DNA of 64,000 nucleotides from Bordetella ansorpii. GTDB taxonomy: Bacteria > Pseudomonadota > Gammaproteobacteria > Burkholderiales > Burkholderiaceae_B. The stretch spans positions 496,001-560,000 of the forward strand of contig NZ_FKIF01000007.1 in assembly GCF_900078705.1 (NCBI RefSeq). The letters are read 5' to 3'. Under the pieces are notes generated by a model that was given only the letters and a program-made list of their open reading frames with translations, was not told the origin of the DNA and did no database searches. Positions 1-64,000 of this stretch are shown piece after piece (the stretch's first letter is position 1; every line of letters starts with the position of its first letter). The translations under genes and the position numbers were made by a program.

Positions 1-1
1 G

Positions 2-91
2 ATTCCGGGGCTGTTCCTGTACTTCCCCGCCAACCGGCACGTGCCGCCCGCCTTGCGGGCGCTGATCGACGTGGTGAAGGCGGTACAGTAG
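2..91 (+). CDS. LysR-family regulator, C-terminal end (partial)
   Basis: The window opens inside a reading frame that runs to a TAG at 89-91. The 29 visible residues include GLFLYFPANRHVPPALRALI, which is the usual closing segment of the LysR substrate-binding domain (hydrophobic strand, then R/H-VPPALRA helix). Everything upstream is outside the window, so the regulated target cannot be named. It converges on the DoxX operon that follows on the other strand. Confidence 0.7.
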   Translation: MPGLFLYFPANRHVPPALRALIDVVKAVQ

Positions 92-146
92 CGCACGGCC
101 GCCTGCGCCCCACGCCCGGCCTGGCGTGGGCGCTGTACTGGACGGA

Positions 147-659
147 TCAGACCGCCCAGCCCAGCCTGCGCTCCAGCGCCCACCGGCCGCTGCCGCGCGC
201 CACCATGTACAGCGCCAGGAATCCCATCAGCACCGGATACTCGATGCCACGGTCGATCCAGGGCCAGGTCGGCCCCAGCGCATAGCTGATGGCGGCCATC
301 TCGGCCACGATCAGCACCGCCACCAGGCGCGTCCACAATCCGACGGCCAGCATGATGGCGCCGGCGCTTTCCAGCAACATCACCAGGAAGGCGAGCTGGG
401 GCGCGAATGGCAGACCCATGACGTTCTGGATCAGGTTGATGGACCCGGCCATGGGATCGGCCATCGAGCCATGCGACGCCCCCATCACCTTGGGCAGGCC
501 ATGGGTCAGCATGATGATGCCGAAGGCCGCGCGCAGCAGCGCGTACAGATACGGCTCGGCGCGGGCGCACAGGGCGCCGAGTGCCGGAAACAACAGGCGT
601 TGATCCCCGGCGGACGTATGCCGGGCAGACGATGCGGAGGGGGTACGCGGGGCTTCCAT
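147..659 (-). CDS. DoxX family membrane protein
   Basis: 170 residues with about four hydrophobic segments and the DoxX signature: the first helix ends in the motif LTHGLPKVMG, followed by a loop and a helix containing LLESAGAIMLAVGLWTR. DoxX proteins are small inner-membrane proteins of poorly defined function, sometimes linked to thiosulfate:quinone oxidoreductase subunits or redox stress. The start has a good AAGGA ribosome site. It is the last gene of a probable minus-strand operon SDR-SDR-DUF1097-DoxX (87 bp after DUF1097). A second DoxX gene lies at 6222-6653. Function in this operon is not deducible from sequence. Confidence 0.85.
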   Translation of the reverse strand: MEAPRTPSASSARHTSAGDQRLLFPALGALCARAEPYLYALLRAAFGIIMLTHGLPKVMGASHGSMADPMAGSINLIQNVMGLPFAPQLAFLVMLLESAGAIMLAVGLWTRLVAVLIVAEMAAISYALGPTWPWIDRGIEYPVLMGFLALYMVARGSGRWALERRLGWAV

Positions 660-746
660 GTCAATGATCCTTGAAGGGACGTGCGGCGACGCACGGAAAA
701 CGAGGAGAACGCGGCGGCCCCGTGTGCCGCCGCGCGGCGCGTGGCG

Positions 747-1232
747 TCAGTGCGCGGCGCCCTGGTGAATGCGCTTCTGCAAGGCGTGGGCCAGATACGC
801 GGCTACCGCCCCAAGCGTGGCCGCCGTGGCCAGCATGCCGAAGGTCGACGGCGACGCGGGCTGGTGCGAGGCGAAATACGCCACCAATCCCAGGAAAATG
901 CCCAGCAGATTGTTGAAGACCGGCGCCCGGGCCAAGCACAGCACGATGCTCGTGATCGCGAACACCACAGCAGTGATCGCATAGCCGCCCAGCAGGGGCG
1001 TCAGCGCCGCGGTGGCGTGCGCCGCGCCCATGCCCAGCAGCACGCCGATCATCACGCAGGCCAGGTTGACCGCCCCTTGCCGCAGGTTCAAGCCACGGGT
1101 GAAGAAAGAGATCCAGCCGACGAACATGGCCCAGACCGGCACTTCCAGCGCCATCACGCTCAGGGTGGCGGCCGACGAGGCGATGACCGACTCGCCGACC
1201 ACGACTTTCAGATGTTTGGCATCAACGGCCAT
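747..1232 (-). CDS. DUF1097 family membrane protein (YcdZ-like)
   Basis: 161 residues, nearly all hydrophobic, with five to six predicted membrane segments and little loop sequence. The pattern and length fit the DUF1097 family typified by E. coli YcdZ, an inner-membrane protein of unknown role. The start codon lies inside the end of the upstream SDR gene (11-bp overlap), so translation is probably coupled. The position between two dehydrogenases and a DoxX protein suggests a shared, LysR-controlled function, but no substrate is evident. Confidence 0.75.
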   Translation of the reverse strand: MAVDAKHLKVVVGESVIASSAATLSVMALEVPVWAMFVGWISFFTRGLNLRQGAVNLACVMIGVLLGMGAAHATAALTPLLGGYAITAVVFAITSIVLCLARAPVFNNLLGIFLGLVAYFASHQPASPSTFGMLATAATLGAVAAYLAHALQKRIHQGAAH

Positions 1233-2148
1233 GAGTCACTCCTTGGTTGGCGACGGCTTGGCGCGGCGACAGCAGATCGGCCAGGCCGATGCGCCGCAGG
1301 AACTCGGCGCGGACGCGGTCCGCCACCGCGTTGACCACCTCGCACCCGTCATCCGACGGATCGACGTGCACCCGGAACGGGCGGCCGCCATGGGGACTGC
1401 CGACGATATCGACCATGGCCTGGGCCACCGTGGCCACATCGGCGTCCCTCGGCTCGCAAGCGGCCAGGCCCGTCAGCACCTCTTGCTCGAACCCCGCGTA
1501 GGCCTGCCGCGCATAGGCCTGCTCGCGTTCGGTATCGGCGGGACGGCCGCTGTGCGCGAAATGGTTGGTGCCCTTGGTGAAGGCGCCGGGCACGAGAATG
1601 CTGGTCTCGACGCCCCAGCGCGCCAGCTCGCCCGCGTAGCTGACGGCAAGCGCATCCATGGCGGCCTTGGCGGCGAAGTACGGTCCCAGATAAGGCGGCG
1701 TGCCGCCCCGATGGCTGCTGCTGCCGACCCACAGCACCAGGCCCTGCTCCTGCCTGCGCAGGTGCGGCAAGGCCGCGCGGTTGACACGTTGCGTGCCCAG
1801 CACGTTGACGTCATAGACCCGTGCCAACTGCTCGGGCGTGAAGGCCTCGGAAGGACCGAACACCATGTGCCCGGCGTTGTGGATCAGCACGTCCAGCCGG
1901 CCCTGCCGCGCGATGATGTGGTCGACGGCGGCCTGCGCCGAAGCTTCGGACTGCACGTCCAGTTCGATCGCGTTCAAGGCCACGTGATGCTGCAGGGCAT
2001 GATCCTGCAAGGCGGCGACCTGCGAGGCATTGCGCCCCTGCGTATCGCGCATGCCCGCGTACACGACATGGCCCGCCGCGGCCAGCGCACGCGCGCCGAG
2101 CGCGCCGAAGCCGCTGGACGCGCCAGTGATCAGGATGATCTGTTTCAT
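1222..2148 (-). CDS. SDR family oxidoreductase
   Basis: 308 residues of the classical short-chain dehydrogenase fold: cofactor motif TGASSGFG at residues about 8-15, the NAG motif (IHNAG), and the catalytic YxxxK as YFAAK. The C-terminal extension after the core (about 60 residues) is longer than in minimal SDRs and resembles the YbbO-like subgroup acting on aldehydes, ketones or retinoid-type substrates. The frame stays open far upstream, but the start at 2148 is preferred because a GGAGA ribosome site precedes it and the cofactor motif begins at residue 8. It follows the next SDR by 29 bp and overlaps the DUF1097 gene. Confidence 0.88.
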   Translation of the reverse strand: MKQIILITGASSGFGALGARALAAAGHVVYAGMRDTQGRNASQVAALQDHALQHHVALNAIELDVQSEASAQAAVDHIIARQGRLDVLIHNAGHMVFGPSEAFTPEQLARVYDVNVLGTQRVNRAALPHLRRQEQGLVLWVGSSSHRGGTPPYLGPYFAAKAAMDALAVSYAGELARWGVETSILVPGAFTKGTNHFAHSGRPADTEREQAYARQAYAGFEQEVLTGLAACEPRDADVATVAQAMVDIVGSPHGGRPFRVHVDPSDDGCEVVNAVADRVRAEFLRRIGLADLLSPRQAVANQGVTHGR

Positions 2149-2177
2149 GGGATTCTCCTGGAAAGGGTCGGCCGTGC

Positions 2178-2927
2178 TCAGACGAAGCCGCCATTGGCGC
2201 GCAGCACCTGCCCGTTGATCCAGGCGCCATCGGCGCCCAGCAGGAAGGACACGGCCCCGGCGATGTCCTCGGGCTGGCCCAGGCGTTCCAGCGGCGGCAC
2301 CTTGCTCAGTTGGGCGATCTGCTCGTCGGTCTTGCCTTGCAGGAACAGCTCGGTGGCCACCGGGCCGGGCGCCACGGCATTGACCGAGACGCCCCGGCCG
2401 CGCATCTCGTTGGCCAGCACGCGCACCAGCCCTTCCACGCCAGCCTTGGCGGCGATGTAGGGACCGTACTGCGGGAACGATTTGGCGATCACGCTGGTGG
2501 ACAGCGCCACGATGCGGCCGCCCGAGCGCACCTGCTGGGCGGCATGCGCCAGCACCAGGAACGCGCCGCGCAGGTTGGTCTGCACCATGCGCTCGAAGAT
2601 GTCGAGGCTTTCCGGCGTGATCGGGGCCAGCGACATCACGCCGGCGCTGTGCACCACCGCGTCCACGCCCCCGAAGGCGTCCCGCGCGGCGCCGAAGAGC
2701 GCCTGGACCTGATCGTTGCGCGCCACGTCGGCCTGGACGGCAATCGCCTGGCCGCCTGCGCGTTCGATCTCGGCCACGACGTCCCGGGCCCGGGCGGTGT
2801 TGCCGGCATAGTTGACGACGACCCGGTAGCCATCGGTCGCCAGGCGCAGGGCGATGGTGCGGCCGATGCCGCGTGAGGCGCCCGTCACGATGGCGGCCGG
2901 CGGCGACGATGAATGCGTGGAGTTCAT
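2178..2927 (-). CDS. SDR family oxidoreductase (FabG/glucose dehydrogenase-like)
   Basis: 249 residues, the standard length of a classical NAD(P)H-dependent SDR. It shows TGASRGIG near the N-terminus, a modified NNAG position (VHSAG), the catalytic YIAAK and the PGPVATELF segment that closes over the cofactor. A Gly-rich end (NGQVLRANGG) is typical of FabG-like enzymes. It is the first gene of the four-gene operon and is transcribed divergently from the LysR gene at 3084, the usual arrangement for a LysR-controlled target. Substrate unknown. Confidence 0.88.
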   Translation of the reverse strand: MNSTHSSSPPAAIVTGASRGIGRTIALRLATDGYRVVVNYAGNTARARDVVAEIERAGGQAIAVQADVARNDQVQALFGAARDAFGGVDAVVHSAGVMSLAPITPESLDIFERMVQTNLRGAFLVLAHAAQQVRSGGRIVALSTSVIAKSFPQYGPYIAAKAGVEGLVRVLANEMRGRGVSVNAVAPGPVATELFLQGKTDEQIAQLSKVPPLERLGQPEDIAGAVSFLLGADGAWINGQVLRANGGFV

Positions 2928-3083
2928 GATGGTTTCCTCGAAAAAGGCGTGGAATCGGAAGGCCTGCCGCCCCCGGGGTTTCCGCGGGCGCCGCCATGGA
3001 CACCATCATGGTCGTTGACGCCATAGAGATAAATGCCAGAGAATTGGCTTGTTAATTCAACAAAAATCAACAATAGCCGCGCC

Positions 3084-4028
3084 ATGGACCGTCTCGACGC
3101 CCTGCATCTGTTCACCCGCATCGTGGAACTCGGCAGCTTCACGGACGCCGCCAACGTGCTGGACATCCCGCGCGCCACCGCCACGCACGCCATCAAGGCA
3201 TTGGAGAAGCGGCTGGGGGCCCGGCTGCTGGACCGCACCACGCGCCAGGTCACGCCCACGCTGGACGGACAGGCCTTCTACGAGCGCAGCAAGCGCATCC
3301 TGGCCGAGCTGGAAGACGCCGAAACCTCCCTGAGCACGCAGGTCGCCAACCCCCACGGCACGCTGCGGCTCGATCTGCACGGCGTGCACGCCACCGTGAT
3401 CATCCTGCCCCGCATCGTCGAATTCCGGGATCGCTATCCGCGCATCGACGTCGTGATCAGCAGCGGCGACCGCCTGGTGGATCTGGTCAAGGAAGGGATC
3501 GACTGCGTCGTGCGGGCCGGCCAGCCGCGCGATTCGTCGCTGGTGGTGCGCAAGCTGGCCGACATGCCGGAAATCATCTGCGCCAGTCCCGAATACCTGG
3601 CTCGCCACGGCACGCCGCGCCATCCGAGCGAACTGGCCCGGCATCAAGGCATCGGCTTCTTTTCCCGCGGCAACGACAGCCGCTATCCGTTCACCGTGTT
3701 CATGGATGGCGAACTCGTCGAGTTTCCGGCCAATGGCTGGCTGTCCGTCAGCGATGCCGAGTGCTACACCAGCGCCGCCCTGTCGGGTTGCGGGCTGATC
3801 CAGGTGCCGCGCTTCCGCCTGGAAGAGCATCTGCAGGCGGGCCGGCTGGTGCAGGTGCTGCCCGAATGGGAATGCCCCGCGCTGCCGGTCAGTGCGCTGT
3901 ATCCATTTCACCGCCAGTTGTCGCCCCGGGTGCGCGTATTCATCGACTGGGCGCGCGGGCTGTATGCCGAGCGCTTCGGGCCGCTGGCCGATCCGGCGCA
4001 TGACCGGTCCGCGCGGGGCCCGGCCTGA
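3084..4028 (+). CDS. LysR-family transcriptional regulator
   Basis: 314 residues. The N-terminal winged helix-turn-helix begins MDRLDALHLFTRIVELGSF and continues to LLDRTTRQVTPT; the remaining residues form the two-lobed effector-binding domain. The frame is open from 3033, but the ATG at 3084 matches the family N-terminus, so the longer start was rejected. The gene diverges from the SDR-SDR-DUF1097-DoxX operon across a 156-bp AT-richer gap, which makes that operon the likely target. The sequence belongs to the CrgA/AphB-like subgroup that often senses electrophiles or aromatic compounds; the inducer is not known. Confidence 0.9.
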   Translation: MDRLDALHLFTRIVELGSFTDAANVLDIPRATATHAIKALEKRLGARLLDRTTRQVTPTLDGQAFYERSKRILAELEDAETSLSTQVANPHGTLRLDLHGVHATVIILPRIVEFRDRYPRIDVVISSGDRLVDLVKEGIDCVVRAGQPRDSSLVVRKLADMPEIICASPEYLARHGTPRHPSELARHQGIGFFSRGNDSRYPFTVFMDGELVEFPANGWLSVSDAECYTSAALSGCGLIQVPRFRLEEHLQAGRLVQVLPEWECPALPVSALYPFHRQLSPRVRVFIDWARGLYAERFGPLADPAHDRSARGPA

Positions 4029-4307
4029 CACCCCGCCGCCCTGCCGCCGGCGCCTCGCCGCTTGCCCTGCAAATGAAAATCGGCCCCCCTTTTCGTCCAC
4101 GCTGCCGCCGCGCCCCTGCGGGTCAGTCCAACTGAATGCCTGCGCCGGACACGAAGCCAGGAAAGCCCGCCTCGGCGAACGTGGGAACGCCGGGGAGGTC
4201 GGCACGCTGAAGCCGTCCGGCGATCTGGACGCGGGCATCTGAACAGGCTGCCCCCTGTTGCATCGAACACCTCGATCAGGGCGTCTTCTCCAACAGCAAC
4301 GATGTGT

Positions 4308-4448
4308 CTAGCGGGGGGCTTTCATCTCCTTCTCTTTCTCCTTCTCCTTTCTCGCCCCGTCGTAATGGGACTTGATGGCCAGGAACAGGCATATGCCCAG
4401 CACGAGGAGCTTGAACGTACCAAAGACCACAGGGACCCAGAAATCCAT
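4308..4448 (-). CDS. small single-pass membrane protein, hypothetical
   Basis: A 46-residue frame. It starts MDFWVPVVFGTFKLLVLGI, forms one membrane helix of about 20 residues (FGTFKLLVLGICLFLAI), then has a cytoplasmic tail dominated by alternating Lys-Glu (a run of KE pairs near residues 34-41). The ATG at 4448 is preferred over the one directly before it (4451) because GAGG then sits about 5 bases upstream. Coding bias and the clean membrane-plus-charged-tail layout support a real gene. I believe similar short proteins occur in related genera, but no function is known. It is divergent from the MocR gene. Confidence 0.6.
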   Translation of the reverse strand: MDFWVPVVFGTFKLLVLGICLFLAIKSHYDGARKEKEKEKEMKAPR

Positions 4449-4641
4449 CATTTCCTCAACACGCTGCTTCAGCAGCTTCATTCACGACTTGCGCGGTGAG
4501 CACTATCGGACGGTTCGTGGACACCACCCGAAGCGGTCCCCCGTGTCTTCATCAAGTCGATTGCCTGAGAGCGGCCACACGGAACGGCGCAAGGAGTGGG
4601 CGCTACACTCCCTACAAGCAAGCGGAATTTTATAGGCAAAT

Positions 4642-4712
4642 CCATACAATAAGTTGAATTTCTTGTACTGTATGGTTTTTAAACCCTGCAAAATTGCATA
4701 AAAATCCATACA
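4642..4712. promoter_or_regulatory. MocR-type operator: three copies of CCATACA
   Basis: CCATACA occurs at 4642-4648, as its inverse complement TGTATGG at 4669-4675, and again in direct orientation at 4706-4712, just before the MocR start at 4725. Direct and inverted repeats of this kind upstream of the regulator's own gene are characteristic of MocR/PdxR DNA binding. The last copy would overlap the ribosome-binding region, consistent with autoregulation. The binding itself is inferred. Confidence 0.6.
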
Positions 4713-4724
4713 TAAAGGGAAGGC

Positions 4725-6134
4725 ATGCCTGTCGCACGTCGCCTGAAAAAAGCAAACATGTGTTGGGTGCGCCCCCTTGCCGCGGGCTTGGGCTCTCGAT
4801 ACCAGCAAATCGCCACGCAAATCGTCTCAGCGGTGCAGGACGGTGTGCTCCGGCCAGGCGACCGCCTGCCTGCGCAGCGCGAACTGGCCCAGGCATTGGG
4901 CGTCGATCTCACGACCGTCACTCGTGCGTACACGGAAGTCCGCCAGAAGGGGCTACTGGAAGCGCAGGGAGCGGGGGGGACCTATGTGGCCTACGCCGGA
5001 TTGGAAACCGGAGGAACCATCGATCTGGGGATGAATATCCCTCCCTTGCTCAACAGCCCGGCGTTTTCGCACATGCTCGCGCAAGCCAGCGGCGCGGCCC
5101 AGGCCGCGGCAAGCTCGGCGGATCTGATGAGCTATCACGTGGGCGCGGGGGCCAATCGGCATCGTGCGGCAGGGGCGAAGTGGCTGCAGCCCATGACGGG
5201 CAACACGGACCTTGAGCGGATCGTGGTGTGCCCCGGCGCGCAAACCGCTATCGCGGCGCTGCTTCTGGCCCGGAGCCAGTCCGGAGATGCCATTGCCTGC
5301 GATGCGTTGACTTACCCAGGCTTCCTGGCGGCCGCCCGCCTGCTCCAGCGCCGGGCCGTAGGGGTGAAGTCGGATGAACTGGGCATGGATCCCGCCGATC
5401 TCGAGCGCGTGTGCGGGCAACATCGTCCCGCGATGCTGTACCTGAATCCGACGATTCAAAACCCGACCGCGCTGACGCTGCGCACCGAACGGCGAACCGA
5501 GCTGTTGCGGGTTGCGCAGAAATACGCGCTGCCGGTCATTGAAGATGACCCCTACTGGCTGCTGGCCGAGCGTGCGCCGGACACGATGTTTTCCCTGGCC
5601 GCCCGTACGGCTTCCAGTCCGGTTTATTACGTCTCGACGCTATCCAAATGCATCGCGCCAGGTCTTCGAACCGCCTACCTGGCCGTGCCTTCCGGCGAGC
5701 CGCTCAGTCCGGTACTCGATGCCCTGCGTTCGCTGGCGCTGATGCCCACGGCCTGGATGACCGAGATGGCGTCGGCCTGGATAGAGTCGGGCGCTGCCAT
5801 TCAATGGCTGGCACAGGTCAAGGAGGAGTTGCGGCATCGGCAGGCCCTCGCGGCATCGGTCCTGCCTGGCGATATCCAGGCCGATCCGAATGGGCTTCAC
5901 CTCTGGCTCCGGTTGCCGCGCGAGATCGACCTCTACCGACTGACACAAACGGCGCTGCAACAAGGGTTGAGCGTCACGGACTCGGCGTCGTTCTCCACGG
6001 GGTCTTTCAATCCCATGGCGCTGCGTGTGTCGTTGGGAGGGGCCATTGACCGGCATCGCCTGACGCAAGGCCTGGCCAGGTTGGCGGAATTGCTCAAGGG
6101 CGATCTTGCCAGGCGGGTTTCAAACGTCGTCTGA
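4725..6134 (+). CDS. MocR-type GntR/aminotransferase regulator
   Basis: 469 residues: a GntR winged helix-turn-helix (about residues 20-90, with GVLRPGDRLPAQRELA), a linker, then a fold-type I aminotransferase domain. The PLP lysine is visible in the motif STLSKCIAPGLR, and the cofactor-contacting NPTIQNPT and EDDPYW motifs are also present. MocR proteins usually use the aminotransferase fold as a sensor for PLP or an amino acid derivative rather than as an enzyme. The upstream repeats at 4642-4712 are its probable operator. Neighbouring candidate targets are the small membrane protein (divergent) and the convergent DoxX gene; neither is a PLP biosynthesis gene, so PdxR function is not supported. 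Confidence 0.9.
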   Translation: MPVARRLKKANMCWVRPLAAGLGSRYQQIATQIVSAVQDGVLRPGDRLPAQRELAQALGVDLTTVTRAYTEVRQKGLLEAQGAGGTYVAYAGLETGGTIDLGMNIPPLLNSPAFSHMLAQASGAAQAAASSADLMSYHVGAGANRHRAAGAKWLQPMTGNTDLERIVVCPGAQTAIAALLLARSQSGDAIACDALTYPGFLAAARLLQRRAVGVKSDELGMDPADLERVCGQHRPAMLYLNPTIQNPTALTLRTERRTELLRVAQKYALPVIEDDPYWLLAERAPDTMFSLAARTASSPVYYVSTLSKCIAPGLRTAYLAVPSGEPLSPVLDALRSLALMPTAWMTEMASAWIESGAAIQWLAQVKEELRHRQALAASVLPGDIQADPNGLHLWLRLPREIDLYRLTQTALQQGLSVTDSASFSTGSFNPMALRVSLGGAIDRHRLTQGLARLAELLKGDLARRVSNVV

Positions 6135-6221
6135 TGGCCGGGGCCGGGACAGCCCCCCAGCCCCCGGACACGGCTCGGCAAGCGCGACGACGTCGCGAGC
6201 CCTTCGCGCCCTCCGCCGAAC

Positions 6222-6653
6222 CTATTGCCGCCGCTCGTTCAGATCCTGCCAGATCACCAGCAGGAACCCGCCCACCAGGCCCAGGTGTTCGAAGAACGAA
6301 TTCGCCGCGAAAAACCGGGCCTGCCCGGCGGGCATGGACCAGAACTGCAAGGCCACGAAGGTGGCCATCAGCGTGAAGATGCCCAGCGCCAGCGCGCCGA
6401 TCCAGCGGTACCAGCCGGCCAGGATCATGATGGACGCGATGATCTCCAGCGCGATCACCATCCCCGCGAAGAGCGGCGCCGGCGCCAGGCCGAAATGCGC
6501 CATCTCGGCGATGGCGCCCGGGAAGTCGGTCAGCTTGACCAGGCCGCCCTGCAGGTACGCCGCGCACAGGCCCAGACAGGCAACGAAGCGCGCGAGGCGG
6601 CCGCCCAGCATGGGCCGCGCAATTTGGGACAAAGACGTGGAGAGACGGGACAT
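6222..6653 (-). CDS. DoxX family membrane protein
   Basis: 143 residues with four hydrophobic segments in the DoxX arrangement, including YLQGGLVKLTDFPGAIAEM after helix 1 and a helix with MILAGWYRWIGALALG. Compared with the DoxX protein at 147-659 it is shorter and clearly a distinct paralogue. It stands alone between the convergent MocR gene and a 356-bp gap. Quinone-linked or stress functions have been proposed for the family, but nothing here is specific. Confidence 0.82.
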   Translation of the reverse strand: MSRLSTSLSQIARPMLGGRLARFVACLGLCAAYLQGGLVKLTDFPGAIAEMAHFGLAPAPLFAGMVIALEIIASIMILAGWYRWIGALALGIFTLMATFVALQFWSMPAGQARFFAANSFFEHLGLVGGFLLVIWQDLNERRQ

Positions 6654-7009
6654 GGCGTCGATTCTTTACACGGCCCGGCAGGCGCAACCCGACAGACCAT
6701 TCAATGCAAAGGCGGGTGGCGGCGTGGATGCCGCACCCAAGACTTGCCGACGCGAAGCCATGCCACTCTCCTCATAGTTCCAAGCGGCATGTAGGTTTTC
6801 ACGGCGGCGGGGTACGGACAATCGGACCTTGGGTGGGAGCCCTCATACCAACGGCGTATGGCGAAAAGCAGGCCGAAGCGGGTATGGCTTTTCCGCCCGG
6901 TCGCGGCGTCGGCCTTTCAGGACCTCGATAAGCCAGGCGCTTTGCCAGCGGCCATCACCCGCCCAGCTTTGCGGCCCTTCACATCTGTGGCGGCCAGGAC
7001 CTGGCGGGG
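6654..7009. other. intergenic region with no recognised gene
   Basis: 356 bp between the DoxX gene and the lipoprotein gene, both on the minus strand. Short open frames exist on both strands, but none shows a recognisable domain, a membrane pattern or a convincing ribosome site. It should contain the DoxX promoter and the end of the lipoprotein transcript; no strong terminator hairpin was seen. Confidence 0.5.
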
Positions 7010-7642
7010 TCAGGCGCAGCCTTCCACGTAGGCCAGCACCGGCATCGTGCCGACGTGGATGAAACTGACCTTCCCGTCCTGTCCGATCTCGAAGCGCAAG
7101 GCCGAACTGCCATTGGACGCGTTCGGTGCCGTCAGGTACTTCGCTGGCGCGCTTTCGTACTTGTGCGGTTCCTCCCGGAAGCCGGCGAACCATTGCTTCA
7201 CTTGCTTCTCGGTGGCGCCGGTGCCGATGCCCTCGGCCAGCGTCACGTCCGAACGCTTGCCGATGGTGATGCGCTGTACCTTGCCGTCGACGGCCATGCC
7301 GTAGACGCCCGGGTAGGCGGGCGAACTGACCGTGCGGCACTCGGCGCCGGTCTGCGCGCCGCGCTCGGCCCAGGACGTGCCCTTGGGCACGGGCTGGCCG
7401 ATACGCAGATCGCCCAGGCCTTCCAGGCCGATGATCTTCGCGGACGCGGCGGGAGCCGACCCAGACGCCTGCCCACTGCTAGGCGGGGCCGACGTTCCTC
7501 GAGCAAGGGGTGTGCCGCCGCTTGCCGGCGCCGCCGCGGAAGGCTTGGCGCCGGATGAGCACGCACCCAGCGCGAACACCAGGGAAATCGCCGGAATGCA
7601 TGCGGCCAGCCGTCCATGACCGAGGGGTTTCACACTGCGCAT
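7010..7642 (-). CDS. putative lipoprotein, hypothetical
   Basis: 210 residues. The start at 7642 gives a lipoprotein signal: positively charged N-terminus, hydrophobic stretch and the lipobox FALGAC near residues 22-27, followed by a low-complexity Ala/Ser/Gly/Pro linker to about residue 65. The remaining domain contains GLEGLGDLRIGQPVPKGTSW and ends with a paired-cysteine pattern (AECRTV and VEGCA). The frame is open upstream, but AAGGAG precedes 7642. Similar proteins are annotated only as hypothetical; the repeated predicted strands could suit a small beta-rich periplasmic domain. Not part of an obvious operon. Confidence 0.75.
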   Translation of the reverse strand: MRSVKPLGHGRLAACIPAISLVFALGACSSGAKPSAAAPASGGTPLARGTSAPPSSGQASGSAPAASAKIIGLEGLGDLRIGQPVPKGTSWAERGAQTGAECRTVSSPAYPGVYGMAVDGKVQRITIGKRSDVTLAEGIGTGATEKQVKQWFAGFREEPHKYESAPAKYLTAPNASNGSSALRFEIGQDGKVSFIHVGTMPVLAYVEGCA

Positions 7643-7827
7643 GGAAAAGCTCCTTCGACCGATTTCGGACCTTCCATGGTAGCCGCCGAGTGCGGACAGG
7701 TCAGGGACAACGAATGACAACTGGAAAGCAAATACATGCCGCGTCATGACGACCGGGCAGCTTGCGGCGCTTTCCCGGAATCGCAAGGCCACCCTCATCC
7801 CGTCCGGCACGCCTGCCTGAACGCGCC

Positions 7828-8595
7828 TCAGAGCTTATAGCCGCCACTCGCCTCGATCACCTGCGCGGTCACCCATCGGCCTTCGCTGGACGCCAGGAAT
7901 GCGACCACCGCCGCTACCTCGGCGGGCTCTCCGAAGCGACCCAGCGCGGTGTCGGCTTCGATGGCCCGCACCATGCCGGCGTCTGATCGAACCGCAGCGT
8001 TCATGTCCGTCCGTATCCACCCCGGCGCCACGGCGTTCACCGTGATTCCGCGCGGCCCGAGTTCCATGGCCAGCGCATGGGTCAGGTTGTTGATGGCGGC
8101 CTTGGCCAGGGAATAGATCGGCACGACCGGCAGCGGCCGCGCGCCTGCCCCCGACGAGATGTTGATGATGCGGCCGCCATCGGCCAGACGGCCCAGCGCG
8201 GCCTGCACCATGAAGAACGGCGCCCGGGCATGCACCGCGACCATCGCGTCCCAGGCCTCGGGCGTGGCGTCGGCCAGCGCGCCCCACCCCGAATTGCCGG
8301 CATTGTTGACCAGGATATCGAGCGATCCGCCTCGCTTGCTGTCCGCAAGTTCGCGGTCGAATTGCTCGAAGAGCGCCGGGATGGCGTGGGCATCGGCCAG
8401 GTCCGCCTGCAGCGCGAAAGCGCTGCCTCCAGCCTGCTGGATGGCCGCGACCGTTTCTTCGGCGCCCATGCGGCTCTCGTTGTAGGTGATGGCGACTGTC
8501 GCGCCATCGGCCGCCAGCCGCTGGGCGACCGCCCGGCCGATGCCCCGCGAGCCACCGGTCACCAGTGCCGTTTTGTCGGCGAGTGTCTTCAACAT
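7828..8595 (-). CDS. SDR family oxidoreductase (FabG-like)
   Basis: 255 residues: cofactor motif TGGSRGIG, structural VNNAG, catalytic Ser in NISSGAG, YSLAK and the PGWIRTDM segment. All key SDR residues are present. The start at 8595 is chosen over 8622 because AAGGA lies upstream and the beta strand then begins normally. The insertion around ELADSKRGGSLD is characteristic of a subgroup acting on 3-oxoacyl or sugar-like substrates, but substrate assignment is not possible. It lies downstream of the two Rossmann oxidoreductases on the same strand, with a 125-bp gap. Confidence 0.88.
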   Translation of the reverse strand: MLKTLADKTALVTGGSRGIGRAVAQRLAADGATVAITYNESRMGAEETVAAIQQAGGSAFALQADLADAHAIPALFEQFDRELADSKRGGSLDILVNNAGNSGWGALADATPEAWDAMVAVHARAPFFMVQAALGRLADGGRIINISSGAGARPLPVVPIYSLAKAAINNLTHALAMELGPRGITVNAVAPGWIRTDMNAAVRSDAGMVRAIEADTALGRFGEPAEVAAVVAFLASSEGRWVTAQVIEASGGYKL

Positions 8596-8720
8596 GCATG
8601 ATTCCTTGAAAGCCCCGCGCAATCGGCGCAGGACGCGTCGGCGCCCGTCGGCGCAATGTGTGATCGCGCGCCCGCATCGGTCACCGGACGCCAGCCATGG
8701 CGGCGCCCGGTGGGCGAGCC

Positions 8721-9524
8721 TCAGCGCTGGACGGTGTTGGCGCTGGCAAGCTCGAGAAACAGCGCGACGTGGATCGGCGGCAGCCCTTCCAGCGTTCCCC
8801 CGATGGGCGACGGACGCTGGGTCTGGGCGATCAGCGTCTGCGCCGCGTTGGCGGACAGGGGCTCGCCCGGCTGCAGGTAGGCCGTCTTCGCCTCGCGATC
8901 CGTCAATCCTTCAGGGATCGACGGCGTGTAAGGCCAGAAGTAGATGGGCGTATTGGGCTCGATGCGCCAGCTCTCGGCCAGCGAGCCCGCATCCACCACG
9001 TCATAGCCGACCGCCTGGATGAAGCGCGCGACGGCCTGCTTGGCGACCGCATCGTCACCCGCGACAGGCAGCGTCGTCCGTTCGGCATGGCCCTGCGGCC
9101 GGGCGTTGTACTGCATGTGGTGCCAGCCCAGGTTATGCATTCCCTTGACCACCTTCGCGCCCCGGAGATGGCGCTGCACCAGTTCGCTGGACGTCAGTTC
9201 GCCCGCATCGAGATCCGCGCGGCGGAAGTTGCCGATGCCGGGGTAGTAGTTCGTCTGGTCCAGCACCACCTTGCCGACCAGCTTGTCGGCGGGCAAGCTC
9301 TCGTACGCCGCCAGGGGGATGGCCAGCGACACGATGTCGCCCGCCGCGATCGCTTCCTCGACCAGACCCGCGCGGCCCAACGGCCCCAGTTCCTCGATCA
9401 ACCCCGCGAGCGACTCGGGGCCGCGCGAGTTGCTGATCACGACCCGGTAGCCGGCCGCGACGGCCAGGTGTGCGACGGCTTTGCCGACGAGGCCCGCGCC
9501 GATGATTCCGATGGTTTGCGTCAT
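8721..9524 (-). CDS. NADP oxidoreductase, F420-dependent-reductase-like
   Basis: 267 residues starting with a Rossmann motif GIIGAGLVGKAVA and continuing with ISNSRGPES, the phosphate-binding loop expected for NADP(H). The fold is that of NADP/coenzyme F420 oxidoreductase-like proteins, often annotated as NAD(P)-binding proteins in organisms that lack F420. The motif NLGWHHMQYNARPQG in the middle is distinctive, and the C-terminal part is predicted helical. It lies about 76 bp downstream of a second member of the same superfamily at 9601-10302, and both are divergent from a LysR gene. Substrate unknown. Confidence 0.78.
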   Translation of the reverse strand: MTQTIGIIGAGLVGKAVAHLAVAAGYRVVISNSRGPESLAGLIEELGPLGRAGLVEEAIAAGDIVSLAIPLAAYESLPADKLVGKVVLDQTNYYPGIGNFRRADLDAGELTSSELVQRHLRGAKVVKGMHNLGWHHMQYNARPQGHAERTTLPVAGDDAVAKQAVARFIQAVGYDVVDAGSLAESWRIEPNTPIYFWPYTPSIPEGLTDREAKTAYLQPGEPLSANAAQTLIAQTQRPSPIGGTLEGLPPIHVALFLELASANTVQR

Positions 9525-9600
9525 CTTGGCTATCCTTTTGTAGAAATGCGGCGGGAATCCCGCCTATGCAATGCAACGTGCGTGCGGCGTACGCCGCCGA

Positions 9601-10302
9601 TCAAGCGATCCGTTCGCGAATGACGGGACCAGGGTTCGCCTCGAGGATCGAAACGCCCAGGCGGATCAGATCCGCATCGCCACGGAATTCGTTGAGCGCG
9701 ACGTGGTGCAGCAGCACGCCCAACTGCTCCAACTGGCGCGCAGCCTCGAGCGGACCGGCATTCACCGGCCTGAAGCCCGCGTCCTCGATCAAGCCCCGCA
9801 CGACCTGCCCGGCTTCGGCATCGTCCGTCGCGTAGAGCACGCTGGGCTTGACCGGAGAGCCGGCCCAGGCCGCGTCCTCGAGCGCCGGGGCGGCCATCAG
9901 GCTGAACGCCTTCACCACCCGCGCGCCGGGCAGGCGCTTCTGCAGGGCTTGCGCGGTCGAGTTGTCGCGCATGAAAGCCCGATCATGAAAATGGACGAAG
10001 TCGGTGGTGACGCCCAGCGGATTCATGGTCTCGATCACCACCTTGCCGTCCAGCGCCTTGTCGACGGCGTTGATCACGGCGTCCGCCCGTGGCCAATAGA
10101 CCGAGAACAACGCCGCCTCGCCGAAGGCGGCCGCCTGTTCGATGGAGCCCAGGCTGGCGCTGCCGCCCAGCTCGGCCAGCAGCGGCGCGAGCTTGCGGTC
10201 CTCGCCGTCCTTGGCCAGCACCAGGCTATGTCCCGCCGTTGCCCAGGCCCGCGCCAGGCGGCTGCCCACGTTTCCAGTATTCAGAATGCCTATCTTCAAC
10301 AC
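9601..10302 (-). CDS. NADP oxidoreductase, F420-dependent-reductase-like
   Basis: 233 residues: N-terminal Rossmann motif GILNTGNVGSRLARAW, followed by strand-helix repeats and a dimerisation region with ARVVKAFSLMAAPALED. It is the shorter paralogue of the downstream neighbour and the first gene after the LysR promoter region, so both probably form one transcript. In non-F420 bacteria such proteins probably use NADP(H) with small carbonyl or flavin substrates; that is family inference. Confidence 0.78.
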   Translation of the reverse strand: MLKIGILNTGNVGSRLARAWATAGHSLVLAKDGEDRKLAPLLAELGGSASLGSIEQAAAFGEAALFSVYWPRADAVINAVDKALDGKVVIETMNPLGVTTDFVHFHDRAFMRDNSTAQALQKRLPGARVVKAFSLMAAPALEDAAWAGSPVKPSVLYATDDAEAGQVVRGLIEDAGFRPVNAGPLEAARQLEQLGVLLHHVALNEFRGDADLIRLGVSILEANPGPVIRERIA

Positions 10303-10455
10303 GTCCTCACAGTTCGATCTTTCGATTTCAAGGTGCCGGCGGCGGGCCTGCCCGGGCCGGGCTTGCGGCGGCTCGGATACCGCCGCCTGGTGGATAGAAC
10401 TGTAGATTTGGCGCCGATATTGATAAATAGACCGGAAAACTACACACTGTTGTCC

Positions 10456-11358
10456 ATGAATACATCAATCGACCTATCCGAGATGCGGGCATTCGTGGCG
10501 GTGGTGACCGATGGCTCGTTCACGACGGCAGCCGAGCGGCTGGGCACCGACAAGGCCCGCGTCAGCCGCATCGTGCGGCGCATGGAGGAAAAACTCAGTG
10601 CCCGGTTGCTTACCCGTTCGACGCGGCGGCTGAGCGTGACCGAAGTCGGGCGCGATTACTTCGAGCGCGCCGTCTGCATCCTGAGCGCCGCGGAAGCGGC
10701 CGAGGCGGCGGTGGCGCACCAGTCCCGGGAGCCCAAGGGACTGCTCAAGGTCACGGCGGGCAGCGAATTCGGCACGATGGTCGTCGACGGATGGATCGCC
10801 GATTTCCTGCGGCTGGCGCCGAAGGTGGCCGTGGAAACGGAGTACACGAACCGTATCGTCGACATCATCCACGAAGGCTTCGACGTCGCGATCCGCGTCG
10901 GCGCGTTGCCGGACTCGGGACTGTCGGCGCGCAAGCTCGGCGAGGTCGGCTATGGGTTGTATGCGGCACCCGGCTACCTGAAGCGTGCGCCGGCATTATC
11001 CGAGACGGGCGACCTGAAGCACCACGATCTCATCATGAAGACGCTGCGTGGGCGGTCCAGCTGGGCGCTGGTGAATGGACCGGATACGCACACCATCGAG
11101 GCCGCGCCGCGCGCGGCGGTCAACAGCACGATCTCCGCGAAGAACCTGGCCCTGGCAGCCGTGGGCGTGGCGCAGTTGCCCAGGTTCATCGCGCGGCCGT
11201 ATGTGGCGCGGGGATCATTGCTTGGCGTGCTGCCCGGATGGGCGGAAGCGCCGGCCCCGGTGCATGCGGTGTTCCCGTCCAGCCGGTATATGGATCCGAA
11301 GGTACGGGGGTTCGTGGATCACTGCGTGGAAACGTTCGCGGGCAGCGCGGAACGCTAG
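10456..11358 (+). CDS. LysR-family transcriptional regulator
   Basis: 300 residues, winged helix-turn-helix at residues about 5-65 (MRAFVAVVTDGSFTTAAERL, then LLTRSTRRLSVTE), followed by a standard effector-binding domain. The same frame is open from 9571, but that upstream part is antisense to the oxidoreductase gene; the ATG at 10456 matches the family start. It is divergent from the two Rossmann oxidoreductase genes with a 153-bp intergenic region, so it most likely controls them and perhaps the SDR further on. Inducer unknown. Confidence 0.9.
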   Translation: MNTSIDLSEMRAFVAVVTDGSFTTAAERLGTDKARVSRIVRRMEEKLSARLLTRSTRRLSVTEVGRDYFERAVCILSAAEAAEAAVAHQSREPKGLLKVTAGSEFGTMVVDGWIADFLRLAPKVAVETEYTNRIVDIIHEGFDVAIRVGALPDSGLSARKLGEVGYGLYAAPGYLKRAPALSETGDLKHHDLIMKTLRGRSSWALVNGPDTHTIEAAPRAAVNSTISAKNLALAAVGVAQLPRFIARPYVARGSLLGVLPGWAEAPAPVHAVFPSSRYMDPKVRGFVDHCVETFAGSAER

Positions 11359-11476
11359 CGCCAACCCTGTCGGCGCACCGGCCGGATCGCTGCTGACCAG
11401 TAGCGCGAACGCGTTCCACGCCAGCGCGTCGAACGGCCTTGCCCGTCGGCCGGCCAGCAGGGCTGCATCGTGCGGC

Positions 11477-12940
11477 CTACTTGTGGATCAGCACCGTCTT
11501 GGGGTTGGTGAACAGCTCGCGCCCCTCGCGGCCGTGCTCCGTGCCCAGCCCGGACTGCTTGACCCCGCCGAACGGAATGTCCACCCCCTGCGTGTGGATC
11601 TCATTGACCCAGACCATGCCGGCCTCGATACGGTTGGCCACGGCGACCGCCGCCTTCGTGTCGCGTCCCCAGACCGAGCCGCCCAGGCCGTAGATCGACG
11701 CGTTCGCGCGGTCCACCGCCTCGTCCACGTCGTCGTAGACCAGGATCGGCAGGATCGGGCCGAACTGCTCTTCCTGCACGATCTTGCTGTCCTCGGGCGG
11801 GTTGTCGACCACGGTGATCGGGAAGAAGTAGCCGGGCTGGCGTTCGTCGATCTCGCCGCCCAGCACGATCTTCTGGCCGTTGGCCTTGATGTCGTCCAGG
11901 AACGTCCTGAGCTTGTCGAACTGCATCCGGTTCTGGACCGGCCCCATCCCCACGTCGGGATCCAGGCCGTCGCCCACCTTGATCGTCTTCGCATAGTCGA
12001 CGAACGCCTGCACGAACGGCGCATGGACCGAGCGGTGGACGTACAGCCGCTTGATGCCCACGCACCATTGGCCCTGGTGTCCGAACGCGCCCCAGAACAG
12101 TTGCGGAACGATCGCCTTGTAGTCGGCATCGGGCAGCACGATGGCCGCGTCGTTGCCGCCCAGCTCCAGCGTCACGCGCTTGACCGTGCCGGCCGCCGCG
12201 CGCAGCACGTGCTTGCCGGTCTCGGTCGATCCCGTGAAGCTGATCTTGGCGATGTCCGGATGGTTCGTCAGCTGCGGCCCGAGGGCATCGCCGCCCGTCA
12301 CGACCGACAGCACGCCGGGCGGAAGCACGCGTTGCGCGATCTCGCCATAGCGCAGCGCGGTCAACGGCGTGAAGGGCGTGGGCTTGAGCACGAAGGTATT
12401 GCCGGCGATCAGCGCGGGCGCGATCTTCCACAGCGACAGCAGCACCGGGAAATTCCACGGGGTGATGCCGCCCACGACCCCCAGGGGCACGTGGTGCAGT
12501 TCGACGACATGGGAATCGGTTTCCTCGACGATCTCGACCGGGAGTCGGCGCGCGGCGATCTGGCGGATATACGAGATCGCCTGGTCCACTTCCGGCGCGG
12601 CCATCGTCAGCAGCGGCTTGCCCTGCTCCAGCGTCAGCAGGCGAACCAGGTCGTCACGATGTTCCTGCAGCGCGTCGGCATACCGGTTCAGGTAGCCCTG
12701 GCGCTCGTCGTAGCTGAGCGCGGACCAGCTCTTGAACGCGGTATTGGCCGCGGCGATGGCCTGGTCCATCTGCTCGGCCGTGGCCGACGGGGCCTGGGCG
12801 AGCACCTTGCCGGTGGCCGGATTGATGACGTCGAAGCGGTCTTGCGCCTGGACCAGCCCGCCTGCGATGCTCAGGTGGAACGGGCCGGTGAAGAAACCGG
12901 TGGCAACGGCCACCTTGTCGACTGCGGTCTTGGCATTCAT
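11477..12940 (-). CDS. aldehyde dehydrogenase
   Basis: 487 residues, full length for the ALDH superfamily. Visible active-site motifs: TPWNFP (oxyanion Asn), FTGSTETGK (NAD-binding), TLELGGND (general-base Glu) and GQWCVG (nucleophilic Cys), with EEQFGPILPI near the C-terminal region. The enzyme oxidises an aldehyde to the acid with NAD(P)+. The closest subgroups by motif are broad-range betaine/phenylacetaldehyde-type dehydrogenases; the true substrate is not predictable. It lies 238 bp downstream of the DJ-1-like gene on the same strand. Since that gene carries a NemR-like operator, a role in clearing reactive aldehydes is plausible. Confidence 0.92.
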   Translation of the reverse strand: MNAKTAVDKVAVATGFFTGPFHLSIAGGLVQAQDRFDVINPATGKVLAQAPSATAEQMDQAIAAANTAFKSWSALSYDERQGYLNRYADALQEHRDDLVRLLTLEQGKPLLTMAAPEVDQAISYIRQIAARRLPVEIVEETDSHVVELHHVPLGVVGGITPWNFPVLLSLWKIAPALIAGNTFVLKPTPFTPLTALRYGEIAQRVLPPGVLSVVTGGDALGPQLTNHPDIAKISFTGSTETGKHVLRAAAGTVKRVTLELGGNDAAIVLPDADYKAIVPQLFWGAFGHQGQWCVGIKRLYVHRSVHAPFVQAFVDYAKTIKVGDGLDPDVGMGPVQNRMQFDKLRTFLDDIKANGQKIVLGGEIDERQPGYFFPITVVDNPPEDSKIVQEEQFGPILPILVYDDVDEAVDRANASIYGLGGSVWGRDTKAAVAVANRIEAGMVWVNEIHTQGVDIPFGGVKQSGLGTEHGREGRELFTNPKTVLIHK

Positions 12941-13178
12941 TACTATGGCTCCTGTTGTAACTCGGGCGCACGGTGGGTCGGAAAATCCTTGCCGTTCGTC
13001 CGAGGGGTCGAGGCCGCGGCATGCGGCCCCTGCTCAGCGAGCCGTCACCGTTGGCGCGGTCGGCGGCTCGCACTTCCTTGCGGCGCTGTCCGCCGCCACC
13101 AGGCGCGCCGCGCGCGGCCGGCGGCAGTCGAACAGCGGACTGTCGCTATCTGCTGGTGAACCCGCCTTGCAGCGGCCG

Positions 13179-13868
13179 TCACGCAATGGACTGCAAGACG
13201 TCGACCAGGCGCCGCGCCGCGGCCGCGGACGATGCCGGGTTCTGGCCGGTGATCAGCAGGCCGTCCTGCACGACGTACGAACCCCAGTCCGGACCGCTCG
13301 AATACACGCCGCCCAGCGCTTTCAGTTCGTCCTCCACCAGGAACGGCACCACCTCGGTCAGGCCCACGCCGGCTTCCTCGGTATTGGTGAAGCCCGTCAC
13401 TTTCCGGCCTTCGACCAGCGGCCGACCCTGCGGGGTCTGGACGTGGCGCAGCACGCCCGGCGCATGGCACACCAGGGCGACCGGCTTTTCGGCGGCGGAG
13501 AACGCGGCGATCAGCGCGATCGAATACGTGTCTTCCGCCAGGTCCCACAGCGGGCCGTGGCCGCCGGGGTAGAACACCGTGTCGAAGCCGGCCTGGTTCA
13601 CGCTGTCCAGCCGCACCGTCGCGGCCAGTTGCGCGGTGGCCTCGGCGTCGGCCTGGAAGCGGCGCGTGTCGTCGGTCTGGAATGCCGGCTCGTTGCTCTT
13701 GGGGTCCAACGGCGGCTGGCCGCCGTTCGGCGAGGCCAGCGTGATCGCATAGCCCGCTTCCTTGAAGACGTAGTACGGCGCGGCCAGCTCCTCCAGCCAG
13801 AAACCGGTCTTGCGGCCGGTGTCGCCGAGTTGGTCGTGCGAGGTCAGGACGATGAGGACTTTCTTCAT
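13179..13868 (-). CDS. DJ-1/PfpI family protein (type 1 glutamine amidotransferase-like, possible glyoxalase III/deglycase)
   Basis: 229 residues. The DJ-1/PfpI fold is shown by PGGHGPLWDL (residues about 101-110) and the nucleophile elbow ALVCHAPGVL with Cys134-His135; an acidic pair (WLEEL, Glu26/27) occupies the place of the catalytic Glu. This combination is typical of the Hsp31-like branch, whose members convert methylglyoxal to lactate or act as chaperones. The start at 13868 was chosen because AAGGAG precedes it; the upstream frame start at 13892 lacks support. The operator at 13899-13913 lies directly upstream and is identical to the one before the NemR-like gene, so this is the likely main target of that regulator. 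Confidence 0.85.
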   Translation of the reverse strand: MKKVLIVLTSHDQLGDTGRKTGFWLEELAAPYYVFKEAGYAITLASPNGGQPPLDPKSNEPAFQTDDTRRFQADAEATAQLAATVRLDSVNQAGFDTVFYPGGHGPLWDLAEDTYSIALIAAFSAAEKPVALVCHAPGVLRHVQTPQGRPLVEGRKVTGFTNTEEAGVGLTEVVPFLVEDELKALGGVYSSGPDWGSYVVQDGLLITGQNPASSAAAARRLVDVLQSIA

Positions 13869-13898
13869 GGCATTGCTCCTTGTCGATTTCAATCAAAT

Positions 13899-13913
13899 TA
13901 GACCGGTCGTCTA
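13899..13913. promoter_or_regulatory. NemR-like operator copy 1 (TAGACCGGTCGTCTA)
   Basis: The 15-mer TAGACCGGTCGTCTA stands 31 bp upstream of the DJ-1-like start and occurs again, identical, at 14600-14614 before the TetR gene. It contains TAGAC and GTCTA arms, as in the TAGACC/GGTCTA sites of NemR-type repressors. Two exact copies flanking the same regulator make this a strong operator candidate. Confidence 0.75.
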
Positions 13914-13969
13914 GTAGGTGGGTATAAAAAAACACTTCCAGGGAAGTGCCGGGGCCGCGCCCGCTTCCG

Positions 13970-14578
13970 TCAGGAAGGCGAACGCAGGTTGATACGCGTG
14001 GCTGCCATGGCGGCCTCGAAAGGCTGCGGACTGCGCACGATCTTCACCATGATGCTGGCGCCCAGCCACAGCTGGTAGAGGCTTTGGGCGACTTCCCGAG
14101 GCGTGCCCCGCACGGGGACGAGCGAACCTTCCTCGACGCCCGCCTCGATGGCACGCGCCAGCCGGTCGATGATGCCGCCTGTGCCACGCCTGAGCGCCAG
14201 GCGCATGGGTTCGGACAGATCCGCCACCTCGGCCCCCAGCTTGACCGCCAGGCACTTGCCCTGGCAGTCGTACAGCAGTTGGGTGTCCTGCCAGTTCGTC
14301 CAGTACTTCATCAGGCGCTGGGCCATGGTCAGCCCCGGCTCGCTCAGCGTGGCGTCGAGCTCGGCCAGGTAATCATCGAAGTAGCTTTCGAGCAGGGCCT
14401 CGCCAAAGGCGTCCTTCGAACCGAAGTAGTGATAGAACGAGCCCTTGGGCACGCTGGCGGCGGTCAGGACCTCGTTGATACCAACCGCCGAAAAGCCCTT
14501 GCCCGCCATGATGCGCTGGCCATGCGCGAGGATGTTCTGGCGCACGGGGCTGGATTCATGGGTGGGTGCCGTATTCAT
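13970..14578 (-). CDS. TetR-family regulator, NemR-like
   Basis: 202 residues. The TetR helix-turn-helix covers residues about 12-60, including VPKGSFYHYFGSKDAFGEAL. The C-terminal part contains GKCLAVKLGAEVADLSEPMR, which from memory matches the E. coli NemR segment around its sensor Cys106; here the equivalent is Cys109, with another at Cys105. NemR's second cysteine (Cys116) is replaced by Ala. NemR derepresses nemA and gloA on reaction with electrophiles and hypochlorite. The identical operators upstream of this gene and of the DJ-1-like gene suggest autoregulation plus control of aldehyde detoxification. Confidence 0.88.
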   Translation of the reverse strand: MNTAPTHESSPVRQNILAHGQRIMAGKGFSAVGINEVLTAASVPKGSFYHYFGSKDAFGEALLESYFDDYLAELDATLSEPGLTMAQRLMKYWTNWQDTQLLYDCQGKCLAVKLGAEVADLSEPMRLALRRGTGGIIDRLARAIEAGVEEGSLVPVRGTPREVAQSLYQLWLGASIMVKIVRSPQPFEAAMAATRINLRSPS

Positions 14579-14599
14579 GGACCGTACTCTAGCACTGAT

Positions 14600-14614
14600 T
14601 AGACCGGTCGTCTA
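14600..14614. promoter_or_regulatory. NemR-like operator copy 2 (TAGACCGGTCGTCTA)
   Basis: Exact duplicate of the site at 13899-13913, placed 22 bp upstream of the TetR start codon, where bound repressor would block its own promoter. The GST gene begins 142 bp away on the other strand and could be affected as well. Confidence 0.75.
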
Positions 14615-14755
14615 CAAGCATTCCGCCGATCGTGCACCGGACGAGCCAATGCGATCCCGTGCCCCATTGATAGAATTTGCATGGTGCCTGGACATCGATC
14701 CCGCCACCGAGCGCCGATGCCGCGGCGCGGCCACGCTCGACGTTCAAGCGACATC

Positions 14756-15376
14756 ATGCTGAGAATTCTCGGAAAGACCTCTTCCATCAACGTCCGCAAA
14801 GTGCTGTGGGCCTGCGCCGAACTCGACCTGCCCTTCCAGCAGGAAGACTGGGGCAGCGGATTCCGCGACCTGAACACCGACGCGTTCAAGACGCTCAATC
14901 CCAACGCCATGGTGCCAGTGCTGGTCGACGCGGATTTCGTGCTTTGGGAATCGAACAGCATCCTGCGCTACCTGGCCAACCGCTACGGCGATGGCGGGCT
15001 CTATCCATCGCAGGCCGAGGCCCGCGCTCGCGTGGATCAATGGCTGGACTGGCAGGCCTCGGACCTGAACCGGGCATGGAGCTATGCGTTCATGTCCCTG
15101 GTCCGTGGGTCCGCCGAGCATCGCGATCCCGCGCTGGTCCAGGCCTCACTGGAGGGCTGGACGCGGTTCATGACGGTACTCGATGGCCGGCTGATGGAAA
15201 CCGGGGCATACGTGGCGGGAGATCACTTCAGCCTGGCCGATATTGCCATTGGCCTGTCGGTGCATCGATGGTTCGGGACGCCGTTCGAGCATCCGAGGTT
15301 GGATGCCGTGCGGGAGTACTACGCGCGGCTCGTTCAACGGCCTGGGTTATCCAGATATTCCGCGGGCGTTCCCTGA
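14756..15376 (+). CDS. glutathione S-transferase
   Basis: 206 residues: an N-terminal thioredoxin-like domain ([20 protein letters not shown], with [19 protein letters not shown] carrying the cis-Pro and the Glu-Ser glutathione gamma-glutamyl contact) and an all-helical C-terminal domain with the N-capping motif FSLADIAIG. The Ser/Asn near residues 9-13 may activate glutathione, as in the beta/theta-like bacterial GSTs. ATG 14756 gives the normal N-terminus; upstream codons in frame are unlikely. Neighbours (NemR-like TetR, DJ-1, ALDH) fit a detoxification cluster. Confidence 0.9.
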
Positions 15377-15429
15377 AGCTGCCTGCGGCCACCCTCCTGC
15401 CCTGCGGAAGACGCTGGAGGCATCCGCGC

Positions 15430-16005
15430 TCACTTCGGCAGGAGCCCGCTGTCCTGGTAGCTCTCGATCAGGGCATCGAAAAGCTTGATGTCGGATCTGC
15501 CACGCGCCATCAACTGTGCACCGCCGACCGCGGCGAATATGGCCCGTGCCCGCTTCTTCGCATCCTTGGCACCGACGGCCCGCGCCGCCACCAGCATCTT
15601 GCCCAGCCACGCGATATTGACGTCGGCAAAGGCTTGCACCTCCGTCTTCACGGCGTCGGGCAGATCGTCGGACTCGGCAGCCATGAAGCTGCACAGGCAG
15701 ATACGATTGCCGTTCGCGAGCGATCTGCGAAACGTCTCCGGATATCGACGCAAGGACTGGATCGGGTCTTGCGTTTCGGCTGACAGGGCTTCCAGTGCCG
15801 CGGCCGAATCCTCCCAATAGCGCCTGGCAACCGCGGCGGCAAGGTCCGCCTTGCTCGGGAAGTGGTGGTAGAGGCTTGCCGCCTTGATGCCCACCTCTTC
15901 CGCAAGGCTACGGACATTCAATCCGCTGTAGCCGTGCGCCTGCGCGATCCTGGTCGCGGCAGCCAGGATCCTGTCGCTGGAACTCGTACTTTCCTTGCTG
16001 TTCAC
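15430..16005 (-). CDS. TetR/AcrR-family regulator
   Basis: 191 residues. The helix-turn-helix occupies residues about 10-57, with GLNVRSLAEEVGIKAASLYHHFPSK split over recognition and connecting helices. The C-terminal ligand domain carries LCSFMAAESDDLPDAVKTEV with a Cys pair-like ICLC just before, a pattern found in TetR_C regulators linked to electrophile or quinone sensing. It diverges from the amidase gene, with a palindromic site between them, so the amidase is the probable target. Confidence 0.88.
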   Translation of the reverse strand: MNSKESTSSSDRILAAATRIAQAHGYSGLNVRSLAEEVGIKAASLYHHFPSKADLAAAVARRYWEDSAAALEALSAETQDPIQSLRRYPETFRRSLANGNRICLCSFMAAESDDLPDAVKTEVQAFADVNIAWLGKMLVAARAVGAKDAKKRARAIFAAVGGAQLMARGRSDIKLFDALIESYQDSGLLPK

Positions 16006-16056
16006 GCATCCGCTCTCGAAAGGGGTTGACGAGCCGAAGTATAGCGCCTATCTTGC

Positions 16057-16077
16057 AACCTAACTAACGTTAGGTAG
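16057..16077. promoter_or_regulatory. TetR operator candidate centred on CTAACGTTAG
   Basis: A perfect 10-bp palindrome CTAACGTTAG at 16064-16073 lies within AACCTAACTAACGTTAGGT. It sits 59 bp upstream of the TetR start and 53 bp upstream of the amidase start. A minus-strand TATACT (16043-16038) could be the regulator's -10 element, which places the palindrome around the -35 region. Inferred from position and symmetry only. Confidence 0.55.
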
Positions 16078-16126
16078 TTTATCAATCCGGCCGCTGCCTG
16101 CCACTGGCCGACCCTTCGAGAGCCCC

Positions 16127-17533
16127 ATGAGCAACGAACTTTTCTACCACGACGCCACCAAGCTGGCCGAACTCATCCGCACCAAGGAAGTCTCCCCGGT
16201 CGAGGTCGTTCAAGCGCACCTCGATCGCATAGCGGCCGTGAATCCGCAAATCAACGCGATCGTCACCTTGGCCGACGACGCGCTCGACGCCGCCAAGGCG
16301 GCCGAAGCCTCGGTCCTGGCGGGTGAGGAACTCGGCCCGCTGCATGGCGTCCCCTTCACCGTGAAGGACTCGATCGACACTGCTGGCGTCCTGACGCAAC
16401 GGGGCTCGCCGATCTTCAAGGGACGCCGCCCTGACACCGACGCCACCAGCGTCGCCCGCATGAAGCAGGCGGGCGGGATCCTGCTCGCGAAGACCAATCT
16501 TCCCGAGTTCTCGTACTGGATCGAAAGCGACAACCTCTTGACTGGCGCGACGAACAATCCCTGGGATGTCACCCGCACGCCGGGCGGATCGAGCGGCGGC
16601 GAGTCCGCCGCCATCGCCGCTGGCATGTCACCCATCGGCCTGGGCACCGACCTGGCCATTTCCGTGCGGGGTCCGGCCGCCCAGACGGGCATCACCTCGA
16701 TCAAGGCTACGCATGGGCGCGTGCCCATGACGGGCATCTGGCCGAGAGCCCCGCGCCGTTTCTGGCACGTCGGACCGATGGCTCGCTCGGTCCGTGACAT
16801 CGCCCTCGCTTTCGCGCAGCTTGCCGGCCCTGACGGCAAGGATGCCTTCGCGAGCAGCACCACGTCCTTCGACGCGGGTATCGGCCGCCAGCCTTTTCGC
16901 CCGCTGCGCGTGGGCTGGATGGTCGGCCCCGGCTATGGGCCCGTCGATCCGGAAGTGCAGGCGACCGTGCGAGCAGCGGCCGACGCACTGCAGCATATCG
17001 GCATCCATGTCGAGCAGGTCGGCATCCCGGCTCTGGAGCGCGATTTCGCGCTCGATGTCTTCAACAAGCTGCACGTCATGGAGATGAAGCCCGCCTTCGC
17101 CGAGACAACCGGCGGCCATGAAGACCTGATGTTCAAGATGTCCAGCACGATGCTGTCGCTTCCGGATACGTCGATGAAGGACTACATCGAGGCCGAGCAG
17201 GCGGCCGAGCGTATCCGCGACGGCTATGCCGATTATTTCAGCCGCTACGATGCGCTCATCACCCACGTCCTCCCCATTCCTGCCCACAAGCATGGGGTCG
17301 AGACGTTCATCATCGATGGCCAGACCGTGGACGCCACCTATCTCCAAGGAGCGACGGTGCCGCTCAACGTCGCGGGATTGCCGGGCGTCGCGATGCGATT
17401 CGGCACCAGCAAGGAAGGGCTTCCCATCAACGTCCAGATCGTCGGCAAGTGGCAGGCGGAGTCCACCATTCTTCACCTCGCCTCGCTGCTGGAAAGCGTC
17501 AGCGAAGTCCGTGATCTTCATCCGCGTCTTTAA
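16127..17533 (+). CDS. amidase-signature family amidase
   Basis: 468 residues. The Ser-cisSer-Lys triad can be placed: Lys80 in PFTVKDSID, cis-Ser155 in TPGGSSGGES and nucleophile Ser179 in DLAISVRGPAA, with the family's usual 24-residue spacing between the serines. The canonical GGS before the nucleophile is AIS here, so the oxyanion environment may differ from GatA-type enzymes. The protein hydrolyses amide bonds of an unknown small substrate. Its stop codon overlaps the stop of the convergent MetF-like gene by 4 bp. A TetR gene and palindrome lie upstream. Confidence 0.9.
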   Translation: MSNELFYHDATKLAELIRTKEVSPVEVVQAHLDRIAAVNPQINAIVTLADDALDAAKAAEASVLAGEELGPLHGVPFTVKDSIDTAGVLTQRGSPIFKGRRPDTDATSVARMKQAGGILLAKTNLPEFSYWIESDNLLTGATNNPWDVTRTPGGSSGGESAAIAAGMSPIGLGTDLAISVRGPAAQTGITSIKATHGRVPMTGIWPRAPRRFWHVGPMARSVRDIALAFAQLAGPDGKDAFASSTTSFDAGIGRQPFRPLRVGWMVGPGYGPVDPEVQATVRAAADALQHIGIHVEQVGIPALERDFALDVFNKLHVMEMKPAFAETTGGHEDLMFKMSSTMLSLPDTSMKDYIEAEQAAERIRDGYADYFSRYDALITHVLPIPAHKHGVETFIIDGQTVDATYLQGATVPLNVAGLPGVAMRFGTSKEGLPINVQIVGKWQAESTILHLASLLESVSEVRDLHPRL

Positions 17534-18414
17534 GCCGAGGCACGGTGCCCTGCGCGCGCACGATACCGCTCCACCCATCCCACGGATTGCGCGATGCCGC
17601 CGAACGGAAAGAAATGCAGGCTCACTGCGCCATGCCCTTGCGTCAGCCCGGTGGCCAGGCGATCCACGAAGACATCCGGCCCCGCCGCGCCGAACAGCCT
17701 GCCCAGCGAGATGCCGTACTTGGACCACATGGACGCGCATGCGCTGACGCCGCACAAGGCGGCATAGCGGGCCAGCACCGCGATACCCGCGGGGCCTGGC
17801 ACGCCCACGCGCACGGGATACTCGATGCCACGCTCGCGCAGCGTTTCCAACCACGTCAACACGGCGTCGGCATCGAATCCGAACTGCGTGACGATCATGG
17901 GCGTCATGCCGCGCGCGGCGATGCCGTGGCACTTGCGATCAAGCACCTCCCATCGCTGGGCCTCGCTCATGACCGGATGGCCTTCCGGATGCCCTCCCAC
18001 GCCGACCACCCGGATGCCCGAACGCTCGAAGACGCCGGTTTCGATCAACGAAGCGCTGTCGGGAAACGGCCCCAACGGCGCCGGCGGGTCTCCCGCGATC
18101 ACGAAGCAGCGATCGACGCCGGCTTCGGCGACCGCGCGCCGGACGAAGCAATCAAGCTCGGCAAGCGAGGCGATACGACGAGCGGAAAGGTGCGGCATGG
18201 GCTCCAGGCCCAGTCCGCGCACGGCCCGCGCCGCGGCCAGCCGCGCGTCGTTGTCCTGGCCGGGCAGGTACGGAATGGCAATGGTCGACCCGGGCACTAT
18301 CCGCGAAGCCGCGGCGGTCAGCGCCGTGATGTCTCTCGCGCTGACTTCCAACGAATAGCCGTCGGTGATGGTGCCGGGGGACGGCGTGGAAAGGCCGGGA
18401 TGAATCAAGGACAT
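17530..18414 (-). CDS. methylenetetrahydrofolate reductase-like protein (MetF family)
   Basis: 294 residues, the size of bacterial MetF. A MetF-type TIM barrel is suggested by SLEVSARD (Glu23 at the place of the E. coli catalytic Glu28), PMPHLSARRI (compare APHLTC), CFVIAGDPPAP (compare VALRGDLP) and GMTPMIVTQFGFDADAV (compare TQFFFD). Sequence between motifs is divergent, so it may be a specialised paralogue rather than the housekeeping enzyme. It lies 60 bp downstream of metR on the same strand, within a methionine locus that appears not to need methyl-folate. Start 18414 is preferred over 18444 by alignment to the family N-terminus. Confidence 0.75.
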   Translation of the reverse strand: MSLIHPGLSTPSPGTITDGYSLEVSARDITALTAAASRIVPGSTIAIPYLPGQDNDARLAAARAVRGLGLEPMPHLSARRIASLAELDCFVRRAVAEAGVDRCFVIAGDPPAPLGPFPDSASLIETGVFERSGIRVVGVGGHPEGHPVMSEAQRWEVLDRKCHGIAARGMTPMIVTQFGFDADAVLTWLETLRERGIEYPVRVGVPGPAGIAVLARYAALCGVSACASMWSKYGISLGRLFGAAGPDVFVDRLATGLTQGHGAVSLHFFPFGGIAQSVGWVERYRARAGHRASA

Positions 18415-18474
18415 CGCTGATGGGCACGCCGAACGGCTCGGCAAGCAAGTGGCGTTTACGTTCGACCGTGAGGC

Positions 18475-19386
18475 TCAGCCATTGGCGTGTTGCGCAATGG
18501 CTGCGGCAGGCTGGCGGGCGAGTTCAATGAAGGCCCGCACATAATCGATGCCGGTCTCCGACTCGCGCGCCCCCAGGAAAATCTGCTTGGCGATGCCGCG
18601 CGCGCCCAGCCGCACGGGTACCACGTCCATCCTGGCCGCATATTCCTCGACCAGCCAGCGCGGCAGCGCGGCCACCCCACGGCCGCTGGCCACCATCTGC
18701 ACCATGATGTCGGTGGTCTCGATGGCCTTGTGGCGCTTGGGCGTGACGCCGGCGGGCAGCAGGAACTGGTTGTAGATGTCCAGGCGCTCGATGTCCACGG
18801 GGTAGCTGATCAGCACCTCCTGGGTCAGTTGCTGGGGCTTCACGCAGGCTGCCTGCGCCAGGGCATGGCCCTTGGCCACGACCAGCACCTGCTCGTAGTC
18901 GAACACGGGCTCGAACTTCAGGCCCGGCTTGAACAAGGGATCGGGCGTGACCAGCAGGTCGATCTCGTAGCCGAACAGCGCGCCGATCCCGCCGAACTGG
19001 AACTTCTGCTTGACGTCCACATCCACGTCGGGCCACGCGGCCAGATAGGGCGAGACCACCTTCAGCAGCCACTGGTAGCAGGGATGGCATTCCATGCCGA
19101 TGCGCAAGGCTCCCCGCTCGCCTTGCGCGAACTGGCCCAGGCGCTCTTCGGCCAGATCCAGTTGGGGCAGCACCCGGTTGGCCACCGCCAGCAGATATTG
19201 CCCCGCCTGCGTCAGGCGCAGGCTGCGCCCTTCGCGCAGCCAGATGTCGGTGCCCAGTTGCTGCTCCAGCTTCTTCATGCTGTGGCTCAGGGCCGATTGG
19301 GTCAGGTTCAGCACGCCCGCGGCGGCGGTCAGCGACCCCTGCTTCTCGACCTGCTGCACGATGCTGAGATGGATGCGCTCAAGCAT
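18475..19386 (-). CDS. metR: LysR-family methionine biosynthesis regulator MetR
   Basis: 303 residues. The N-terminus MLERIHLSIVQQVEKQGSLT and the recognition helix region LTQSALSHSMKKLEQQLGT are hallmarks of MetR, the homocysteine-responsive activator of metE and metH. The effector domain is complete. A perfect MetR consensus site (TGAA-N5-TTCA) lies 6 bp upstream of its start, in the region shared with the divergent flavin reductase-MesX-MesD genes. It is therefore likely to repress itself and activate the methionine synthase operon. Confidence 0.9.
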   Translation of the reverse strand: MLERIHLSIVQQVEKQGSLTAAAGVLNLTQSALSHSMKKLEQQLGTDIWLREGRSLRLTQAGQYLLAVANRVLPQLDLAEERLGQFAQGERGALRIGMECHPCYQWLLKVVSPYLAAWPDVDVDVKQKFQFGGIGALFGYEIDLLVTPDPLFKPGLKFEPVFDYEQVLVVAKGHALAQAACVKPQQLTQEVLISYPVDIERLDIYNQFLLPAGVTPKRHKAIETTDIMVQMVASGRGVAALPRWLVEEYAARMDVVPVRLGARGIAKQIFLGARESETGIDYVRAFIELARQPAAAIAQHANG

Positions 19387-19391
19387 TCAGA

Positions 19392-19404
19392 TGAACCATA
19401 TTCA
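19392..19404. promoter_or_regulatory. MetR binding site TGAACCATATTCA
   Basis: An exact match to the published MetR consensus TGAANNNNNTTCA, located in the intergenic region between metR and the divergent flavin reductase gene. Position next to the metR start suits autoregulation; distance to the other operon (about 150 bp to the start codon) is compatible with activation. Confidence 0.8.
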
Positions 19405-19551
19405 TGGATTTGTGAAATAAAACCATTTTACGTCATCGTAGCCGAGCTTTAGCATGCGTCCCTGTTGCGCGTTTGCTTGAGCACGGAAAAGCTCAGGGCG
19501 AGGTCGGCCGGATCTCCCGGCGCCGCACAGATCCACCCCATGAGAGCAGCC

Positions 19552-20133
19552 ATGACACGTCCCCTCCGTCTCGCAGCCGTTTCCGGCGGAATGCAACGCC
19601 CCTCCAAGGCCGCCGCCCTGGCGGAACACCTGCTGGATCTGATCGCCGGCGAAGTCCCGTGCGAACCGCGCCTGGTCGAGCTGGGCCAGCTTGCCCCGCA
19701 CCTTGCCGGCGCGGTCTGGCGGTCCCAGTTGCCGGCGACGGTGGAGCGCGAGCTTGCGGCGGTCGAACAAGCGGACATCCTGGTGGTGACCACCCCGGTC
19801 TACCGCGGCTCGTACACGGGCCTGTTCAAGCACTTCTTCGACTTCATCCACCAGGACGCCCTGATCGACAAGCCGGTCTTGTTGGCCGCCACCGGCGGCA
19901 GCGAACGCCATGCCCTGATGATCGATCACCAGTTGCGGCCGTTATTCAGCTTCTTCCAGGCGCGCACGCTGCCGCTGGGCGTCTATGCGACCGACAAGGA
20001 TTTCGCCGGCTACCGACTGCAGGACGAGGCCCTGATCCAGCGGGCCAGGCTGGCGGTCGATCGCGCCTTGCCCCTGATCGGATCGACGCTGGACGCAAGA
20101 TTCTGCGCCGCCGGGGAGGCGGTCGCGGCCTGA
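19552..20133 (+). CDS. NAD(P)H-dependent FMN reductase (MsuE/SsuE-like)
   Basis: 193 residues with the flavodoxin-like FMN reductase fold: SGGMQRPSKAAALAEHLL as the phosphate loop, VVTTPVYRGSYTGLFKHFFD as the central flavin-binding segment and LLAATGGSERHALM after it. Such enzymes supply reduced flavin to oxygen-dependent partners such as MsuD and SsuD monooxygenases. Upstream ATGs at 19465 and 19540 are possible; 19552 is chosen for its purine-rich upstream sequence and fit to the fold. It is the first gene of a three-gene set with MesX and MesD. Reduced flavin supply would fit the reported oxygen need of MesD systems, but that link is inference. Confidence 0.85.
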   Translation: MTRPLRLAAVSGGMQRPSKAAALAEHLLDLIAGEVPCEPRLVELGQLAPHLAGAVWRSQLPATVERELAAVEQADILVVTTPVYRGSYTGLFKHFFDFIHQDALIDKPVLLAATGGSERHALMIDHQLRPLFSFFQARTLPLGVYATDKDFAGYRLQDEALIQRARLAVDRALPLIGSTLDARFCAAGEAVAA

Positions 20134-20198
20134 AGCAAGGCCCATTCCAAAAACAACCCGTTCCGACTTTATTGCGGGAACCCGAGCGTCAGTACACC

Positions 20199-21185
20199 AT
20201 GAGCCAAGCATTCACCTTCAGCATCAAAAGCATCCGCTTCGACGAAAACTACCAGCCGTCGGACAACACGCGCATCACCACCAACTTTGCCAATCTGGCC
20301 AGGGGCGCGAGCCGCCAGGAGAACCTGCGCAACACCCTGCGCATGATCGACAACCGCTTCAACAGCCTGGCGCATTGGGACAACCCGAACGGGGACCGCT
20401 ACGCCGTCGAACTCGACATCATCTCCGCCGAGATGACCATTGACGCGGAAAGCGGAAACGGCGTCTTCCCGCTGATCGAGATACTGAGACCCAATATCCT
20501 CGACAAGAAGACCAACGAACGCATCGAAGGCATCCCGGGAAACAATTTCTCGTCCTACGTGCGCGACTACGATTTCAGCGTCGTGCTGACGGAGCACAAC
20601 ACCAACAAGCCCGCCTTCAGCATGCCGGACGATTTCGGCGACCTGCACGGCAAGCTGTTCAAGCATTTCCTGAACTCGGATGCCTACAAAGAGCGCTTGC
20701 GCAAGTCGCCGGTCATCTGCATCAGCGCGTCGAGCAGCAAGACCTATCACCGCACCGAGAACCGGCATCCCATCCTGGGCGTCGAGTATCTGCAGAACGA
20801 GTTCTCGTCGACCGACCAATACTTCGCCAAGATGGGGCTGCAAGTGCGCTACTTCATGCCGCCCGGCAGCGTCGCGCCCTTCGCCTTCTACTTCCGGGGC
20901 GACCTGCTTGGCGACTACACCAATCTGGAACTCATCGGTACCATCAGCACGATGGAAACCTTCCAGAAGATCTACCGCCCCGAGATCTACAACGCCAACT
21001 CGGCAGCGGGTAATCTTTACCGACCGAGCCTGAAGAACCAGGACTACTCATTGACCCAGATCGTCTACGACCGCGAAGAGCGCAGCCAACTGGCCGTCAA
21101 GCAGGGAAAGTTCACGGAAGAGCACTTCATCAAGCCATACCGGAATGTGCTCGAACAGTGGGCCGCCGCCAACCATTCCCTGTGA
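20199..21185 (+). CDS. mesX: DUF1852 protein, MesX-like
   Basis: 328 residues with the DUF1852 character: FTFSIKSIRFDENYQPSDNT at the start, a middle segment ISASSSKTYHRTENRHPILG and a C-terminal LTQIVYDREERSQLA. No membrane segment or signal. DUF1852 proteins (MesX) are required together with MesD for folate-independent methionine synthesis in Acinetobacter baylyi, as reported by Price and colleagues; the biochemical role of MesX is unknown. The gene follows the flavin reductase by 65 bp and precedes mesD by 29 bp. ATG 20199 is selected because the domain begins immediately and homologues start with MSQ-type sequences. Confidence 0.88.
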   Translation: MSQAFTFSIKSIRFDENYQPSDNTRITTNFANLARGASRQENLRNTLRMIDNRFNSLAHWDNPNGDRYAVELDIISAEMTIDAESGNGVFPLIEILRPNILDKKTNERIEGIPGNNFSSYVRDYDFSVVLTEHNTNKPAFSMPDDFGDLHGKLFKHFLNSDAYKERLRKSPVICISASSSKTYHRTENRHPILGVEYLQNEFSSTDQYFAKMGLQVRYFMPPGSVAPFAFYFRGDLLGDYTNLELIGTISTMETFQKIYRPEIYNANSAAGNLYRPSLKNQDYSLTQIVYDREERSQLAVKQGKFTEEHFIKPYRNVLEQWAAANHSL

Positions 21186-21214
21186 CCCACCAATAAAACC
21201 AGGACCCATCCGTC

Positions 21215-22243
21215 ATGAAAAAACTGTTGCCCACCTCCACCGCCGGCAGCCTGCCCAAGCCCTCCTGGCTGGCCCAGCCCGAAAAGCTCTGGTCGCCCTG
21301 GAAGCTGCAGGATGAGGAACTGATCGAAGGCAAACGCGATGCCCTGCGCCTGTCGCTGCAGGAACAGCAGCACGCCGGCATCGACATCGTCAGCGACGGC
21401 GAGCAGACCCGCCAGCACTTCGTCACCACGTTCATCGAGCACCTGAGCGGCGTGGATTTCGAAAAGCGCGAGACCGTCCGGATCCGCGATCGCTATGACG
21501 CGAGCGTGCCGACCGTCGTCGGCGCCGTCAGCCGCCAGAAGCCGGTTTTCGTGGAAGACGCCAAGTTCCTGCGCCAGCAGACCAAGCAGCCCATCAAGTG
21601 GGCCCTGCCCGGTCCCATGACCATGATCGATACGCTGTACGACGCCCACTACAAGAGCCGCGAAAAACTGGCCTGGGAATTCGCCACGATCCTGAACCAG
21701 GAAGCCCGCGAACTGGAAGCAGCCGGTGTCGACATCATCCAGTTCGACGAGCCCGCCTTCAACGTCTTCTTCGACGAAGTGAACGACTGGGGCGTGGCCA
21801 CCCTGGAGCGCGCGATCGAGGGCCTGAAATGCGAGACCGCCGTGCACATCTGCTACGGCTACGGCATCAAGGCCAATACGGACTGGAAGAAGACGCTGGG
21901 CTCGGAGTGGCGCCAGTACGAGGAATCCTTCCCCAAGCTGCAGCAGTCGAATATCGACATCGTCTCGCTGGAATGCCACAACTCGCATGTGCCGATCGAC
22001 CTGATCGAACTGATTCGCGGCAAGAAGGTGATGGTGGGCGCCATCGACGTGGCCACCAACAACGTCGAAACGCCCGAGGAAGTCGCCAACACGCTGCGCA
22101 AGGCGCTGAAGTTCGTCGACGCCGACAAGCTCTATCCTTGCACCAATTGCGGCATGGCGCCCTTGCCTCGCGCGGTGGCCAGAGGCAAGCTGAGCGCGCT
22201 GAGCGCGGGCGCAGAGATCATCCGAAGAGAACTCTCGGCCTGA
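21215..22243 (+). CDS. mesD: core MetE-family methionine synthase, MesD-like
   Basis: 342 residues equivalent only to the C-terminal catalytic half of cobalamin-independent methionine synthase (MetE is about 750 residues). The zinc and homocysteine ligands are in place: His211 and Cys213 (HICYGYG), Glu253 (SLECHNS) and Cys312 (CTNCGMAPL). The N-terminal folate-associated half of MetE is absent, as in the short 'core' synthases. Linkage to DUF1852, a flavin reductase and metR identifies the MesD type, which takes its methyl group from a donor other than methyl-tetrahydrofolate and needs oxygen. Start ATG 21215 gives the family N-terminus LLPTSTAGSLPKP. Confidence 0.88.
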   Translation: MKKLLPTSTAGSLPKPSWLAQPEKLWSPWKLQDEELIEGKRDALRLSLQEQQHAGIDIVSDGEQTRQHFVTTFIEHLSGVDFEKRETVRIRDRYDASVPTVVGAVSRQKPVFVEDAKFLRQQTKQPIKWALPGPMTMIDTLYDAHYKSREKLAWEFATILNQEARELEAAGVDIIQFDEPAFNVFFDEVNDWGVATLERAIEGLKCETAVHICYGYGIKANTDWKKTLGSEWRQYEESFPKLQQSNIDIVSLECHNSHVPIDLIELIRGKKVMVGAIDVATNNVETPEEVANTLRKALKFVDADKLYPCTNCGMAPLPRAVARGKLSALSAGAEIIRRELSA

Positions 22244-22333
22244 TGCCGGTGCGAAGCCGCAGCGTGTCAGGAGGAATCCAGACCACGCGCGCGGCATTTT
22301 TTGCGTTGTACGCCGCCAGCCTTGCAAGACGGA

Positions 22334-23614
22334 TCACGCCAACGCCCGTCCAATCCCGGCCAGTCGCCTGACGATGGGATCGATCACTGCAGCACGCGCA
22401 CCCAGTTGCTTGGCAATGGCGCCGAATCGGGGCGCCAATGACAGCATTCCATCGATGATGCCGGACGCCTGCGCAGGTTCGATCCGATAGGAATCGGCCA
22501 GGCGCAGCAGATCGGCCCTTACCGGATCCCTCGAACTTCCGCCGGCAAAGGCAAGCGTGTGATAGCCGCCCGGCCCTTCCATGCAGGTCAGGTCATAGGC
22601 CGGCGAAATCGCCCAACGCTGCCGCCCGTCGAGGATGAAGGCGAAGTTCTTGGCGTGATCATCGCGAACACTCATGGCGGCATTGAAGACTGCACGCGTA
22701 TAAGCCTGCAGGTAATCGCTGTCGGGCACGCCCAAGCGAGCCATCACCTCCGCGATATTGACGTAATCCAGGCCAATCTCGCGATGCGAAAAGTGAATCA
22801 TCCCGCCAAGCGTGTGGCAATGCGTGCGGCGCTGCCCCATCCGATCAAAACGGCGTGTGGCGAACGCGGGCTTCCCATTGATGTCCAGCAAGCAGCTATC
22901 CATCACATCCAGCCCCGCTTCCCGTGCGCACTCCATGTAGGCCTGCTCCAGCACAGGGGCATCCACAGGCTCATCCCTGGCCGCGAACTTGATAAGCCAG
23001 GAGGAAAAGCCCGCAGGCGGAATTCCGGTGGTTACCCTTGCCCGCCGCATGCTTGCGTCCAGATCCAGCATGATCTTTGGCCGAGCGCCTTGAGGGGAAC
23101 TGCCCGCGGTCAAGAGGGCCCTGGAAACGTCTGCCAGCGCACCATCGATCGCGGCCTCCACCTCGTGGCCCAGCGCATCCAGGGAGATCTCACCCTCCGC
23201 GGCGCTCTCCATGGCCGGTTTGAAGCTCAATGCGCCCCACGCCCGGTCGGCGATGAAAGCCAGGCGGGCCGCGGGCGAGATGAAGCGCGGATCGACCTGC
23301 TGCCGGGCGATTGCCTTATCCATCAGGTACCGGCCCCAACCATCAGGCAGGGCGTCATTCAACAGCCCGGGCAAGCCTTCGAAATCCTGAGGAAGATTGC
23401 GCTGCTGCGCGCTCGACCAGACACCCGTGACGGCCGGCAGCACAAGAGGCGACAGACGAAGGTCCTGCGCGATGGCCTGCTCCGTCCATTCAAAGAGAGT
23501 GCGCCGTGCAGAAACCTCATAGTTCAGGCGCCCCACCAGCATGGGCTGCGCCAGGTGATGAGCCCAGACCTGCACCCGATGAATCGGAGACGCCAACCAG
23601 GCTTTATCAAACAT
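22334..23614 (-). CDS. hipA: HipA-family serine/threonine kinase toxin
   Basis: 426 residues, typical of HipA. Visible elements: an N-terminal subdomain, the Gly-rich GSSPQGARPKIML that forms the ATP or activation loop, RRFDR, the catalytic MSVRDDHAKNF (Asp318 as base, Asn323) and the Mg-binding SPAYDLT (Asp341). E. coli HipA phosphorylates glutamyl-tRNA synthetase and causes persistence; the target of this member is unknown. The ATG shares one base with the stop codon of hipB (TGATG), so translation is coupled. All kinase residues appear intact. The end at 22334 is followed by a convergent gene 90 bp away. Confidence 0.9.
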   Translation of the reverse strand: MFDKAWLASPIHRVQVWAHHLAQPMLVGRLNYEVSARRTLFEWTEQAIAQDLRLSPLVLPAVTGVWSSAQQRNLPQDFEGLPGLLNDALPDGWGRYLMDKAIARQQVDPRFISPAARLAFIADRAWGALSFKPAMESAAEGEISLDALGHEVEAAIDGALADVSRALLTAGSSPQGARPKIMLDLDASMRRARVTTGIPPAGFSSWLIKFAARDEPVDAPVLEQAYMECAREAGLDVMDSCLLDINGKPAFATRRFDRMGQRRTHCHTLGGMIHFSHREIGLDYVNIAEVMARLGVPDSDYLQAYTRAVFNAAMSVRDDHAKNFAFILDGRQRWAISPAYDLTCMEGPGGYHTLAFAGGSSRDPVRADLLRLADSYRIEPAQASGIIDGMLSLAPRFGAIAKQLGARAAVIDPIVRRLAGIGRALA

Positions 23615-23991
23615 CAGGCCCCCGCCTTGCCTCTGACTCGCTTATGGACAGACGTCGCCGCCCCACCCATCTCCACGTAGCGTTGGTGGGAATCGAGGTC
23701 AGGGAAGTGAGGGGATTCGAGCATCCGGATGAGGTCGCAGCCATGCCCGAATGCAAGCAACAGCCGCAGAAGGCTTTCACCTGAGACAGGGTCCCCCTTC
23801 TCCACGGCCTTGACGGTCTGCACCGAAACGCCGGCACGCTCGGCCACGTCGGCTTGCCGCCAATCGAACGCCACACGCTGGCGGCGCAGACGTTCGCCGA
23901 TCTGCCGCGAGACCTCCAACATGTTGCTCAGGACCGGTTCGTAGCCCTGATCTACCCGTAAGAGATCGTCTAGTGTCTTCATAGACGGCAT
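23614..23991 (-). CDS. hipB: HipB-like antitoxin, XRE family
   Basis: 125 residues. The Cro/CI-type helix-turn-helix spans residues about 25-80 (IGERLRRQRVAFDWRQADVA, then VSVQTVKAVEKGDPVSG). The N- and C-terminal tails are short and charged. The start at 23991 is chosen because GAGGGGG lies about 5 bases upstream; the longer TTG start at 24018 would overlap the operator. HipB neutralises HipA and represses the operon cooperatively with it. The paired operator half-sites are at 24007-24028. Confidence 0.85.
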   Translation of the reverse strand: MPSMKTLDDLLRVDQGYEPVLSNMLEVSRQIGERLRRQRVAFDWRQADVAERAGVSVQTVKAVEKGDPVSGESLLRLLLAFGHGCDLIRMLESPHFPDLDSHQRYVEMGGAATSVHKRVRGKAGA

Positions 23992-24006
23992 GGTAGCCCC
24001 CTCATC

Positions 24007-24028
24007 AAGGTATTTCAACAGATACCTT
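24007..24028. promoter_or_regulatory. hipBA operator candidate, AAGGTAT-N8-ATACCTT
   Basis: A perfect inverted repeat of 7 bases with an 8-base spacer ends 16 bp upstream of the hipB start. The E. coli HipB operators have the same geometry (TATCC-N8-GGATA), with differently oriented arms. Spacing and location strongly suggest an autoregulatory site. Confidence 0.65.
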
Positions 24029-24159
24029 AGAGGATCAACGCTGACACCAATAGGCGCCAGAAGCGGGATCCGATTGAACGCGACGCCAACGTTCGATCGG
24101 GCTGACAGGACCGGCGTCCGCCCTTCTCTTTCAGCCCCCGCTGCTGCGGGCCATCCTGA

Positions 24160-26367
24160 TCAGAGCGGGACCGCACCCGCCGCAGCGGCCCGCGCCACAT
24201 GCAGCTTGCGGTAGCTGTCGATCAGGCGATGATGCCTGTCCAGCCCCTCCAGCTTCATGCTCGTCGGCGTCAGCCCGAAGAAGCGCACCGCGCCTTCCAC
24301 ACTGCCGATCACCGCGTCCATCCGCTCATTGCCGAACATGCGACGGAAGTTGACCTCGTAGTCGTCCAGTTCCATCTCTTCATCGAGCACCACTTCCAGC
24401 ACGGCATTCATGGCCTGATAGAACAGCCGGCGTTCGACCGTATTGTCGTTGTACTGCAGGAAGGCTTCGACGAATTCCTTTGCCGCCTCGAAGTCCTTCA
24501 AGGCCAGCTGGATCAGCAGCTTCAGTTCGAGAACAGTCAATTGGCCCCAGACGGTGTTCTCGTCGAACTCGATGCCGATCAGCGTGGCGATGTCCAGGTA
24601 ATCGTCCAGGTCATTGGACTCCAGTCGTTCGAGCAACGCGGCCAGGGCGGCGTCGTCCAGGCGATGCAGATTCAGGATATCTTCGCGGAACAACAGCGCC
24701 TTGTTGGTGTTGTCCCAGATCAGGTCGTCCACCGGGTAGACCTCTGAATAGCCCGGCACCAGAATCCGGCAGGCCACCGCGCCCAGTTGGTCATAGGTGG
24801 CCGTGTAGACCTCCTTGCCCATGTCCGCAAGAATGCCGAACAAGGTGGCGGCTTCCTCGCCATTGGAATCCTCTCCCTTGCCGGAGAAGTCCCACTCCAC
24901 GAATTCGAAGTCGGCCTTGGCGCTGAAAAAGCGCCACGACACCAGGCCGCTGGAGTCGATGAAGTGCTCGACGAAATTATGCTCGTCCCTCACCGACTCG
25001 CTGGAGAAGGTGGGCGCCGGCAGATCGTTCAGGCCCTCGATGCTGCGGCCCTGGAGCAGTTCCGTCAGGCTGCGCTCCACGGCCACTTGCAGGCTGGGGT
25101 GCGCGCCGAACGAGGCGAAGACGCCGCCCGTCTTCGGATTCATCAGCGTGACGCACATGACGGGATAGACCCCGCCCAGCGACGCATCCTTCACCAGCAC
25201 CGGAAACCCCTGCTCTTGCAGGGCCTGGATGCCAGCCAGGATGCCGGGGTACTTGGCCAGCACTTCTTGCGGCACGTCGGGCAAGGCGATCTCGCCTTCC
25301 AGGATCTCGCGCTTGACCGCCCGTTCGAAGATTTCGGACAGGCATTGCACCTGCGCCTCGACCAGCGTGTTGCCGGCGCTCATGCCGTTGCTGACGAACA
25401 GGTTCTCGATCAGGTTGGACGGGAAATACACCGTCTGGCCGTCCGACTGCCGCACGAAAGGCAGCGCGCAGATGCCGCGTTCGGTATTGCCAGAGTTGGT
25501 GTCGTACAGATGCGTGCCCAGCAGCTCGCCATCCGGGTCGTAGATGTCCAGGCAGTAGTCATCCAGGATCCCGGCGGGCAGCGCGCCCTTCTTGCCTGGC
25601 TTGAACCAGCGCTCGTCCGGATAATGCACGAACGGCGCGTTGGCGATGTCCTCGCCCCAGAACACGCCTGCGTAGAAGTGATTGCAGTTCAGGCGCTCGA
25701 TGTACTCGCCCAGCGCCGATGCCAGCGCGCTTTCCTTGGTGGCGCCCTTGCCGTTGGTGAAGCACATCGGCGAGTGCGCGTCGCGGATGTGCAGCGACCA
25801 GACGTTGGGCACCAGGTTGCGCCACGAGGCGATCTCGATCTTGATGCCCAGCGCCGCCAGGATGCCCGTCATGTTGGCGATGGTCTCCTCCAGCGGCAGG
25901 TCCTTGCCGGGGATGAAGGTGCGGGCCTCGGCATCGGGCCTGATCGTCAGCAGCGACTGCGCGTCGGCGTCCAGGTTCTCGACCTCTTCGATGACGAACT
26001 CGGGGCCGGCCTGGACCACCTTCTTGACGGTGCACCGCTCGATCGAGCGCAGGATGCCCCGGCGATCCGCCTCTTCGATGTCCGTCGGCAACTCGACCTG
26101 GATCTTGAAGATCTGTCGATACCGGTTTTCCGGATCGACGATGTTGTTCTGCGACAGGCGGATGTTCTCGGTCGGGATATTGCGCGTGACGCAGTAGAGC
26201 TTCACGAAGTACGCGGCGCACAATGCCGAGGACGCCAGGAAATAGTCGAACGGCCCCGGCGCCGAGCCATCGCCCTTGTAGCGGATGGGCTGATCCGCCA
26301 CGACGGTGAAGTCGTCGAACTTCGCTTCGAGACGCAGCTTATCGAGAAAATTGACTTTGATTTCCAT
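24160..26367 (-). CDS. ycaO: OsmC domain / YcaO domain fusion protein
   Basis: 735 residues. Residues 1 to about 140 are an OsmC/Ohr-like domain (LDKLRLEAKFDDFTVVADQP, SALCAAYFVKLYC with two Cys). The YcaO domain follows and carries all three ATP/Mg motifs: SALGEYIER, QCLSEIFER and RSLTELLQ. The C-terminal 150 residues are helical and acidic, with repeat-like leucine spacing. YcaO enzymes use ATP to activate amide backbones; E. coli YcaO (without this N-terminal OsmC domain in the same form) is linked to RimO-dependent methylthiolation of ribosomal protein S12. No precursor peptide or partner dehydrogenase was seen nearby. Start 26367 gives the MEIKVNFLDK family N-terminus. Confidence 0.88.
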   Translation of the reverse strand: MEIKVNFLDKLRLEAKFDDFTVVADQPIRYKGDGSAPGPFDYFLASSALCAAYFVKLYCVTRNIPTENIRLSQNNIVDPENRYRQIFKIQVELPTDIEEADRRGILRSIERCTVKKVVQAGPEFVIEEVENLDADAQSLLTIRPDAEARTFIPGKDLPLEETIANMTGILAALGIKIEIASWRNLVPNVWSLHIRDAHSPMCFTNGKGATKESALASALGEYIERLNCNHFYAGVFWGEDIANAPFVHYPDERWFKPGKKGALPAGILDDYCLDIYDPDGELLGTHLYDTNSGNTERGICALPFVRQSDGQTVYFPSNLIENLFVSNGMSAGNTLVEAQVQCLSEIFERAVKREILEGEIALPDVPQEVLAKYPGILAGIQALQEQGFPVLVKDASLGGVYPVMCVTLMNPKTGGVFASFGAHPSLQVAVERSLTELLQGRSIEGLNDLPAPTFSSESVRDEHNFVEHFIDSSGLVSWRFFSAKADFEFVEWDFSGKGEDSNGEEAATLFGILADMGKEVYTATYDQLGAVACRILVPGYSEVYPVDDLIWDNTNKALLFREDILNLHRLDDAALAALLERLESNDLDDYLDIATLIGIEFDENTVWGQLTVLELKLLIQLALKDFEAAKEFVEAFLQYNDNTVERRLFYQAMNAVLEVVLDEEMELDDYEVNFRRMFGNERMDAVIGSVEGAVRFFGLTPTSMKLEGLDRHHRLIDSYRKLHVARAAAAGAVPL

Positions 26368-26622
26368 GGTGAAACTCTGATAGTGGCGCGGCGGGCGCCT
26401 GTACGTATTCCGGTGCGCGGGGCAGTCTGACTGTGGGCCGGCGCGCGCTCCCCGCACGATGACGCCGGCATCGCATTCCAACCAAGAGGGCTGAATCCCG
26501 CTTGATACAGGACTCAGCCCGGTCTCGTTCAGCCTTGGCTCTCGAACGTCATGGATGCGTTCATGCAGGGCTTCATGGCCGATCCACCGGCGAATGCTCG
26601 ACGTCGGCGCGGGTCAGGGCGC
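26368..26622. other. intergenic region, no gene recognised
   Basis: Together with the decayed repeat that follows, this forms a 404-bp stretch between the OsmC-YcaO gene and the SDR gene. Short open frames exist but none has a recognised domain. It must contain the OsmC-YcaO promoter. Confidence 0.5.
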
Positions 26623-26780
26623 GATCTGCGCGGCGTCGGCGTCTCCGACGCTTATTGTCGGTCAGGACGCATCTTAGCGCGCTCCGACACGACGGGTCAC
26701 GGCCACCTGCGGCGAAGCGTTCCGCCGCCCGGCATCCAGAACGGAACCGCGATGCCGCCATACCGGCTGATCTAGTCAAG
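26623..26780 (-). pseudogene. decayed, internally deleted copy of the toxin module at 33.8-34.5 kb
   Basis: Two segments match the accessory block near 34 kb. Positions 26647-26715 match the sequence right of the IS66 element (33842-33905; for example CTTATTGTCGGTCAGGACGC against CTTATTGTCGATCAGAACGC). Positions 26719-26780 match 34439-34502 inside the toxin gene. Read on the minus strand, the second segment encodes ISRYGGIAVPFWMPGGGT, aligning with ISRYGGVADPFWTLGGGT of the intact toxin, with a stop codon where the toxin has Glu just before. About 530 bp of toxin sequence is missing between the two segments. The copy also retains the GCGCGGCGTCG target sequence used by IS66 in the other copy. 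Confidence 0.7.
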
Positions 26781-27539
26781 TACAACTCCGGAAACTTCCT
26801 CGCAGATGCGGATGAGGCGATCCTGTAGCGTGGCATCCCGTGCCTGCGGGTTCGCCGCCATGCGCTTCAGGTGATAGAAGTATTCGCCCGAGACGTCGGC
26901 GTTGCCGTCCTCGGCGGCAGCAAGCCAGGCCTGAGTCCGGTGCGCTTGATCCATATCGTCCGGCGCGCCTGGCCCGCCCATCCTTGTCGGCACCCAGCCC
27001 GGCTCCAAGGCATTGGCGCGTACCTCGGGCCAGCCACGCGCCACGGCGAAGGCCAGCATGGCATCGTGCAGCTTGCTTTCGGCATAGGCGTCCGAGCCGT
27101 TCCAGCGGCGCTTGCGCCAGAGGATGTCGTCCAAGTTGGCCTGTGCATGGCGGTGCATGCCGGAGCTGAGATAGACCAGCCGCTTCGGCCGCTCGATCAG
27201 CGCCGTCAGTAGGTAGGCCGACAGCGTGTTGATCGCAAACACATGCGGCAGCCCATCGCCCGTCAAGCGGTGCCCTTCACGGTAGCCGACTGCCGCGTTG
27301 TGGATCACGGCGTCGAAGCGGCCCAGCGCGTTGACCTGTGCCGCAATGTCTTTGGCGCCAGCGATAGTTTCCACATCGCCGACGACCACGGCTTGCGCTT
27401 GCGGCAATTCGCGCAGGGCGTCCTCCGCGCGGCTGGCATTGCGGGCGTGAAGCACAACTTCGTGTCCTTGCTGTACCAGCAGTTCGGCGGCCATCAGGCC
27501 AAGGCCGGCGGATGAGCCGGAAATGAAAATGCGAGACAT
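26772..27539 (-). CDS. SDR family NAD(P)-dependent oxidoreductase
   Basis: 255 residues. The cofactor loop is GSSAGLGL (first Gly of the usual TGxxxGxG kept as G, Thr replaced by Ser), followed by the Arg of HARNASR, which favours NADP(H). The IHNAA replaces NNAG, and catalytic YAESK is present with Ser in YLSSGMH. The group resembles the retinol-dehydrogenase/WWOX-like SDRs that act on lipophilic carbonyls. It is the last gene of the amidohydrolase-MFS-SDR operon, 54 bp after the MFS gene. Its 3' end overlaps the decayed toxin repeat by a few bases. Confidence 0.85.
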   Translation of the reverse strand: MSRIFISGSSAGLGLMAAELLVQQGHEVVLHARNASRAEDALRELPQAQAVVVGDVETIAGAKDIAAQVNALGRFDAVIHNAAVGYREGHRLTGDGLPHVFAINTLSAYLLTALIERPKRLVYLSSGMHRHAQANLDDILWRKRRWNGSDAYAESKLHDAMLAFAVARGWPEVRANALEPGWVPTRMGGPGAPDDMDQAHRTQAWLAAAEDGNADVSGEYFYHLKRMAANPQARDATLQDRLIRICEEVSGVVLD

Positions 27540-27593
27540 GGTTTTCTCCTCGGAAGCGTCGGCGGACGGCGCCCGGCCGACGATGCGTGATGT

Positions 27594-28793
27594 TCAAGGT
27601 TGCGCAGTGCGGGAGGTGGCGGCGAGCACGGCTCCCATCAACGCGCAGGCCGCGCCGAACAGGTAGACGGAGGCATAGCCGAAACTCCCGGCGATGGCTC
27701 CTGCGGCAGGCCCCGAGATGCCGTAGGCGATGTCGAGAAAGGCGACGAATGCGCCCATCGCGCTGCCGCGGTTGGCCGGCGGTACTCGCTTGAGTGCTTC
27801 GACGCCCAGCGCCGGGAACACCAGCGCGCAGCCGAGACCCGTCACCAGCGCGCCGGCGAGCGCCGCCCATGCATTCGGCGCAAGCCACAACATGGCCTGG
27901 CCGACCGCTTCGACCACCAGCGACCACACAGCGACCCGGTAGCCGCCCATGCGATCCGGCAGATGCCCCAGCACCGCACGCACGAAGATGAAGCCGACAC
28001 CAAAGGCCGTCATCACCAGGCCGGCATGGCTCCAGTGACGTGCCGCGAAGAACAGCGACGCGAAAGCGGTGAGTCCAGACAATCCGGCCCCTTGGAGCAT
28101 CAGGCCCACACCTTCGCGCCAGATCCGGCCGACCACTCGGTAAAACGGCAGCCGCGCGCCGCTAGGCGACAGATAAGACGCTGACCCCCACGCGATCAGC
28201 ACGGCAAGCGCGGGAGCGGCGATACAAGCGATCATGGCGGCAGCGAGGCCGTAGCCCTGGTACAAGGCCATGCCGACCGGCGCGCCGATCGACAGCGCGG
28301 CAAACATGGCGATACCTGTCCAGGACATGGACATGCCGGCACGCCGCGGGCCTACGGAGGCAATCGACCAGGAAACGCAGCCGGTCACGAACTGGCTTTC
28401 GCCGAAACCGGCCGCCAGGCGGCCGGCAATGACAATCGCCAAGCTGGCCGCAGGCGATATGCCGGGCATGGCAGCCACCCAGTAAAACAGCCCCGCGAGA
28501 GCCGAGACAGCCGCCCCTTGCAGAGCGGAACGCTTTCCCCCTTGCTGATCGGTCAAGCGGCCGGCATAGCCGCGCGTCAGCACCGTCGCCACGAACTGGA
28601 TGCCGATCACCAGTCCGACCACGAGGTTGCTGTAACCGAGACGATCGTGGACGAACAGGGGGATAACCGGCAGCGGCAGGCCGACGGCCAGGTAGCCGCA
28701 GAACAGTGCGGCGATGATGCCCGTTGCCGGGCGGGACAAGTGCGCAGCAGCGGCATCGGCCTGCGCCGCCCGCTTCATGGCGGGAGCTTGCAT
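27594..28793 (-). CDS. MFS transporter (YhhS/YfcJ-like)
   Basis: 399 residues with about 12 membrane helices. The MFS signature between helices 2 and 3 is visible as RGYAGRLTDQQGGKRSAL, and its counterpart in the second half as VRAVLGHLPDRMGGYRVAV. YhhS/YfcJ-type members are drug or sugar-related exporters of loosely defined range. GGAGG lies 5 bases upstream of ATG 28793. It follows the amidohydrolase by 62 bp, so it could import the amidohydrolase substrate or export its product. Confidence 0.88.
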   Translation of the reverse strand: MQAPAMKRAAQADAAAAHLSRPATGIIAALFCGYLAVGLPLPVIPLFVHDRLGYSNLVVGLVIGIQFVATVLTRGYAGRLTDQQGGKRSALQGAAVSALAGLFYWVAAMPGISPAASLAIVIAGRLAAGFGESQFVTGCVSWSIASVGPRRAGMSMSWTGIAMFAALSIGAPVGMALYQGYGLAAAMIACIAAPALAVLIAWGSASYLSPSGARLPFYRVVGRIWREGVGLMLQGAGLSGLTAFASLFFAARHWSHAGLVMTAFGVGFIFVRAVLGHLPDRMGGYRVAVWSLVVEAVGQAMLWLAPNAWAALAGALVTGLGCALVFPALGVEALKRVPPANRGSAMGAFVAFLDIAYGISGPAAGAIAGSFGYASVYLFGAACALMGAVLAATSRTAQP

Positions 28794-28855
28794 GACAGCC
28801 TCCGGTGAAGTGATTGAAAACGAGGCGGCCCGGCGTCGCGGGCCGCCCTAAGCCT

Positions 28856-30181
28856 TTACGCAGCCGCGCCGAAGAGATCGGCGCGGTAGCCGCTCGCTTC
28901 GATGAGGTAGTCACGCGAAGCGGTGACATCCGCATTGAGCCTGCCCAGGTCGATGCCGAGCAGTTGGCCGTTACGCTTGCGCAATCGACCCGCCACCATC
29001 ACGGTGTCCACATCGGCGCGTTCGACCGCTTGGACGATCGTGCCGACGGCGTTGGTCACGGGAAAGACCGCGATGCCGCTGGTGCGAACCATGATGATGT
29101 CGGCTTGCTTGCCGGGCGTCAGCGTGCCGATCTGGCCGTCCAGACCGGCGGCACGGGCACCGTTGACCGTTGCGGCCTTCAGCACGTCTTCGACGCGGAT
29201 CGGCGCGGGTGCATCGGCTTCGCCACGGAAACGCCGATAGCGCATCGCCGAACGCTGCTGCCCGAACAGGGCGTGCATTTCTCCGAACATGTCACTGCCG
29301 AATGCCGTATCGAGGTCGATGCCGAGCGCCGGGGCCAGGCCATGATCCACGGCCTGCTGATAGGCAAAGGTCTCGTCGTCAAAGCCGAACAATGCATCCG
29401 AGCGCGGGTTGATCGTGATGTTCACGCCGGCATCGGCCAGCAGCTTCCACGTTTCCTGCGGCACGCGCGTGCAGTGGTTGAAGATGTTGTGCGTGCCCAG
29501 CACCCCCGGCTTGGCGAACTGCGGGCCGAGCTTGGCCAGGTCGCCGATGAATTCGGTCAGGATGCGCATGTCGAGGCCGCGCGCGACCTTCCACCAGTCC
29601 AGATCGAGCTGGCCGAACAGGCCCACCCGCACGAGGCTGCCCGCGTTGTTCCAGCCGTGCGCCAAGCGTTGCAGGTCGCCCGGCAAGTGGGCCGCGGAAG
29701 CCTTCTTGTCCATCGCCGCCCCGACCATGTGCAGCGCCCGAATGCCGGTGGTTTCCAGCGCATCGAGCGCGGCATCGGTGTGCTCGGGGCTGCGCGAGCC
29801 GTGGCAGGCGTCGATGATCGTGGTGATGCCGGCGTCCAGCGACGCGGCGGCCGTGAGCTTCGTGCTCAGGTACATGTCCAGCGGACGGTAGTGGGCGCCC
29901 AGCTGTTCGGCGACCACATCGATGTAGGCGAACAGATCGTCCACGTTCGGCATCATGCGGCGCATCACGCCGAGCCACATGTGATGGTGGGCATCGACCA
30001 GGCCCGGCATGACGATGTGGCCGGCGGCATCGATGACCTGGGCGTCGTCGGCTTGCAAGGCCGGGCCGACCGCAGCGATACGGCCATCCTGAACCAGGAC
30101 ATCGCCGACGGCCAGATTGGGAAGCTTGGCATCCAGCGTCAGGATGGTTCCGCCCTTGAAGAGCGTGCGTTGCGTATTCAT
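28856..30181 (-). CDS. amidohydrolase family protein (cytosine/SAH deaminase-like)
   Basis: 441 residues. The metal-dependent hydrolase fold is shown by MPGLVDAHHHMW (first two metal-binding His), GTHNIFNHCTR (third His region), the INPRSDALFGF segment and the GIDLDTAFGSDMF Asp, plus a C-terminal small beta sandwich with LTPGKQADIIMV. This pattern fits the ATZ/TRZ-SAH deaminase subfamily that hydrolyses amino or halogen groups from aromatic N-heterocycles. Precise substrate unknown. Start 30181 has GGAG upstream; the frame start at 30247 does not. First gene of the operon opposite the LysR gene. Confidence 0.88.
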   Translation of the reverse strand: MNTQRTLFKGGTILTLDAKLPNLAVGDVLVQDGRIAAVGPALQADDAQVIDAAGHIVMPGLVDAHHHMWLGVMRRMMPNVDDLFAYIDVVAEQLGAHYRPLDMYLSTKLTAAASLDAGITTIIDACHGSRSPEHTDAALDALETTGIRALHMVGAAMDKKASAAHLPGDLQRLAHGWNNAGSLVRVGLFGQLDLDWWKVARGLDMRILTEFIGDLAKLGPQFAKPGVLGTHNIFNHCTRVPQETWKLLADAGVNITINPRSDALFGFDDETFAYQQAVDHGLAPALGIDLDTAFGSDMFGEMHALFGQQRSAMRYRRFRGEADAPAPIRVEDVLKAATVNGARAAGLDGQIGTLTPGKQADIIMVRTSGIAVFPVTNAVGTIVQAVERADVDTVMVAGRLRKRNGQLLGIDLGRLNADVTASRDYLIEASGYRADLFGAAA

Positions 30182-30295
30182 GGAATGCTCCTTGGAAGTG
30201 AGGTGGACCGGTCGCCACGAAGCCTGCTCAGTGGTTCTTCCCCCCAAGGAAAACCGCGGCTTGTGTCGGCACGGTTGTCACGATAGGTTGCGCAC

Positions 30296-30349
30296 CATCT
30301 TTGATAAAGGTAGATTCATTCAAATTATCTTTGCTGAAAATCAAAGATG
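30296..30349. promoter_or_regulatory. LysR operator candidate: CATCTTTGAT ... ATCAAAGATG
   Basis: A perfect 10-bp inverted repeat (30296-30305 and 30340-30349) separated by 34 bp, with a third half-like copy ATCTTTG at 30327-30333. It lies between the divergent amidohydrolase operon and the LysR gene and ends 8 bp before the LysR start, overlapping its Shine-Dalgarno. Such spaced half-sites suit tetrameric LysR binding and autorepression. Confidence 0.65.
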
Positions 30350-30357
30350 GAGGGGTG

Positions 30358-31269
30358 ATGAGTTTCGATGGGCGATTGCTGTCAGGAATGAGCGTGCTGG
30401 CTGCCGTGGTGGAGGCAGGCAGCTTCAGCCGCGCGGGCGAGGTGCTGGGGCTGTCGGCTTCAGGGGTGAGCCGGTCGATCTCCCGGCTGGAAGAAAGACT
30501 GGGAGTGCGGCTGCTGGATCGCACGACGCGCACCCTGCACCTGACGAGCGACGGGAAAAGTCTGTATGAACGCGCCGCGCCGCACCTGGAAGGCATCGAG
30601 GAAGCGGCCAGCTACGTGTCCGGCGCCGCCGTCACGGTGCGCGGGACATTGCGGGCCAGCGTCAATCCGATCTTTGCGCGATACGTCCTGGCGCCGAAGC
30701 TGCCGCTATTGCGCGAGCGTCATCCCGACCTCGAACTGACCGTGCTGCAGCAACCAGACGTTGGCGATCTGGTCACGGAAGGCATTGATGTCGCGGTGCG
30801 CTTCGGGCCGCAGCCGCCGTCAACGATGACCTCCCGGCTGCTGCTCCAGACGCGGGTACTGACGGTCGCGTCGCCGGCATATCTGGCGCGGCATGGCCGG
30901 CCCAAGCGACCGGAAAAACTCGTCGATCACGAGTGCATCCAATACATCGATCCTCGGCGCGGCAAGCCATTCTCATGGGAGTTCCATCGCGGCCGGGAGG
31001 TGTTGCCGGTAGAGACGCAAGGCCATGTCACGACGACCGACGTAGACCTGATGGTTCAAGCGTGCGTGAGCGGCGCTGGTGTTGCCCAGGTGCTTGCCCT
31101 CAATGTCTCGCACCTGATGGCCAGCGGGGCGCTGATCGAGTTGTTCCCCGAGTGGTCAGGCGAGACTTATCCGTTGTATGTCACTCGCCCATCACGGCGA
31201 CTGGCGCCCGCGGCAGTCGAAGCCTTCCTGGATTTCTGCACGGAAATCTGCGCGGACTTCGAGAGTTGA
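30358..31269 (+). CDS. LysR-family transcriptional regulator
   Basis: 303 residues: helix-turn-helix at about 5-65 (MSVLAAVVEAGSFSRAGEVL, then RLLDRTTRTLHLT), effector domain with LPLLRERHPDLELTV and VSGAGVAQVLALNV. The start at 30358 has GGAGGGG directly upstream and corresponds to the family N-terminus; the frame is open from 30301. It is divergent from the amidohydrolase-MFS-SDR operon and has strong inverted repeats in front, making that operon its likely target. Confidence 0.9.
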   Translation: MSFDGRLLSGMSVLAAVVEAGSFSRAGEVLGLSASGVSRSISRLEERLGVRLLDRTTRTLHLTSDGKSLYERAAPHLEGIEEAASYVSGAAVTVRGTLRASVNPIFARYVLAPKLPLLRERHPDLELTVLQQPDVGDLVTEGIDVAVRFGPQPPSTMTSRLLLQTRVLTVASPAYLARHGRPKRPEKLVDHECIQYIDPRRGKPFSWEFHRGREVLPVETQGHVTTTDVDLMVQACVSGAGVAQVLALNVSHLMASGALIELFPEWSGETYPLYVTRPSRRLAPAAVEAFLDFCTEICADFES

Positions 31270-31401
31270 CCGTGCGGATAAGGAAAGAACACCGACCACA
31301 TGGCCCCCACTACTTGGGAGGCCGACATTCTAAAAATCCGCGCATTCGAAATGATCAAAAGCGCGGGCTTAAGGTTAGCGCGGCTTATGGAGCGATTTGC
31401 G

Positions 31402-31409
31402 CGGCGTCG
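31402..31409. repeat. 8-bp target site duplication, left (CGGCGTCG)
   Basis: CGGCGTCG directly precedes the left inverted repeat of the IS66 element and is repeated exactly at 33824-33831 after the right end. Eight bases is the duplication length of the IS66 family. Confidence 0.9.
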
Positions 31410-31482
31410 GTAAGCGCCCGGCGAACACATATTGAGCGCGTGCGTTGTCCTCGATAGTGTCCACCACTTTTAGGTGGACACC

Positions 31483-31821
31483 ATGTCGAAGACAGAATTA
31501 GCACCGGTGCCTAAGCGCCGGTCTTATCCGAAGGCGCTGAAGGCGCAGATCGTGGCCGAGTGCAGGCAGCCGGGGATATCCATCGCCGGGGTAGCGCTGT
31601 CGCACGGCGTGAACGCGAACCTGGTGCATAAATGGATCCGCCAGGCCGAGCGGCAGATCGGTTTGGTGTCAACGTTCGTGCCGGTTGCGTTGCCCGCGGT
31701 GTCTTCGGCGGGTCGTCATATCGAGATCCGCTTGTCGCGCGGCCCCGTGCAAGCGACGGTGCAATGGCCCGTGAGCGAGGCGGGTGCCTGCGTGGCGTGG
31801 CTACGTGAGTGGCTGCGGTGA
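31483..31821 (+). CDS. tnpA: IS66 TnpA (OrfA) helix-turn-helix protein
   Basis: 112 residues. The N-terminal region RRSYPKALKAQIVAECRQPG and VNANLVHKWIRQAE is the transposase_8-like helix-turn-helix of IS66 OrfA. ATG 31483 has AGGTGG upstream; GTG 31474 is less likely. It is required together with TnpB for IS66 transposition, role uncertain. Its stop codon overlaps the GTG start of tnpB in a GTGA. Confidence 0.9.
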   Translation: MSKTELAPVPKRRSYPKALKAQIVAECRQPGISIAGVALSHGVNANLVHKWIRQAERQIGLVSTFVPVALPAVSSAGRHIEIRLSRGPVQATVQWPVSEAGACVAWLREWLR

Positions 31822-32153
31822 TCCGTGTCGATGCGATCTGGCTGGCCACTGAGCCGCTGGACATGCGTGCGGGCACCGAGACGGCACTGGCGCGGGTAGT
31901 CGCGGTGTTCGGCGCGGCGCGCCCGCATCACGCCTATTGCTTCGCCAACCGGCGGGCCAACCGCATGAAGGTGCTCGTGCATGACGGGATCGGCGTGTGG
32001 TTGGCCGCGCGCCGGCTCAACCGCGGCAAGTTCACGTGGGCCCAGGCCATCCATGGCCCGCATATGGCGCTGGACGGTGATCAGTGGCAGGCGCTGGTGC
32101 TGGGCTTGCCCTGGCAGCACGTGGGTGCGGCCGGTGCGATCTCTGTGCTGTAG
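31818..32153 (+). CDS. tnpB: IS66 TnpB (OrfB)
   Basis: 111 residues with the IS66 OrfB pattern: IWLATEPLDMRAGTETALA near the start, YCFANRRANRMKVLVHDGIG in the centre and RLNRGKFTW. The GTG at 31818 overlaps the tnpA stop as GTGA, which implies translational coupling; a GTG nine bases earlier is the alternative. Function in transposition is accessory. Confidence 0.9.
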   Translation: MIRVDAIWLATEPLDMRAGTETALARVVAVFGAARPHHAYCFANRRANRMKVLVHDGIGVWLAARRLNRGKFTWAQAIHGPHMALDGDQWQALVLGLPWQHVGAAGAISVL

Positions 32154-32215
32154 CGCCTTGCAATCGGGCAAGACGCCAATACCGCCGCTACGCGCCCTGC
32201 GGCATACTGGCGGGC

Positions 32216-33787
32216 ATGAGTACCGCTTCCCTGGATCACCTTGACGCGCAGCAACTGCGGGCGTTGGCCGAACGCCTGATGGGCGAGATGGCCGTGCGCG
32301 ACGAGCAACTCGCGAAGTACGATGCGCAGATCGCCAAGCACGACCAGGTTCTGCACTTCAAAGACACACACATCGAGCAGCTCAAGCAGGAACTGGCGCT
32401 GTACAAGCGCTGGCGGTACGGCAAGCGCAGCGAGCAACTTAACCCGGCGCAGGCGAGCCTGCTGGAAGAGACGATGGATGCCGACATGGCCGCCATCGAA
32501 GAGGAAGTCGAGGCGCTGAGCCAGGCGATCTCGCCCAAGCCAGCCGAACCGCAGGCGCCGCGCCGCAGGCGGCTGCCGCCCGAGTTGCCGCGTACCGACA
32601 TCCATCACGAACCGGCGTCCACGACGTGCCGCTGTGGCTGCGGCCTGAAGCGCATCGGCGAGGACGTCAGCGAGAAGCTGGACTACCTGCCTGGTGTCTT
32701 CTCGGTCGAGCGCCACATCCGAGGTAAATGGGTGTGCGAGCAGTGCGAGACGCTCACGCAGGCGCCGGTACCCGCGCAGGTCATCGACAAGGGCATCCCG
32801 ACAGCGGGGCTCCTGGCGCAGGTGCTGGTGGCCAAGTTCGCCGACCACCTTCCGCTATACCGCCAGGAAGGCATCTTTGCACGGGCTGGCCTGGCGCTGC
32901 CGCGTTCGACGCTGGGCGAGTGGGTCGGCGTGTGCGGGCTGCGGTTGCAGCCGCTGGTCGATGCACTCAAGGCCGAGGTGCTGGGCAAACCGGTGCTGCA
33001 TGCCGACGAGACACCGGTGCAGATGCTCAAGCCGGGCGCGGGCAAGACGCACCGCGCCTACTTGTGGGCGTACACACCGACCTCTTACGACGACCTGCGC
33101 GCAGTGCTCTATGACTTCGCGCCCAGCCGGGCCGGCGAGCATTGCCGCACGTTCCTGGAGGACTGGCGCGGCAAGCTGGTGACCGATGACTATGCCGGCT
33201 ACAAGGCGGGGTTCGCCGCTGGGATCACGGAGCTGGGCTGCATGGCGCACGCCAGGCGCAAGTTCCACGACCTGCATGCGAGCAACCAGAGCCAGATCGC
33301 CACGCAGGCGCTGGAACTGTTCGGCGCCTTGTACGGCATAGAGCGGGATGTGGCCTACCTGCCTGCCGATGCGCGCAGGCAGAGACGGCAGGACCACGCC
33401 AAGCCGATCACCGAGACCTTGCATCGATGGCTGATCGCGCAACGTCAAAGGGTGCCCGACGGCTCGGGTACTGCACGTGCCATCGACTACAGCCTCAAGC
33501 GCTGGGAGGCGCTGACGCGCTATCTCGATGACGGCGACGCGCCGATCGACAACAACTGGGTCGAGAACCAGATCCGGCCCTGGGCGATCGGGCGTTCGAA
33601 CTGGCTGTTCGCGGGGTCACTGCGCGGCGGGCAGCGTGCGGCCGCCATCATGAGCCTGATCCAGTCGGCGCGACTGAACGGCCACGATCCGTATGCCTAT
33701 CTGAAAGACGTTCTGACCCGGCTGCCCACGCAGAAAAACCACCAGATCGCCGAACTGCTGCCGCATCGCTGGCAACCTGCTGCGTAG
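32216..33787 (+). CDS. tnpC: IS66 TnpC transposase (DDE)
   Basis: 523 residues. N-terminal coiled coil (ERLMGEMAVRDEQLAKYDAQ and following), a zinc-finger-like CRCGCGLK with a second WVCEQCET pair, then the DDE catalytic domain: first Asp in VLHADETPVQML, second Asp in LVTDDYAGYK and Glu in NNWVENQIRPWAIGRSNWLF. C-terminal IS66 domain complete. No frameshift. It is the catalytic transposase of the element. Confidence 0.95.
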   Translation: MSTASLDHLDAQQLRALAERLMGEMAVRDEQLAKYDAQIAKHDQVLHFKDTHIEQLKQELALYKRWRYGKRSEQLNPAQASLLEETMDADMAAIEEEVEALSQAISPKPAEPQAPRRRRLPPELPRTDIHHEPASTTCRCGCGLKRIGEDVSEKLDYLPGVFSVERHIRGKWVCEQCETLTQAPVPAQVIDKGIPTAGLLAQVLVAKFADHLPLYRQEGIFARAGLALPRSTLGEWVGVCGLRLQPLVDALKAEVLGKPVLHADETPVQMLKPGAGKTHRAYLWAYTPTSYDDLRAVLYDFAPSRAGEHCRTFLEDWRGKLVTDDYAGYKAGFAAGITELGCMAHARRKFHDLHASNQSQIATQALELFGALYGIERDVAYLPADARRQRRQDHAKPITETLHRWLIAQRQRVPDGSGTARAIDYSLKRWEALTRYLDDGDAPIDNNWVENQIRPWAIGRSNWLFAGSLRGGQRAAAIMSLIQSARLNGHDPYAYLKDVLTRLPTQKNHQIAELLPHRWQPAA

Positions 33788-33823
33788 GCTGAACCGTCAA
33801 GGGCGTGTTCGGCAGGCGCTTAC

Positions 33824-33831
33824 CGGCGTCG
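33824..33831. repeat. 8-bp target site duplication, right (CGGCGTCG)
   Basis: Exact copy of 31402-31409, directly adjoining the right inverted repeat of the IS66 element. Confidence 0.9.
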
Positions 33832-33909
33832 ACATTTTCGAGCTTATTGTCGATCAGAACGCATCTGAGCGCGCTCCAACACGACGGGGAATGACCACAT
33901 GCGAAGAGG

Positions 33910-34566
33910 CTACAGCTCGCCCAGAAAATCCCCGACCACGGCTACGCAATGATCGAAGCCGGGCGTGTACTCCAGCGTAGCGATGGCCTCGAACGCGGCG
34001 CGCAAGCTGGCATGCGGCGCTCGGATCTGGGACAGGAATGCCTCCCGATGGCGTAGAAGGAATGGCGTCGCTGCCAGAAGCTGCCGAGGCTCGCGCTCGA
34101 TCACCAGCGCAAAGTCGAAGAGATCGCGCGCCGTGACCCGATCGCCACGGTGGTACATCTTTTTTGCAATGATTTCAGCGGCGGTCTCTACTTTCACTGC
34201 GCGACCGCCGATATCCCAGATGTCCCAAGCGTCGTCCAGAAGATTGGGCGCGGCGACGAAATCGACCTCACCTTCCTCGAACTGGAGTTTGACGAAGGCA
34301 CCCGGTTGTTCGGTGTAGTCCTGCGTTAAATCCGCGGCTGTGTCGCTCAACCGCGGCGAGACAAAACCGAGGTACTGCGGGTCAGGCACGAAGATGTCGA
34401 TGTCTTTGCTCAGCCGATGACAGTAGCGGAACATCAGCACCGTTCCGCCGCCCAGCGTCCAGAACGGGTCCGCGACGCCGCCATACCGACTGATCTCGTC
34501 AATCAGCGCCAGCGCCCGCGGGAACAATTTCTCCCAAGGACCTCTGGGCAGTGTTTCGGGCTTCAT
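33910..34566 (-). CDS. nucleotidyltransferase toxin, AbiEii/AbiGii-like
   Basis: 218 residues. Nucleotidyltransferase motifs are visible: TLGGGTVLMFRYCHRLSKDI followed by DIDIF (catalytic Asp pair), EVDFVAAP (third acidic residue) and AKKMYHRGDRVTARDLFDFA, a motif typical of AbiEii-type toxins. Such proteins add nucleotides to tRNA or other targets and act in abortive infection or as toxins. ATG 34566 overlaps the antitoxin stop in ATGA; a GTG at 34572 is the alternative. The antitoxin-first order is normal. A decayed relative exists at 26719-26780. Confidence 0.85.
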   Translation of the reverse strand: MKPETLPRGPWEKLFPRALALIDEISRYGGVADPFWTLGGGTVLMFRYCHRLSKDIDIFVPDPQYLGFVSPRLSDTAADLTQDYTEQPGAFVKLQFEEGEVDFVAAPNLLDDAWDIWDIGGRAVKVETAAEIIAKKMYHRGDRVTARDLFDFALVIEREPRQLLAATPFLLRHREAFLSQIRAPHASLRAAFEAIATLEYTPGFDHCVAVVGDFLGEL

Positions 34567-35054
34567 GCCCACAGCGTGCGACGATGCACGGACAACGATC
34601 CAGCCAACTTCGCCACATTGCGCCAGATTTGCTTTGGCGGCTGATGTGTATGCGAGGCAGCCTCCTCCACGGCCATCACGACGACAGGCACGGGCGCCTC
34701 ATCCAGCAAGTGCGTCAGGTGCGGAGCAAATGAAGCAGGCACTACACCGCTCGCCAGGGCCTGCTCAAGCGTCTCGGGCGCCAGTTCTTGTGCATAGCTG
34801 ACACTGGCGGTCTTGGCCGCCATCCACAGGCCGCGCTTCTTGCGCCGCGCCTGGGTATCCAGCTTCGGACTGTCGAGGCCCAACACCGCCATGACCTGAC
34901 CCACCCGGTTGACGCCCAGATCGCTCAGGGTGCCGTTCTCCAGGCCGACCAGGGTCTGACGAGACAGGCCGCTGAGGTGCGCCAACTGCGCTTGGGACAA
35001 GCCCAGATCAGAGCGCCGGACCCGCACGGCATGGCCGATATCGATGAGGTTCAT
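34563..35054 (-). CDS. XRE-family antitoxin
   Basis: 163 residues. A Cro/CI helix-turn-helix occupies residues about 8-62 (VRRSDLGLSQAQLAHLSGLS and LVGLENGTLSDLGVNRV). The C-terminal region of about 95 residues contains APETLEQALASGVVPASFAP, probably the toxin-binding part. It is four bases overlapped with the toxin gene and has an inverted repeat (35073-35098) 18 bp upstream as likely operator. The combination XRE-AbiEii-like toxin defines a two-gene module; its specific target is unknown. Confidence 0.82.
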   Translation of the reverse strand: MNLIDIGHAVRVRRSDLGLSQAQLAHLSGLSRQTLVGLENGTLSDLGVNRVGQVMAVLGLDSPKLDTQARRKKRGLWMAAKTASVSYAQELAPETLEQALASGVVPASFAPHLTHLLDEAPVPVVVMAVEEAASHTHQPPKQIWRNVAKLAGSLSVHRRTLWA

Positions 35055-35070
35055 GGCAGATAGCAAGCAA

Positions 35071-35202
35071 CTAAAATGTCTGATATTTTTGACATATTAC
35101 CCCTAGCCTACTCTGACCAGCAAGAACCGGATCCGCCGGCCCGCCTTCAACACGCTTGATCGCCTCGATGATCTGGCTATCCGTGAACTTCGATCGCTTC
35201 AT
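35071..35202 (-). pseudogene. IS3-family OrfA relic
   Basis: The frame begins MKRSKFTDSQIIEAIKRVEG, which is the N-terminus of IS3-family (IS407-group-like) OrfA helix-turn-helix proteins, then diverges after about 30 residues and ends at 35071. Upstream, AGTAGAATTCTC followed by a similar inverted segment resembles the leader of such elements. Only the left end is left; the rest was lost, probably when the toxin-antitoxin segment was joined here. Confidence 0.7.
35073..35098. promoter_or_regulatory. antitoxin operator candidate, AAAATGTC-N10-GACATATT
   Basis: Inverted repeat with one mismatch over 8-base arms and a 10-base AT spacer, 18 bp upstream of the antitoxin start. Location fits an autoregulatory site for the XRE antitoxin. 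It overlaps the degenerate end of the IS3 relic. Confidence 0.5.
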
Positions 35203-35276
35203 CTGTAGAACTCCTCAATGAGAGAATTCTACTTCTGACTCCCTGGGCTTGGCCGGACGCTTATCGTACGTCAGTA

Positions 35277-36065
35277 TCAAAACAGCCGGTTCAATAAAGT
35301 GGGCTCAGACGATTTAAGTCGTTCCAGCATGTTGTTGACATAGAACATATCAGGTGAAGCATTTACTGGCAGTACGACAACTGTATAGTCCGGCTGAGCT
35401 TTATTTAACATGAATGTCACCAACCCTACCCCATGAATACTGCACAGGGACTTGAGCCGATTCATATCATCGCTGCTCGTAGAGTTTGGAACGACTATGT
35501 AGCTTCTGTGCGAAAAAAGGCGATATGCCACGGCTTGCCCAAATGCCACAACGGGCTGATTGGGCACGGCCTTGATTTCCGCAGTCACGATCTGTGGCTC
35601 AAACTTGAAAATATCCTGAGCCCGTGGCTTCAGGACGCCTATGACATCCGGCGTGCCCCATTTACCGCCAAGGCTACTTCCTCCAAGCGAAGCTGCCACG
35701 GTAGCTTCGTCATTCTCTTCAAGCCACTCGGCAAAACTGCTATAGAAGTCCTGCTCGGTAAGGGTACCTAGCTCAGGCTCATCAGCCTGAACACGAATGG
35801 TCTCCGTCTCATGCTCTTTGGCGCTAGCAATGGCATCATCCGCCTCAACGAATCTAGCTAGTTGATACGTACCCCGCGCGACCTTAACGATTTCGCGGGT
35901 ACGCGTTATCAGCAGATTATGGATGCCGCCGTGAATGCTATTGCGCGGCGTGTCCGGCGCCTCTTCTCCTACTGCTCGAAGTAAATCCGACCAGCGAATT
36001 CCTTGCGGGCTGGATTCCAGCACCCGCATGGCACGCTCGTGAATCTGCTGACGATTCAGTTTCAT
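35277..36065 (-). CDS. winged-helix plus PD-(D/E)XK nuclease-like protein, hypothetical
   Basis: 262 residues. Residues 1-72 resemble a winged helix found in restriction-associated proteins (IHERAMRVLESSPQGIRWSD, then ITRTREIVKVARGTYQL). The remaining part has the order of a PD-(D/E)XK fold: Glu104, Asp140 in WGTPDVIGV, Glu163-x-Lys165 in TAEIKAV, and Gln177 in FGQAVAYRLFSHRSYIVVP. Base composition is visibly more AT-rich than the surrounding core genes, indicating acquisition. It has no methyltransferase partner in the window. It may be a defence nuclease or a degraded-system remnant; I do not recognise a named family with certainty. Confidence 0.65.
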   Translation of the reverse strand: MKLNRQQIHERAMRVLESSPQGIRWSDLLRAVGEEAPDTPRNSIHGGIHNLLITRTREIVKVARGTYQLARFVEADDAIASAKEHETETIRVQADEPELGTLTEQDFYSSFAEWLEENDEATVAASLGGSSLGGKWGTPDVIGVLKPRAQDIFKFEPQIVTAEIKAVPNQPVVAFGQAVAYRLFSHRSYIVVPNSTSSDDMNRLKSLCSIHGVGLVTFMLNKAQPDYTVVVLPVNASPDMFYVNNMLERLKSSEPTLLNRLF

Positions 36066-36085
36066 ATTTTTGTGTTTACGTACTG

Positions 36086-36108
36086 CGTCCCCTGGGCCTC
36101 AGGGGACG
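36086..36108. other. perfect hairpin CGTCCCCTG-GGCCT-CAGGGGACG
   Basis: A 9-bp perfect stem with a 5-base loop lies between the nuclease-like gene and the end of guaA. No T-tract follows on either strand, so it is not a standard rho-independent terminator. It may mark the island boundary or act as a weak terminator. Confidence 0.5.
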
Positions 36109-36158
36109 ATCAATGAAAAGACGCTTCATACCTAGAAGTTGTGTTAAGAAGGCGCCTG

Positions 36159-37751
36159 TCACTCCCACTCAATCGTCGCCGGCGGCTTGCTCGACACGTC
36201 GTACACCACCCGATTGATCCCACGCACTTCATTGATAATCCGCGAAGACACCTTCGCCAGCAACGCATGCGGCAGCGGCGCCCAATCCGCCGTCATGAAA
36301 TCGAACGTCTGCACGGCACGCAGCGCCACCACGTACTCATACGTACGCCCATCGCCCATCACCCCCACCGACTTCACCGGCAGGAACACCGCAAACGCTT
36401 GCGACGTCATGTCGTACCAGCTCTTGCCGCTGTTCTCATCGATGGTGCTGCGCAGCTCTTCGATGAAGATCGCATCCGCCCGGCGCAACAGATCAGCGAA
36501 TTCCTTCTTCACTTCACCCAGGATGCGCACGCCCAACCCCGGACCCGGGAACGGATGGCGATACACCATCGACGGCGGCAGGCCCAGCGCCACGCCCAGC
36601 TCGCGCACTTCATCTTTGAACAGTTCGCGCAGCGGTTCGAGCAGCTGCAGGTTCAGCGTATCCGGCAACCCACCCACGTTGTGGTGCGACTTGATGGACG
36701 TGGCCTTGCCCGTCTTGGCGCCGGCCGATTCGATGACGTCGGGATAGATGGTGCCCTGGGCCAGCCACTTGGCGCTTTTCAGCTTGCCCGCCTCGGCCTG
36801 GAAAACCTCGACGAACTCGCGGCCGATGATCTTGCGCTTGGCTTCGGGGTCGGCCTGGCCGGCCAGCTTGCCCATGAACTGCTCGGTGGCATCGACGTGA
36901 ATGATCTTCACGCCCATGTTCTCGGCGAAGGTCTGCATGACCTGCTTGCCTTCGTCCAGGCGCAACAGGCCGTGGTCGACGAACACGCAGGTGAGCTGGT
37001 CGCCGATGGCCTTGTGGATCAGCGCGGCGGCAACGGACGAGTCCACGCCCCCCGACAGGCCCAGGATGACCTCGTCGGCGCCGACCTGCTCGCGGATGCG
37101 GGCGACGGCTTCCTCGACGTAGTCGGGCATGTTCCAGTCGCCCGTGCATCCGCAGATGTCGTTGACGAAGCGGCCCAGCATCGCCTTGCCCTGGACGGTG
37201 TGCGTGACTTCGGGGTGGAACTGCACGGCATAGAAGCCGCGTTCCTCGTCGGCCATGCCGGCGATGGGGCACGACGGCGTGGAAGCCATCAGCTTGAAGC
37301 CCGGGGGCAGCTCGGTGACTTTGTCGCCGTGGCTCATCCAGACCTTCAGCATGCCGTGGCCTTCGGGCGTGGTGAAGTCGGCCAGGCCTTCCAGCAGCTT
37401 GGTGTGGCCCTGGGCGCGCACTTCGGCGTAGCCGAATTCGCGGTGATCGGAATAACTGACCTTGCCGCCCAGTTGATGCGCCATGGACTGCATGCCGTAG
37501 CAGATGCCCAGCACCGGCACGCCCAGCTCGAACACGGCGGCGGGCACGCGCAGCGAGCCTTCGTCGTAGGCCGAGGCATGGCTGCCCGACAGGATGACAC
37601 CGCGCACGCCGGCTTCTTTCTGGGCACGGACGAAGTGGTCGTCCACGTCGCCAGGATGGATCTCGGAATAGACGCCGGCCTCGCGGACGCGGCGGGCGAT
37701 CAACTGGGTAACTTGCGAACCGTAGTCCAGGATGAGAATGCGCTGGTGCAT
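36159..37751 (-). CDS. guaA: GMP synthase (glutamine-hydrolysing)
   Basis: 530 residues, normal length. N-terminal class I glutamine amidotransferase with catalytic Cys in [10 protein letters not shown] and His-Glu in VQFHPEV; ATP pyrophosphatase domain with the PP-loop [13 protein letters not shown]-terminal dimerisation domain ending in PPATIEWE. It converts XMP to GMP with glutamine and ATP. It lies 86 bp downstream of guaB on the same strand, the classical guaBA order. The final codons (GATTGAGTGGGAGTGA on the coding strand) are the sequence used as attachment site by guaA-integrating islands, and an accessory block lies directly beyond. Confidence 0.97.
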
Positions 37752-37837
37752 GGTGACTCTGCCGGTTGTAAATGAAGCGCACCGGCCAGAACGTTTGTCC
37801 TGCCGGTGCGTGGGTATTGCGTAAGGATAGACTGGGA

Positions 37838-39442
<1,605 letters not shown>

Positions 39443-39520
39443 TCATGCGCGGCGGCCGGATCGGCCCGGTTACACTGCCAGCTTTACGCGCCCGCGCGGC
39501 GCCCCGCGTTGCGTCCCCCG

Positions 39521-40372
39521 ATGTCTTCCGATACCCATGAAATCCGCCCTGGCCAGTCCGTCGAACTGCTGAAGGCGCTGCACATCCTGACGCGCGACGG
39601 CAAGATGAACCAGGACAGCCGCCGCAAGCTCAAGCAGGTCTATCACCTGTTCCAGTTCATCGAACCGCTGCTGAAGGAAGTCAAGGACGCACAGGGCGCC
39701 GTCAGCCTGGTGGACCATGGCGCGGGCAAGTCGTACCTGGGCTTCATCCTGTACGACCTGTTCTTCAAGGATCTGCACGACGATTCGCACATCTACGGCA
39801 TCGAAACGCGCGACGAACTGGTGCGGCGCTCGTGCGAGCTGGCCGATCGGCTGGGCTTCGGCGGCATGTCGTTCCTGAATCTGTCGGTGGCGGACTCGAT
39901 CGAGTCGAAAGCCCTGCCCGCCAGGATAGACGTGGTGACCGCCCTGCACGCCTGCGACACGGCCACCGACGACGCCCTGCGTTTCGCGCTGAAGAAGCAG
40001 GCGCGCCATATCGTGGTGGTGCCGTGCTGCCAGGCCGAAGTGGCGGGCGTGCTGCGCCGGCACAAGCAGGCGGCGCTGGCCGATCCGCTGGCCGAGATCT
40101 GGCGCCATCCGCTGCATACCCGCGAGTTCGGCAGCCAGATCACCAACGTGCTGCGCTGCCTGCAACTGGAAGCGCACGGCTACCAGGTCACCGTGACCGA
40201 ACTGGTGGGCTGGGAGCACTCGATGAAGAACGAGCTGATCGTGGCGCAGTACAAGGCGGACCGCCCGCGCCGCAAGCCGGCCGAACGGCTGGCGGAAATC
40301 CTGGAGCGGATCGGGCTGCAGGAATTGAAGGATCGGTTCTTCGTGCCGCAGGCGACGCCGGTAGTGTCGTGA
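39521..40372 (+). CDS. SAM-dependent methyltransferase (GSTCD/METTL25-like fold)
   Basis: 283 residues. The SAM-binding loop is SLVDHGAGKSYLGFIL, followed by IYGIETRDELVRRSCELA as the acidic-strand equivalent and VVTALHACDTATDDALRF as motif IV. The segment HIVVVPCCQAEVAG contains the PCC signature of the METTL25/GSTCD-like methyltransferase group. Substrate is unknown. ATG 39521 is used; the open frame extends back to 39398 but the intervening part is Arg/Ala-rich and non-conserved in appearance. Divergent from guaB. Confidence 0.82.
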   Translation: MSSDTHEIRPGQSVELLKALHILTRDGKMNQDSRRKLKQVYHLFQFIEPLLKEVKDAQGAVSLVDHGAGKSYLGFILYDLFFKDLHDDSHIYGIETRDELVRRSCELADRLGFGGMSFLNLSVADSIESKALPARIDVVTALHACDTATDDALRFALKKQARHIVVVPCCQAEVAGVLRRHKQAALADPLAEIWRHPLHTREFGSQITNVLRCLQLEAHGYQVTVTELVGWEHSMKNELIVAQYKADRPRRKPAERLAEILERIGLQELKDRFFVPQATPVVS

Positions 40373-40451
40373 AAGTGTCCCTGGGCCCGCTGACTGCCGC
40401 GACTATCGGCGTTACGCTGCATGCCTGCCGAATCACTTTCAGGACCTAGCC

Positions 40452-40807
40452 GTGCCGCGATCCTTGCCTGCCTTCGACACGCTGCACTATGCCAATCGCC
40501 TGTCCCAGGCCGGTGCCGGCGAGCAGCAAGCCCATGCCCATCCGACGCACTCGCGGAAGTCCTGGAGACCGCCATGCAAGATCTCGCCACCCACCAAGAC
40601 CTCGAATCCGCCACCGCCACGTTGCGGGCTGAAACCAGGCAACTGGCAGCGGAGCTTCGCGGCGAAATGAAGCAGTTGTCGGCAGAGTTGCGCGGCGAAA
40701 TGAAGCAACTATCCGCGGAGCTCCGAGGCGAACTCGGCTCGGTGCGCTGGATACCGGGCGCCCTCTGCACCGGGGTCGCTGCCCTGATCGTCAAATCGTT
40801 CATCTGA
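40452..40807 (+). pseudogene. DUF1640-like coiled-coil membrane protein, frameshifted
   Basis: Two overlapping frames together reproduce one protein. From GTG 40452 the frame reads PAFDTLHYANRLSQAGAGEQ, the characteristic N-terminus of DUF1640-like (CCDC90-like) small proteins. Around 40537-40545 the reading has to shift by one base to continue as SDALAEVLETAMQDLATHQD, then three heptad-like repeats (AELRGEMKQLS) and a terminal membrane helix (WIPGALCTGVAALIVKSF). A one-base deletion in the sequence GCCCATGCCCATCC would explain it. The second half alone could be translated from ATG 40574 (77 residues), so a shortened protein remains possible. A sequencing error is the alternative. Confidence 0.65.
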
Positions 40808-40830
40808 CGATCAGGCGCCACGACACGCCG

Positions 40831-41394
40831 TCAGGCGCCCGCCATCAGCTTCTTCCACCCCTCCAGGCCCAGTTGCCGCATCGTCTCGATGTTCTTCTCG
40901 TAGATGCTTTCGGGCTCGGGGAAGGCGTCCACCGCGCGCTCGACGCTGTCTTCCCGCAGCAGGTGCAGGATCGGATACGGCGAACGGTTGGTGTAGTTCT
41001 CGATGTCGTCGACGTCGGTTTCAGCAAACTGGAACTGCGGATGGAAAGTGGCCACCTGTAGGGTGCCCACCAGGCGCATGCGCTTCAACAATCTGTCGGA
41101 CAGGTCCTCGAACTCGTTGAAGTCGAGAAAGTCGTCCAACGCGTCGGGCAGGATGAGCAGCGTCGTGTCGACGGTCTCGGGGTCGGTTTCGTGCAGGCGC
41201 AGCAGTTCGTCTTCCAGGTCGGTCAGCACGCCTTCGGCGTCGACGGCCGCGCTCACGGCGTAGCGCACCTGGTCCTTCACGTACACCGCCTTGGCGAACG
41301 GACAGAGGTTCAGGCCGATCACGGCCTTCTCCAGCCAATGGCGAGTGGCGCCGGCCACCTCGCGGGCGGTCGCATCATCGGGGGGCAGGATCAT
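40831..41394 (-). CDS. DUF1415 family protein
   Basis: 187 residues. The N-terminal segment ATRHWLEKAVIGLNLCPFAK, with an invariant-looking Cys-Pro-Phe, and LLILPDALDDFLDFNEF are characteristic of DUF1415. No membrane segment, no recognised catalytic motif beyond the cysteine. Function unknown. It is followed downstream by the frameshifted coiled-coil gene (convergent) and lies 33 bp downstream of the M20 peptidase on the same strand, so probably co-transcribed. Confidence 0.88.
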   Translation of the reverse strand: MILPPDDATAREVAGATRHWLEKAVIGLNLCPFAKAVYVKDQVRYAVSAAVDAEGVLTDLEDELLRLHETDPETVDTTLLILPDALDDFLDFNEFEDLSDRLLKRMRLVGTLQVATFHPQFQFAETDVDDIENYTNRSPYPILHLLREDSVERAVDAFPEPESIYEKNIETMRQLGLEGWKKLMAGA

Positions 41395-41427
41395 GCCGGT
41401 TCCTTGGTACAGCGATTGGACACGGCA

Positions 41428-42894
41428 TCAACCCGGCATGGCCGCCATGGTCTGCGCCACGGCCGCGGTCAGCTTCTTGCCGTAGGGCACGTGCAGGAAT
41501 TCGTTGGGGCCGTGGGCATTGGAACGCGGGCCCAGCACGCCGCACACCATGAACTGCGCCTTGGGAAAGCCCTTCTGCAGCATGCTCATCAGCGGAATGG
41601 TACCGCCCTGCCCAATGTAGCCGCAGGGCGCGCCGTAGTATTGCCGCGACGCCTTGTCCAAGGCGTCGGACAGCCACTGCGCCGAGGCCGGCGCGTTCCA
41701 GCCGGTGGCCGAGCCCTCGCGGGGGTTGAAGACCACCTTGGCGTTGTAGGGGGCGTCGGCTTCCAGCAATGCCTTGATCTCTTCCGCGGCGGCCACGGCA
41801 TCGACCAGCGGCGGCAGGCGCAGCGACAGCTTGAAGGCGGTGCGCGGACGCAGCACGTTGCCCGCCGACGACAGCGGCGGCAGGCCCTCGGCGCCGGTCA
41901 CCGACAGCGTCGGACGCCAGGTGCGGTTCAGCAGCGCTTCTTCCGGCTCGGTGGTCATGGGCAGCACGAAGCCGCCCTCGGCGCCGCAGCTCCAGGGAAA
42001 CCGCCGCCACACCTCGTCGCCCAGGATCTTGGCGGTGGCGTGCACCTGCTCGATACGGTCGGCGGGAATCTCGCAATGCAGGCTTTGCGGCAGCAGGCGC
42101 CCGGTGGCGCTGTCTTCCAGGCGGTCCAGCAGATGGCGCAGGATGCGGAACGACGACGGCACCACGCCGCTGGAATCGCCCGAATGCACGCCCTCGTCCA
42201 GCACCTGCACTTCCAGCGTGCCCGCCACCATGCCGCGCAGCGAGGTGGTCATCCACAGCTGGTCGTAGTTGCCCGCGCCCGAATCCAGGCACACCACCAG
42301 GGCCACGTTGCCCAGGCGGTCGCGCAGCGCGTCGATGTAGGGCAGCAGGTCGTAGCTGCCCGACTCTTCACAGGTCTCGATGATGCCCACGCAGCGCGGG
42401 CGCGGCACGCCCTGCTTGTCCAGCGCCATGATGGCGGTCAGCGAGGCGTAGACGGCATAGCCGTCGTCGGCGCCGCCCCGGCCATACAGCTTGCCGTTCT
42501 CGTACTTGGGCGTCCACGGGCCCAGGTCGTGGCGCCAGCCCGAGAATTCCGGCTGCTTGTCCAGGTGGCCGTACAGCAGCACGGTGTCGCCGTTGTCGGC
42601 GCGGGTGGCCGGCGCATCGAAGAAGATCACTGGCGTGCGGCCCGGCAGGCGGATCACTTCCAGCGCCAGGCCGCGCACCTTCTGCGATTCGACCCAGTGG
42701 GCCGCGTCGCGCACCACGCGGTCGATGTAGGCGTTCTTCTCCCAGTCGGCGTCGAAGGCAGGGCTTTTGGCGGGAATGGCGATGTAGTCGGTCAGCGCGG
42801 GGATGATGCGGCTGTCCCACATGTCATCGACGAAAGCCTGCAGGGATTGCGGGTCGAGGGGCGGCAGGGCTTCTTCGGGAATTCGGGCGTTCAT
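41428..42894 (-). CDS. M20 family metallopeptidase (dipeptidase/carboxypeptidase)
   Basis: 488 residues. M20 di-zinc ligands are visible: His in LLYGHLDKQPE, bridging Asp in GRGGADDGYA, catalytic Glu and ligand in ETCEESGS, Asp in VVCLDSGAGN and the C-terminal His in GPNEFLHVPYGKKL. A lid/dimerisation domain is inserted between about residues 215 and 370. Enzymes of this subgroup hydrolyse dipeptides or release C-terminal amino acids in the cytoplasm; no signal peptide is present. ATG 42894 is preferred over 42915. It is divergent from the phytase-like esterase gene. Confidence 0.92.
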   Translation of the reverse strand: MNARIPEEALPPLDPQSLQAFVDDMWDSRIIPALTDYIAIPAKSPAFDADWEKNAYIDRVVRDAAHWVESQKVRGLALEVIRLPGRTPVIFFDAPATRADNGDTVLLYGHLDKQPEFSGWRHDLGPWTPKYENGKLYGRGGADDGYAVYASLTAIMALDKQGVPRPRCVGIIETCEESGSYDLLPYIDALRDRLGNVALVVCLDSGAGNYDQLWMTTSLRGMVAGTLEVQVLDEGVHSGDSSGVVPSSFRILRHLLDRLEDSATGRLLPQSLHCEIPADRIEQVHATAKILGDEVWRRFPWSCGAEGGFVLPMTTEPEEALLNRTWRPTLSVTGAEGLPPLSSAGNVLRPRTAFKLSLRLPPLVDAVAAAEEIKALLEADAPYNAKVVFNPREGSATGWNAPASAQWLSDALDKASRQYYGAPCGYIGQGGTIPLMSMLQKGFPKAQFMVCGVLGPRSNAHGPNEFLHVPYGKKLTAAVAQTMAAMPG

Positions 42895-43024
42895 GGCGGC
42901 TCCGGCATCGTGCAAGGGCGGAAAACGGCAATTTTATTACTACGCCAGCCGCCTGGGCGGCGATGCGCACCGTCATGCGTATCGCCTATCATCGTCGGTC
43001 ATCCAATCGTCTTCCGACATCGCC

Positions 43025-44188
43025 ATGGCTTTCGTGGATCCGCGCCCGCTCGTCTCGCTTTGCCGTATCGCGGCGCTCGCTTTTACCTGTGCGCTGATCC
43101 TGCTTCCAGCCGGCGCGCAGGCCCGGCAGGCGCCGGAACGCAGCATGGGCTCGCTGCGTTTCATCGGCGAACAGCGCCTGGCCCACAAGCAGCCCTTCCA
43201 GGACACCTCGGTCGGCGGCCTGTCGGGCATCGACTACGACTCGCGCAGCGGCACCTGGGTGATGATCAGCGACGACCGCTCCGACTTCGGTCCGGCGCGC
43301 TGGTATTCGGCCTGGCTGCGCTACGACGCCCAAGGCTTCACCGGCGTCGACCTGACCGGCATGACGCCGCTGCTGCGGCCCGACCGCACGCCCTATCCCA
43401 GTCGCCTGCTGGGCGGCCGCGTGCCGGACGCGGAATCGATACGCGTCGATCCGCTGGATTGCACCCTGTGGTACGCCAGCGAGGGCGACCGGCTGCTGGG
43501 CCTGGATCCGGCAGTGCGCCACGTCGCCCGCGACGGCAGCCTGCTGGCGGAGCTGCCCACGCCGCCCATGTTCCAGACGCATCTGTTCGGCAGCGAGGGC
43601 ACGCGCAACAACCTGTCGTTCGAAGGGCTGGCGTTCGCGCCCGATGGCCAGTCGCTGTGGGTGGGCATGGAGGGCCCGATCTTCGCGGACGGCGAACCGC
43701 CCACCCCCGAACGCGGCGCGCTGGCGCGCCTCACGCAGTACGACCGCACGGGCAAGGTGTTGCGGCAAGTGGCCTATCCGGTGGATCCGATTCCCGCGCG
43801 GCCTGGGCGCGGCAAGTACGCGGACAACGGCGTGTCGGAAATCCTGATGCAAGATGCCACGCGAATGCTGGTGCTGGAACGTTCGGGCGTGCAGGCGGCC
43901 GATGGCAGGTTCAGCAACTACATCCGGCTGTATGAAGCGGATGTTTCGCGGGCCACTGACGTGGCGGGCATGGAGTCGCTGGCCGACGCGAAGATCCAGC
44001 CCGCCGCCAAGCGGCTGGTCCTGGACTTGAACACGCTGGGGCTGTCCCGATTGGACAACATCGAGGGCATGGCCTGGGGACCGAAGCTGGCCAACGGCAA
44101 TGACACCCTGGTCTTCCTGTCGGATGACAACTTCAACACCGAACAGGTCACGCTGCTGTTGGCCTTCGAGGTGATGCCCGCACGATAG
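43025..44188 (+). CDS. secreted phytase-like esterase family protein
   Basis: 387 residues. A Sec signal peptide covers residues about 1-35 (hydrophobic core AALAFTCALILLPAG, cleavage near AQA-RQ). The mature part is a beta-propeller of the phytase-like esterase family: VGGLSGIDYDSRSGTWVMIS at the front, NLSFEGLAFAPDGQSLWVGM, a central RLTQYDRTGK and near the end LDNIEGMAWG. These proteins are periplasmic or secreted with presumed phosphoesterase activity; the substrate is unproven. ATG 43025 chosen because the frame upstream lacks a signal sequence start. Confidence 0.85.
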   Translation: MAFVDPRPLVSLCRIAALAFTCALILLPAGAQARQAPERSMGSLRFIGEQRLAHKQPFQDTSVGGLSGIDYDSRSGTWVMISDDRSDFGPARWYSAWLRYDAQGFTGVDLTGMTPLLRPDRTPYPSRLLGGRVPDAESIRVDPLDCTLWYASEGDRLLGLDPAVRHVARDGSLLAELPTPPMFQTHLFGSEGTRNNLSFEGLAFAPDGQSLWVGMEGPIFADGEPPTPERGALARLTQYDRTGKVLRQVAYPVDPIPARPGRGKYADNGVSEILMQDATRMLVLERSGVQAADGRFSNYIRLYEADVSRATDVAGMESLADAKIQPAAKRLVLDLNTLGLSRLDNIEGMAWGPKLANGNDTLVFLSDDNFNTEQVTLLLAFEVMPAR

Positions 44189-44348
44189 CGAGTGAGGCAT
44201 GCAGGACTCGTCTGGTTCGTCTCGACACGCGTGGTTGTCGCAGCATCTACGTATAGCCGGTCGGTGGGGATGAAGGCATCCATGAAGGCCCTTCGGCAGA
44301 GCCGGCGCACCATGCCGGCGTCCGCATCCCCTCTCCTTCATTCACGAG

Positions 44349-44531
44349 ATCCGCATCACAGGCTCGACACGCGCATCACTCATATCGGACATCGCCTGCA
44401 AGCCCAAGCTGGATGCGGTCGAACGGCGGCTGGACGCACGCATCATGTCGGTGGAATGCAAGCTCGAACCGTTTCGGCGCACCAGCGAAGGCCAGTTCAA
44501 CCTGTTGCGCTGGATGGTCCCGCATCCCTGA
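44349..44531 (+). pseudogene. remnant of a coiled-coil small-protein gene (DUF1640-like)
   Basis: An open stretch ending at 44531 reads KPKLDAVERRLDARIMSVEC, continues with heptad-like spacing and then QFNLLRWMV before a premature stop. The order 'coiled coil, then LLRWM' is the C-terminal signature of the same family as the gene at 40452-40807, but the membrane helix is missing and no start codon or N-terminal part is visible. It looks like a decayed paralogue. The rest of the 44189-44622 gap shows no other gene. Confidence 0.4.
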
Positions 44532-44540
44532 TCTGTACAC

Positions 44541-44596
44541 ACCAAAAGACTGAGCCCCGCGGGCCGGACATTCGTCCGAGCCACGGGGCCTGAGTC
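44541..44596 (-). terminator. probable rho-independent terminator of purL
   Basis: On the minus strand the sequence forms a long hairpin (outer arms GACTCAGGCCCCG and CGGGGCTCAGTC, inner arms CGGAC and GTCCG with loop GAAT) followed by TTTTGG. It starts 27 bp after the purL stop codon. Confidence 0.75.
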
Positions 44597-44622
44597 AATC
44601 AACCGGCGGATTCGGCGCCGGC

Positions 44623-47600
44623 TTAACGCAGCCACACCCGTGCGTTACGGAACATGCGGATCCACGGGCTGAACTGGCCGCCGGTGTCGGCCTCGCCCCA
44701 GGTCTGCGGCGCCCACGACATCATGGCGTTGCGCGTCACGCGCTCGGGGTGAGGCATCATCACCGTGAAGCGGCCATCGGCCGTGGTCACGCTGGTCAGG
44801 CCGCCCGGGCTGCCGTTGGGATTGAAGGGATACGTTTCGGTGGCCGCGCCACGGTTGTCCACGAAGCGGGCCGCCGCCAGCACCTGCGAGGCATCGCCCT
44901 GCAGGCCGAAGTTGGCATAGCCTTCGCCATGCGCCACGGCCACCGGAATGCGCGAACCGGCCATGCCGGCGAACAGGATGGAGGGCGACTCGGCCACTTC
45001 CACCATCGACAGGCGCGCCTCGTACTTGGCCGACTGGTTGTGGGTGAAGCGCGGCCAGTGCTGCGCGCCCGGAATCATCGGGGCCAGCGCGGCCATCATC
45101 TGGCAGCCGTTGCACACGCCCAGCGCGAACGTGTCGGGCCGCGCGAAGTACGCGGCGAACTGGTCGGACAGGCGGCTGTTGAAGCGGATGGTGCGCGCCC
45201 AGCCTTCGCCGGCGCCCAGTACGTCGCCATAGCTGAAGCCGCCCACGGCCACCAGGCCATGCATGCCCGACAGGTCGATGCGGCCCGACAGCAGGTCGGT
45301 CATGTGCACGTCGATGGACTCGAAGCCCGCGGTATCGAAGGCCCAGGCGGTTTCCACCTGGCTGTTGCAACCCTGTTCGCGCAGGATCGCCACCTTGGGA
45401 CGGCGGCCGGTGCTGATGAACGGCGCGGCCACGTCTTCCTGCGGGTCGAAGGACACGCGCGGCTGGAAGCCGGGATCGGCGGCGTCGTTCCACATGTCCA
45501 GCTCGGCCTGCGCGCAAGCCGGGTTGTCGCGGCGCGTCATGATGCCGTGGCTGACCTCGCTCCAGGCGCGGCCCAGTTCGGCGCGCGGGGCGCTCCAGAC
45601 CTTGCGGCCGTCGCGGAAGAATTCGACGACGTCGTCGCCGTTCAGGCCGCCGATGACGTGCGAATGGGCCGACAGGCCCGCGCCGCGCAGCACCTGCATG
45701 ACGGCATCGCGCTGCGACGCCGGCACCTGGATGACGGCGCCCGCTTCTTCGGAGAACAGCGCCTTGAGCGTCAGTTCGTCGCGCTGCACGGCCACCTGTT
45801 CCGGGCGGATCTTGTAGTCGCCCCAGTCGGCCGAGTTCGGATCGATGGTCAGCATGTCCAGGTTGACCGAGATGCCGGTGTGGCCGGCGAAGGCCATTTC
45901 GGTCAGGGTCGAGAACAGGCCGCCGTCGGAACGGTCGTGGTAGGCCAGCACGATGCCGGCTTCGGCCAGCGTGCGGATGGTGACGAAGAACGTGCGCAGG
46001 TCTTGCGGATGATCGATGTCCGGCACCTGTTCGCCGACCTGGCCATAGGCCTGCGCCAGGATGGAGCCTCCCATGCGGTGGCGGCCACGGCCCAGGTCGA
46101 TCAGGATCAGCACGGAGTCGCCCGCGTCGGTGCGCAGTTGCGGCGTCAGGCTGGCGCGCACGTCGGCGACGGGCGCGAAGGCGGTGATGATGAGCGACAC
46201 GGGGGCCACGACCTGGCGCGACTCGCCCTCTTCCTGCCACGAGGTCTTCATGGACAGGGAATCCTTGCCCACCGGAATGGACAGGCCCACGGCCTGGCAC
46301 AGCTCGCTGACGGCCGACACGGTGTCGTACAGCGCCGCGTCCTGGCCCGGCACGCCGCAGGCGGCCATCCAGTTGGCGGACAGCTTGATGTCCTCGATGC
46401 GCTGCACGTCGGCCGAGGCCAGGTTGGTCAGCGCCTCGGCAACGGCCATGCGGCCCGAGGCCGGGGCGTCGATCACCGCCAGCGGCGTGCGCTCGCCCAT
46501 GGACATGGCTTCGCCACGGAAGCCTTCGTAGTCGGCCAGGGTGACGGCGCAGTCGGCCACCGGCACCTGCCACGGGCCGACCATCTGGTCACGGCTGGAC
46601 AGGCCACCGACGGTGCGGTCGCCGATGGTGATCAGGAAGGTCTTGTTGGCCACGGTGGGGTGGCGCAGCACGCGGTAGGCGGCTTCGGTCAGGTCGATGC
46701 CGGCGAAATCGATCGGGCCGCTGGCGCCGGGCAGGCGCTGCACGTCGCGCGTCATGCGGGGCGGCTTGCCCAGGATGACGTCGATGGGCACGTCCACCGG
46801 ACGCACTTCGTCCGCGCGCGGCGGGCGGCCGGCGTCGATGCCGGGCAGGCCCTCGCCGTCGACCACGCGCAACTGGCGCTCCTCGGTAGCCACGCCCACC
46901 ACCGCGAACGGGCAGCGTTCGCGGCGGGCGATGGCTTCGAAGCGCGCGAGGTCTTGCGGCAGCACCGACAGGACGTAGCGCTCTTGCGATTCGTTGCTCC
47001 AGATCTCGGCGGGCGACATGCCCGATTCTTCGACCGGCACGCGCTTCAGGTCGAACACGGCGCCACGGCCGGCGTCGTTGACCAGCTCGGGGAAGGCGTT
47101 GGACAGGCCGCCCGCACCCACGTCATGGATGGCCAGGATGGGGTTGTCGGCGCCTTGCTGCCAGCAGCGGTCGATGACTTCCTGCACGCGGCGTTCGAGC
47201 TCGGGGTTGCCGCGCTGCACCGAGTCGAAATCCAGGTCGGCCGAGTTGCTGCCCACGCCCATGCTGGACGCGGCGCTGCCTCCCATGCCGATACGCAGGC
47301 CGGGGCCGCCCAGTTGCACCAGCAGCGCGCCAGGCGGGATGATTTCTTTCCTGGTCAGGCCGGCGTCGATGGTGCCCAGGCCGCCCGCGATCATGATGGG
47401 CTTGTGGTAGCCCCAGCGCGTGCCGCCGGCCGTTTGTTCGAAGCTGCGGAAGTAGCCCAGCAGGTTCGGACGGCCGAATTCGTTGTTGAACGCGGCGCCG
47501 CCGATGGGGCCTTCGATCATGATGGACAGCGGGCTGGCGATGCGGTCGGGAATGCCGTGATGGTCGGCTTCCCAGGGCTGCGTGGCGTCGTCGAAGCGCA

Positions 47601-48678
47601 GGTGCGACACGGTGAAGCCCGTCAGGCCGGCCTTGGGCTTGGAGCCGCGGCCGGTGGCGCCTTCGTCGCGGATCTCGCCGCCGGCGCCCGTGGCCGCGCC
47701 GGGGTACGGCGCGATGGCGGTCGGGTGGTTGTGCGTCTCGACCTTCATCAGCGTGTGCATGGTGGCCGGACGGCGGCGGTAGGCCGCCGCCTGCGCCCCG
47801 CCCTGCCCGCCGTCGGCCGGCACGCCGGCCTCGAAGCGGTGCGCATCGCCGCCTTCCATGACGGCGGCGTTGTCGGAGTAAGCGATGACGGTGCCTTGCG
47901 GCTGCGCCTTGTGCGTGGCGCGGATCATGCCGAACAGCGTTTCGGACTGCGGCTGGCCGTCGATGACCCACTGGGCATTGAAGATCTTGTGGCGGCAGTG
48001 TTCGCTGTTGGCCTGCGCGAACATCATCAGCTCGACGTCGGTCGGGTCGCGCTTCAACGCGCCGAAGGACTCGGCCAGGTAATCGATTTCGTCTTCGGAC
48101 AGCGCCAGGCCCAGGGCGGTGTTGGCCTCGACCAGCGCGGCGCGGCCTTGCGCGCCCACGGGCACGGTGCTCATGGGCTTGCCGGCAAGCGGGGTGAACA
48201 GCGCCTGGCCGTCGAAGCCGGCATCGACCACGGTTTCGGTCATGCGGTCGTGCAGGCAGGCGGCGGCGCGGGCCAGCATGTCGGCGTCGAAGGACTTGGC
48301 GCCCAACAGGCCACGCTCGGGCGTCAGCACGTAGCGGATGCCGCGCTCGATGCGGTGCACGGCGTCCAGGCCGCAGTTGTGCGCGATGTCGGTGGCCTTG
48401 CTGGCCCAGGGGGACACGGTGCCCGGGCGGGGAATGACCAGCAGTTCGAGCGGGTTCCTGGCGGCGGCGCGCTCGGCCTCGGGCGTGCCGTAGTCCAGCA
48501 GTTCGTTCAGGCGGCGCTGGGCGTCGGCATCGAGCGCGGTGTCCAGGCTGATGAAGTGTTCATAGCGGGCCGAGACGTCGGCGACCGGCAGGCCGGCCGC
48601 TTTCAATTGGGCCAGCAGACGCTCACGACGAAAGGCGGACAGGACGGAAGAACCGGGCAGATGCTGGACAAGTGACAC
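44623..48678 (-). CDS. purL: phosphoribosylformylglycinamidine synthase
   Basis: 1351 residues, the large single-chain PurL form of proteobacteria. N-terminal PurS-like region, FGAM synthetase domain with [20 protein letters not shown] and a second ATP-grasp-like repeat ([13 protein letters not shown]), then a C-terminal class I glutamine amidotransferase with Cys in [12 protein letters not shown] and His-Glu in [10 protein letters not shown]. It converts FGAR, glutamine and ATP to FGAM in purine synthesis. A GTG at 48678 ([11 protein letters not shown]) is used as start; a TTG at 48690 is the alternative, and neither has a strong ribosome site. Confidence 0.96.
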
Positions 48679-48690
48679 GATGAAAGGCAA

Positions 48691-49604
48691 CCGGGCTGAA
48701 AGATAAACCGGAATTTTACCTTTTCGTGGCAGGGGGGACTGTCTCAGTTGTCCTGCAGGTGTCTCGCTCGGGTGATGCGTGTGCTTTTCTTGCGATTTCT
48801 CGGGGGCTCTTTAGAGGAATTCTTATTTAATTCAATGATTTGGGGTCTTTAGCGCCGGGAGCACAACTGCGAATTCTCGTCCTCGCGCTGCGAGCGCAGC
48901 TTTCGCGCTCCGGGCGTGAACTCTCCGTCATGCTCCCGCCTCACGACATCTTCAATCATCGAGATTCAAACCCCTGTCTCTCTTTGAGACGCTCGCCCGC
49001 TTCTGCGAAGGTTGTCCGCTCTCCCCCCCAAACTGCTGCACCACGTTTCAACTACTAACGTGATATCCCATCACGAATGCGTTCAAGCCTGCGCAGAAAG
49101 ATGAAGTACTGATGGGAGAGATAGCGCTGAATGAGATGAACAAGAGGTGGCTAGAACGGGCTTCCGGTCCAGGTCTAGGGGAATCGGAAAACAATCTCGG
49201 GTAGGTCCCGTCGCCGAATGGCGTTGCTGCGAGCCGTAGGCGTGTCGGAGAAGTCGCGCCCGGAGCGCGGAAGCGCGAGGACGAGACTTCGCAGATACGA
49301 CTATGGCGTCAGAAGAACACAAATCGCCGCAAGCCCTCCGAAGCACGCCTCCTGCCCCAAGTTACAAAAAAATTCCCCGACGCATCAACACGAATGCTGC
49401 ATCGCAAGAACCTTGCAGCTTCCTTTCAGCACAGCCATCTAGCCCCGGCCCTATGCCAATTCGTCGCACCGTTTATTGCCCCGCAGCATGTTGCTCCCGT
49501 CCTGCACTGCGGGAAAACACGAGGTAACGGGGCGGCGTGGCGTGGTTAGGATGCGTCCATTCTGCAGTCGCGCCCCGGCGCTTTCCACCCCCATACGTTG
49601 TCTG
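48691..49604. other. 914-bp intergenic region with an imperfect inverted repeat
   Basis: No convincing gene in either strand. Two related segments stand in inverse orientation: 48873-48927 (TTCTCGTCCTCGCGCT ... GCGCTCCGGGCG) and 49246-49286 (CGGAG ... GCGCCCGGAGCGCGG ... AGCGCGAGGACGAG). The left copy has about 12 extra bases in the middle. The right half also supports a 74-codon open frame of Arg-rich composition that I do not trust. This could be a dispersed repeat or an old element; the TRAP promoter should lie near 49550. Confidence 0.5.
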
Positions 49605-50138
49605 ATGCATCCCTCTGACGATCCGGCCGAACCCGTCGAACCCATCATTGCTCCGGAGCCGGAACCGGCCGTCAAGGTGCCGCTGGCCATCGAAGACTGG
49701 CTGGCCGTGATCGTGCTGGCCGCGCTGGCACTGATTACGTTCGCCAACGTGCTGGTTCGCTACTTCACGGACCAGTCGTTCGCCTGGACCGAGGAAATCT
49801 CCATCTTCCTGTTGATCGTGCTGACCATGGCGGGCGGCGCGTCGGCGTTCGTGCGCAACCACCACATCCGCATCGAGATCCTGGCGGACAAGGGGCCCGC
49901 GCGGCGGCGGAAGCTGATGGCGCTGGCGGCCAATGGGTGTGTGCTGGGGTTCTTCATGCTGCTGACCGTGCTGTCGGCGCGGCTGGTGTACGACGAGTTC
50001 ATCTACGAAGAGACCTCGCCCGCCATCGGCGTGCCGAGCTGGTGGTATTCGATCTGGATGCCCATCATGGCCGGCGCCATTTCGCTGCGCGTGCTGGGCA
50101 TGCTGCGCCGCCTGCTGCGTGAGTCGGCAGCGTCATGA
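49605..50138 (+). CDS. TRAP transporter small membrane subunit (DctQ-type)
   Basis: 177 residues with four membrane helices. The DctQ pattern is visible: VLVRYFTDQSFAWTEEISIF after helix 1, and FVRNHHIRIEIL before helix 3. DctQ links the binding protein to the large permease in sodium-driven uptake of organic acids. The start at 49605 (MHPSDD) precedes an acidic, Pro/Glu-rich leader of about 30 residues; upstream frame to 49476 is unsupported. Its end overlaps the DctM start by 4 bp. Confidence 0.9.
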   Translation: MHPSDDPAEPVEPIIAPEPEPAVKVPLAIEDWLAVIVLAALALITFANVLVRYFTDQSFAWTEEISIFLLIVLTMAGGASAFVRNHHIRIEILADKGPARRRKLMALAANGCVLGFFMLLTVLSARLVYDEFIYEETSPAIGVPSWWYSIWMPIMAGAISLRVLGMLRRLLRESAAS

Positions 50139-51433
50139 TCGCGGGAATCCTGTTCGCCCTGTTCATCGCGCTGATGCTGATCGGCACGCCGGTGGGCGTG
50201 GCGCTGGGCATCTCGGGCACGGTGGCCATCGTGCTGTCGAACCTGGACGTGACGTGGTTCGGGCTGCTGGCCGTGCCGCAGAATTTCTACGCCGGGCTGG
50301 CCAAGTATCCCTTGCTGGCGATTCCGATGTTCGTGCTGGTGGGATCGATCTTCGACCGCTCCGGCGTGGCGCGCCGCCTGGTCGACTTCGCCATCGCCGT
50401 CGTGGGACGCGGCCCCGGCATGCTGCCGATGGTCGCCATCATGGTGGCGATGTTCCTGGGCGGCATTTCGGGATCGGGGCCGGCCTGCGCGGCCGCGGTG
50501 GGCGCGGTGATGATCGCCGCCATGTCGCGCGCGGGCTATCCCGGGTCGTTCTCGGCGGCGGTGGTGGCGGCGGGCGCGGCCACCGACATCCTGATTCCGC
50601 CGTCGGTGGCGTTCATCATCTATTCGGTGCTGGTGCCTGGGGCCTCGGTGCCCGCGCTGTTCGCGGCGGGGATGGTGCCCGGCATCCTGACGGGACTGGC
50701 GCTGATCGTGCCCGCCGTGTGGCTGGCGCGCCGCCACAAGCTGGGCACGCTGGAAGCGCACCTGCCCCGCCCGCCGTTCTGGGCCAGCCTGCGCGACGCG
50801 CTGTGGGGCCTGGCCGCGCCCGTGCTGATCCTGGGCGGCATGCGCATGGGCTGGTTCACGCCCACCGAGGCGGCCGTGGTGGCGGTGTTCTATGGCCTGT
50901 TCGTGGGCATGTGCATTCACCGCACGATCAAGGTGCGCGACCTGTTCACGATTCTGCGCGAAGCCGCCGAGCTGTCGGCCGTGATCATGATGGTGGTCAC
51001 GCTGGCAGGCATCTTCGCGTGGGCGCTATCCACGCTGAGCGTGATCGACCCGATCACCCACGCCATCGTCAATTCGGGCCTGGGCGAATGGGGCGTGCTG
51101 GCGCTGATCGTGCTGCTCTTGATGACGGTGGGCATGTTCCTGGACGGCATCTCGATCTTCCTGATCTTCGTGCCGCTGCTGATGCCCATCGCCAAGGCAT
51201 ATGGCTGGGATCCGGTGTGGTTCGGCGTGATCCTGACCTTGAAGGTGGCCCTGGGGCAGTTCACGCCGCCCCTGGCCGTGAACCTGATGGTGTCGTGCCG
51301 CATTGCCCGCGTACCGATGGAATCGACGGTGCGCTGGGTGGTGTGGATGCTGGCGTCGATGTTCCTGGTGCTGGTCGCCGTGCTGATCTGGCCGCAGCTT
51401 GCGCTGTGGCTGCCGCACCGGCTGGGCTACTAG
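50135..51433 (+). CDS. TRAP transporter large permease (DctM-type)
   Basis: 432 residues, about 12 membrane segments. DctM features: the N-terminal LIGTPVGVALGISGTVAIV, GGISGSGPACAAAVGAVMIA and a matching C-terminal half with VALGQFTPPLAVNLMVSCRI. It carries out ion-coupled transport. ATG overlaps the DctQ stop (ATGA), and the binding protein gene follows after 66 bp. The order Q-M-P is a usual TRAP operon variant. Confidence 0.94.
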   Translation: MIAGILFALFIALMLIGTPVGVALGISGTVAIVLSNLDVTWFGLLAVPQNFYAGLAKYPLLAIPMFVLVGSIFDRSGVARRLVDFAIAVVGRGPGMLPMVAIMVAMFLGGISGSGPACAAAVGAVMIAAMSRAGYPGSFSAAVVAAGAATDILIPPSVAFIIYSVLVPGASVPALFAAGMVPGILTGLALIVPAVWLARRHKLGTLEAHLPRPPFWASLRDALWGLAAPVLILGGMRMGWFTPTEAAVVAVFYGLFVGMCIHRTIKVRDLFTILREAAELSAVIMMVVTLAGIFAWALSTLSVIDPITHAIVNSGLGEWGVLALIVLLLMTVGMFLDGISIFLIFVPLLMPIAKAYGWDPVWFGVILTLKVALGQFTPPLAVNLMVSCRIARVPMESTVRWVVWMLASMFLVLVAVLIWPQLALWLPHRLGY

Positions 51434-51499
51434 GGCAAGCGCAACAACAACAAGCGGACGGCCCATGGGCCACGAAACGATAAAGAGAGGAGAACGACC

Positions 51500-52531
51500 A
51501 TGAAACTCAAGCAACTGCTGGGCGCGGCCGCCATCGCGGCGATCACTTCGCTGGGCGCCTTGCCCGCCTACGCGCAGAACTACAAGTCGGAGTACAAGCT
51601 GTCCATCGTGGTGGGCACGACCTTCCCGTGGGGCCAGGGCGCCGAGATCTGGTCGAACCTGGTGCGCGAGCGCACCGAGGGCCGCATCAACATCAAGGTC
51701 TATCCCGGCACGTCGCTGGTGCAAGGCGACCAGACGCGTGAATTCACCGCGATCCGCCAGGGCGTGATCGACATGGCCGTGGGCTCGACCATCAACTGGT
51801 CGCCGCAGATCAAGCAGTTGAACCTGTTCTCCCTGCCCTTCCTGATGCCCGACTACGCCGCCATCGACGCGCTGGTGCAGGGCGACGTGGGCAAGGAAAT
51901 GTCCAAGCTGGTGGAGAAAGCCGGCGTGGTGCCGCTGGCCTGGGGCGAGAACGGCTACCGCCAACTGAGCAACTCGAAGCAGCCCATCAGCAAGCCCGCC
52001 GACATGAAGGGCATGAAGCTGCGCGTGGTCGGCTCGCCCCTGTACATCGATACCTTCACCGCCCTGGGCGCCAACCCCACGCAGATGAGCTGGGCCGATG
52101 CGCAGCCCGCGCTGGCCAGCGGCGCGGTGGACGGCCAGGAGAACCCGTTGTCCATCTACACGGGTTCGAAGCTGTACAGCGTGGGCCAGAAGTACCTGAC
52201 CCTGTGGAACTACGTGGCCGACCCGCTGATCTACGTGGTCAACCGCGAGGTGTGGAATTCGTGGACGGAGAAAGACCGTGGCATCGTGCGCCAGGCCGCG
52301 CTGGATGCGGCCAAGCAGCAGATCGTCATCGCGCGCAAGGGCGTGACGCCTGAAGACTCGTCGCTGCTGAAGGAGATCGAGGGCCACGGCGTGACCGTGA
52401 CCTCGCTCACGCCCGAACAGCATGCGGCCTTCGTGGCGGCGACCAAGCCCGTCTACGACAAGTGGAAGAAACAGATCGGCGAGGATCTCGTCGACATGGC
52501 CGAGAAGGCCATCGCCGCCCGCAAGAAGTAA
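51500..52531 (+). CDS. TRAP transporter solute-binding protein (DctP-type)
   Basis: 343 residues. Signal peptide at 1-26 (MKLKQLLGAAAIAAITSLGA, cleavage after AYA). The DctP fold is shown by VGTTFPWGQGAEIWSNLV, MKLRVVGSPLYIDTFTALGA with the invariant ligand-pairing Arg, and AQPALASGAVDGQENPLSIY. It binds a carboxylate in the periplasm. GAGAGGAGAA precedes the start. The ligand cannot be named; the absence of a linked catabolic gene in the operon leaves this open. A strong terminator follows. Confidence 0.94.
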   Translation: MKLKQLLGAAAIAAITSLGALPAYAQNYKSEYKLSIVVGTTFPWGQGAEIWSNLVRERTEGRINIKVYPGTSLVQGDQTREFTAIRQGVIDMAVGSTINWSPQIKQLNLFSLPFLMPDYAAIDALVQGDVGKEMSKLVEKAGVVPLAWGENGYRQLSNSKQPISKPADMKGMKLRVVGSPLYIDTFTALGANPTQMSWADAQPALASGAVDGQENPLSIYTGSKLYSVGQKYLTLWNYVADPLIYVVNREVWNSWTEKDRGIVRQAALDAAKQQIVIARKGVTPEDSSLLKEIEGHGVTVTSLTPEQHAAFVAATKPVYDKWKKQIGEDLVDMAEKAIAARKK

Positions 52532-52621
52532 GCGGAGAACCGGATAAGCAGCAGCCCAGGGGAGAGGGCGGCGCCAGACGCTGCCCATCGCGGGCATGGA
52601 ACGTAGAGTCCTGCCCATCGG

Positions 52622-52657
52622 CGGGTGCCAGCCAAAAGCTGGCACCCGTTTTCTTTT
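52622..52657 (+). terminator. rho-independent terminator of the TRAP operon
   Basis: Perfect 11-bp stem CGGGTGCCAGC / GCTGGCACCCG with loop CAAAA, followed by TTTTCTTTT. It lies 91 bp after the DctP stop codon and before a convergent hydrolase gene. Confidence 0.9.
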
Positions 52658-52681
52658 GACGTGCCGGGCCACGCCAGGCCC

Positions 52682-53461
52682 TTACTCGCGGAAGAACGCC
52701 TGGATCAGTTCGGCGAACCGGCGCGGCTGTTCCTGCATCGGGTAATGCCCGGCATCGGCGATGACGTGCAGGCGCGCGTTCGGATGCTGCGCCATGAACG
52801 TACGCCGCATCATCTCTTCGCTCAGCCCCTTCTCCTGCCCGCCGCACACGATCAGGTAGCGTGTGGGCAGGCCGGTGACTTCATCCGCGAAGTCGGCGTG
52901 CACGAACATGTCCAGATACGGAATGCGCGACTTGGGCGCGGTCGACTTGCGGTGGCGCCGCAGCTTGGCCTCGACCAGATCGGCCGGCAGGCCCGGCGAC
53001 ACGAAGCCCACCAGCCGGCGGAACGCCTCGTCGTCGGTGGCGACGCTGCGGAAGAAGGCATACGACTCGGGATCCAGCTTGTTGCCCGCCGCCGAGATCG
53101 CGCAGACGGCAACGGCGCCTGCCACGCGATCCGGCGCATCGGCCGCGATGCGTTGCGTGGCCAGGCCCGTCATCGAATGGCCGACCACGTAGAAGCGCTG
53201 CCATCCCAGCCGGTCGGCCAACTCCAGGCAATCGGCGGCGATTTCCTGCACGGTGTACGAACCCGGCAGATGGAGGGACGAGCCGTAGCCGCGCAGGTCG
53301 GCGAAGACGTAGGTGAAAGCGCTGCCGTCCAGATGCGGGATGACGGCATCGTAGTTGGCGCGGTCACCGAGCCAATCGTGCAGGACCAGCACGTGCACGG
53401 GACCGCTGCCGTATTGCACGTAGCCCAGCGCGGCGGGCGCGACGGTGGAAGGCGGGTTCAT
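52682..53461 (-). CDS. alpha/beta hydrolase
   Basis: 259 residues. Nucleophile elbow GHSMTG, oxyanion loop HDWLGDRANY, and the catalytic His in ADAGHYPMQEQP, with the acidic member probably Asp or Glu near VCGGQEKGLS. No signal peptide. The fold is typical of small-ester or enol-lactone hydrolases. It converges with the TRAP operon and is followed upstream by greB with a terminator between. Substrate unknown. Confidence 0.88.
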   Translation of the reverse strand: MNPPSTVAPAALGYVQYGSGPVHVLVLHDWLGDRANYDAVIPHLDGSAFTYVFADLRGYGSSLHLPGSYTVQEIAADCLELADRLGWQRFYVVGHSMTGLATQRIAADAPDRVAGAVAVCAISAAGNKLDPESYAFFRSVATDDEAFRRLVGFVSPGLPADLVEAKLRRHRKSTAPKSRIPYLDMFVHADFADEVTGLPTRYLIVCGGQEKGLSEEMMRRTFMAQHPNARLHVIADAGHYPMQEQPRRFAELIQAFFRE

Positions 53462-53489
53462 TTCAGACGTTCCTTGGTATGAGGGAGGA

Positions 53490-53528
53490 AGTCAAAAAGA
53501 ACCGCCCTCCCGGCGGACCGGGAGGGCG
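53490..53528 (-). terminator. rho-independent terminator of greB
   Basis: On the minus strand, CGCCCTCCCGG / CCGGGAGGGCG forms an 11-bp stem with a 4-base loop, followed by TTCTTTTTG. It lies about 80 bp after the greB stop codon. Confidence 0.85.
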
Positions 53529-53606
53529 TCTTCAGAGGAACTCCATCGTATTGAGGCGCGGTGGCGATGTCAACGACATGGCCGCCACGCTGCGCCGCAG
53601 TAATCG

Positions 53607-54158
53607 TTACGAAGGGTATTGCACTTCGATGATGTCGAGCTCGTCGACGCCGCCCGGGGTGCGCAGCACGACCGTGTCGCCTTCCCTTGCCTTGGTCAGC
53701 GCGCGCGCCACCGGCGAGATCCAGCTGATGCGGCCCGCCAGCGGTTCCGCCTCGTCCACGCCGACGATGGTGACGGTATGTTCCTCGCCGGCGCGGTCGA
53801 CGTACTTCACGGTGGCGCCGAAGAACACCTGGTCGCGGTTGGGCTGCAGGGCCGGGTCGACGACTTCGGCGATGTCCAGCCGCTTGGTCAGGAAGCGCAT
53901 GCGGCGGTCGATCTCGCGCAGGCGTTTCTTGCCGTAGAGGTAGTCGCCGTTTTCGGAGCGGTCGCCGTTGGAGGCGGCCCAGGAGACGACCTGCACCACG
54001 GAGGGACGCTCGACGTTCATCAGGTGCGTCAGTTCATTGCGCAGGCGCTCGTAGCCCTGCGGCGTCATGTAGTTGCGCGTGCCGGCCGGCAATGCCGCGG
54101 CTTCGGGGACGTCGTCCTCGTCGTCGCGGTCGGATTCTTTGACGAAAGCCTTGTTCAT
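53607..54158 (-). CDS. greB: transcription elongation factor GreB
   Basis: 183 residues. GreA/GreB two-domain layout: N-terminal antiparallel coiled coil (TPQGYERLRNELTHLMNVER to RRMRFLTKRLDIAEVVDP, with the acidic tip GDRSENGDYLYGKKR) and a C-terminal FKBP-like domain (GVDEAEPLAGRISWISPVAR). The Asp/Glu tip promotes transcript cleavage by RNA polymerase. Compared with E. coli GreB it has an extra acidic N-terminal leader of about 25 residues (KESDRDDEDDVPE). AGGAGG precedes ATG 54158; the longer frame to 54272 is rejected. Confidence 0.93.
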   Translation of the reverse strand: MNKAFVKESDRDDEDDVPEAAALPAGTRNYMTPQGYERLRNELTHLMNVERPSVVQVVSWAASNGDRSENGDYLYGKKRLREIDRRMRFLTKRLDIAEVVDPALQPNRDQVFFGATVKYVDRAGEEHTVTIVGVDEAEPLAGRISWISPVARALTKAREGDTVVLRTPGGVDELDIIEVQYPS

Positions 54159-54281
54159 GAGGAGGAATATATCGCGAGCCGTGGAGGACGGCTGGGAGCA
54201 AGTAATGGGCCTGAGGGGGGACTTGGGGTCGGGGTTGGGCTTGGGCGGATCGATCAGGCTCGATCCGCTCAAGCCAAGATC

Positions 54282-54302
54282 AGGCCAGGCCCGGCCTGGC
54301 CT
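54282..54302. other. perfect palindrome AGGCCAGGCC-C-GGCCTGGCCT
   Basis: A 10-bp perfect inverted repeat around a single central base overlaps the end of the Rnm reading frame. No T-run follows, so terminator function is doubtful. It stands in the 142-bp gap between greB and the Rnm gene. Confidence 0.5.
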
Positions 54303-55134
54303 AGACCCAGTCGTGCCAGACCGGCTTCAGGTCGAGCGGCAGCATGGGCAGCATGCCCAGGTCGGCCTTGCTTTCGCGCTCGCTGTGGAAGTCGGAGCCG
54401 CGCGACGCCAGCATGCCGTAGTGGCGCGCCACGTCGGCGTACTGGCGGGCCTCTTCGGGGGTATGGCTGCCGGTGATGACTTCGATGCCCTCGCCGCCCA
54501 GTTGCATGAACTCGTCGAAGAGTGCGCCGAATTGCACGGGGGTGTACTTGTAGCGGCCCGGGTGGGCGATGACGGCGCGGCCGCCTGCGCCCAGGATCCA
54601 GCCGACGGCTTCGGACAGCGTGGCCCATTGCATGGGGACGTGGCCGGGGCAGTCGTCGCCGAGGTATTTGTTGAAGACGGTTTGCACGTCGGGGCAGTAG
54701 CCGGCTTCGACCAGGTAGCGGGCGAAGTGCGTGCGGCTGATGAGTTCGGGGTTGCCGGCGAACGGCAGCGCGCCTTCGTAGGCGCCGGGCATGCCCATGG
54801 CGGCCAGGCGCTCGCCGATACGCTTGGCGCGCTCGGAGCGTCCCGAGCGCGTGGCGCGGAGTCCTTCGACCAAGGCGGCATTATTGGGGTCGAACCCAAG
54901 GCCCACGATATGCACGGTCTGCTTGGCCCATGTGATGGAGATTTCCGTGCCGGTGATGAAGCGCATGCCCAGGTCTTGAGCCGCCTGTGCGGCTTCGGCA
55001 AGGCCGCCGACTTCGTCGTGGTCGGTCAATGCCCAGACATCGACGCCATGGCCGTGCGCACGCGCCGCCACCTCGGCCGGCGACAGCGCGCCGTCGGAGA
55101 TGGTGGAATGGCAGTGCAGGTCGAAGTTGAGCAT
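54301..55134 (-). CDS. rnm: PHP-domain 5'-3' exoribonuclease (RNase AM-like)
   Basis: 277 residues. PHP metal motifs: FDLHCHST (motif I), ALTDHDEVGGL (motif II), GTEIS (Glu ligand), the His in RAVIAHPGRYKY and GSDFHSE near the C-terminus. This set matches YciV/Rnm, which matures the 5' ends of 23S, 16S and 5S rRNA and degrades oligonucleotides with 3'-phospho ends. ATG 55134 (MLNFDLHCHS) starts right at the first motif; ATG 55146 adds four residues and is nearly as likely. Located upstream of greB on the same strand. Confidence 0.88.
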   Translation of the reverse strand: MLNFDLHCHSTISDGALSPAEVAARAHGHGVDVWALTDHDEVGGLAEAAQAAQDLGMRFITGTEISITWAKQTVHIVGLGFDPNNAALVEGLRATRSGRSERAKRIGERLAAMGMPGAYEGALPFAGNPELISRTHFARYLVEAGYCPDVQTVFNKYLGDDCPGHVPMQWATLSEAVGWILGAGGRAVIAHPGRYKYTPVQFGALFDEFMQLGGEGIEVITGSHTPEEARQYADVARHYGMLASRGSDFHSERESKADLGMLPMLPLDLKPVWHDWV

Positions 55135-55296
55135 GGCGGTATCCATGCGCACATTGTAGAGGTGGGGAGCAAGGCTAGCTACCCGACCTCAGACCCGGGA
55201 CCAACTCGAACGCGAAGTTGCCGAAGGGCCTCATCCGGCGCGCGGGCGCGGCGCGTCGCCGGATCCCCCCATGATGTGCGTCCCCGCCAGGATGAA

Positions 55297-56277
55297 TCAT
55301 TGCGCCTTGATGCCCGCGCGGCGGGCGATTTCGGCCACGCGCGGCGTTTCCTTGGCGATCTCGGCAGCCACGCCCGCCCCATCCATCGACGTGGGCTCGA
55401 AGCCTGCCGCACGCAGTTGCTGCTGCGTGGCCGGGTCCGCCAGCGCCGACTTCAGGGCGCGCTGCAAGGCATCGTGCACGGGCGCGGGCACGCCACGCGG
55501 CGCGAACACCGCGATCCAGGTGTCCATGTCCACGCCGGGATAACCCGACTCGGCCACGGTCGGCACATCGGGCAAGGAGGCCGCGCGCTTGGCGGTCGTA
55601 ACGGCAATGGGCTTGACCTTGCCCGCCTTGATCTGCGGGATGGCGGCCACGACGGTGTCGAACAGGATGGGCACCTGCCCGCCGATCAGGTCGGTCATGG
55701 CCGGCGAACTGCCCTTGTACGGCACGTGCGTCATGGTCGTGCCGGCGGCCTGCTGGAACATCTCGCCCACGAAGTGCGAGGTGGTGCCGACGCCGAACGA
55801 GGCATACGAGAACTTGTCGCCTTCCTTCTTCGCTTCCGCCACCAGGCCCTTCACGTCCGAGAAGGCCGTCTTGGGATTGGCCACGATGATCAGCGCCGCG
55901 CGGCCCACCATGCCCACCGGCTGGAAATCCTTGACCGGGTCGTACGGCAGCTTGTCGTAGACCGCCGGATTGACGGTGAACGTGGTGCCCGAGCTGATCA
56001 GCAAGGTATAGCCATCGGGCGCGGCCTTGGCCACGTACTGCGCCCCCAGGATGGTGCCCGCGCCGGCACGGTTCTCGACCACGATGGTCTGCTTGAGCGC
56101 TTCGCCCAGGCGCTTGGCCAGGATGCGGCCCAGCACGTCGCCCGAGCCGCCCGGCGGAAAGGGCACGACCAGTTGGATGGGACGCTCGGGATAGCCCGCG
56201 GCGGATGCGCTTGCCGCCATCATCGCCGCGCCCGTGGCCATGCACGCCAGAATGAACAGCCTGCCCTGTTTGAACAT
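55297..56277 (-). CDS. tripartite tricarboxylate transporter binding protein (Bug/TctC family)
   Basis: 326 residues with signal peptide at 1-26 (FILACMATGAAMMAASASAA). Bug-family signatures: YPERPIQLVVPFPPGGSGDV near the N-terminus, VVENRAGAGTILGAQYVAKA, SGTTFTVNP and MTHVPYKGSSPAMTDLIGGQ. Bug proteins bind carboxylates or amino-acid-like ligands in the periplasm and are greatly expanded in Bordetella and relatives. No TctA/TctB partners are adjacent, an orphan situation common in these genera. It follows the FAD oxidoreductase by 117 bp, so it may deliver or sense its substrate. Confidence 0.93.
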   Translation of the reverse strand: MFKQGRLFILACMATGAAMMAASASAAGYPERPIQLVVPFPPGGSGDVLGRILAKRLGEALKQTIVVENRAGAGTILGAQYVAKAAPDGYTLLISSGTTFTVNPAVYDKLPYDPVKDFQPVGMVGRAALIIVANPKTAFSDVKGLVAEAKKEGDKFSYASFGVGTTSHFVGEMFQQAAGTTMTHVPYKGSSPAMTDLIGGQVPILFDTVVAAIPQIKAGKVKPIAVTTAKRAASLPDVPTVAESGYPGVDMDTWIAVFAPRGVPAPVHDALQRALKSALADPATQQQLRAAGFEPTSMDGAGVAAEIAKETPRVAEIARRAGIKAQ

Positions 56278-56394
56278 GGTTTTCCCCTTGTAGAGACTAC
56301 TGCTGTCGCTGCTGAAAAATCGGTGCGGCGTGCCGGGCCGGTCCCCTGCTTTTCCGGCAATGCGTCCGCAGCCGTGAAAAACGTCAGGAAACCC

Positions 56395-57540
56395 TCATGC
56401 GGACGTCCGCAGGCGGGCCGGGGACAACAGCGCGGGATCGACGCCCTCGCGAACCAGTTCATCCGGCAACGCCTCGTCGAGCACCAGCGCGCCGGCCAGC
56501 GCCGATGCGCCGGCCGCGCTCTGGATGCCGTAGCCGCCCTGCGCGGCCAGCCAGAAGAAGCCGGGTTGCGCGTCGTCCGGGCCGATCACCATGTCGCCGT
56601 CCGGCACGAAGGAGCGCAGGCCGGCCCACACGTGCGCGGGCCTGCGGATGGACATCGTGGTGGCGGTTTCGATGTGATGGATGCCGATGGCCACGTCCAG
56701 TTCCTCGGCCACCACGTCGTGCGGCGCCACCGGGTCGGCGTTGGCGGGCGAGCCGAGCAACTGTCCCGCATCGGGCTTGAAATAGAAGCTTTCGTCGATG
56801 CCGACCACGGCGGGCCAGGAACCGATCTCCGCGCCCTGCGGCGCGGCGAAGGTGAAGGCGCTGCGGCGGCATGGCTGCAGGCCGATGGGGCGCACGCCGC
56901 ACAGCGCAGCCAGTTCGTCCGCCCAGGCGCCCGCCGCGTTCACCAGCAGGCCGGTGCGTATCGTGTCGCCATTGGCCAGCGTCAATGTCCAGGCCCCGTC
57001 GGCGTGACTCGCCCGCGAAACGGCGGCATTGCACTGCAATTGCACGCCGCCGCGCCGCGCGGCCGCCAGAAAGCCCTGATGCAGGCCATGCACGTCGAGA
57101 TCGCGCGCATCGCCCTCGAACATCGCGCCGCTGGCCGCGGCCTCGGGACGCAGCACCGGCACCAGGTCGCATGCCTCTTGCGGCGTCAGGCGCCGCACGT
57201 TGTCGGCGCGGGCGCTGGCGGCCTTCAGGGCTTCGTCCAGCAGGTCGGCCTGCTCGGACGTGGCGATGTACAGGCAGCCGCGCGGATGCATCAACGGCGC
57301 GTCGCAGAAGCCCTCGGGCGGATGCTCGTAGAAAGTCTTGCTGGCCCGCGTCAGCGCCTGGATCTGGTCGGTGCCGTAGGTTTCCATGAACATGGCCGCG
57401 GACCGGCCCGTGGAGTGATAGCCCGGCTGCGGCTCCCGCTCCAGCAACAGCACGCGGCAACGGCCCGCCAGGCGATACGCCAGCGAGGCGCCGGCAATGC
57501 CCGCCCCGACGATCACGACCTCGTAGTCCTTGCTGTCCAT
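56395..57540 (-). CDS. FAD-dependent oxidoreductase (DAO family, glycine/D-amino acid oxidase-like)
   Basis: 381 residues. ADP-binding motif VVIVGAGIAGASLAYRLAG, then LLEREPQPGYHSTGRSAAMF, the second half of the FAD-binding region, and GYGIQSAAGASALAGAL near the C-terminus. The layout fits DAO-type enzymes that oxidise amino acids or amines. ATG 57540 has GAGGAAAA upstream; the frame extends to 57642 without support. It is divergent from an XRE-cupin regulator, with palindromes between, and precedes a Bug binding protein: together a small amino-acid-like utilisation unit is likely. Confidence 0.9.
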   Translation of the reverse strand: MDSKDYEVVIVGAGIAGASLAYRLAGRCRVLLLEREPQPGYHSTGRSAAMFMETYGTDQIQALTRASKTFYEHPPEGFCDAPLMHPRGCLYIATSEQADLLDEALKAASARADNVRRLTPQEACDLVPVLRPEAAASGAMFEGDARDLDVHGLHQGFLAAARRGGVQLQCNAAVSRASHADGAWTLTLANGDTIRTGLLVNAAGAWADELAALCGVRPIGLQPCRRSAFTFAAPQGAEIGSWPAVVGIDESFYFKPDAGQLLGSPANADPVAPHDVVAEELDVAIGIHHIETATTMSIRRPAHVWAGLRSFVPDGDMVIGPDDAQPGFFWLAAQGGYGIQSAAGASALAGALVLDEALPDELVREGVDPALLSPARLRTSA

Positions 57541-57558
57541 CGCGCGATTTTCCTCACC

Positions 57559-57581
57559 CAATTCTCGTATGTGAGAATTCT
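57559..57581. promoter_or_regulatory. palindromic operator: ATTCTC-N6-GAGAAT and TGAGAATTCTCA
   Basis: Two overlapping dyads share the GAGAAT element: ATTCTC (57559-57564) with GAGAAT (57571-57576), and the perfect 12-mer TGAGAATTCTCA (57570-57581). They lie 18 bp upstream of the FAD oxidoreductase start and 100 bp before the XRE-cupin gene. Site for the XRE-cupin regulator is the simplest explanation. Confidence 0.6.
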
Positions 57582-57680
57582 CAGATATGAAAAAATGGAC
57601 GTCAATCGGAAAACCCTCGGAAATGCGGCCTGGAGGCTGCATTTAAGGGAAAATCCCGACACGACTTTGTCATCCAGCCC

Positions 57681-58295
57681 ATGCCCACCCCATCCGTCCG
57701 ACCGCCCTCCGACATCCTGGCCGACCGCAAGAGCCTGGGGCTGCGCCTGCGCGCCCTGCGCAAGACGGCCGGACTGACCTTGCAGGAGCTATCCGGCAGC
57801 ACCGGGGTGGCGCTGTCCACGCTGTCCAAGATGGAGCTGGGCCAGGTGTCGATCAGCTACGAGAAGTTCGCCGCCGTGGCACGGGCGCTGGACGTGGATA
57901 TCGGGCAGTTGTTCGGGCCGGGCGGGCAGACGGCCGCCGGGCGCGCCGAGCCGTTGCATGAGACCTGGGCCGATGCTCCGGGATACCGCACCGGCCCGTA
58001 CGACTACAAGCTGCTGGCCGCGCGATACCCGGGACGGTCGATGACGCCGATGTATGGGCGCATCCTGGCGCGCGGCGCGGACGAGTTCGAGGGATTCGTG
58101 CGCCATCCCGGACAGGAATTCCTGATGGTGCTGTCGGGCGAGGTGGAGATCCGCTTCGAGACCGGCGAATCCATGCGCTTGGCGCGGCATCAGTCGCTGT
58201 ATTTCGACAGCGGCGTCGGGCATGTGTATCTGTCGTGCGGCGAAGCGCCCGCCGAGGTCATGGTGGTGATGACGCCGGCGGGCGCGGGAAGCTAG
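57681..58295 (+). CDS. XRE-family regulator with C-terminal cupin
   Basis: 204 residues. Helix-turn-helix at about 18-75 (LRLRALRKTAGLTLQELSGS, then STLSKMELGQVSISYEKF) and a cupin sensor domain at about 125-200 (HPGQEFLMVLSGEVEIRFET and YFDSGVGHVYLSCG). Such SutR/PuuR-like regulators control amino acid, polyamine or sulfur utilisation genes. The divergent FAD oxidoreductase and its neighbour are the likely regulon. The gene ends 9 bp before the convergent hydrolase gene. Confidence 0.9.
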   Translation: MPTPSVRPPSDILADRKSLGLRLRALRKTAGLTLQELSGSTGVALSTLSKMELGQVSISYEKFAAVARALDVDIGQLFGPGGQTAAGRAEPLHETWADAPGYRTGPYDYKLLAARYPGRSMTPMYGRILARGADEFEGFVRHPGQEFLMVLSGEVEIRFETGESMRLARHQSLYFDSGVGHVYLSCGEAPAEVMVVMTPAGAGS

Positions 58296-58304
58296 ACCCG
58301 GGGT

Positions 58305-59246
58305 TCAGGCCTCGCCCAGGAACCGCGCCACCGGCTCGATCTGAGCCGGCGTCATCAAGGTCGGCGCATGGCCGACCCCATCGAACGACACGGCGCGCGC
58401 GCGCGGATTGCGCGCCTGCATCTCGGCCAGCGTGGCCGCCGACAACAGGTCGGACTCGGCCCCGCGCACGATCAGGATGGGGCAATCCACGGCGTCGTAG
58501 GCCTGCCACAGCAGTTGTTCGCCGGCGGCCAGCACTTCCGGGCCTTGCGCCGCCATCGGCACGGCCAGGCCCAGGTCGTAGTGCTTCACCCAATGCCCAT
58601 CGCCGCGTTCGCGATACACACGCCGCGTGAAGGTCTCCCACTGTTCGTCCGTGTGCGGACCGAAAGTGGCCGAGCCTTCGCGCACCGCCTGCACCGCCTG
58701 CGCGAACGAGGCGTATTCGCCCGGCGCGCCGACGTAGTCGCCGATGCGCTGCAAGGCCTTGGCATCCAGGCGCGGGCCGACGTCGTTCAAGACCAGCTTG
58801 TCGAACCGGATGGCGCCGGTGGCCGGCAGCGCCTGCGGATGGCCGCCCGTGTAGGAACCGTTGAAGCGGATCGCACGCGCCATCGTGGCCGAGCCGGACA
58901 GCGCCATGCCGATCAGCCCGCCCATCGATGTGCCCACCCAATACAGCGTCGAGGGCCGCAGGCGGGCCAGCAGCGTGACCATGTCGGCCGCATATTGGGG
59001 GATCGTGTAGAAGGCCGGGTTGACCAGCCAGTCCGACGCGCCGCGCCCCACCACGTCGGGACACACCACGCGATAACGGCCGGCCAGTTGCCGGGCCAGT
59101 TCGTCGAAGTCGCGGCCGGTGCGCGTCAGGCCGTGCACGCACACCACGACCTGGTCATTGGCGGGATCGCCCCACTCCCAGTAGGCCATGCGATGCAGGC
59201 CGGCCGGACTGGCGCAGGTGACGTATTCGAGGCGGGGTTCCAGCAT
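58305..59246 (-). CDS. alpha/beta hydrolase
   Basis: 313 residues. Catalytic residues: Ser in GTSMGG, Asp in VRGAESDLLS and His in GVGHAPTLM; oxyanion region VCVHGLTRTGRDF. The N-terminal strand-rich portion (LEYVTCASPAGLHRMAYWEW) is typical of the haloalkane dehalogenase-like or epoxide-hydrolase-like group. ATG 59246 has GGAG upstream, 12 residues shorter than the longest frame. Not obviously linked to neighbours; function unassigned. Confidence 0.88.
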   Translation of the reverse strand: MLEPRLEYVTCASPAGLHRMAYWEWGDPANDQVVVCVHGLTRTGRDFDELARQLAGRYRVVCPDVVGRGASDWLVNPAFYTIPQYAADMVTLLARLRPSTLYWVGTSMGGLIGMALSGSATMARAIRFNGSYTGGHPQALPATGAIRFDKLVLNDVGPRLDAKALQRIGDYVGAPGEYASFAQAVQAVREGSATFGPHTDEQWETFTRRVYRERGDGHWVKHYDLGLAVPMAAQGPEVLAAGEQLLWQAYDAVDCPILIVRGAESDLLSAATLAEMQARNPRARAVSFDGVGHAPTLMTPAQIEPVARFLGEA

Positions 59247-59366
59247 GCTGACGGCTCCGGAGGGGGATGCGATGAGGCTCATCTTATCGCTACGCGATGG
59301 ATTGCGGCAGCGCCCGTCGCCTGGGCCACGGTCCCGGCAGTCACGGCGCCGCCGCCGCCAGGGCCG

Positions 59367-61793
59367 CTACGGTTTCGGCAACGGCGCATGCCAATAACGC
59401 CGCGCGGTCTCTCGATACGCCGATACCTGCAGGCCCTGCGCCGCCGACCGCGCGATCACGGCCCCTTGCAGATCCGTCCGCCACAACGGCGACCCGGCCG
59501 CGCGCCAACGCGCCATCACCGGTCCCGACGGATGGCGGAAGCGGTTCAGGTATCCCGCCTGCACGACGACGTGCGCCCCACCCACCGCCTGCACCAGCGC
59601 CATTCCCGACGAGGTCGCCGACCCGTGATGCGGCGCGGCGACCACGTCCACGGCGGGCACATCACGTGCATAGACGGCTTCCTGCGCGGTTCCCGCATCT
59701 CCGGGCAGCAACGCGGAATGCAGGCTGCCTTCCACCAGCAACACGCAGCTGCGCGCGTTGTCGCCGCCATCCTTCGCGCCCTTGCGTACATTGCCCGGCG
59801 GCGGATGCAGGAAGCGGAACGTGACGCCGTCGGCTTGCCATTGCATGCCCGTCTCGCAACCGTGCATGTTCATGGGCATGGCAGGCGCCTCTTCCGGACG
59901 CTGCTGCCTCACCGCCCCCTCGCGCCGCAGATGCGCGGCGATGTCGAACGAGGCATATGACGTGCCGACGGGCATGGCCTTCAGCAGGCTGCCCAGCCCG
60001 CCGGCATGATCCAGGTCCGCATGCGATACGACCAACGTATCCAGCGCGCGGAACCCCCGGGCATGCAGATACGGCACCAGGACGCGCTCGCCCGCATCGG
60101 TGCCGTCGTAGCGGCGCGGGCCCGTGTCGTACACCAGCACCTGCGTGGCCGTCTCGATGACGATGGCGCTGCCCTGCCCCACGTCCAGCGCCGCCATGCG
60201 CCATTGGCCGGGTGGCGGCCGGTCGGGCCGCCAGCACAGCAGCGGCAACGCGAAGACCCAGCCCAGATGCCGCAACGGCCAGCCACGCACCTGCATGGCC
60301 CACACGCAGCCCACCAACGCCAGGATCATCAACGGCCAGGGCGCCGCCGCGACGTCCACGGCGGCCCACGACGTCTTGGCGATCCACGTCACGGGGACCA
60401 TGGACGCATCGAACAGCGCATGTCCCAACCACCCCGCCAGCCACGCCACGGGCCGTGCCCCAGGCACCGCGGCGAATGCGCCGCACAGCATCGCCAGCGG
60501 CGTGACCACCGAACCGATCAAGGGCACGGCAATCGCATTGGCCAACGGGGAAGCCAGCGACACCTGGAGAACCAGGAAGGCCAGCAATGGCGTCAGCGCC
60601 AGCGTGATCGCGCCCTGCACGCGGACGAACTCGCGCACGATGCCGCGCGCGCGCTCGCGGATGCCGCTGGGCGGCCGGGACTGCCGCTCGGCCACGCGCA
60701 TCAGGATGGCCACCGCGCCGTACGACAGCCAGAAGCCGGGCGACAGCAAGGCCCACGGGTCCAGCGCGACCACGCCGGCGCCCGCCAGGATCAGGATGCG
60801 CGACGCGCCCAAGGGCAACCGCGACCAGCCCGCCAGCGCCACGACCGCCAGCATGAAGAAGGTGCGGCGCGCGGGAATGCCCCAGCCGGCCAGCAGGCAA
60901 TAGGCCAGCGCGATGCACAGCGCCAGGATGCTGCCCGCCAGTTGGGCCGGCAGACGCTCGCCCAGGCCGGCGCCACGCCACCGCGCCCGCCGCCACAGCC
61001 ACGCGCCCAGCAGGCTGCTGTAGGCCGCCAGCATGGTGATGTGCATGCCGCTGATGCCGATGAGGTGAGTGAGGCCCGCGCGGTTGAAGATCTCCCAGTC
61101 CGTGCGGGCCACGCCGGCCTGGTCGCCGATGGCCAGTGCGATCAGCACCGGCGCATGGCGCTGCCCCTCCAGCGCCTGCCGCATGCCGTCACGGATGCCG
61201 TGGCGCAGGCGCTCGATCACCACGCCGGCAGACGCCCAGGGCTGTTCGTCGACCAGCACCGGTTTGCCGCGCACGGTGCCCACGGCGCGCACGCCTTCGG
61301 CGAAATCGCGCAGCTCGGCATCCCAGGCGTGCGGATTGGCGGGCCCGTAAGGCCGGCGCAGCACCAGGGCCATGCGCCAGCGCTGACCCGGCCGCACGTC
61401 GGGCAGCCGATCGACTTCGCCGGGCCGGGCTCGCCACGAGACGCGGATGCGGGACGGAATGCCGTCGGGGCGCGCGCCGTCCACCTGCGCGGTGAAACGC
61501 CGTTGGCCCTCATCGTCCTGCGGCAGGCTGACGACCTGCACGGTGAGCCGCGTGACGTGGTCTTGATGCCGCTCGGCCAATTCATCGGCCAGGCGTGCCT
61601 GGGCCTGCAGGCCGGTGTTGGCCACGCCGCCCAGGATGCCGGCGATGGCGATGCAGGCGTAGCGCGGCACGGGCCTGGCCCATTGCACGCGCGCGGCCGC
61701 CAGGCCGGCAAGCGATGCCCCTGCCACGGCCGCCCACAGCCACGGCAACCCGGGCAGGCGAGCCTGGGTGTGAATGGCTGCGCTGCCCAGCAT
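59367..61793 (-). CDS. comEC: ComEC/Rec2 family DNA uptake protein
   Basis: 808 residues, all three ComEC parts present: N-terminal DUF4131/OB-like domain (about 1-190), the multi-helix competence domain with GLTHLIGISGMHITMLAAYS and SPGFWLSYGAVAILM (about 200-510), and a C-terminal metallo-beta-lactamase-like domain with ALDVGQGSAIVIET, VVSHADLDHAGGLGSLL and AAPHHGSATSSG. ComEC forms the inner-membrane channel for transforming DNA. No in-frame start exists before ATG 61793, although the first helix begins very close to it. The metal-site motifs are intact, so the gene looks functional. Confidence 0.92.
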   Translation of the reverse strand: MLGSAAIHTQARLPGLPWLWAAVAGASLAGLAAARVQWARPVPRYACIAIAGILGGVANTGLQAQARLADELAERHQDHVTRLTVQVVSLPQDDEGQRRFTAQVDGARPDGIPSRIRVSWRARPGEVDRLPDVRPGQRWRMALVLRRPYGPANPHAWDAELRDFAEGVRAVGTVRGKPVLVDEQPWASAGVVIERLRHGIRDGMRQALEGQRHAPVLIALAIGDQAGVARTDWEIFNRAGLTHLIGISGMHITMLAAYSSLLGAWLWRRARWRGAGLGERLPAQLAGSILALCIALAYCLLAGWGIPARRTFFMLAVVALAGWSRLPLGASRILILAGAGVVALDPWALLSPGFWLSYGAVAILMRVAERQSRPPSGIRERARGIVREFVRVQGAITLALTPLLAFLVLQVSLASPLANAIAVPLIGSVVTPLAMLCGAFAAVPGARPVAWLAGWLGHALFDASMVPVTWIAKTSWAAVDVAAAPWPLMILALVGCVWAMQVRGWPLRHLGWVFALPLLCWRPDRPPPGQWRMAALDVGQGSAIVIETATQVLVYDTGPRRYDGTDAGERVLVPYLHARGFRALDTLVVSHADLDHAGGLGSLLKAMPVGTSYASFDIAAHLRREGAVRQQRPEEAPAMPMNMHGCETGMQWQADGVTFRFLHPPPGNVRKGAKDGGDNARSCVLLVEGSLHSALLPGDAGTAQEAVYARDVPAVDVVAAPHHGSATSSGMALVQAVGGAHVVVQAGYLNRFRHPSGPVMARWRAAGSPLWRTDLQGAVIARSAAQGLQVSAYRETARRYWHAPLPKP

Positions 61794-62242
61794 GAACGCG
61801 AGAAGGAAGAAACGGCCGGCGATGGGAAGCTCCGAAAGCCAGGCAGCTTATCCAATCCGAATCGCGTGCAGGACAGGGGGGATGGCAGGAATGTCCCTCG
61901 GTGCAGGGCGATCCCGGAGGGCCCTTCCTGGCGCCGATTCCGTGCAACGCCCCGCGATCACAGGCGCCGCCGCCATCGCGCTGACCACTGCCCCGGCAAC
62001 GACGCGGCCGCGCCCATCGCCACGGACCAGGCTGTCCCCGCCCGCGCCCTGACGCGGACGGAAGTTCAGGCGGAGCTCGCAAGCTGGGGCGTGCCGGCGC
62101 GCCGGGCCGCGACGCCGTTGCTCCGCCCTGCCCCTTTGCGTATCGTGAGGCGGCCCGCATGCTGCCATGAGAAAAAATTCACAATCCCTTTGGACACCGG
62201 CTTTGCGCCGGATTGCGCTGCGCGCCTCGACCGGGTTATAAA
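61794..62242. other. intergenic region, no gene recognised
   Basis: About 450 bp between divergent comEC and the sigma factor gene. Short open frames on both strands are low-complexity Arg/Pro/Ala-rich and show no domain. The right end becomes AT-rich and holds the Fur-box-like site. Confidence 0.5.
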
Positions 62243-62261
62243 TGATAAAGATTCTTATTCG
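62243..62261. promoter_or_regulatory. Fur-box-like site before the FecI-type sigma gene
   Basis: TGATAAAGATTCTTATTCG resembles the Fur consensus GATAATGATAATCATTATC (interrupted dyad of GATAAxGAT). It lies 38 bp upstream of the sigma-factor start, in the only AT-rich patch of the region. FecI-type sigma factors are usually Fur-repressed. Confidence 0.65.
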
Positions 62262-62298
62262 ATAATTACGAACGTCCGAACCGCCCTGCGGTTGCCCC

Positions 62299-62808
62299 AT
62301 GCCAGCCGCCGATCTTCCCGCGCAGCCCGACCTGCATACGCTCTACAGCGACCATCACGGCTGGCTGTCCGGCTGGCTGCGGCGCAAGCTGGGCAACAGC
62401 TTCGACGCGGCCGACGTGGCGCAGGACACCTTCGTCAGCGTGATGACGTCCGATACGGCGGACGGCATCCGCGAACCCCGCGCCTTCCTGGCCACCATCG
62501 CGCGCCGCCTGCTGGCGCACCGCCATCGCCGCCAGTTGCTGGAAACCAGCTACCTGGAAATGCTGGCCGCGCTGCCCGAGCCGCTGGCGCCCTCGCCCGA
62601 GAGCCAGGCCCTGGCCATCGAGGCGCTGCAGGAATTGGACCGCGTGCTGGACGGCCTGCCGCCCAAGGTGAAGGAAGCCTTCCTGCTGGCCCACCTGGAA
62701 GAACTGAGCTACGCCGACATCGCGGACAGATTGGGCGTGTCCACCAGTTCGGTCAAGCAATACCTGACGCGCGCCCACCGGCAGTGCCTGTTCTCGCTGT
62801 CGAGCTAG
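62299..62808 (+). CDS. FecI-type ECF sigma factor
   Basis: 169 residues. Sigma-70 region 2 (SDHHGWLSGWLRRKLGNSFD through DVAQDTFVSVM) and region 4 (ALQELDRVLDGLPPKVKEAF, then SYADIADRLGVSTSSVKQYL) are clear. Such factors direct transcription of a TonB-dependent siderophore receptor in answer to FecR. It is followed after 13 bp by the fecR-type gene and preceded by a Fur-box-like element. The receptor gene should lie just beyond the window end. Confidence 0.93.
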   Translation: MPAADLPAQPDLHTLYSDHHGWLSGWLRRKLGNSFDAADVAQDTFVSVMTSDTADGIREPRAFLATIARRLLAHRHRRQLLETSYLEMLAALPEPLAPSPESQALAIEALQELDRVLDGLPPKVKEAFLLAHLEELSYADIADRLGVSTSSVKQYLTRAHRQCLFSLSS

Positions 62809-62821
62809 GCCGAAGCCCGCC

Positions 62822-63877
62822 ATGACCTCGGCCTCCTGTACGTCCGCGCCCCGCCCCTGCGTCTCATCCGAAAGCGGCGCCACGCCCCCCATGGCTGGGG
62901 GCCAGCCCATCAGCGAAGCCACCGCCGACGCCGCCGCCGAATGGCTGACGGTGATGATGTCCGGCGAGGCCACGGAAGCCGACCACGAGCGCTGGCGGCA
63001 ATGGCGCGCCGCCGACGCCGAACATGAGCGCGCCTGGCGGCACATCGAGGCCGTCATGGCCGGCCGGCTGGGCGCGCTGCAGCGCCATGCCGCCTACCAG
63101 GCCCTGTCGCCCTATGCCGGCCCCGCCCCCCGCGGCCGCCGGCAGGCGCTGCGCCTGCTGCTGTGGGGCGGCGCCGCCGGCGGCACGGCGATGCTGGCCT
63201 CGCGCACACAGACCTGGCGGAGCCTCTCGGCCGACTACCGCACCGGCACCGGCGAGCAGCGCGCGCTCGCGCTGGCCGACGGCACCCGTATCCTGCTGAA
63301 CACCGGCAGCGCCATCGACGTCCGCTTCGACGGCCAGACGCGCCTGGTCAGGCTGATCGGCGGCGAGGTGCTGATCACCACCGGACACCCGATGGCGGAT
63401 GGCGCGCCCGATCCCCGCCCCTTCATCGTGCAGACCGGCGAGGGCCGCGTGCGCGCGCTGGGCACCCGCTTCACCGTGCGGCAGGACGACGGGCGCACGG
63501 TGGTGGCGGTGATCGAAAGCGCCGTCGAGGTCACCCCCGACGCCGCCCCGGGCCAGACCCGGCGCCTGCACGCGGGCGAGCGCGCGGCCTTCACGCGCCA
63601 CGCCGTCGACACGCCCCTGGCCATGGCCGAACGCGACCTGGCGTGGACCCGCCGCCAGATCGTGGCCGAGGACGTCCGCCTGGCCGACTTCCTGGCGGAA
63701 CTGGGCCGCTACCGGCCCGGCCTGCTGCGCTGCGATCCCGCCGTGGCCGACCTGCGCCTGTCGGGCGTCTTCCCCCTGGAGGACACCGGCCGCGTACTGG
63801 CCATGCTGCCCAAGGTACTGCCGGTGCAGGTCCGGCAACGCACCCGCTACTGGGTGACGATCGAAGGCCGTGCCTGA
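62822..63877 (+). CDS. FecR-type anti-sigma/iron signalling protein
   Basis: 351 residues. N-terminal cytoplasmic domain DUF4880 (AAAEWLTVMMSGEATEADHE and AWRHIEAVM), a single membrane helix near residues 110-130 (ALRLLLWGGAAGGTAML), then the periplasmic FecR domain (GTGEQRALALADGTRILLNT, LIGGEVLITTGH, VRALGTRFTVRQ) and a C-terminal STN-binding part. It relays siderophore-receptor occupancy to the sigma factor. The start could also be the ATG at residue 24. Its last codons lie in a 14-bp tandem repeat, so the C-terminus ends at a stop generated by the repeat. Confidence 0.93.
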   Translation: MTSASCTSAPRPCVSSESGATPPMAGGQPISEATADAAAEWLTVMMSGEATEADHERWRQWRAADAEHERAWRHIEAVMAGRLGALQRHAAYQALSPYAGPAPRGRRQALRLLLWGGAAGGTAMLASRTQTWRSLSADYRTGTGEQRALALADGTRILLNTGSAIDVRFDGQTRLVRLIGGEVLITTGHPMADGAPDPRPFIVQTGEGRVRALGTRFTVRQDDGRTVVAVIESAVEVTPDAAPGQTRRLHAGERAAFTRHAVDTPLAMAERDLAWTRRQIVAEDVRLADFLAELGRYRPGLLRCDPAVADLRLSGVFPLEDTGRVLAMLPKVLPVQVRQRTRYWVTIEGRA

Positions 63878-63935
63878 TGGGCCGTGCCTGACAGGCCGTG
63901 CCTGACAGGCCGTGCCTGACAGGCCGTGCCTGATC
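63866..63935 (+). repeat. five tandem copies of a 14-bp repeat
   Basis: GGCCGTGCCTGACA-type units at 63866, 63880, 63894, 63908 and 63922; the first ends in TG and the last in TC, the three middle ones are identical. The first unit includes the fecR stop codon. The 14-bp period is not a multiple of three, so unit gain or loss would not alter fecR but would change spacing to the next gene. Confidence 0.9.
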
Positions 63936-64000
63936 CGCGATAGCGCCGTTACAAATAAATCGAAGAAATCCGCATTTCCGCCTGCCCGATTCGCGGTCTC

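Follow-up and report, generated by a model that had tools for sequence, protein, structure and literature searches.

The gene that directly follows guaA in Bordetella ansorpii raises the question of whether it encodes a defence nuclease able to work by itself, and whether its relatives do the same. An earlier note, made from the letters of the window (the whole stretch of 64,000 nucleotides), had described the product as a stand-alone winged-helix protein carrying the residues of a PD-(D/E)XK core, acquired at the edge of an island. The observation was confirmed. As for its interpretation, the fold, the motif and the acquisition held, while the family as a whole is not stand-alone.

A low-GC gene behind guaA

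The features of the locus are as follows.

36159..37751, minus strand: guaA; the ORF lies just behind its 3' end, in the same direction
36086..36108, no strand: perfect 9-bp inverted repeat CGTCCCCTG-GGCCT-CAGGGGACG, between guaA and the ORF, read from the sequence
35277..36065, minus strand: ORF with ATG start, encoding a 262-aa winged helix plus PD-(D/E)XK nuclease-like protein
~35140..35202, minus strand: relic of an insertion-sequence OrfA (MKRSKFTDSQIIEAIKRVEGG), between the ORF and the AbiE pair
34563..35066, minus strand: HTH protein, presumed AbiEii partner (Pfam HTH_3, E=2e-7)
33910..34572, minus strand: AbiEii-family toxin, a neighbour in the same extra segment, separate from the ORF (Pfam PF08843, E=3.8e-16)

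The start codon of the ORF is 93 nt from the end of guaA, and its GC content (0.517) is lower than that of guaA (0.643) and of the whole window (0.659), as had been claimed. The claimed island edge is supported by comparison with congener G079, where the gene matching window 24160-26481 comes directly after guaA; the ~9.6 kb between guaA and the next shared gene are extra in the window. This extra segment also carries an IS66 transposase, and no methylase was recognised in it. The OrfA-like relic, which we take to be of IS3 type, resembles a stretch at one other listed place of the genome (contig C6) and in several congeners; it lies on one side of the ORF with guaA on the other, in agreement with the earlier note. 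Acquisition is borne out by the extra segment and by the presence of the gene in 1 of 268 genomes of the source family, namely the window's own. In congener G089, an AbiE pair (92 and 94% identical) is found ~8.5 kb from guaA with other genes between, indicating that the guaA 3' side is variable in the genus. Scans for promoters and terminators found no more here than in shuffled sequence, and Rfam had no match in 24000-38000.

Several other genes of these genomes were noted by reading. Window 24160-26481 (minus strand) encodes 773 aa with an OsmC-like start and an apparent YcaO-like fusion, and is common to G079; window 22334-24018 (minus strand) reads as an HTH plus HipA-like pair that is also near guaA in G079. 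A 2220-aa frame (L077:2934-9596) stands between guaA and the AbiE pair of G089. The window's genome (G000) has, on contig C6 (L100), a cluster of type I-like genes, one of them HsdM-like (PF02384); by reading, the cluster also holds HsdS-, Fic- and DUF1016-like proteins and an integrase.

The nearest relative of the window protein (L001, 87%, on a contig titled Reyranella) is encoded by a gene that likewise follows guaA, and an AbiU2-family gene comes next. The inverted repeat of 36086..36108 was not seen by eye upstream of this gene. Here, a 48-nt guaA 3' end repeats behind the gene (2831-2878 and 3757-3804, 90% identical, 926 nt apart), with one gene and no integrase between the two ends. 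A second guaA 3' end was sought near the window's segment and is absent, so the window has one such site. Judged from its ends, the guaA-framed unit of L001 (2831-3804) is possibly a non-autonomous single-gene element. For GIsul2, an integrase specific for guaA is described as mobilising units bounded by sites of this kind (PMC9376610).

Predicted fold and invariant residues

The ORF contains the following domains and residues.

35856..36065, minus strand: winged-helix domain, residues 1-70 (H5-18, H25-34, H41-54, E59-63, E66-69; AlphaFold2 model, block pLDDT 81-92)
35361..35768, minus strand: predicted PD-(D/E)XK core, residues 100-235 (AlphaFold2 model and structure alignment)
35754..35756, minus strand: E104, the glutamate opening the first core helix, invariant in 29/29 rows and in L034 and L099
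35646..35648, minus strand: D140 of the PD motif (in GTPDV), invariant in 29/29 rows and in L034 and L099
35571..35579, minus strand: E163-I164-K165, the E-x-K (in AEIK), with E and K invariant in 29/29 rows and in L034 and L099
35523..35537, minus strand: Q177-x-x-x-Y181 (Q177 in FGQAVAY), in the helix after strand 3, invariant in 29/29 rows

An AlphaFold2 model built with 22 rows, including viral relatives, had a mean pLDDT of 85.9 and a pTM of 0.69, with a lower-confidence linker joining the winged helix to the core. It superseded a first model, made with 17 close relatives, in which residues 1-70 alone were resolved (mean pLDDT 53). The core elements (H104-117, E123-126, E141-145, E158-164, H171-181, E187-193, H198-211, E214-218, E228-231) come in an order that fits the alpha-beta-beta-beta-alpha-beta core of the PD-(D/E)XK superfamily. 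D140 is modelled just ahead of strand 2, E163 and K165 end strand 3, and Q177 and Y181 are in the following helix. The superfamily is marked by a D where strand 2 begins and by a (D/E)-x-K in strand 3; here, these are D140, E163 and K165.

When Foldseek candidates were aligned with VIA-align, the best solved match was PaqCI, a restriction enzyme of type IIS, with a Z of 11.4 (3.8 A over 141). Next came 3dnx with a Z of 11.1 (3.4 A over 133) and 2vld, whose title is that of a repair endonuclease, with a Z of 9.0 (2.5 A over 100). Foldseek against the PDB was weak when taken alone: nothing was listed clearly under E<=0.001, the best being AF2093 at 0.001. Among viral structure models, 17 matched at E<=0.001, four of them named MmcB-like. 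DpnI and Shedu are absent from the structure-match lists shown, an absence that excludes nothing. As a structure prediction, the PD-(D/E)XK fold of the nuclease domain is firm, and the unrelated fold that the earlier note had named as its refutation did not appear.

For the N-terminus, VIA-align gave Z 7.5-9.2 to the winged helices of cullin, Rpa2, RNAP delta and Rok, values that are partly uninformative by the tool's own account. RNAP delta, presumably a HARE-HTH protein, scored Z 7.7 among many other winged helices. Profile-profile comparison (hhalign) of HARE-HTH with the winged helix gave a probability of 72% in local and 26% in global mode. The window protein had no Pfam match to HARE-HTH (PF05066), and the best relative (1 of 8) reached 14.1 bits against a gathering threshold of 25.9 bits. 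The winged-helix domain of the model has the three helices listed above only, with no extra helix.

E104, D140, E163, K165, Q177 and Y181 are invariant in all 29 family rows, at identities down to ~37%; the alignment has 42 invariant positions of 262, gaps ignored. The earlier note had given D140, E163-x-K165 and Q177 in this order; its positions are exact, and none of these residues varies in the 29 rows, variation among homologues being the other refuting result it had named. E104 and Y181 are invariant residues beyond those it listed. By this invariance, read from sequence alignment, the motif match is not one by chance. In the remote relatives, the positions of Q177 and Y181 are occupied by E and H in L034 (23% identity) and by Q and N in L099.

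Across 21 pairs from seven close sequences, pN was 0.08-0.17, while synonymous sites were saturated in 20 of the 21, indicating purifying selection. dN/dS could be computed for the one remaining pair (L003-L021), where it was 0.05.

Relatives and their restriction partners

All matches of the window protein in Pfam, NCBIfam, PADLOC and PHROGs were below threshold. The relatives tested were likewise without a significant model (8 in Pfam, 5 in PHROGs); there was no significant PADLOC match for five family members, L099, L034 and one neighbour, and no significant NCBIfam or Pfam match for L099 and L034. As four libraries have no model for the family, their scans miss it even inside restriction operons. 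A weak PADLOC match of L030 to AbiEi (E 0.007) was confined to the winged helix, and no kinship with the AbiE pair was drawn from it.

Relatives were found at 19 loci in genome contigs, with one gene split across two contigs, and further in a plasmid, in whole genomes and in viral contigs (four loci, then one more: L027, L028, L029, L030 and L048). No relative was found in 50,697 phage records searched at E 0.01 or in two viral scans using closer queries, and a search of viral contigs for relatives of L034 found none. The gene was also found in 5 of 398 genomes, counting the window's own and a fragment. The similarity of L099 to the family is remote (E=0.024 at Z=5 million). The domain architecture, active-site conservation, purifying selection, rarity and horizontal spread of the family are results of computation.

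The 29 rows leave out L019, which is the C-terminal part of the L006 gene, two rows that are the window itself (L020 and L022), two fragments (L026 and L090), a weak match (L092, E 9e-4), the remote L034 and L099 and, as repeats, L031-L033, L047, L049-L060, L085, L087-L089 and L093. Neighbouring genes were listed by ORF length and checked by tblastn, Pfam, NCBIfam and codon composition; domain tests were run on one representative per similarity group, and the other neighbours were assigned by tblastn. ORF calling by length alone produced antisense artefacts (e.g. at L015 and L018), and neighbours were re-tested.

Restriction genes adjoin the homologue in 15 of the 29 rows, a sample biased by being gathered by similarity. 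The description "stand-alone, without a methylase" is therefore right for the window copy and wrong for the family. The neighbours are of type I in nine rows (L006, L007, L008, L010, L014, L015, L016, L018, L030), of type III in four (L004, L009, which has a Res-like protein only, L011, L012) and Eco57I- or N6-type methylase proteins in L021 (the pSA1 copy of Novosphingobium resinovorum) and L096. The restriction gene is immediately adjacent except in L010, where a 235-aa frame intervenes. In nine loci (L007, L009, L011, L012, L014, L015, L016, L018, L021), the homologue starts -4 to 29 nt past the stop of its partner, which is an hsdS, res or methylase gene. In L004, L030 and L096, it comes first and the restriction genes follow; in L006, it is divergent. 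An HsdR or Res of their own is present in most of the partner systems in view.

No restriction neighbour is seen in 13 rows, four of them viral contigs: the window, L001, L002, L003, L005, L017, L023, L024, L025, L027, L028, L029 and L048. L025 and L029 begin at a contig end, leaving one side only in view, and L048 has two apparent DNA methylases ~3.6 kb away. One row (L013) is cut by the contig end on the relevant side and is undecidable. A constant methylase partner, as expected of a type II system, is contradicted by partners of three kinds or none, and constant hsd company, as expected of a type I subunit, by type I genes beside only 9 of the 29 rows. The computations thus give repeated coupling to differing restriction operons, and partnerless copies in bacteria and viral contigs. 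The remote relative L099 precedes an MmeI-like enzyme.

A more even sample was a draw of 397 genomes around G668, which was itself included by design (L017). Ten genomes matched, seven with a full-length type, two remote and one a fragment; one of the seven is split over two contigs and was taken as the L006 genome by its split pattern. Six of the seven full-length genes were beside a restriction gene (6/6 without G668), and five beside a methylase. Matches to two methylase families numbered 113 and 233 in a set of 99 genomes from the draw (mean 3.19 Mb), from which ~1.3% of positions would lie within 6 kb of one. The restriction association is real in the genomes around G668.

A tree of the 29 rows, labelled type I, type III, Eco57I-like, alone or undecided, had 8 changes of label, the least possible being 4. 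Shuffled labels gave a mean of 13.9 changes, and 0 of 200 shuffles were as low as 8, indicating that relatives tend to share a partner type and that swaps are few. The well-supported branches require no fewer than 3 changes for each of type I and type III, and no fewer than 4 for alone. The most distant group consists of L023, L024, L025, L027, L028 and L048; no restriction neighbour is seen in these six rows or in L029, and the tree program warns of long branches in this part of the tree. The restriction link may therefore be a habit of the alphaproteobacterial clade.

Some neighbourhoods hold further genes of possible interest. L027 adjoins an integrase (PF00589) and is behind genes read as lysis genes. 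L048 comes directly before an AbiH gene, on a contig with genes read as terminase; this part of the viral contig (L048:5783-10653), with AbiH, a 754-aa 4Fe-4S protein and the two apparent methylases, looks like a defence cluster. An AlwI-type identity for the 754-aa protein is not claimed, as Pfam gave 4Fe-4S sites only. In L008, L015, L016 and L018, similar proteins of ~500 aa (77-98% identical) follow the type I operon and the homologue. The one in L018 has a Schlafen/AlbA_2 domain. A tyrosine integrase comes next in L015 and L018, and the proteins are perhaps a further add-on of the same operon.

Proposed function and relation to known systems

We consider it probable that the protein is a self-contained winged-helix defence nuclease that serves both by itself and as an addition to restriction operons. 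The N-terminal winged helix (residues 1-70) would bind or read DNA, and the C-terminal PD-(D/E)XK domain would cut it. Metal would probably be bound by E104, D140, E163 and K165, with an accessory motif formed by Q177/Y181. We infer that the DNA cut is invading DNA. Occurrence of the same protein with three kinds of partner and with none suggests that it acts by itself, and a portable add-on defence against foreign DNA is its most likely role.

How host DNA is spared is the least certain step. Tentatively, and by analogy, the winged helix may recognise modification or another feature of foreign DNA, so that the protein would complement restriction as an embedded type IV system does. A winged helix that reads modification is made plausible by DpnI-like winged helices, by HARE-HTH-REase proteins beside modification systems and by a type IV system in a type I operon of Vibrio. 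On the same analogy, dependence on DNA modification is plausible; the protein sequence has no feature telling modified from unmodified DNA. A broader proposal, which we regard as somewhat unlikely as a whole, is that of a partner-changing nuclease family: a single gene that defends autonomously, in prophages also against rivals, that has repeatedly been joined to type I, type III and Eco57I-like operons to give a second layer, and that travels in part as a guaA-framed unit moved by the integrases of other elements.

The tight spacing in nine loci would also suit a backup or guard effector that is silent while its partner restriction system works, and is unleashed by a phage anti-restriction protein that blocks this system or by DNA broken by restriction. 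The same logic has been proposed for BREX auxiliary nucleases (PMC12839542). However, 13 of 29 rows, including the window and the most distant group, have no nearby partner (in a one-sided view for L025 and L029), and partner types change, so that no conserved interface is evident. This explanation is unlikely.

Lower still is the probability of an ordinary sequence-specific restriction nuclease, self-protected by a neighbouring methylase. The best fold match is to the type IIS enzyme PaqCI, many copies are beside adenine-methylase genes, and G000 does have one HsdM-like gene, although on another contig. Yet most partner systems already have an HsdR or Res, and there is no methylase neighbour in 13 of 29 rows and none recognised in the extra segment of the window.

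Just as improbable is that the winged helix is a Rok-like xenogeneic sensor, aiming the nuclease at A+T-rich foreign DNA instead of at modified bases. The Rok winged helix was the only sequence match below E 0.01 among solved proteins (E 0.003 and 0.007), and Pfam WH_Rok matched 4 of 8 relatives below threshold. However, winged helices are widely alike, these matches are weak, and distant members (L023-L025, L048) are in genomes that look, by eye, less GC-rich. The least probable reading of all, to which 2vld and the four MmcB-like viral models point, is that of a nuclease like MmcB or NucS that repairs DNA or processes its ends, given the patchy distribution (1/268, and 5/398 with the window's own and a fragment counted), the foreign GC, the island, plasmid and viral locations and the restriction neighbours.

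If the self-contained nuclease that we favour gives protection by itself, its gene is a compact means of defence. If it depends on a partner or complements one, its occurrence with partners of three kinds, and without any, allows a clean test of why extra nucleases are found in classical restriction systems. Two points that a specialist may not expect are the change of restriction partners and the single-gene copy framed by guaA ends.

In the literature searched, no paper on this nuclease family came up, and none mentioned COG2958. L099 carries the pattern that we presume to be that of HrgA/COG2958 (W-x-x-PD, E-x-K, QAV), but L099 is tied to the family by its E of 0.024 only.

Shedu (SduA) is described in PMC12839542 as a PD-(D/E)XK nuclease with variable N-terminal sensors, and is alike in joining such a nuclease to an N-terminal sensor. 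The family proteins had no match to it in Pfam or PADLOC, with which a remote kinship is still compatible. DpnI-like type IV enzymes read N6-methyladenine with their winged helices, according to PMC11037411. DpnI, FcyTI and Psp4BI combine the same two domains and, as in part of the family, are described as seldom having a methylase nearby. Their domain order is given as PD-(D/E)XK-wH, whereas in the family the winged helix comes first, and the sequence searches listed no chain of DpnI.

TgvAB of Vibrio is described as a GmrSD-type IV system that lies within a type I operon and complements it (PMC11411939). It resembles the family in being extra defence genes in or beside type I operons that also occur without them, but consists of two proteins with DUF262/DUF1524, another nuclease fold.

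Of a like kind are the HARE-HTH plus REase fusions, reported as auxiliary effectors beside Dnd and BREX (PMC10853773, PMC12839542). They share a winged-helix-type reader and a restriction-endonuclease fold near DNA-modification genes. Unlike them, the family is below the Pfam HARE-HTH cut-off, its model has no extra helix, and its partners are type I, type III or Eco57I-like systems or none, a separation drawn from published descriptions. HARE-HTH proteins found in 11 of 249 genomes were compared as well; most read as GIY-YIG fusions and one as Mrr-like, and none was taken as a relative of the nuclease domain. Compared by description with these surveys, the family is unannotated and new, while its kind has already been outlined by work on HARE-HTH-REase proteins.
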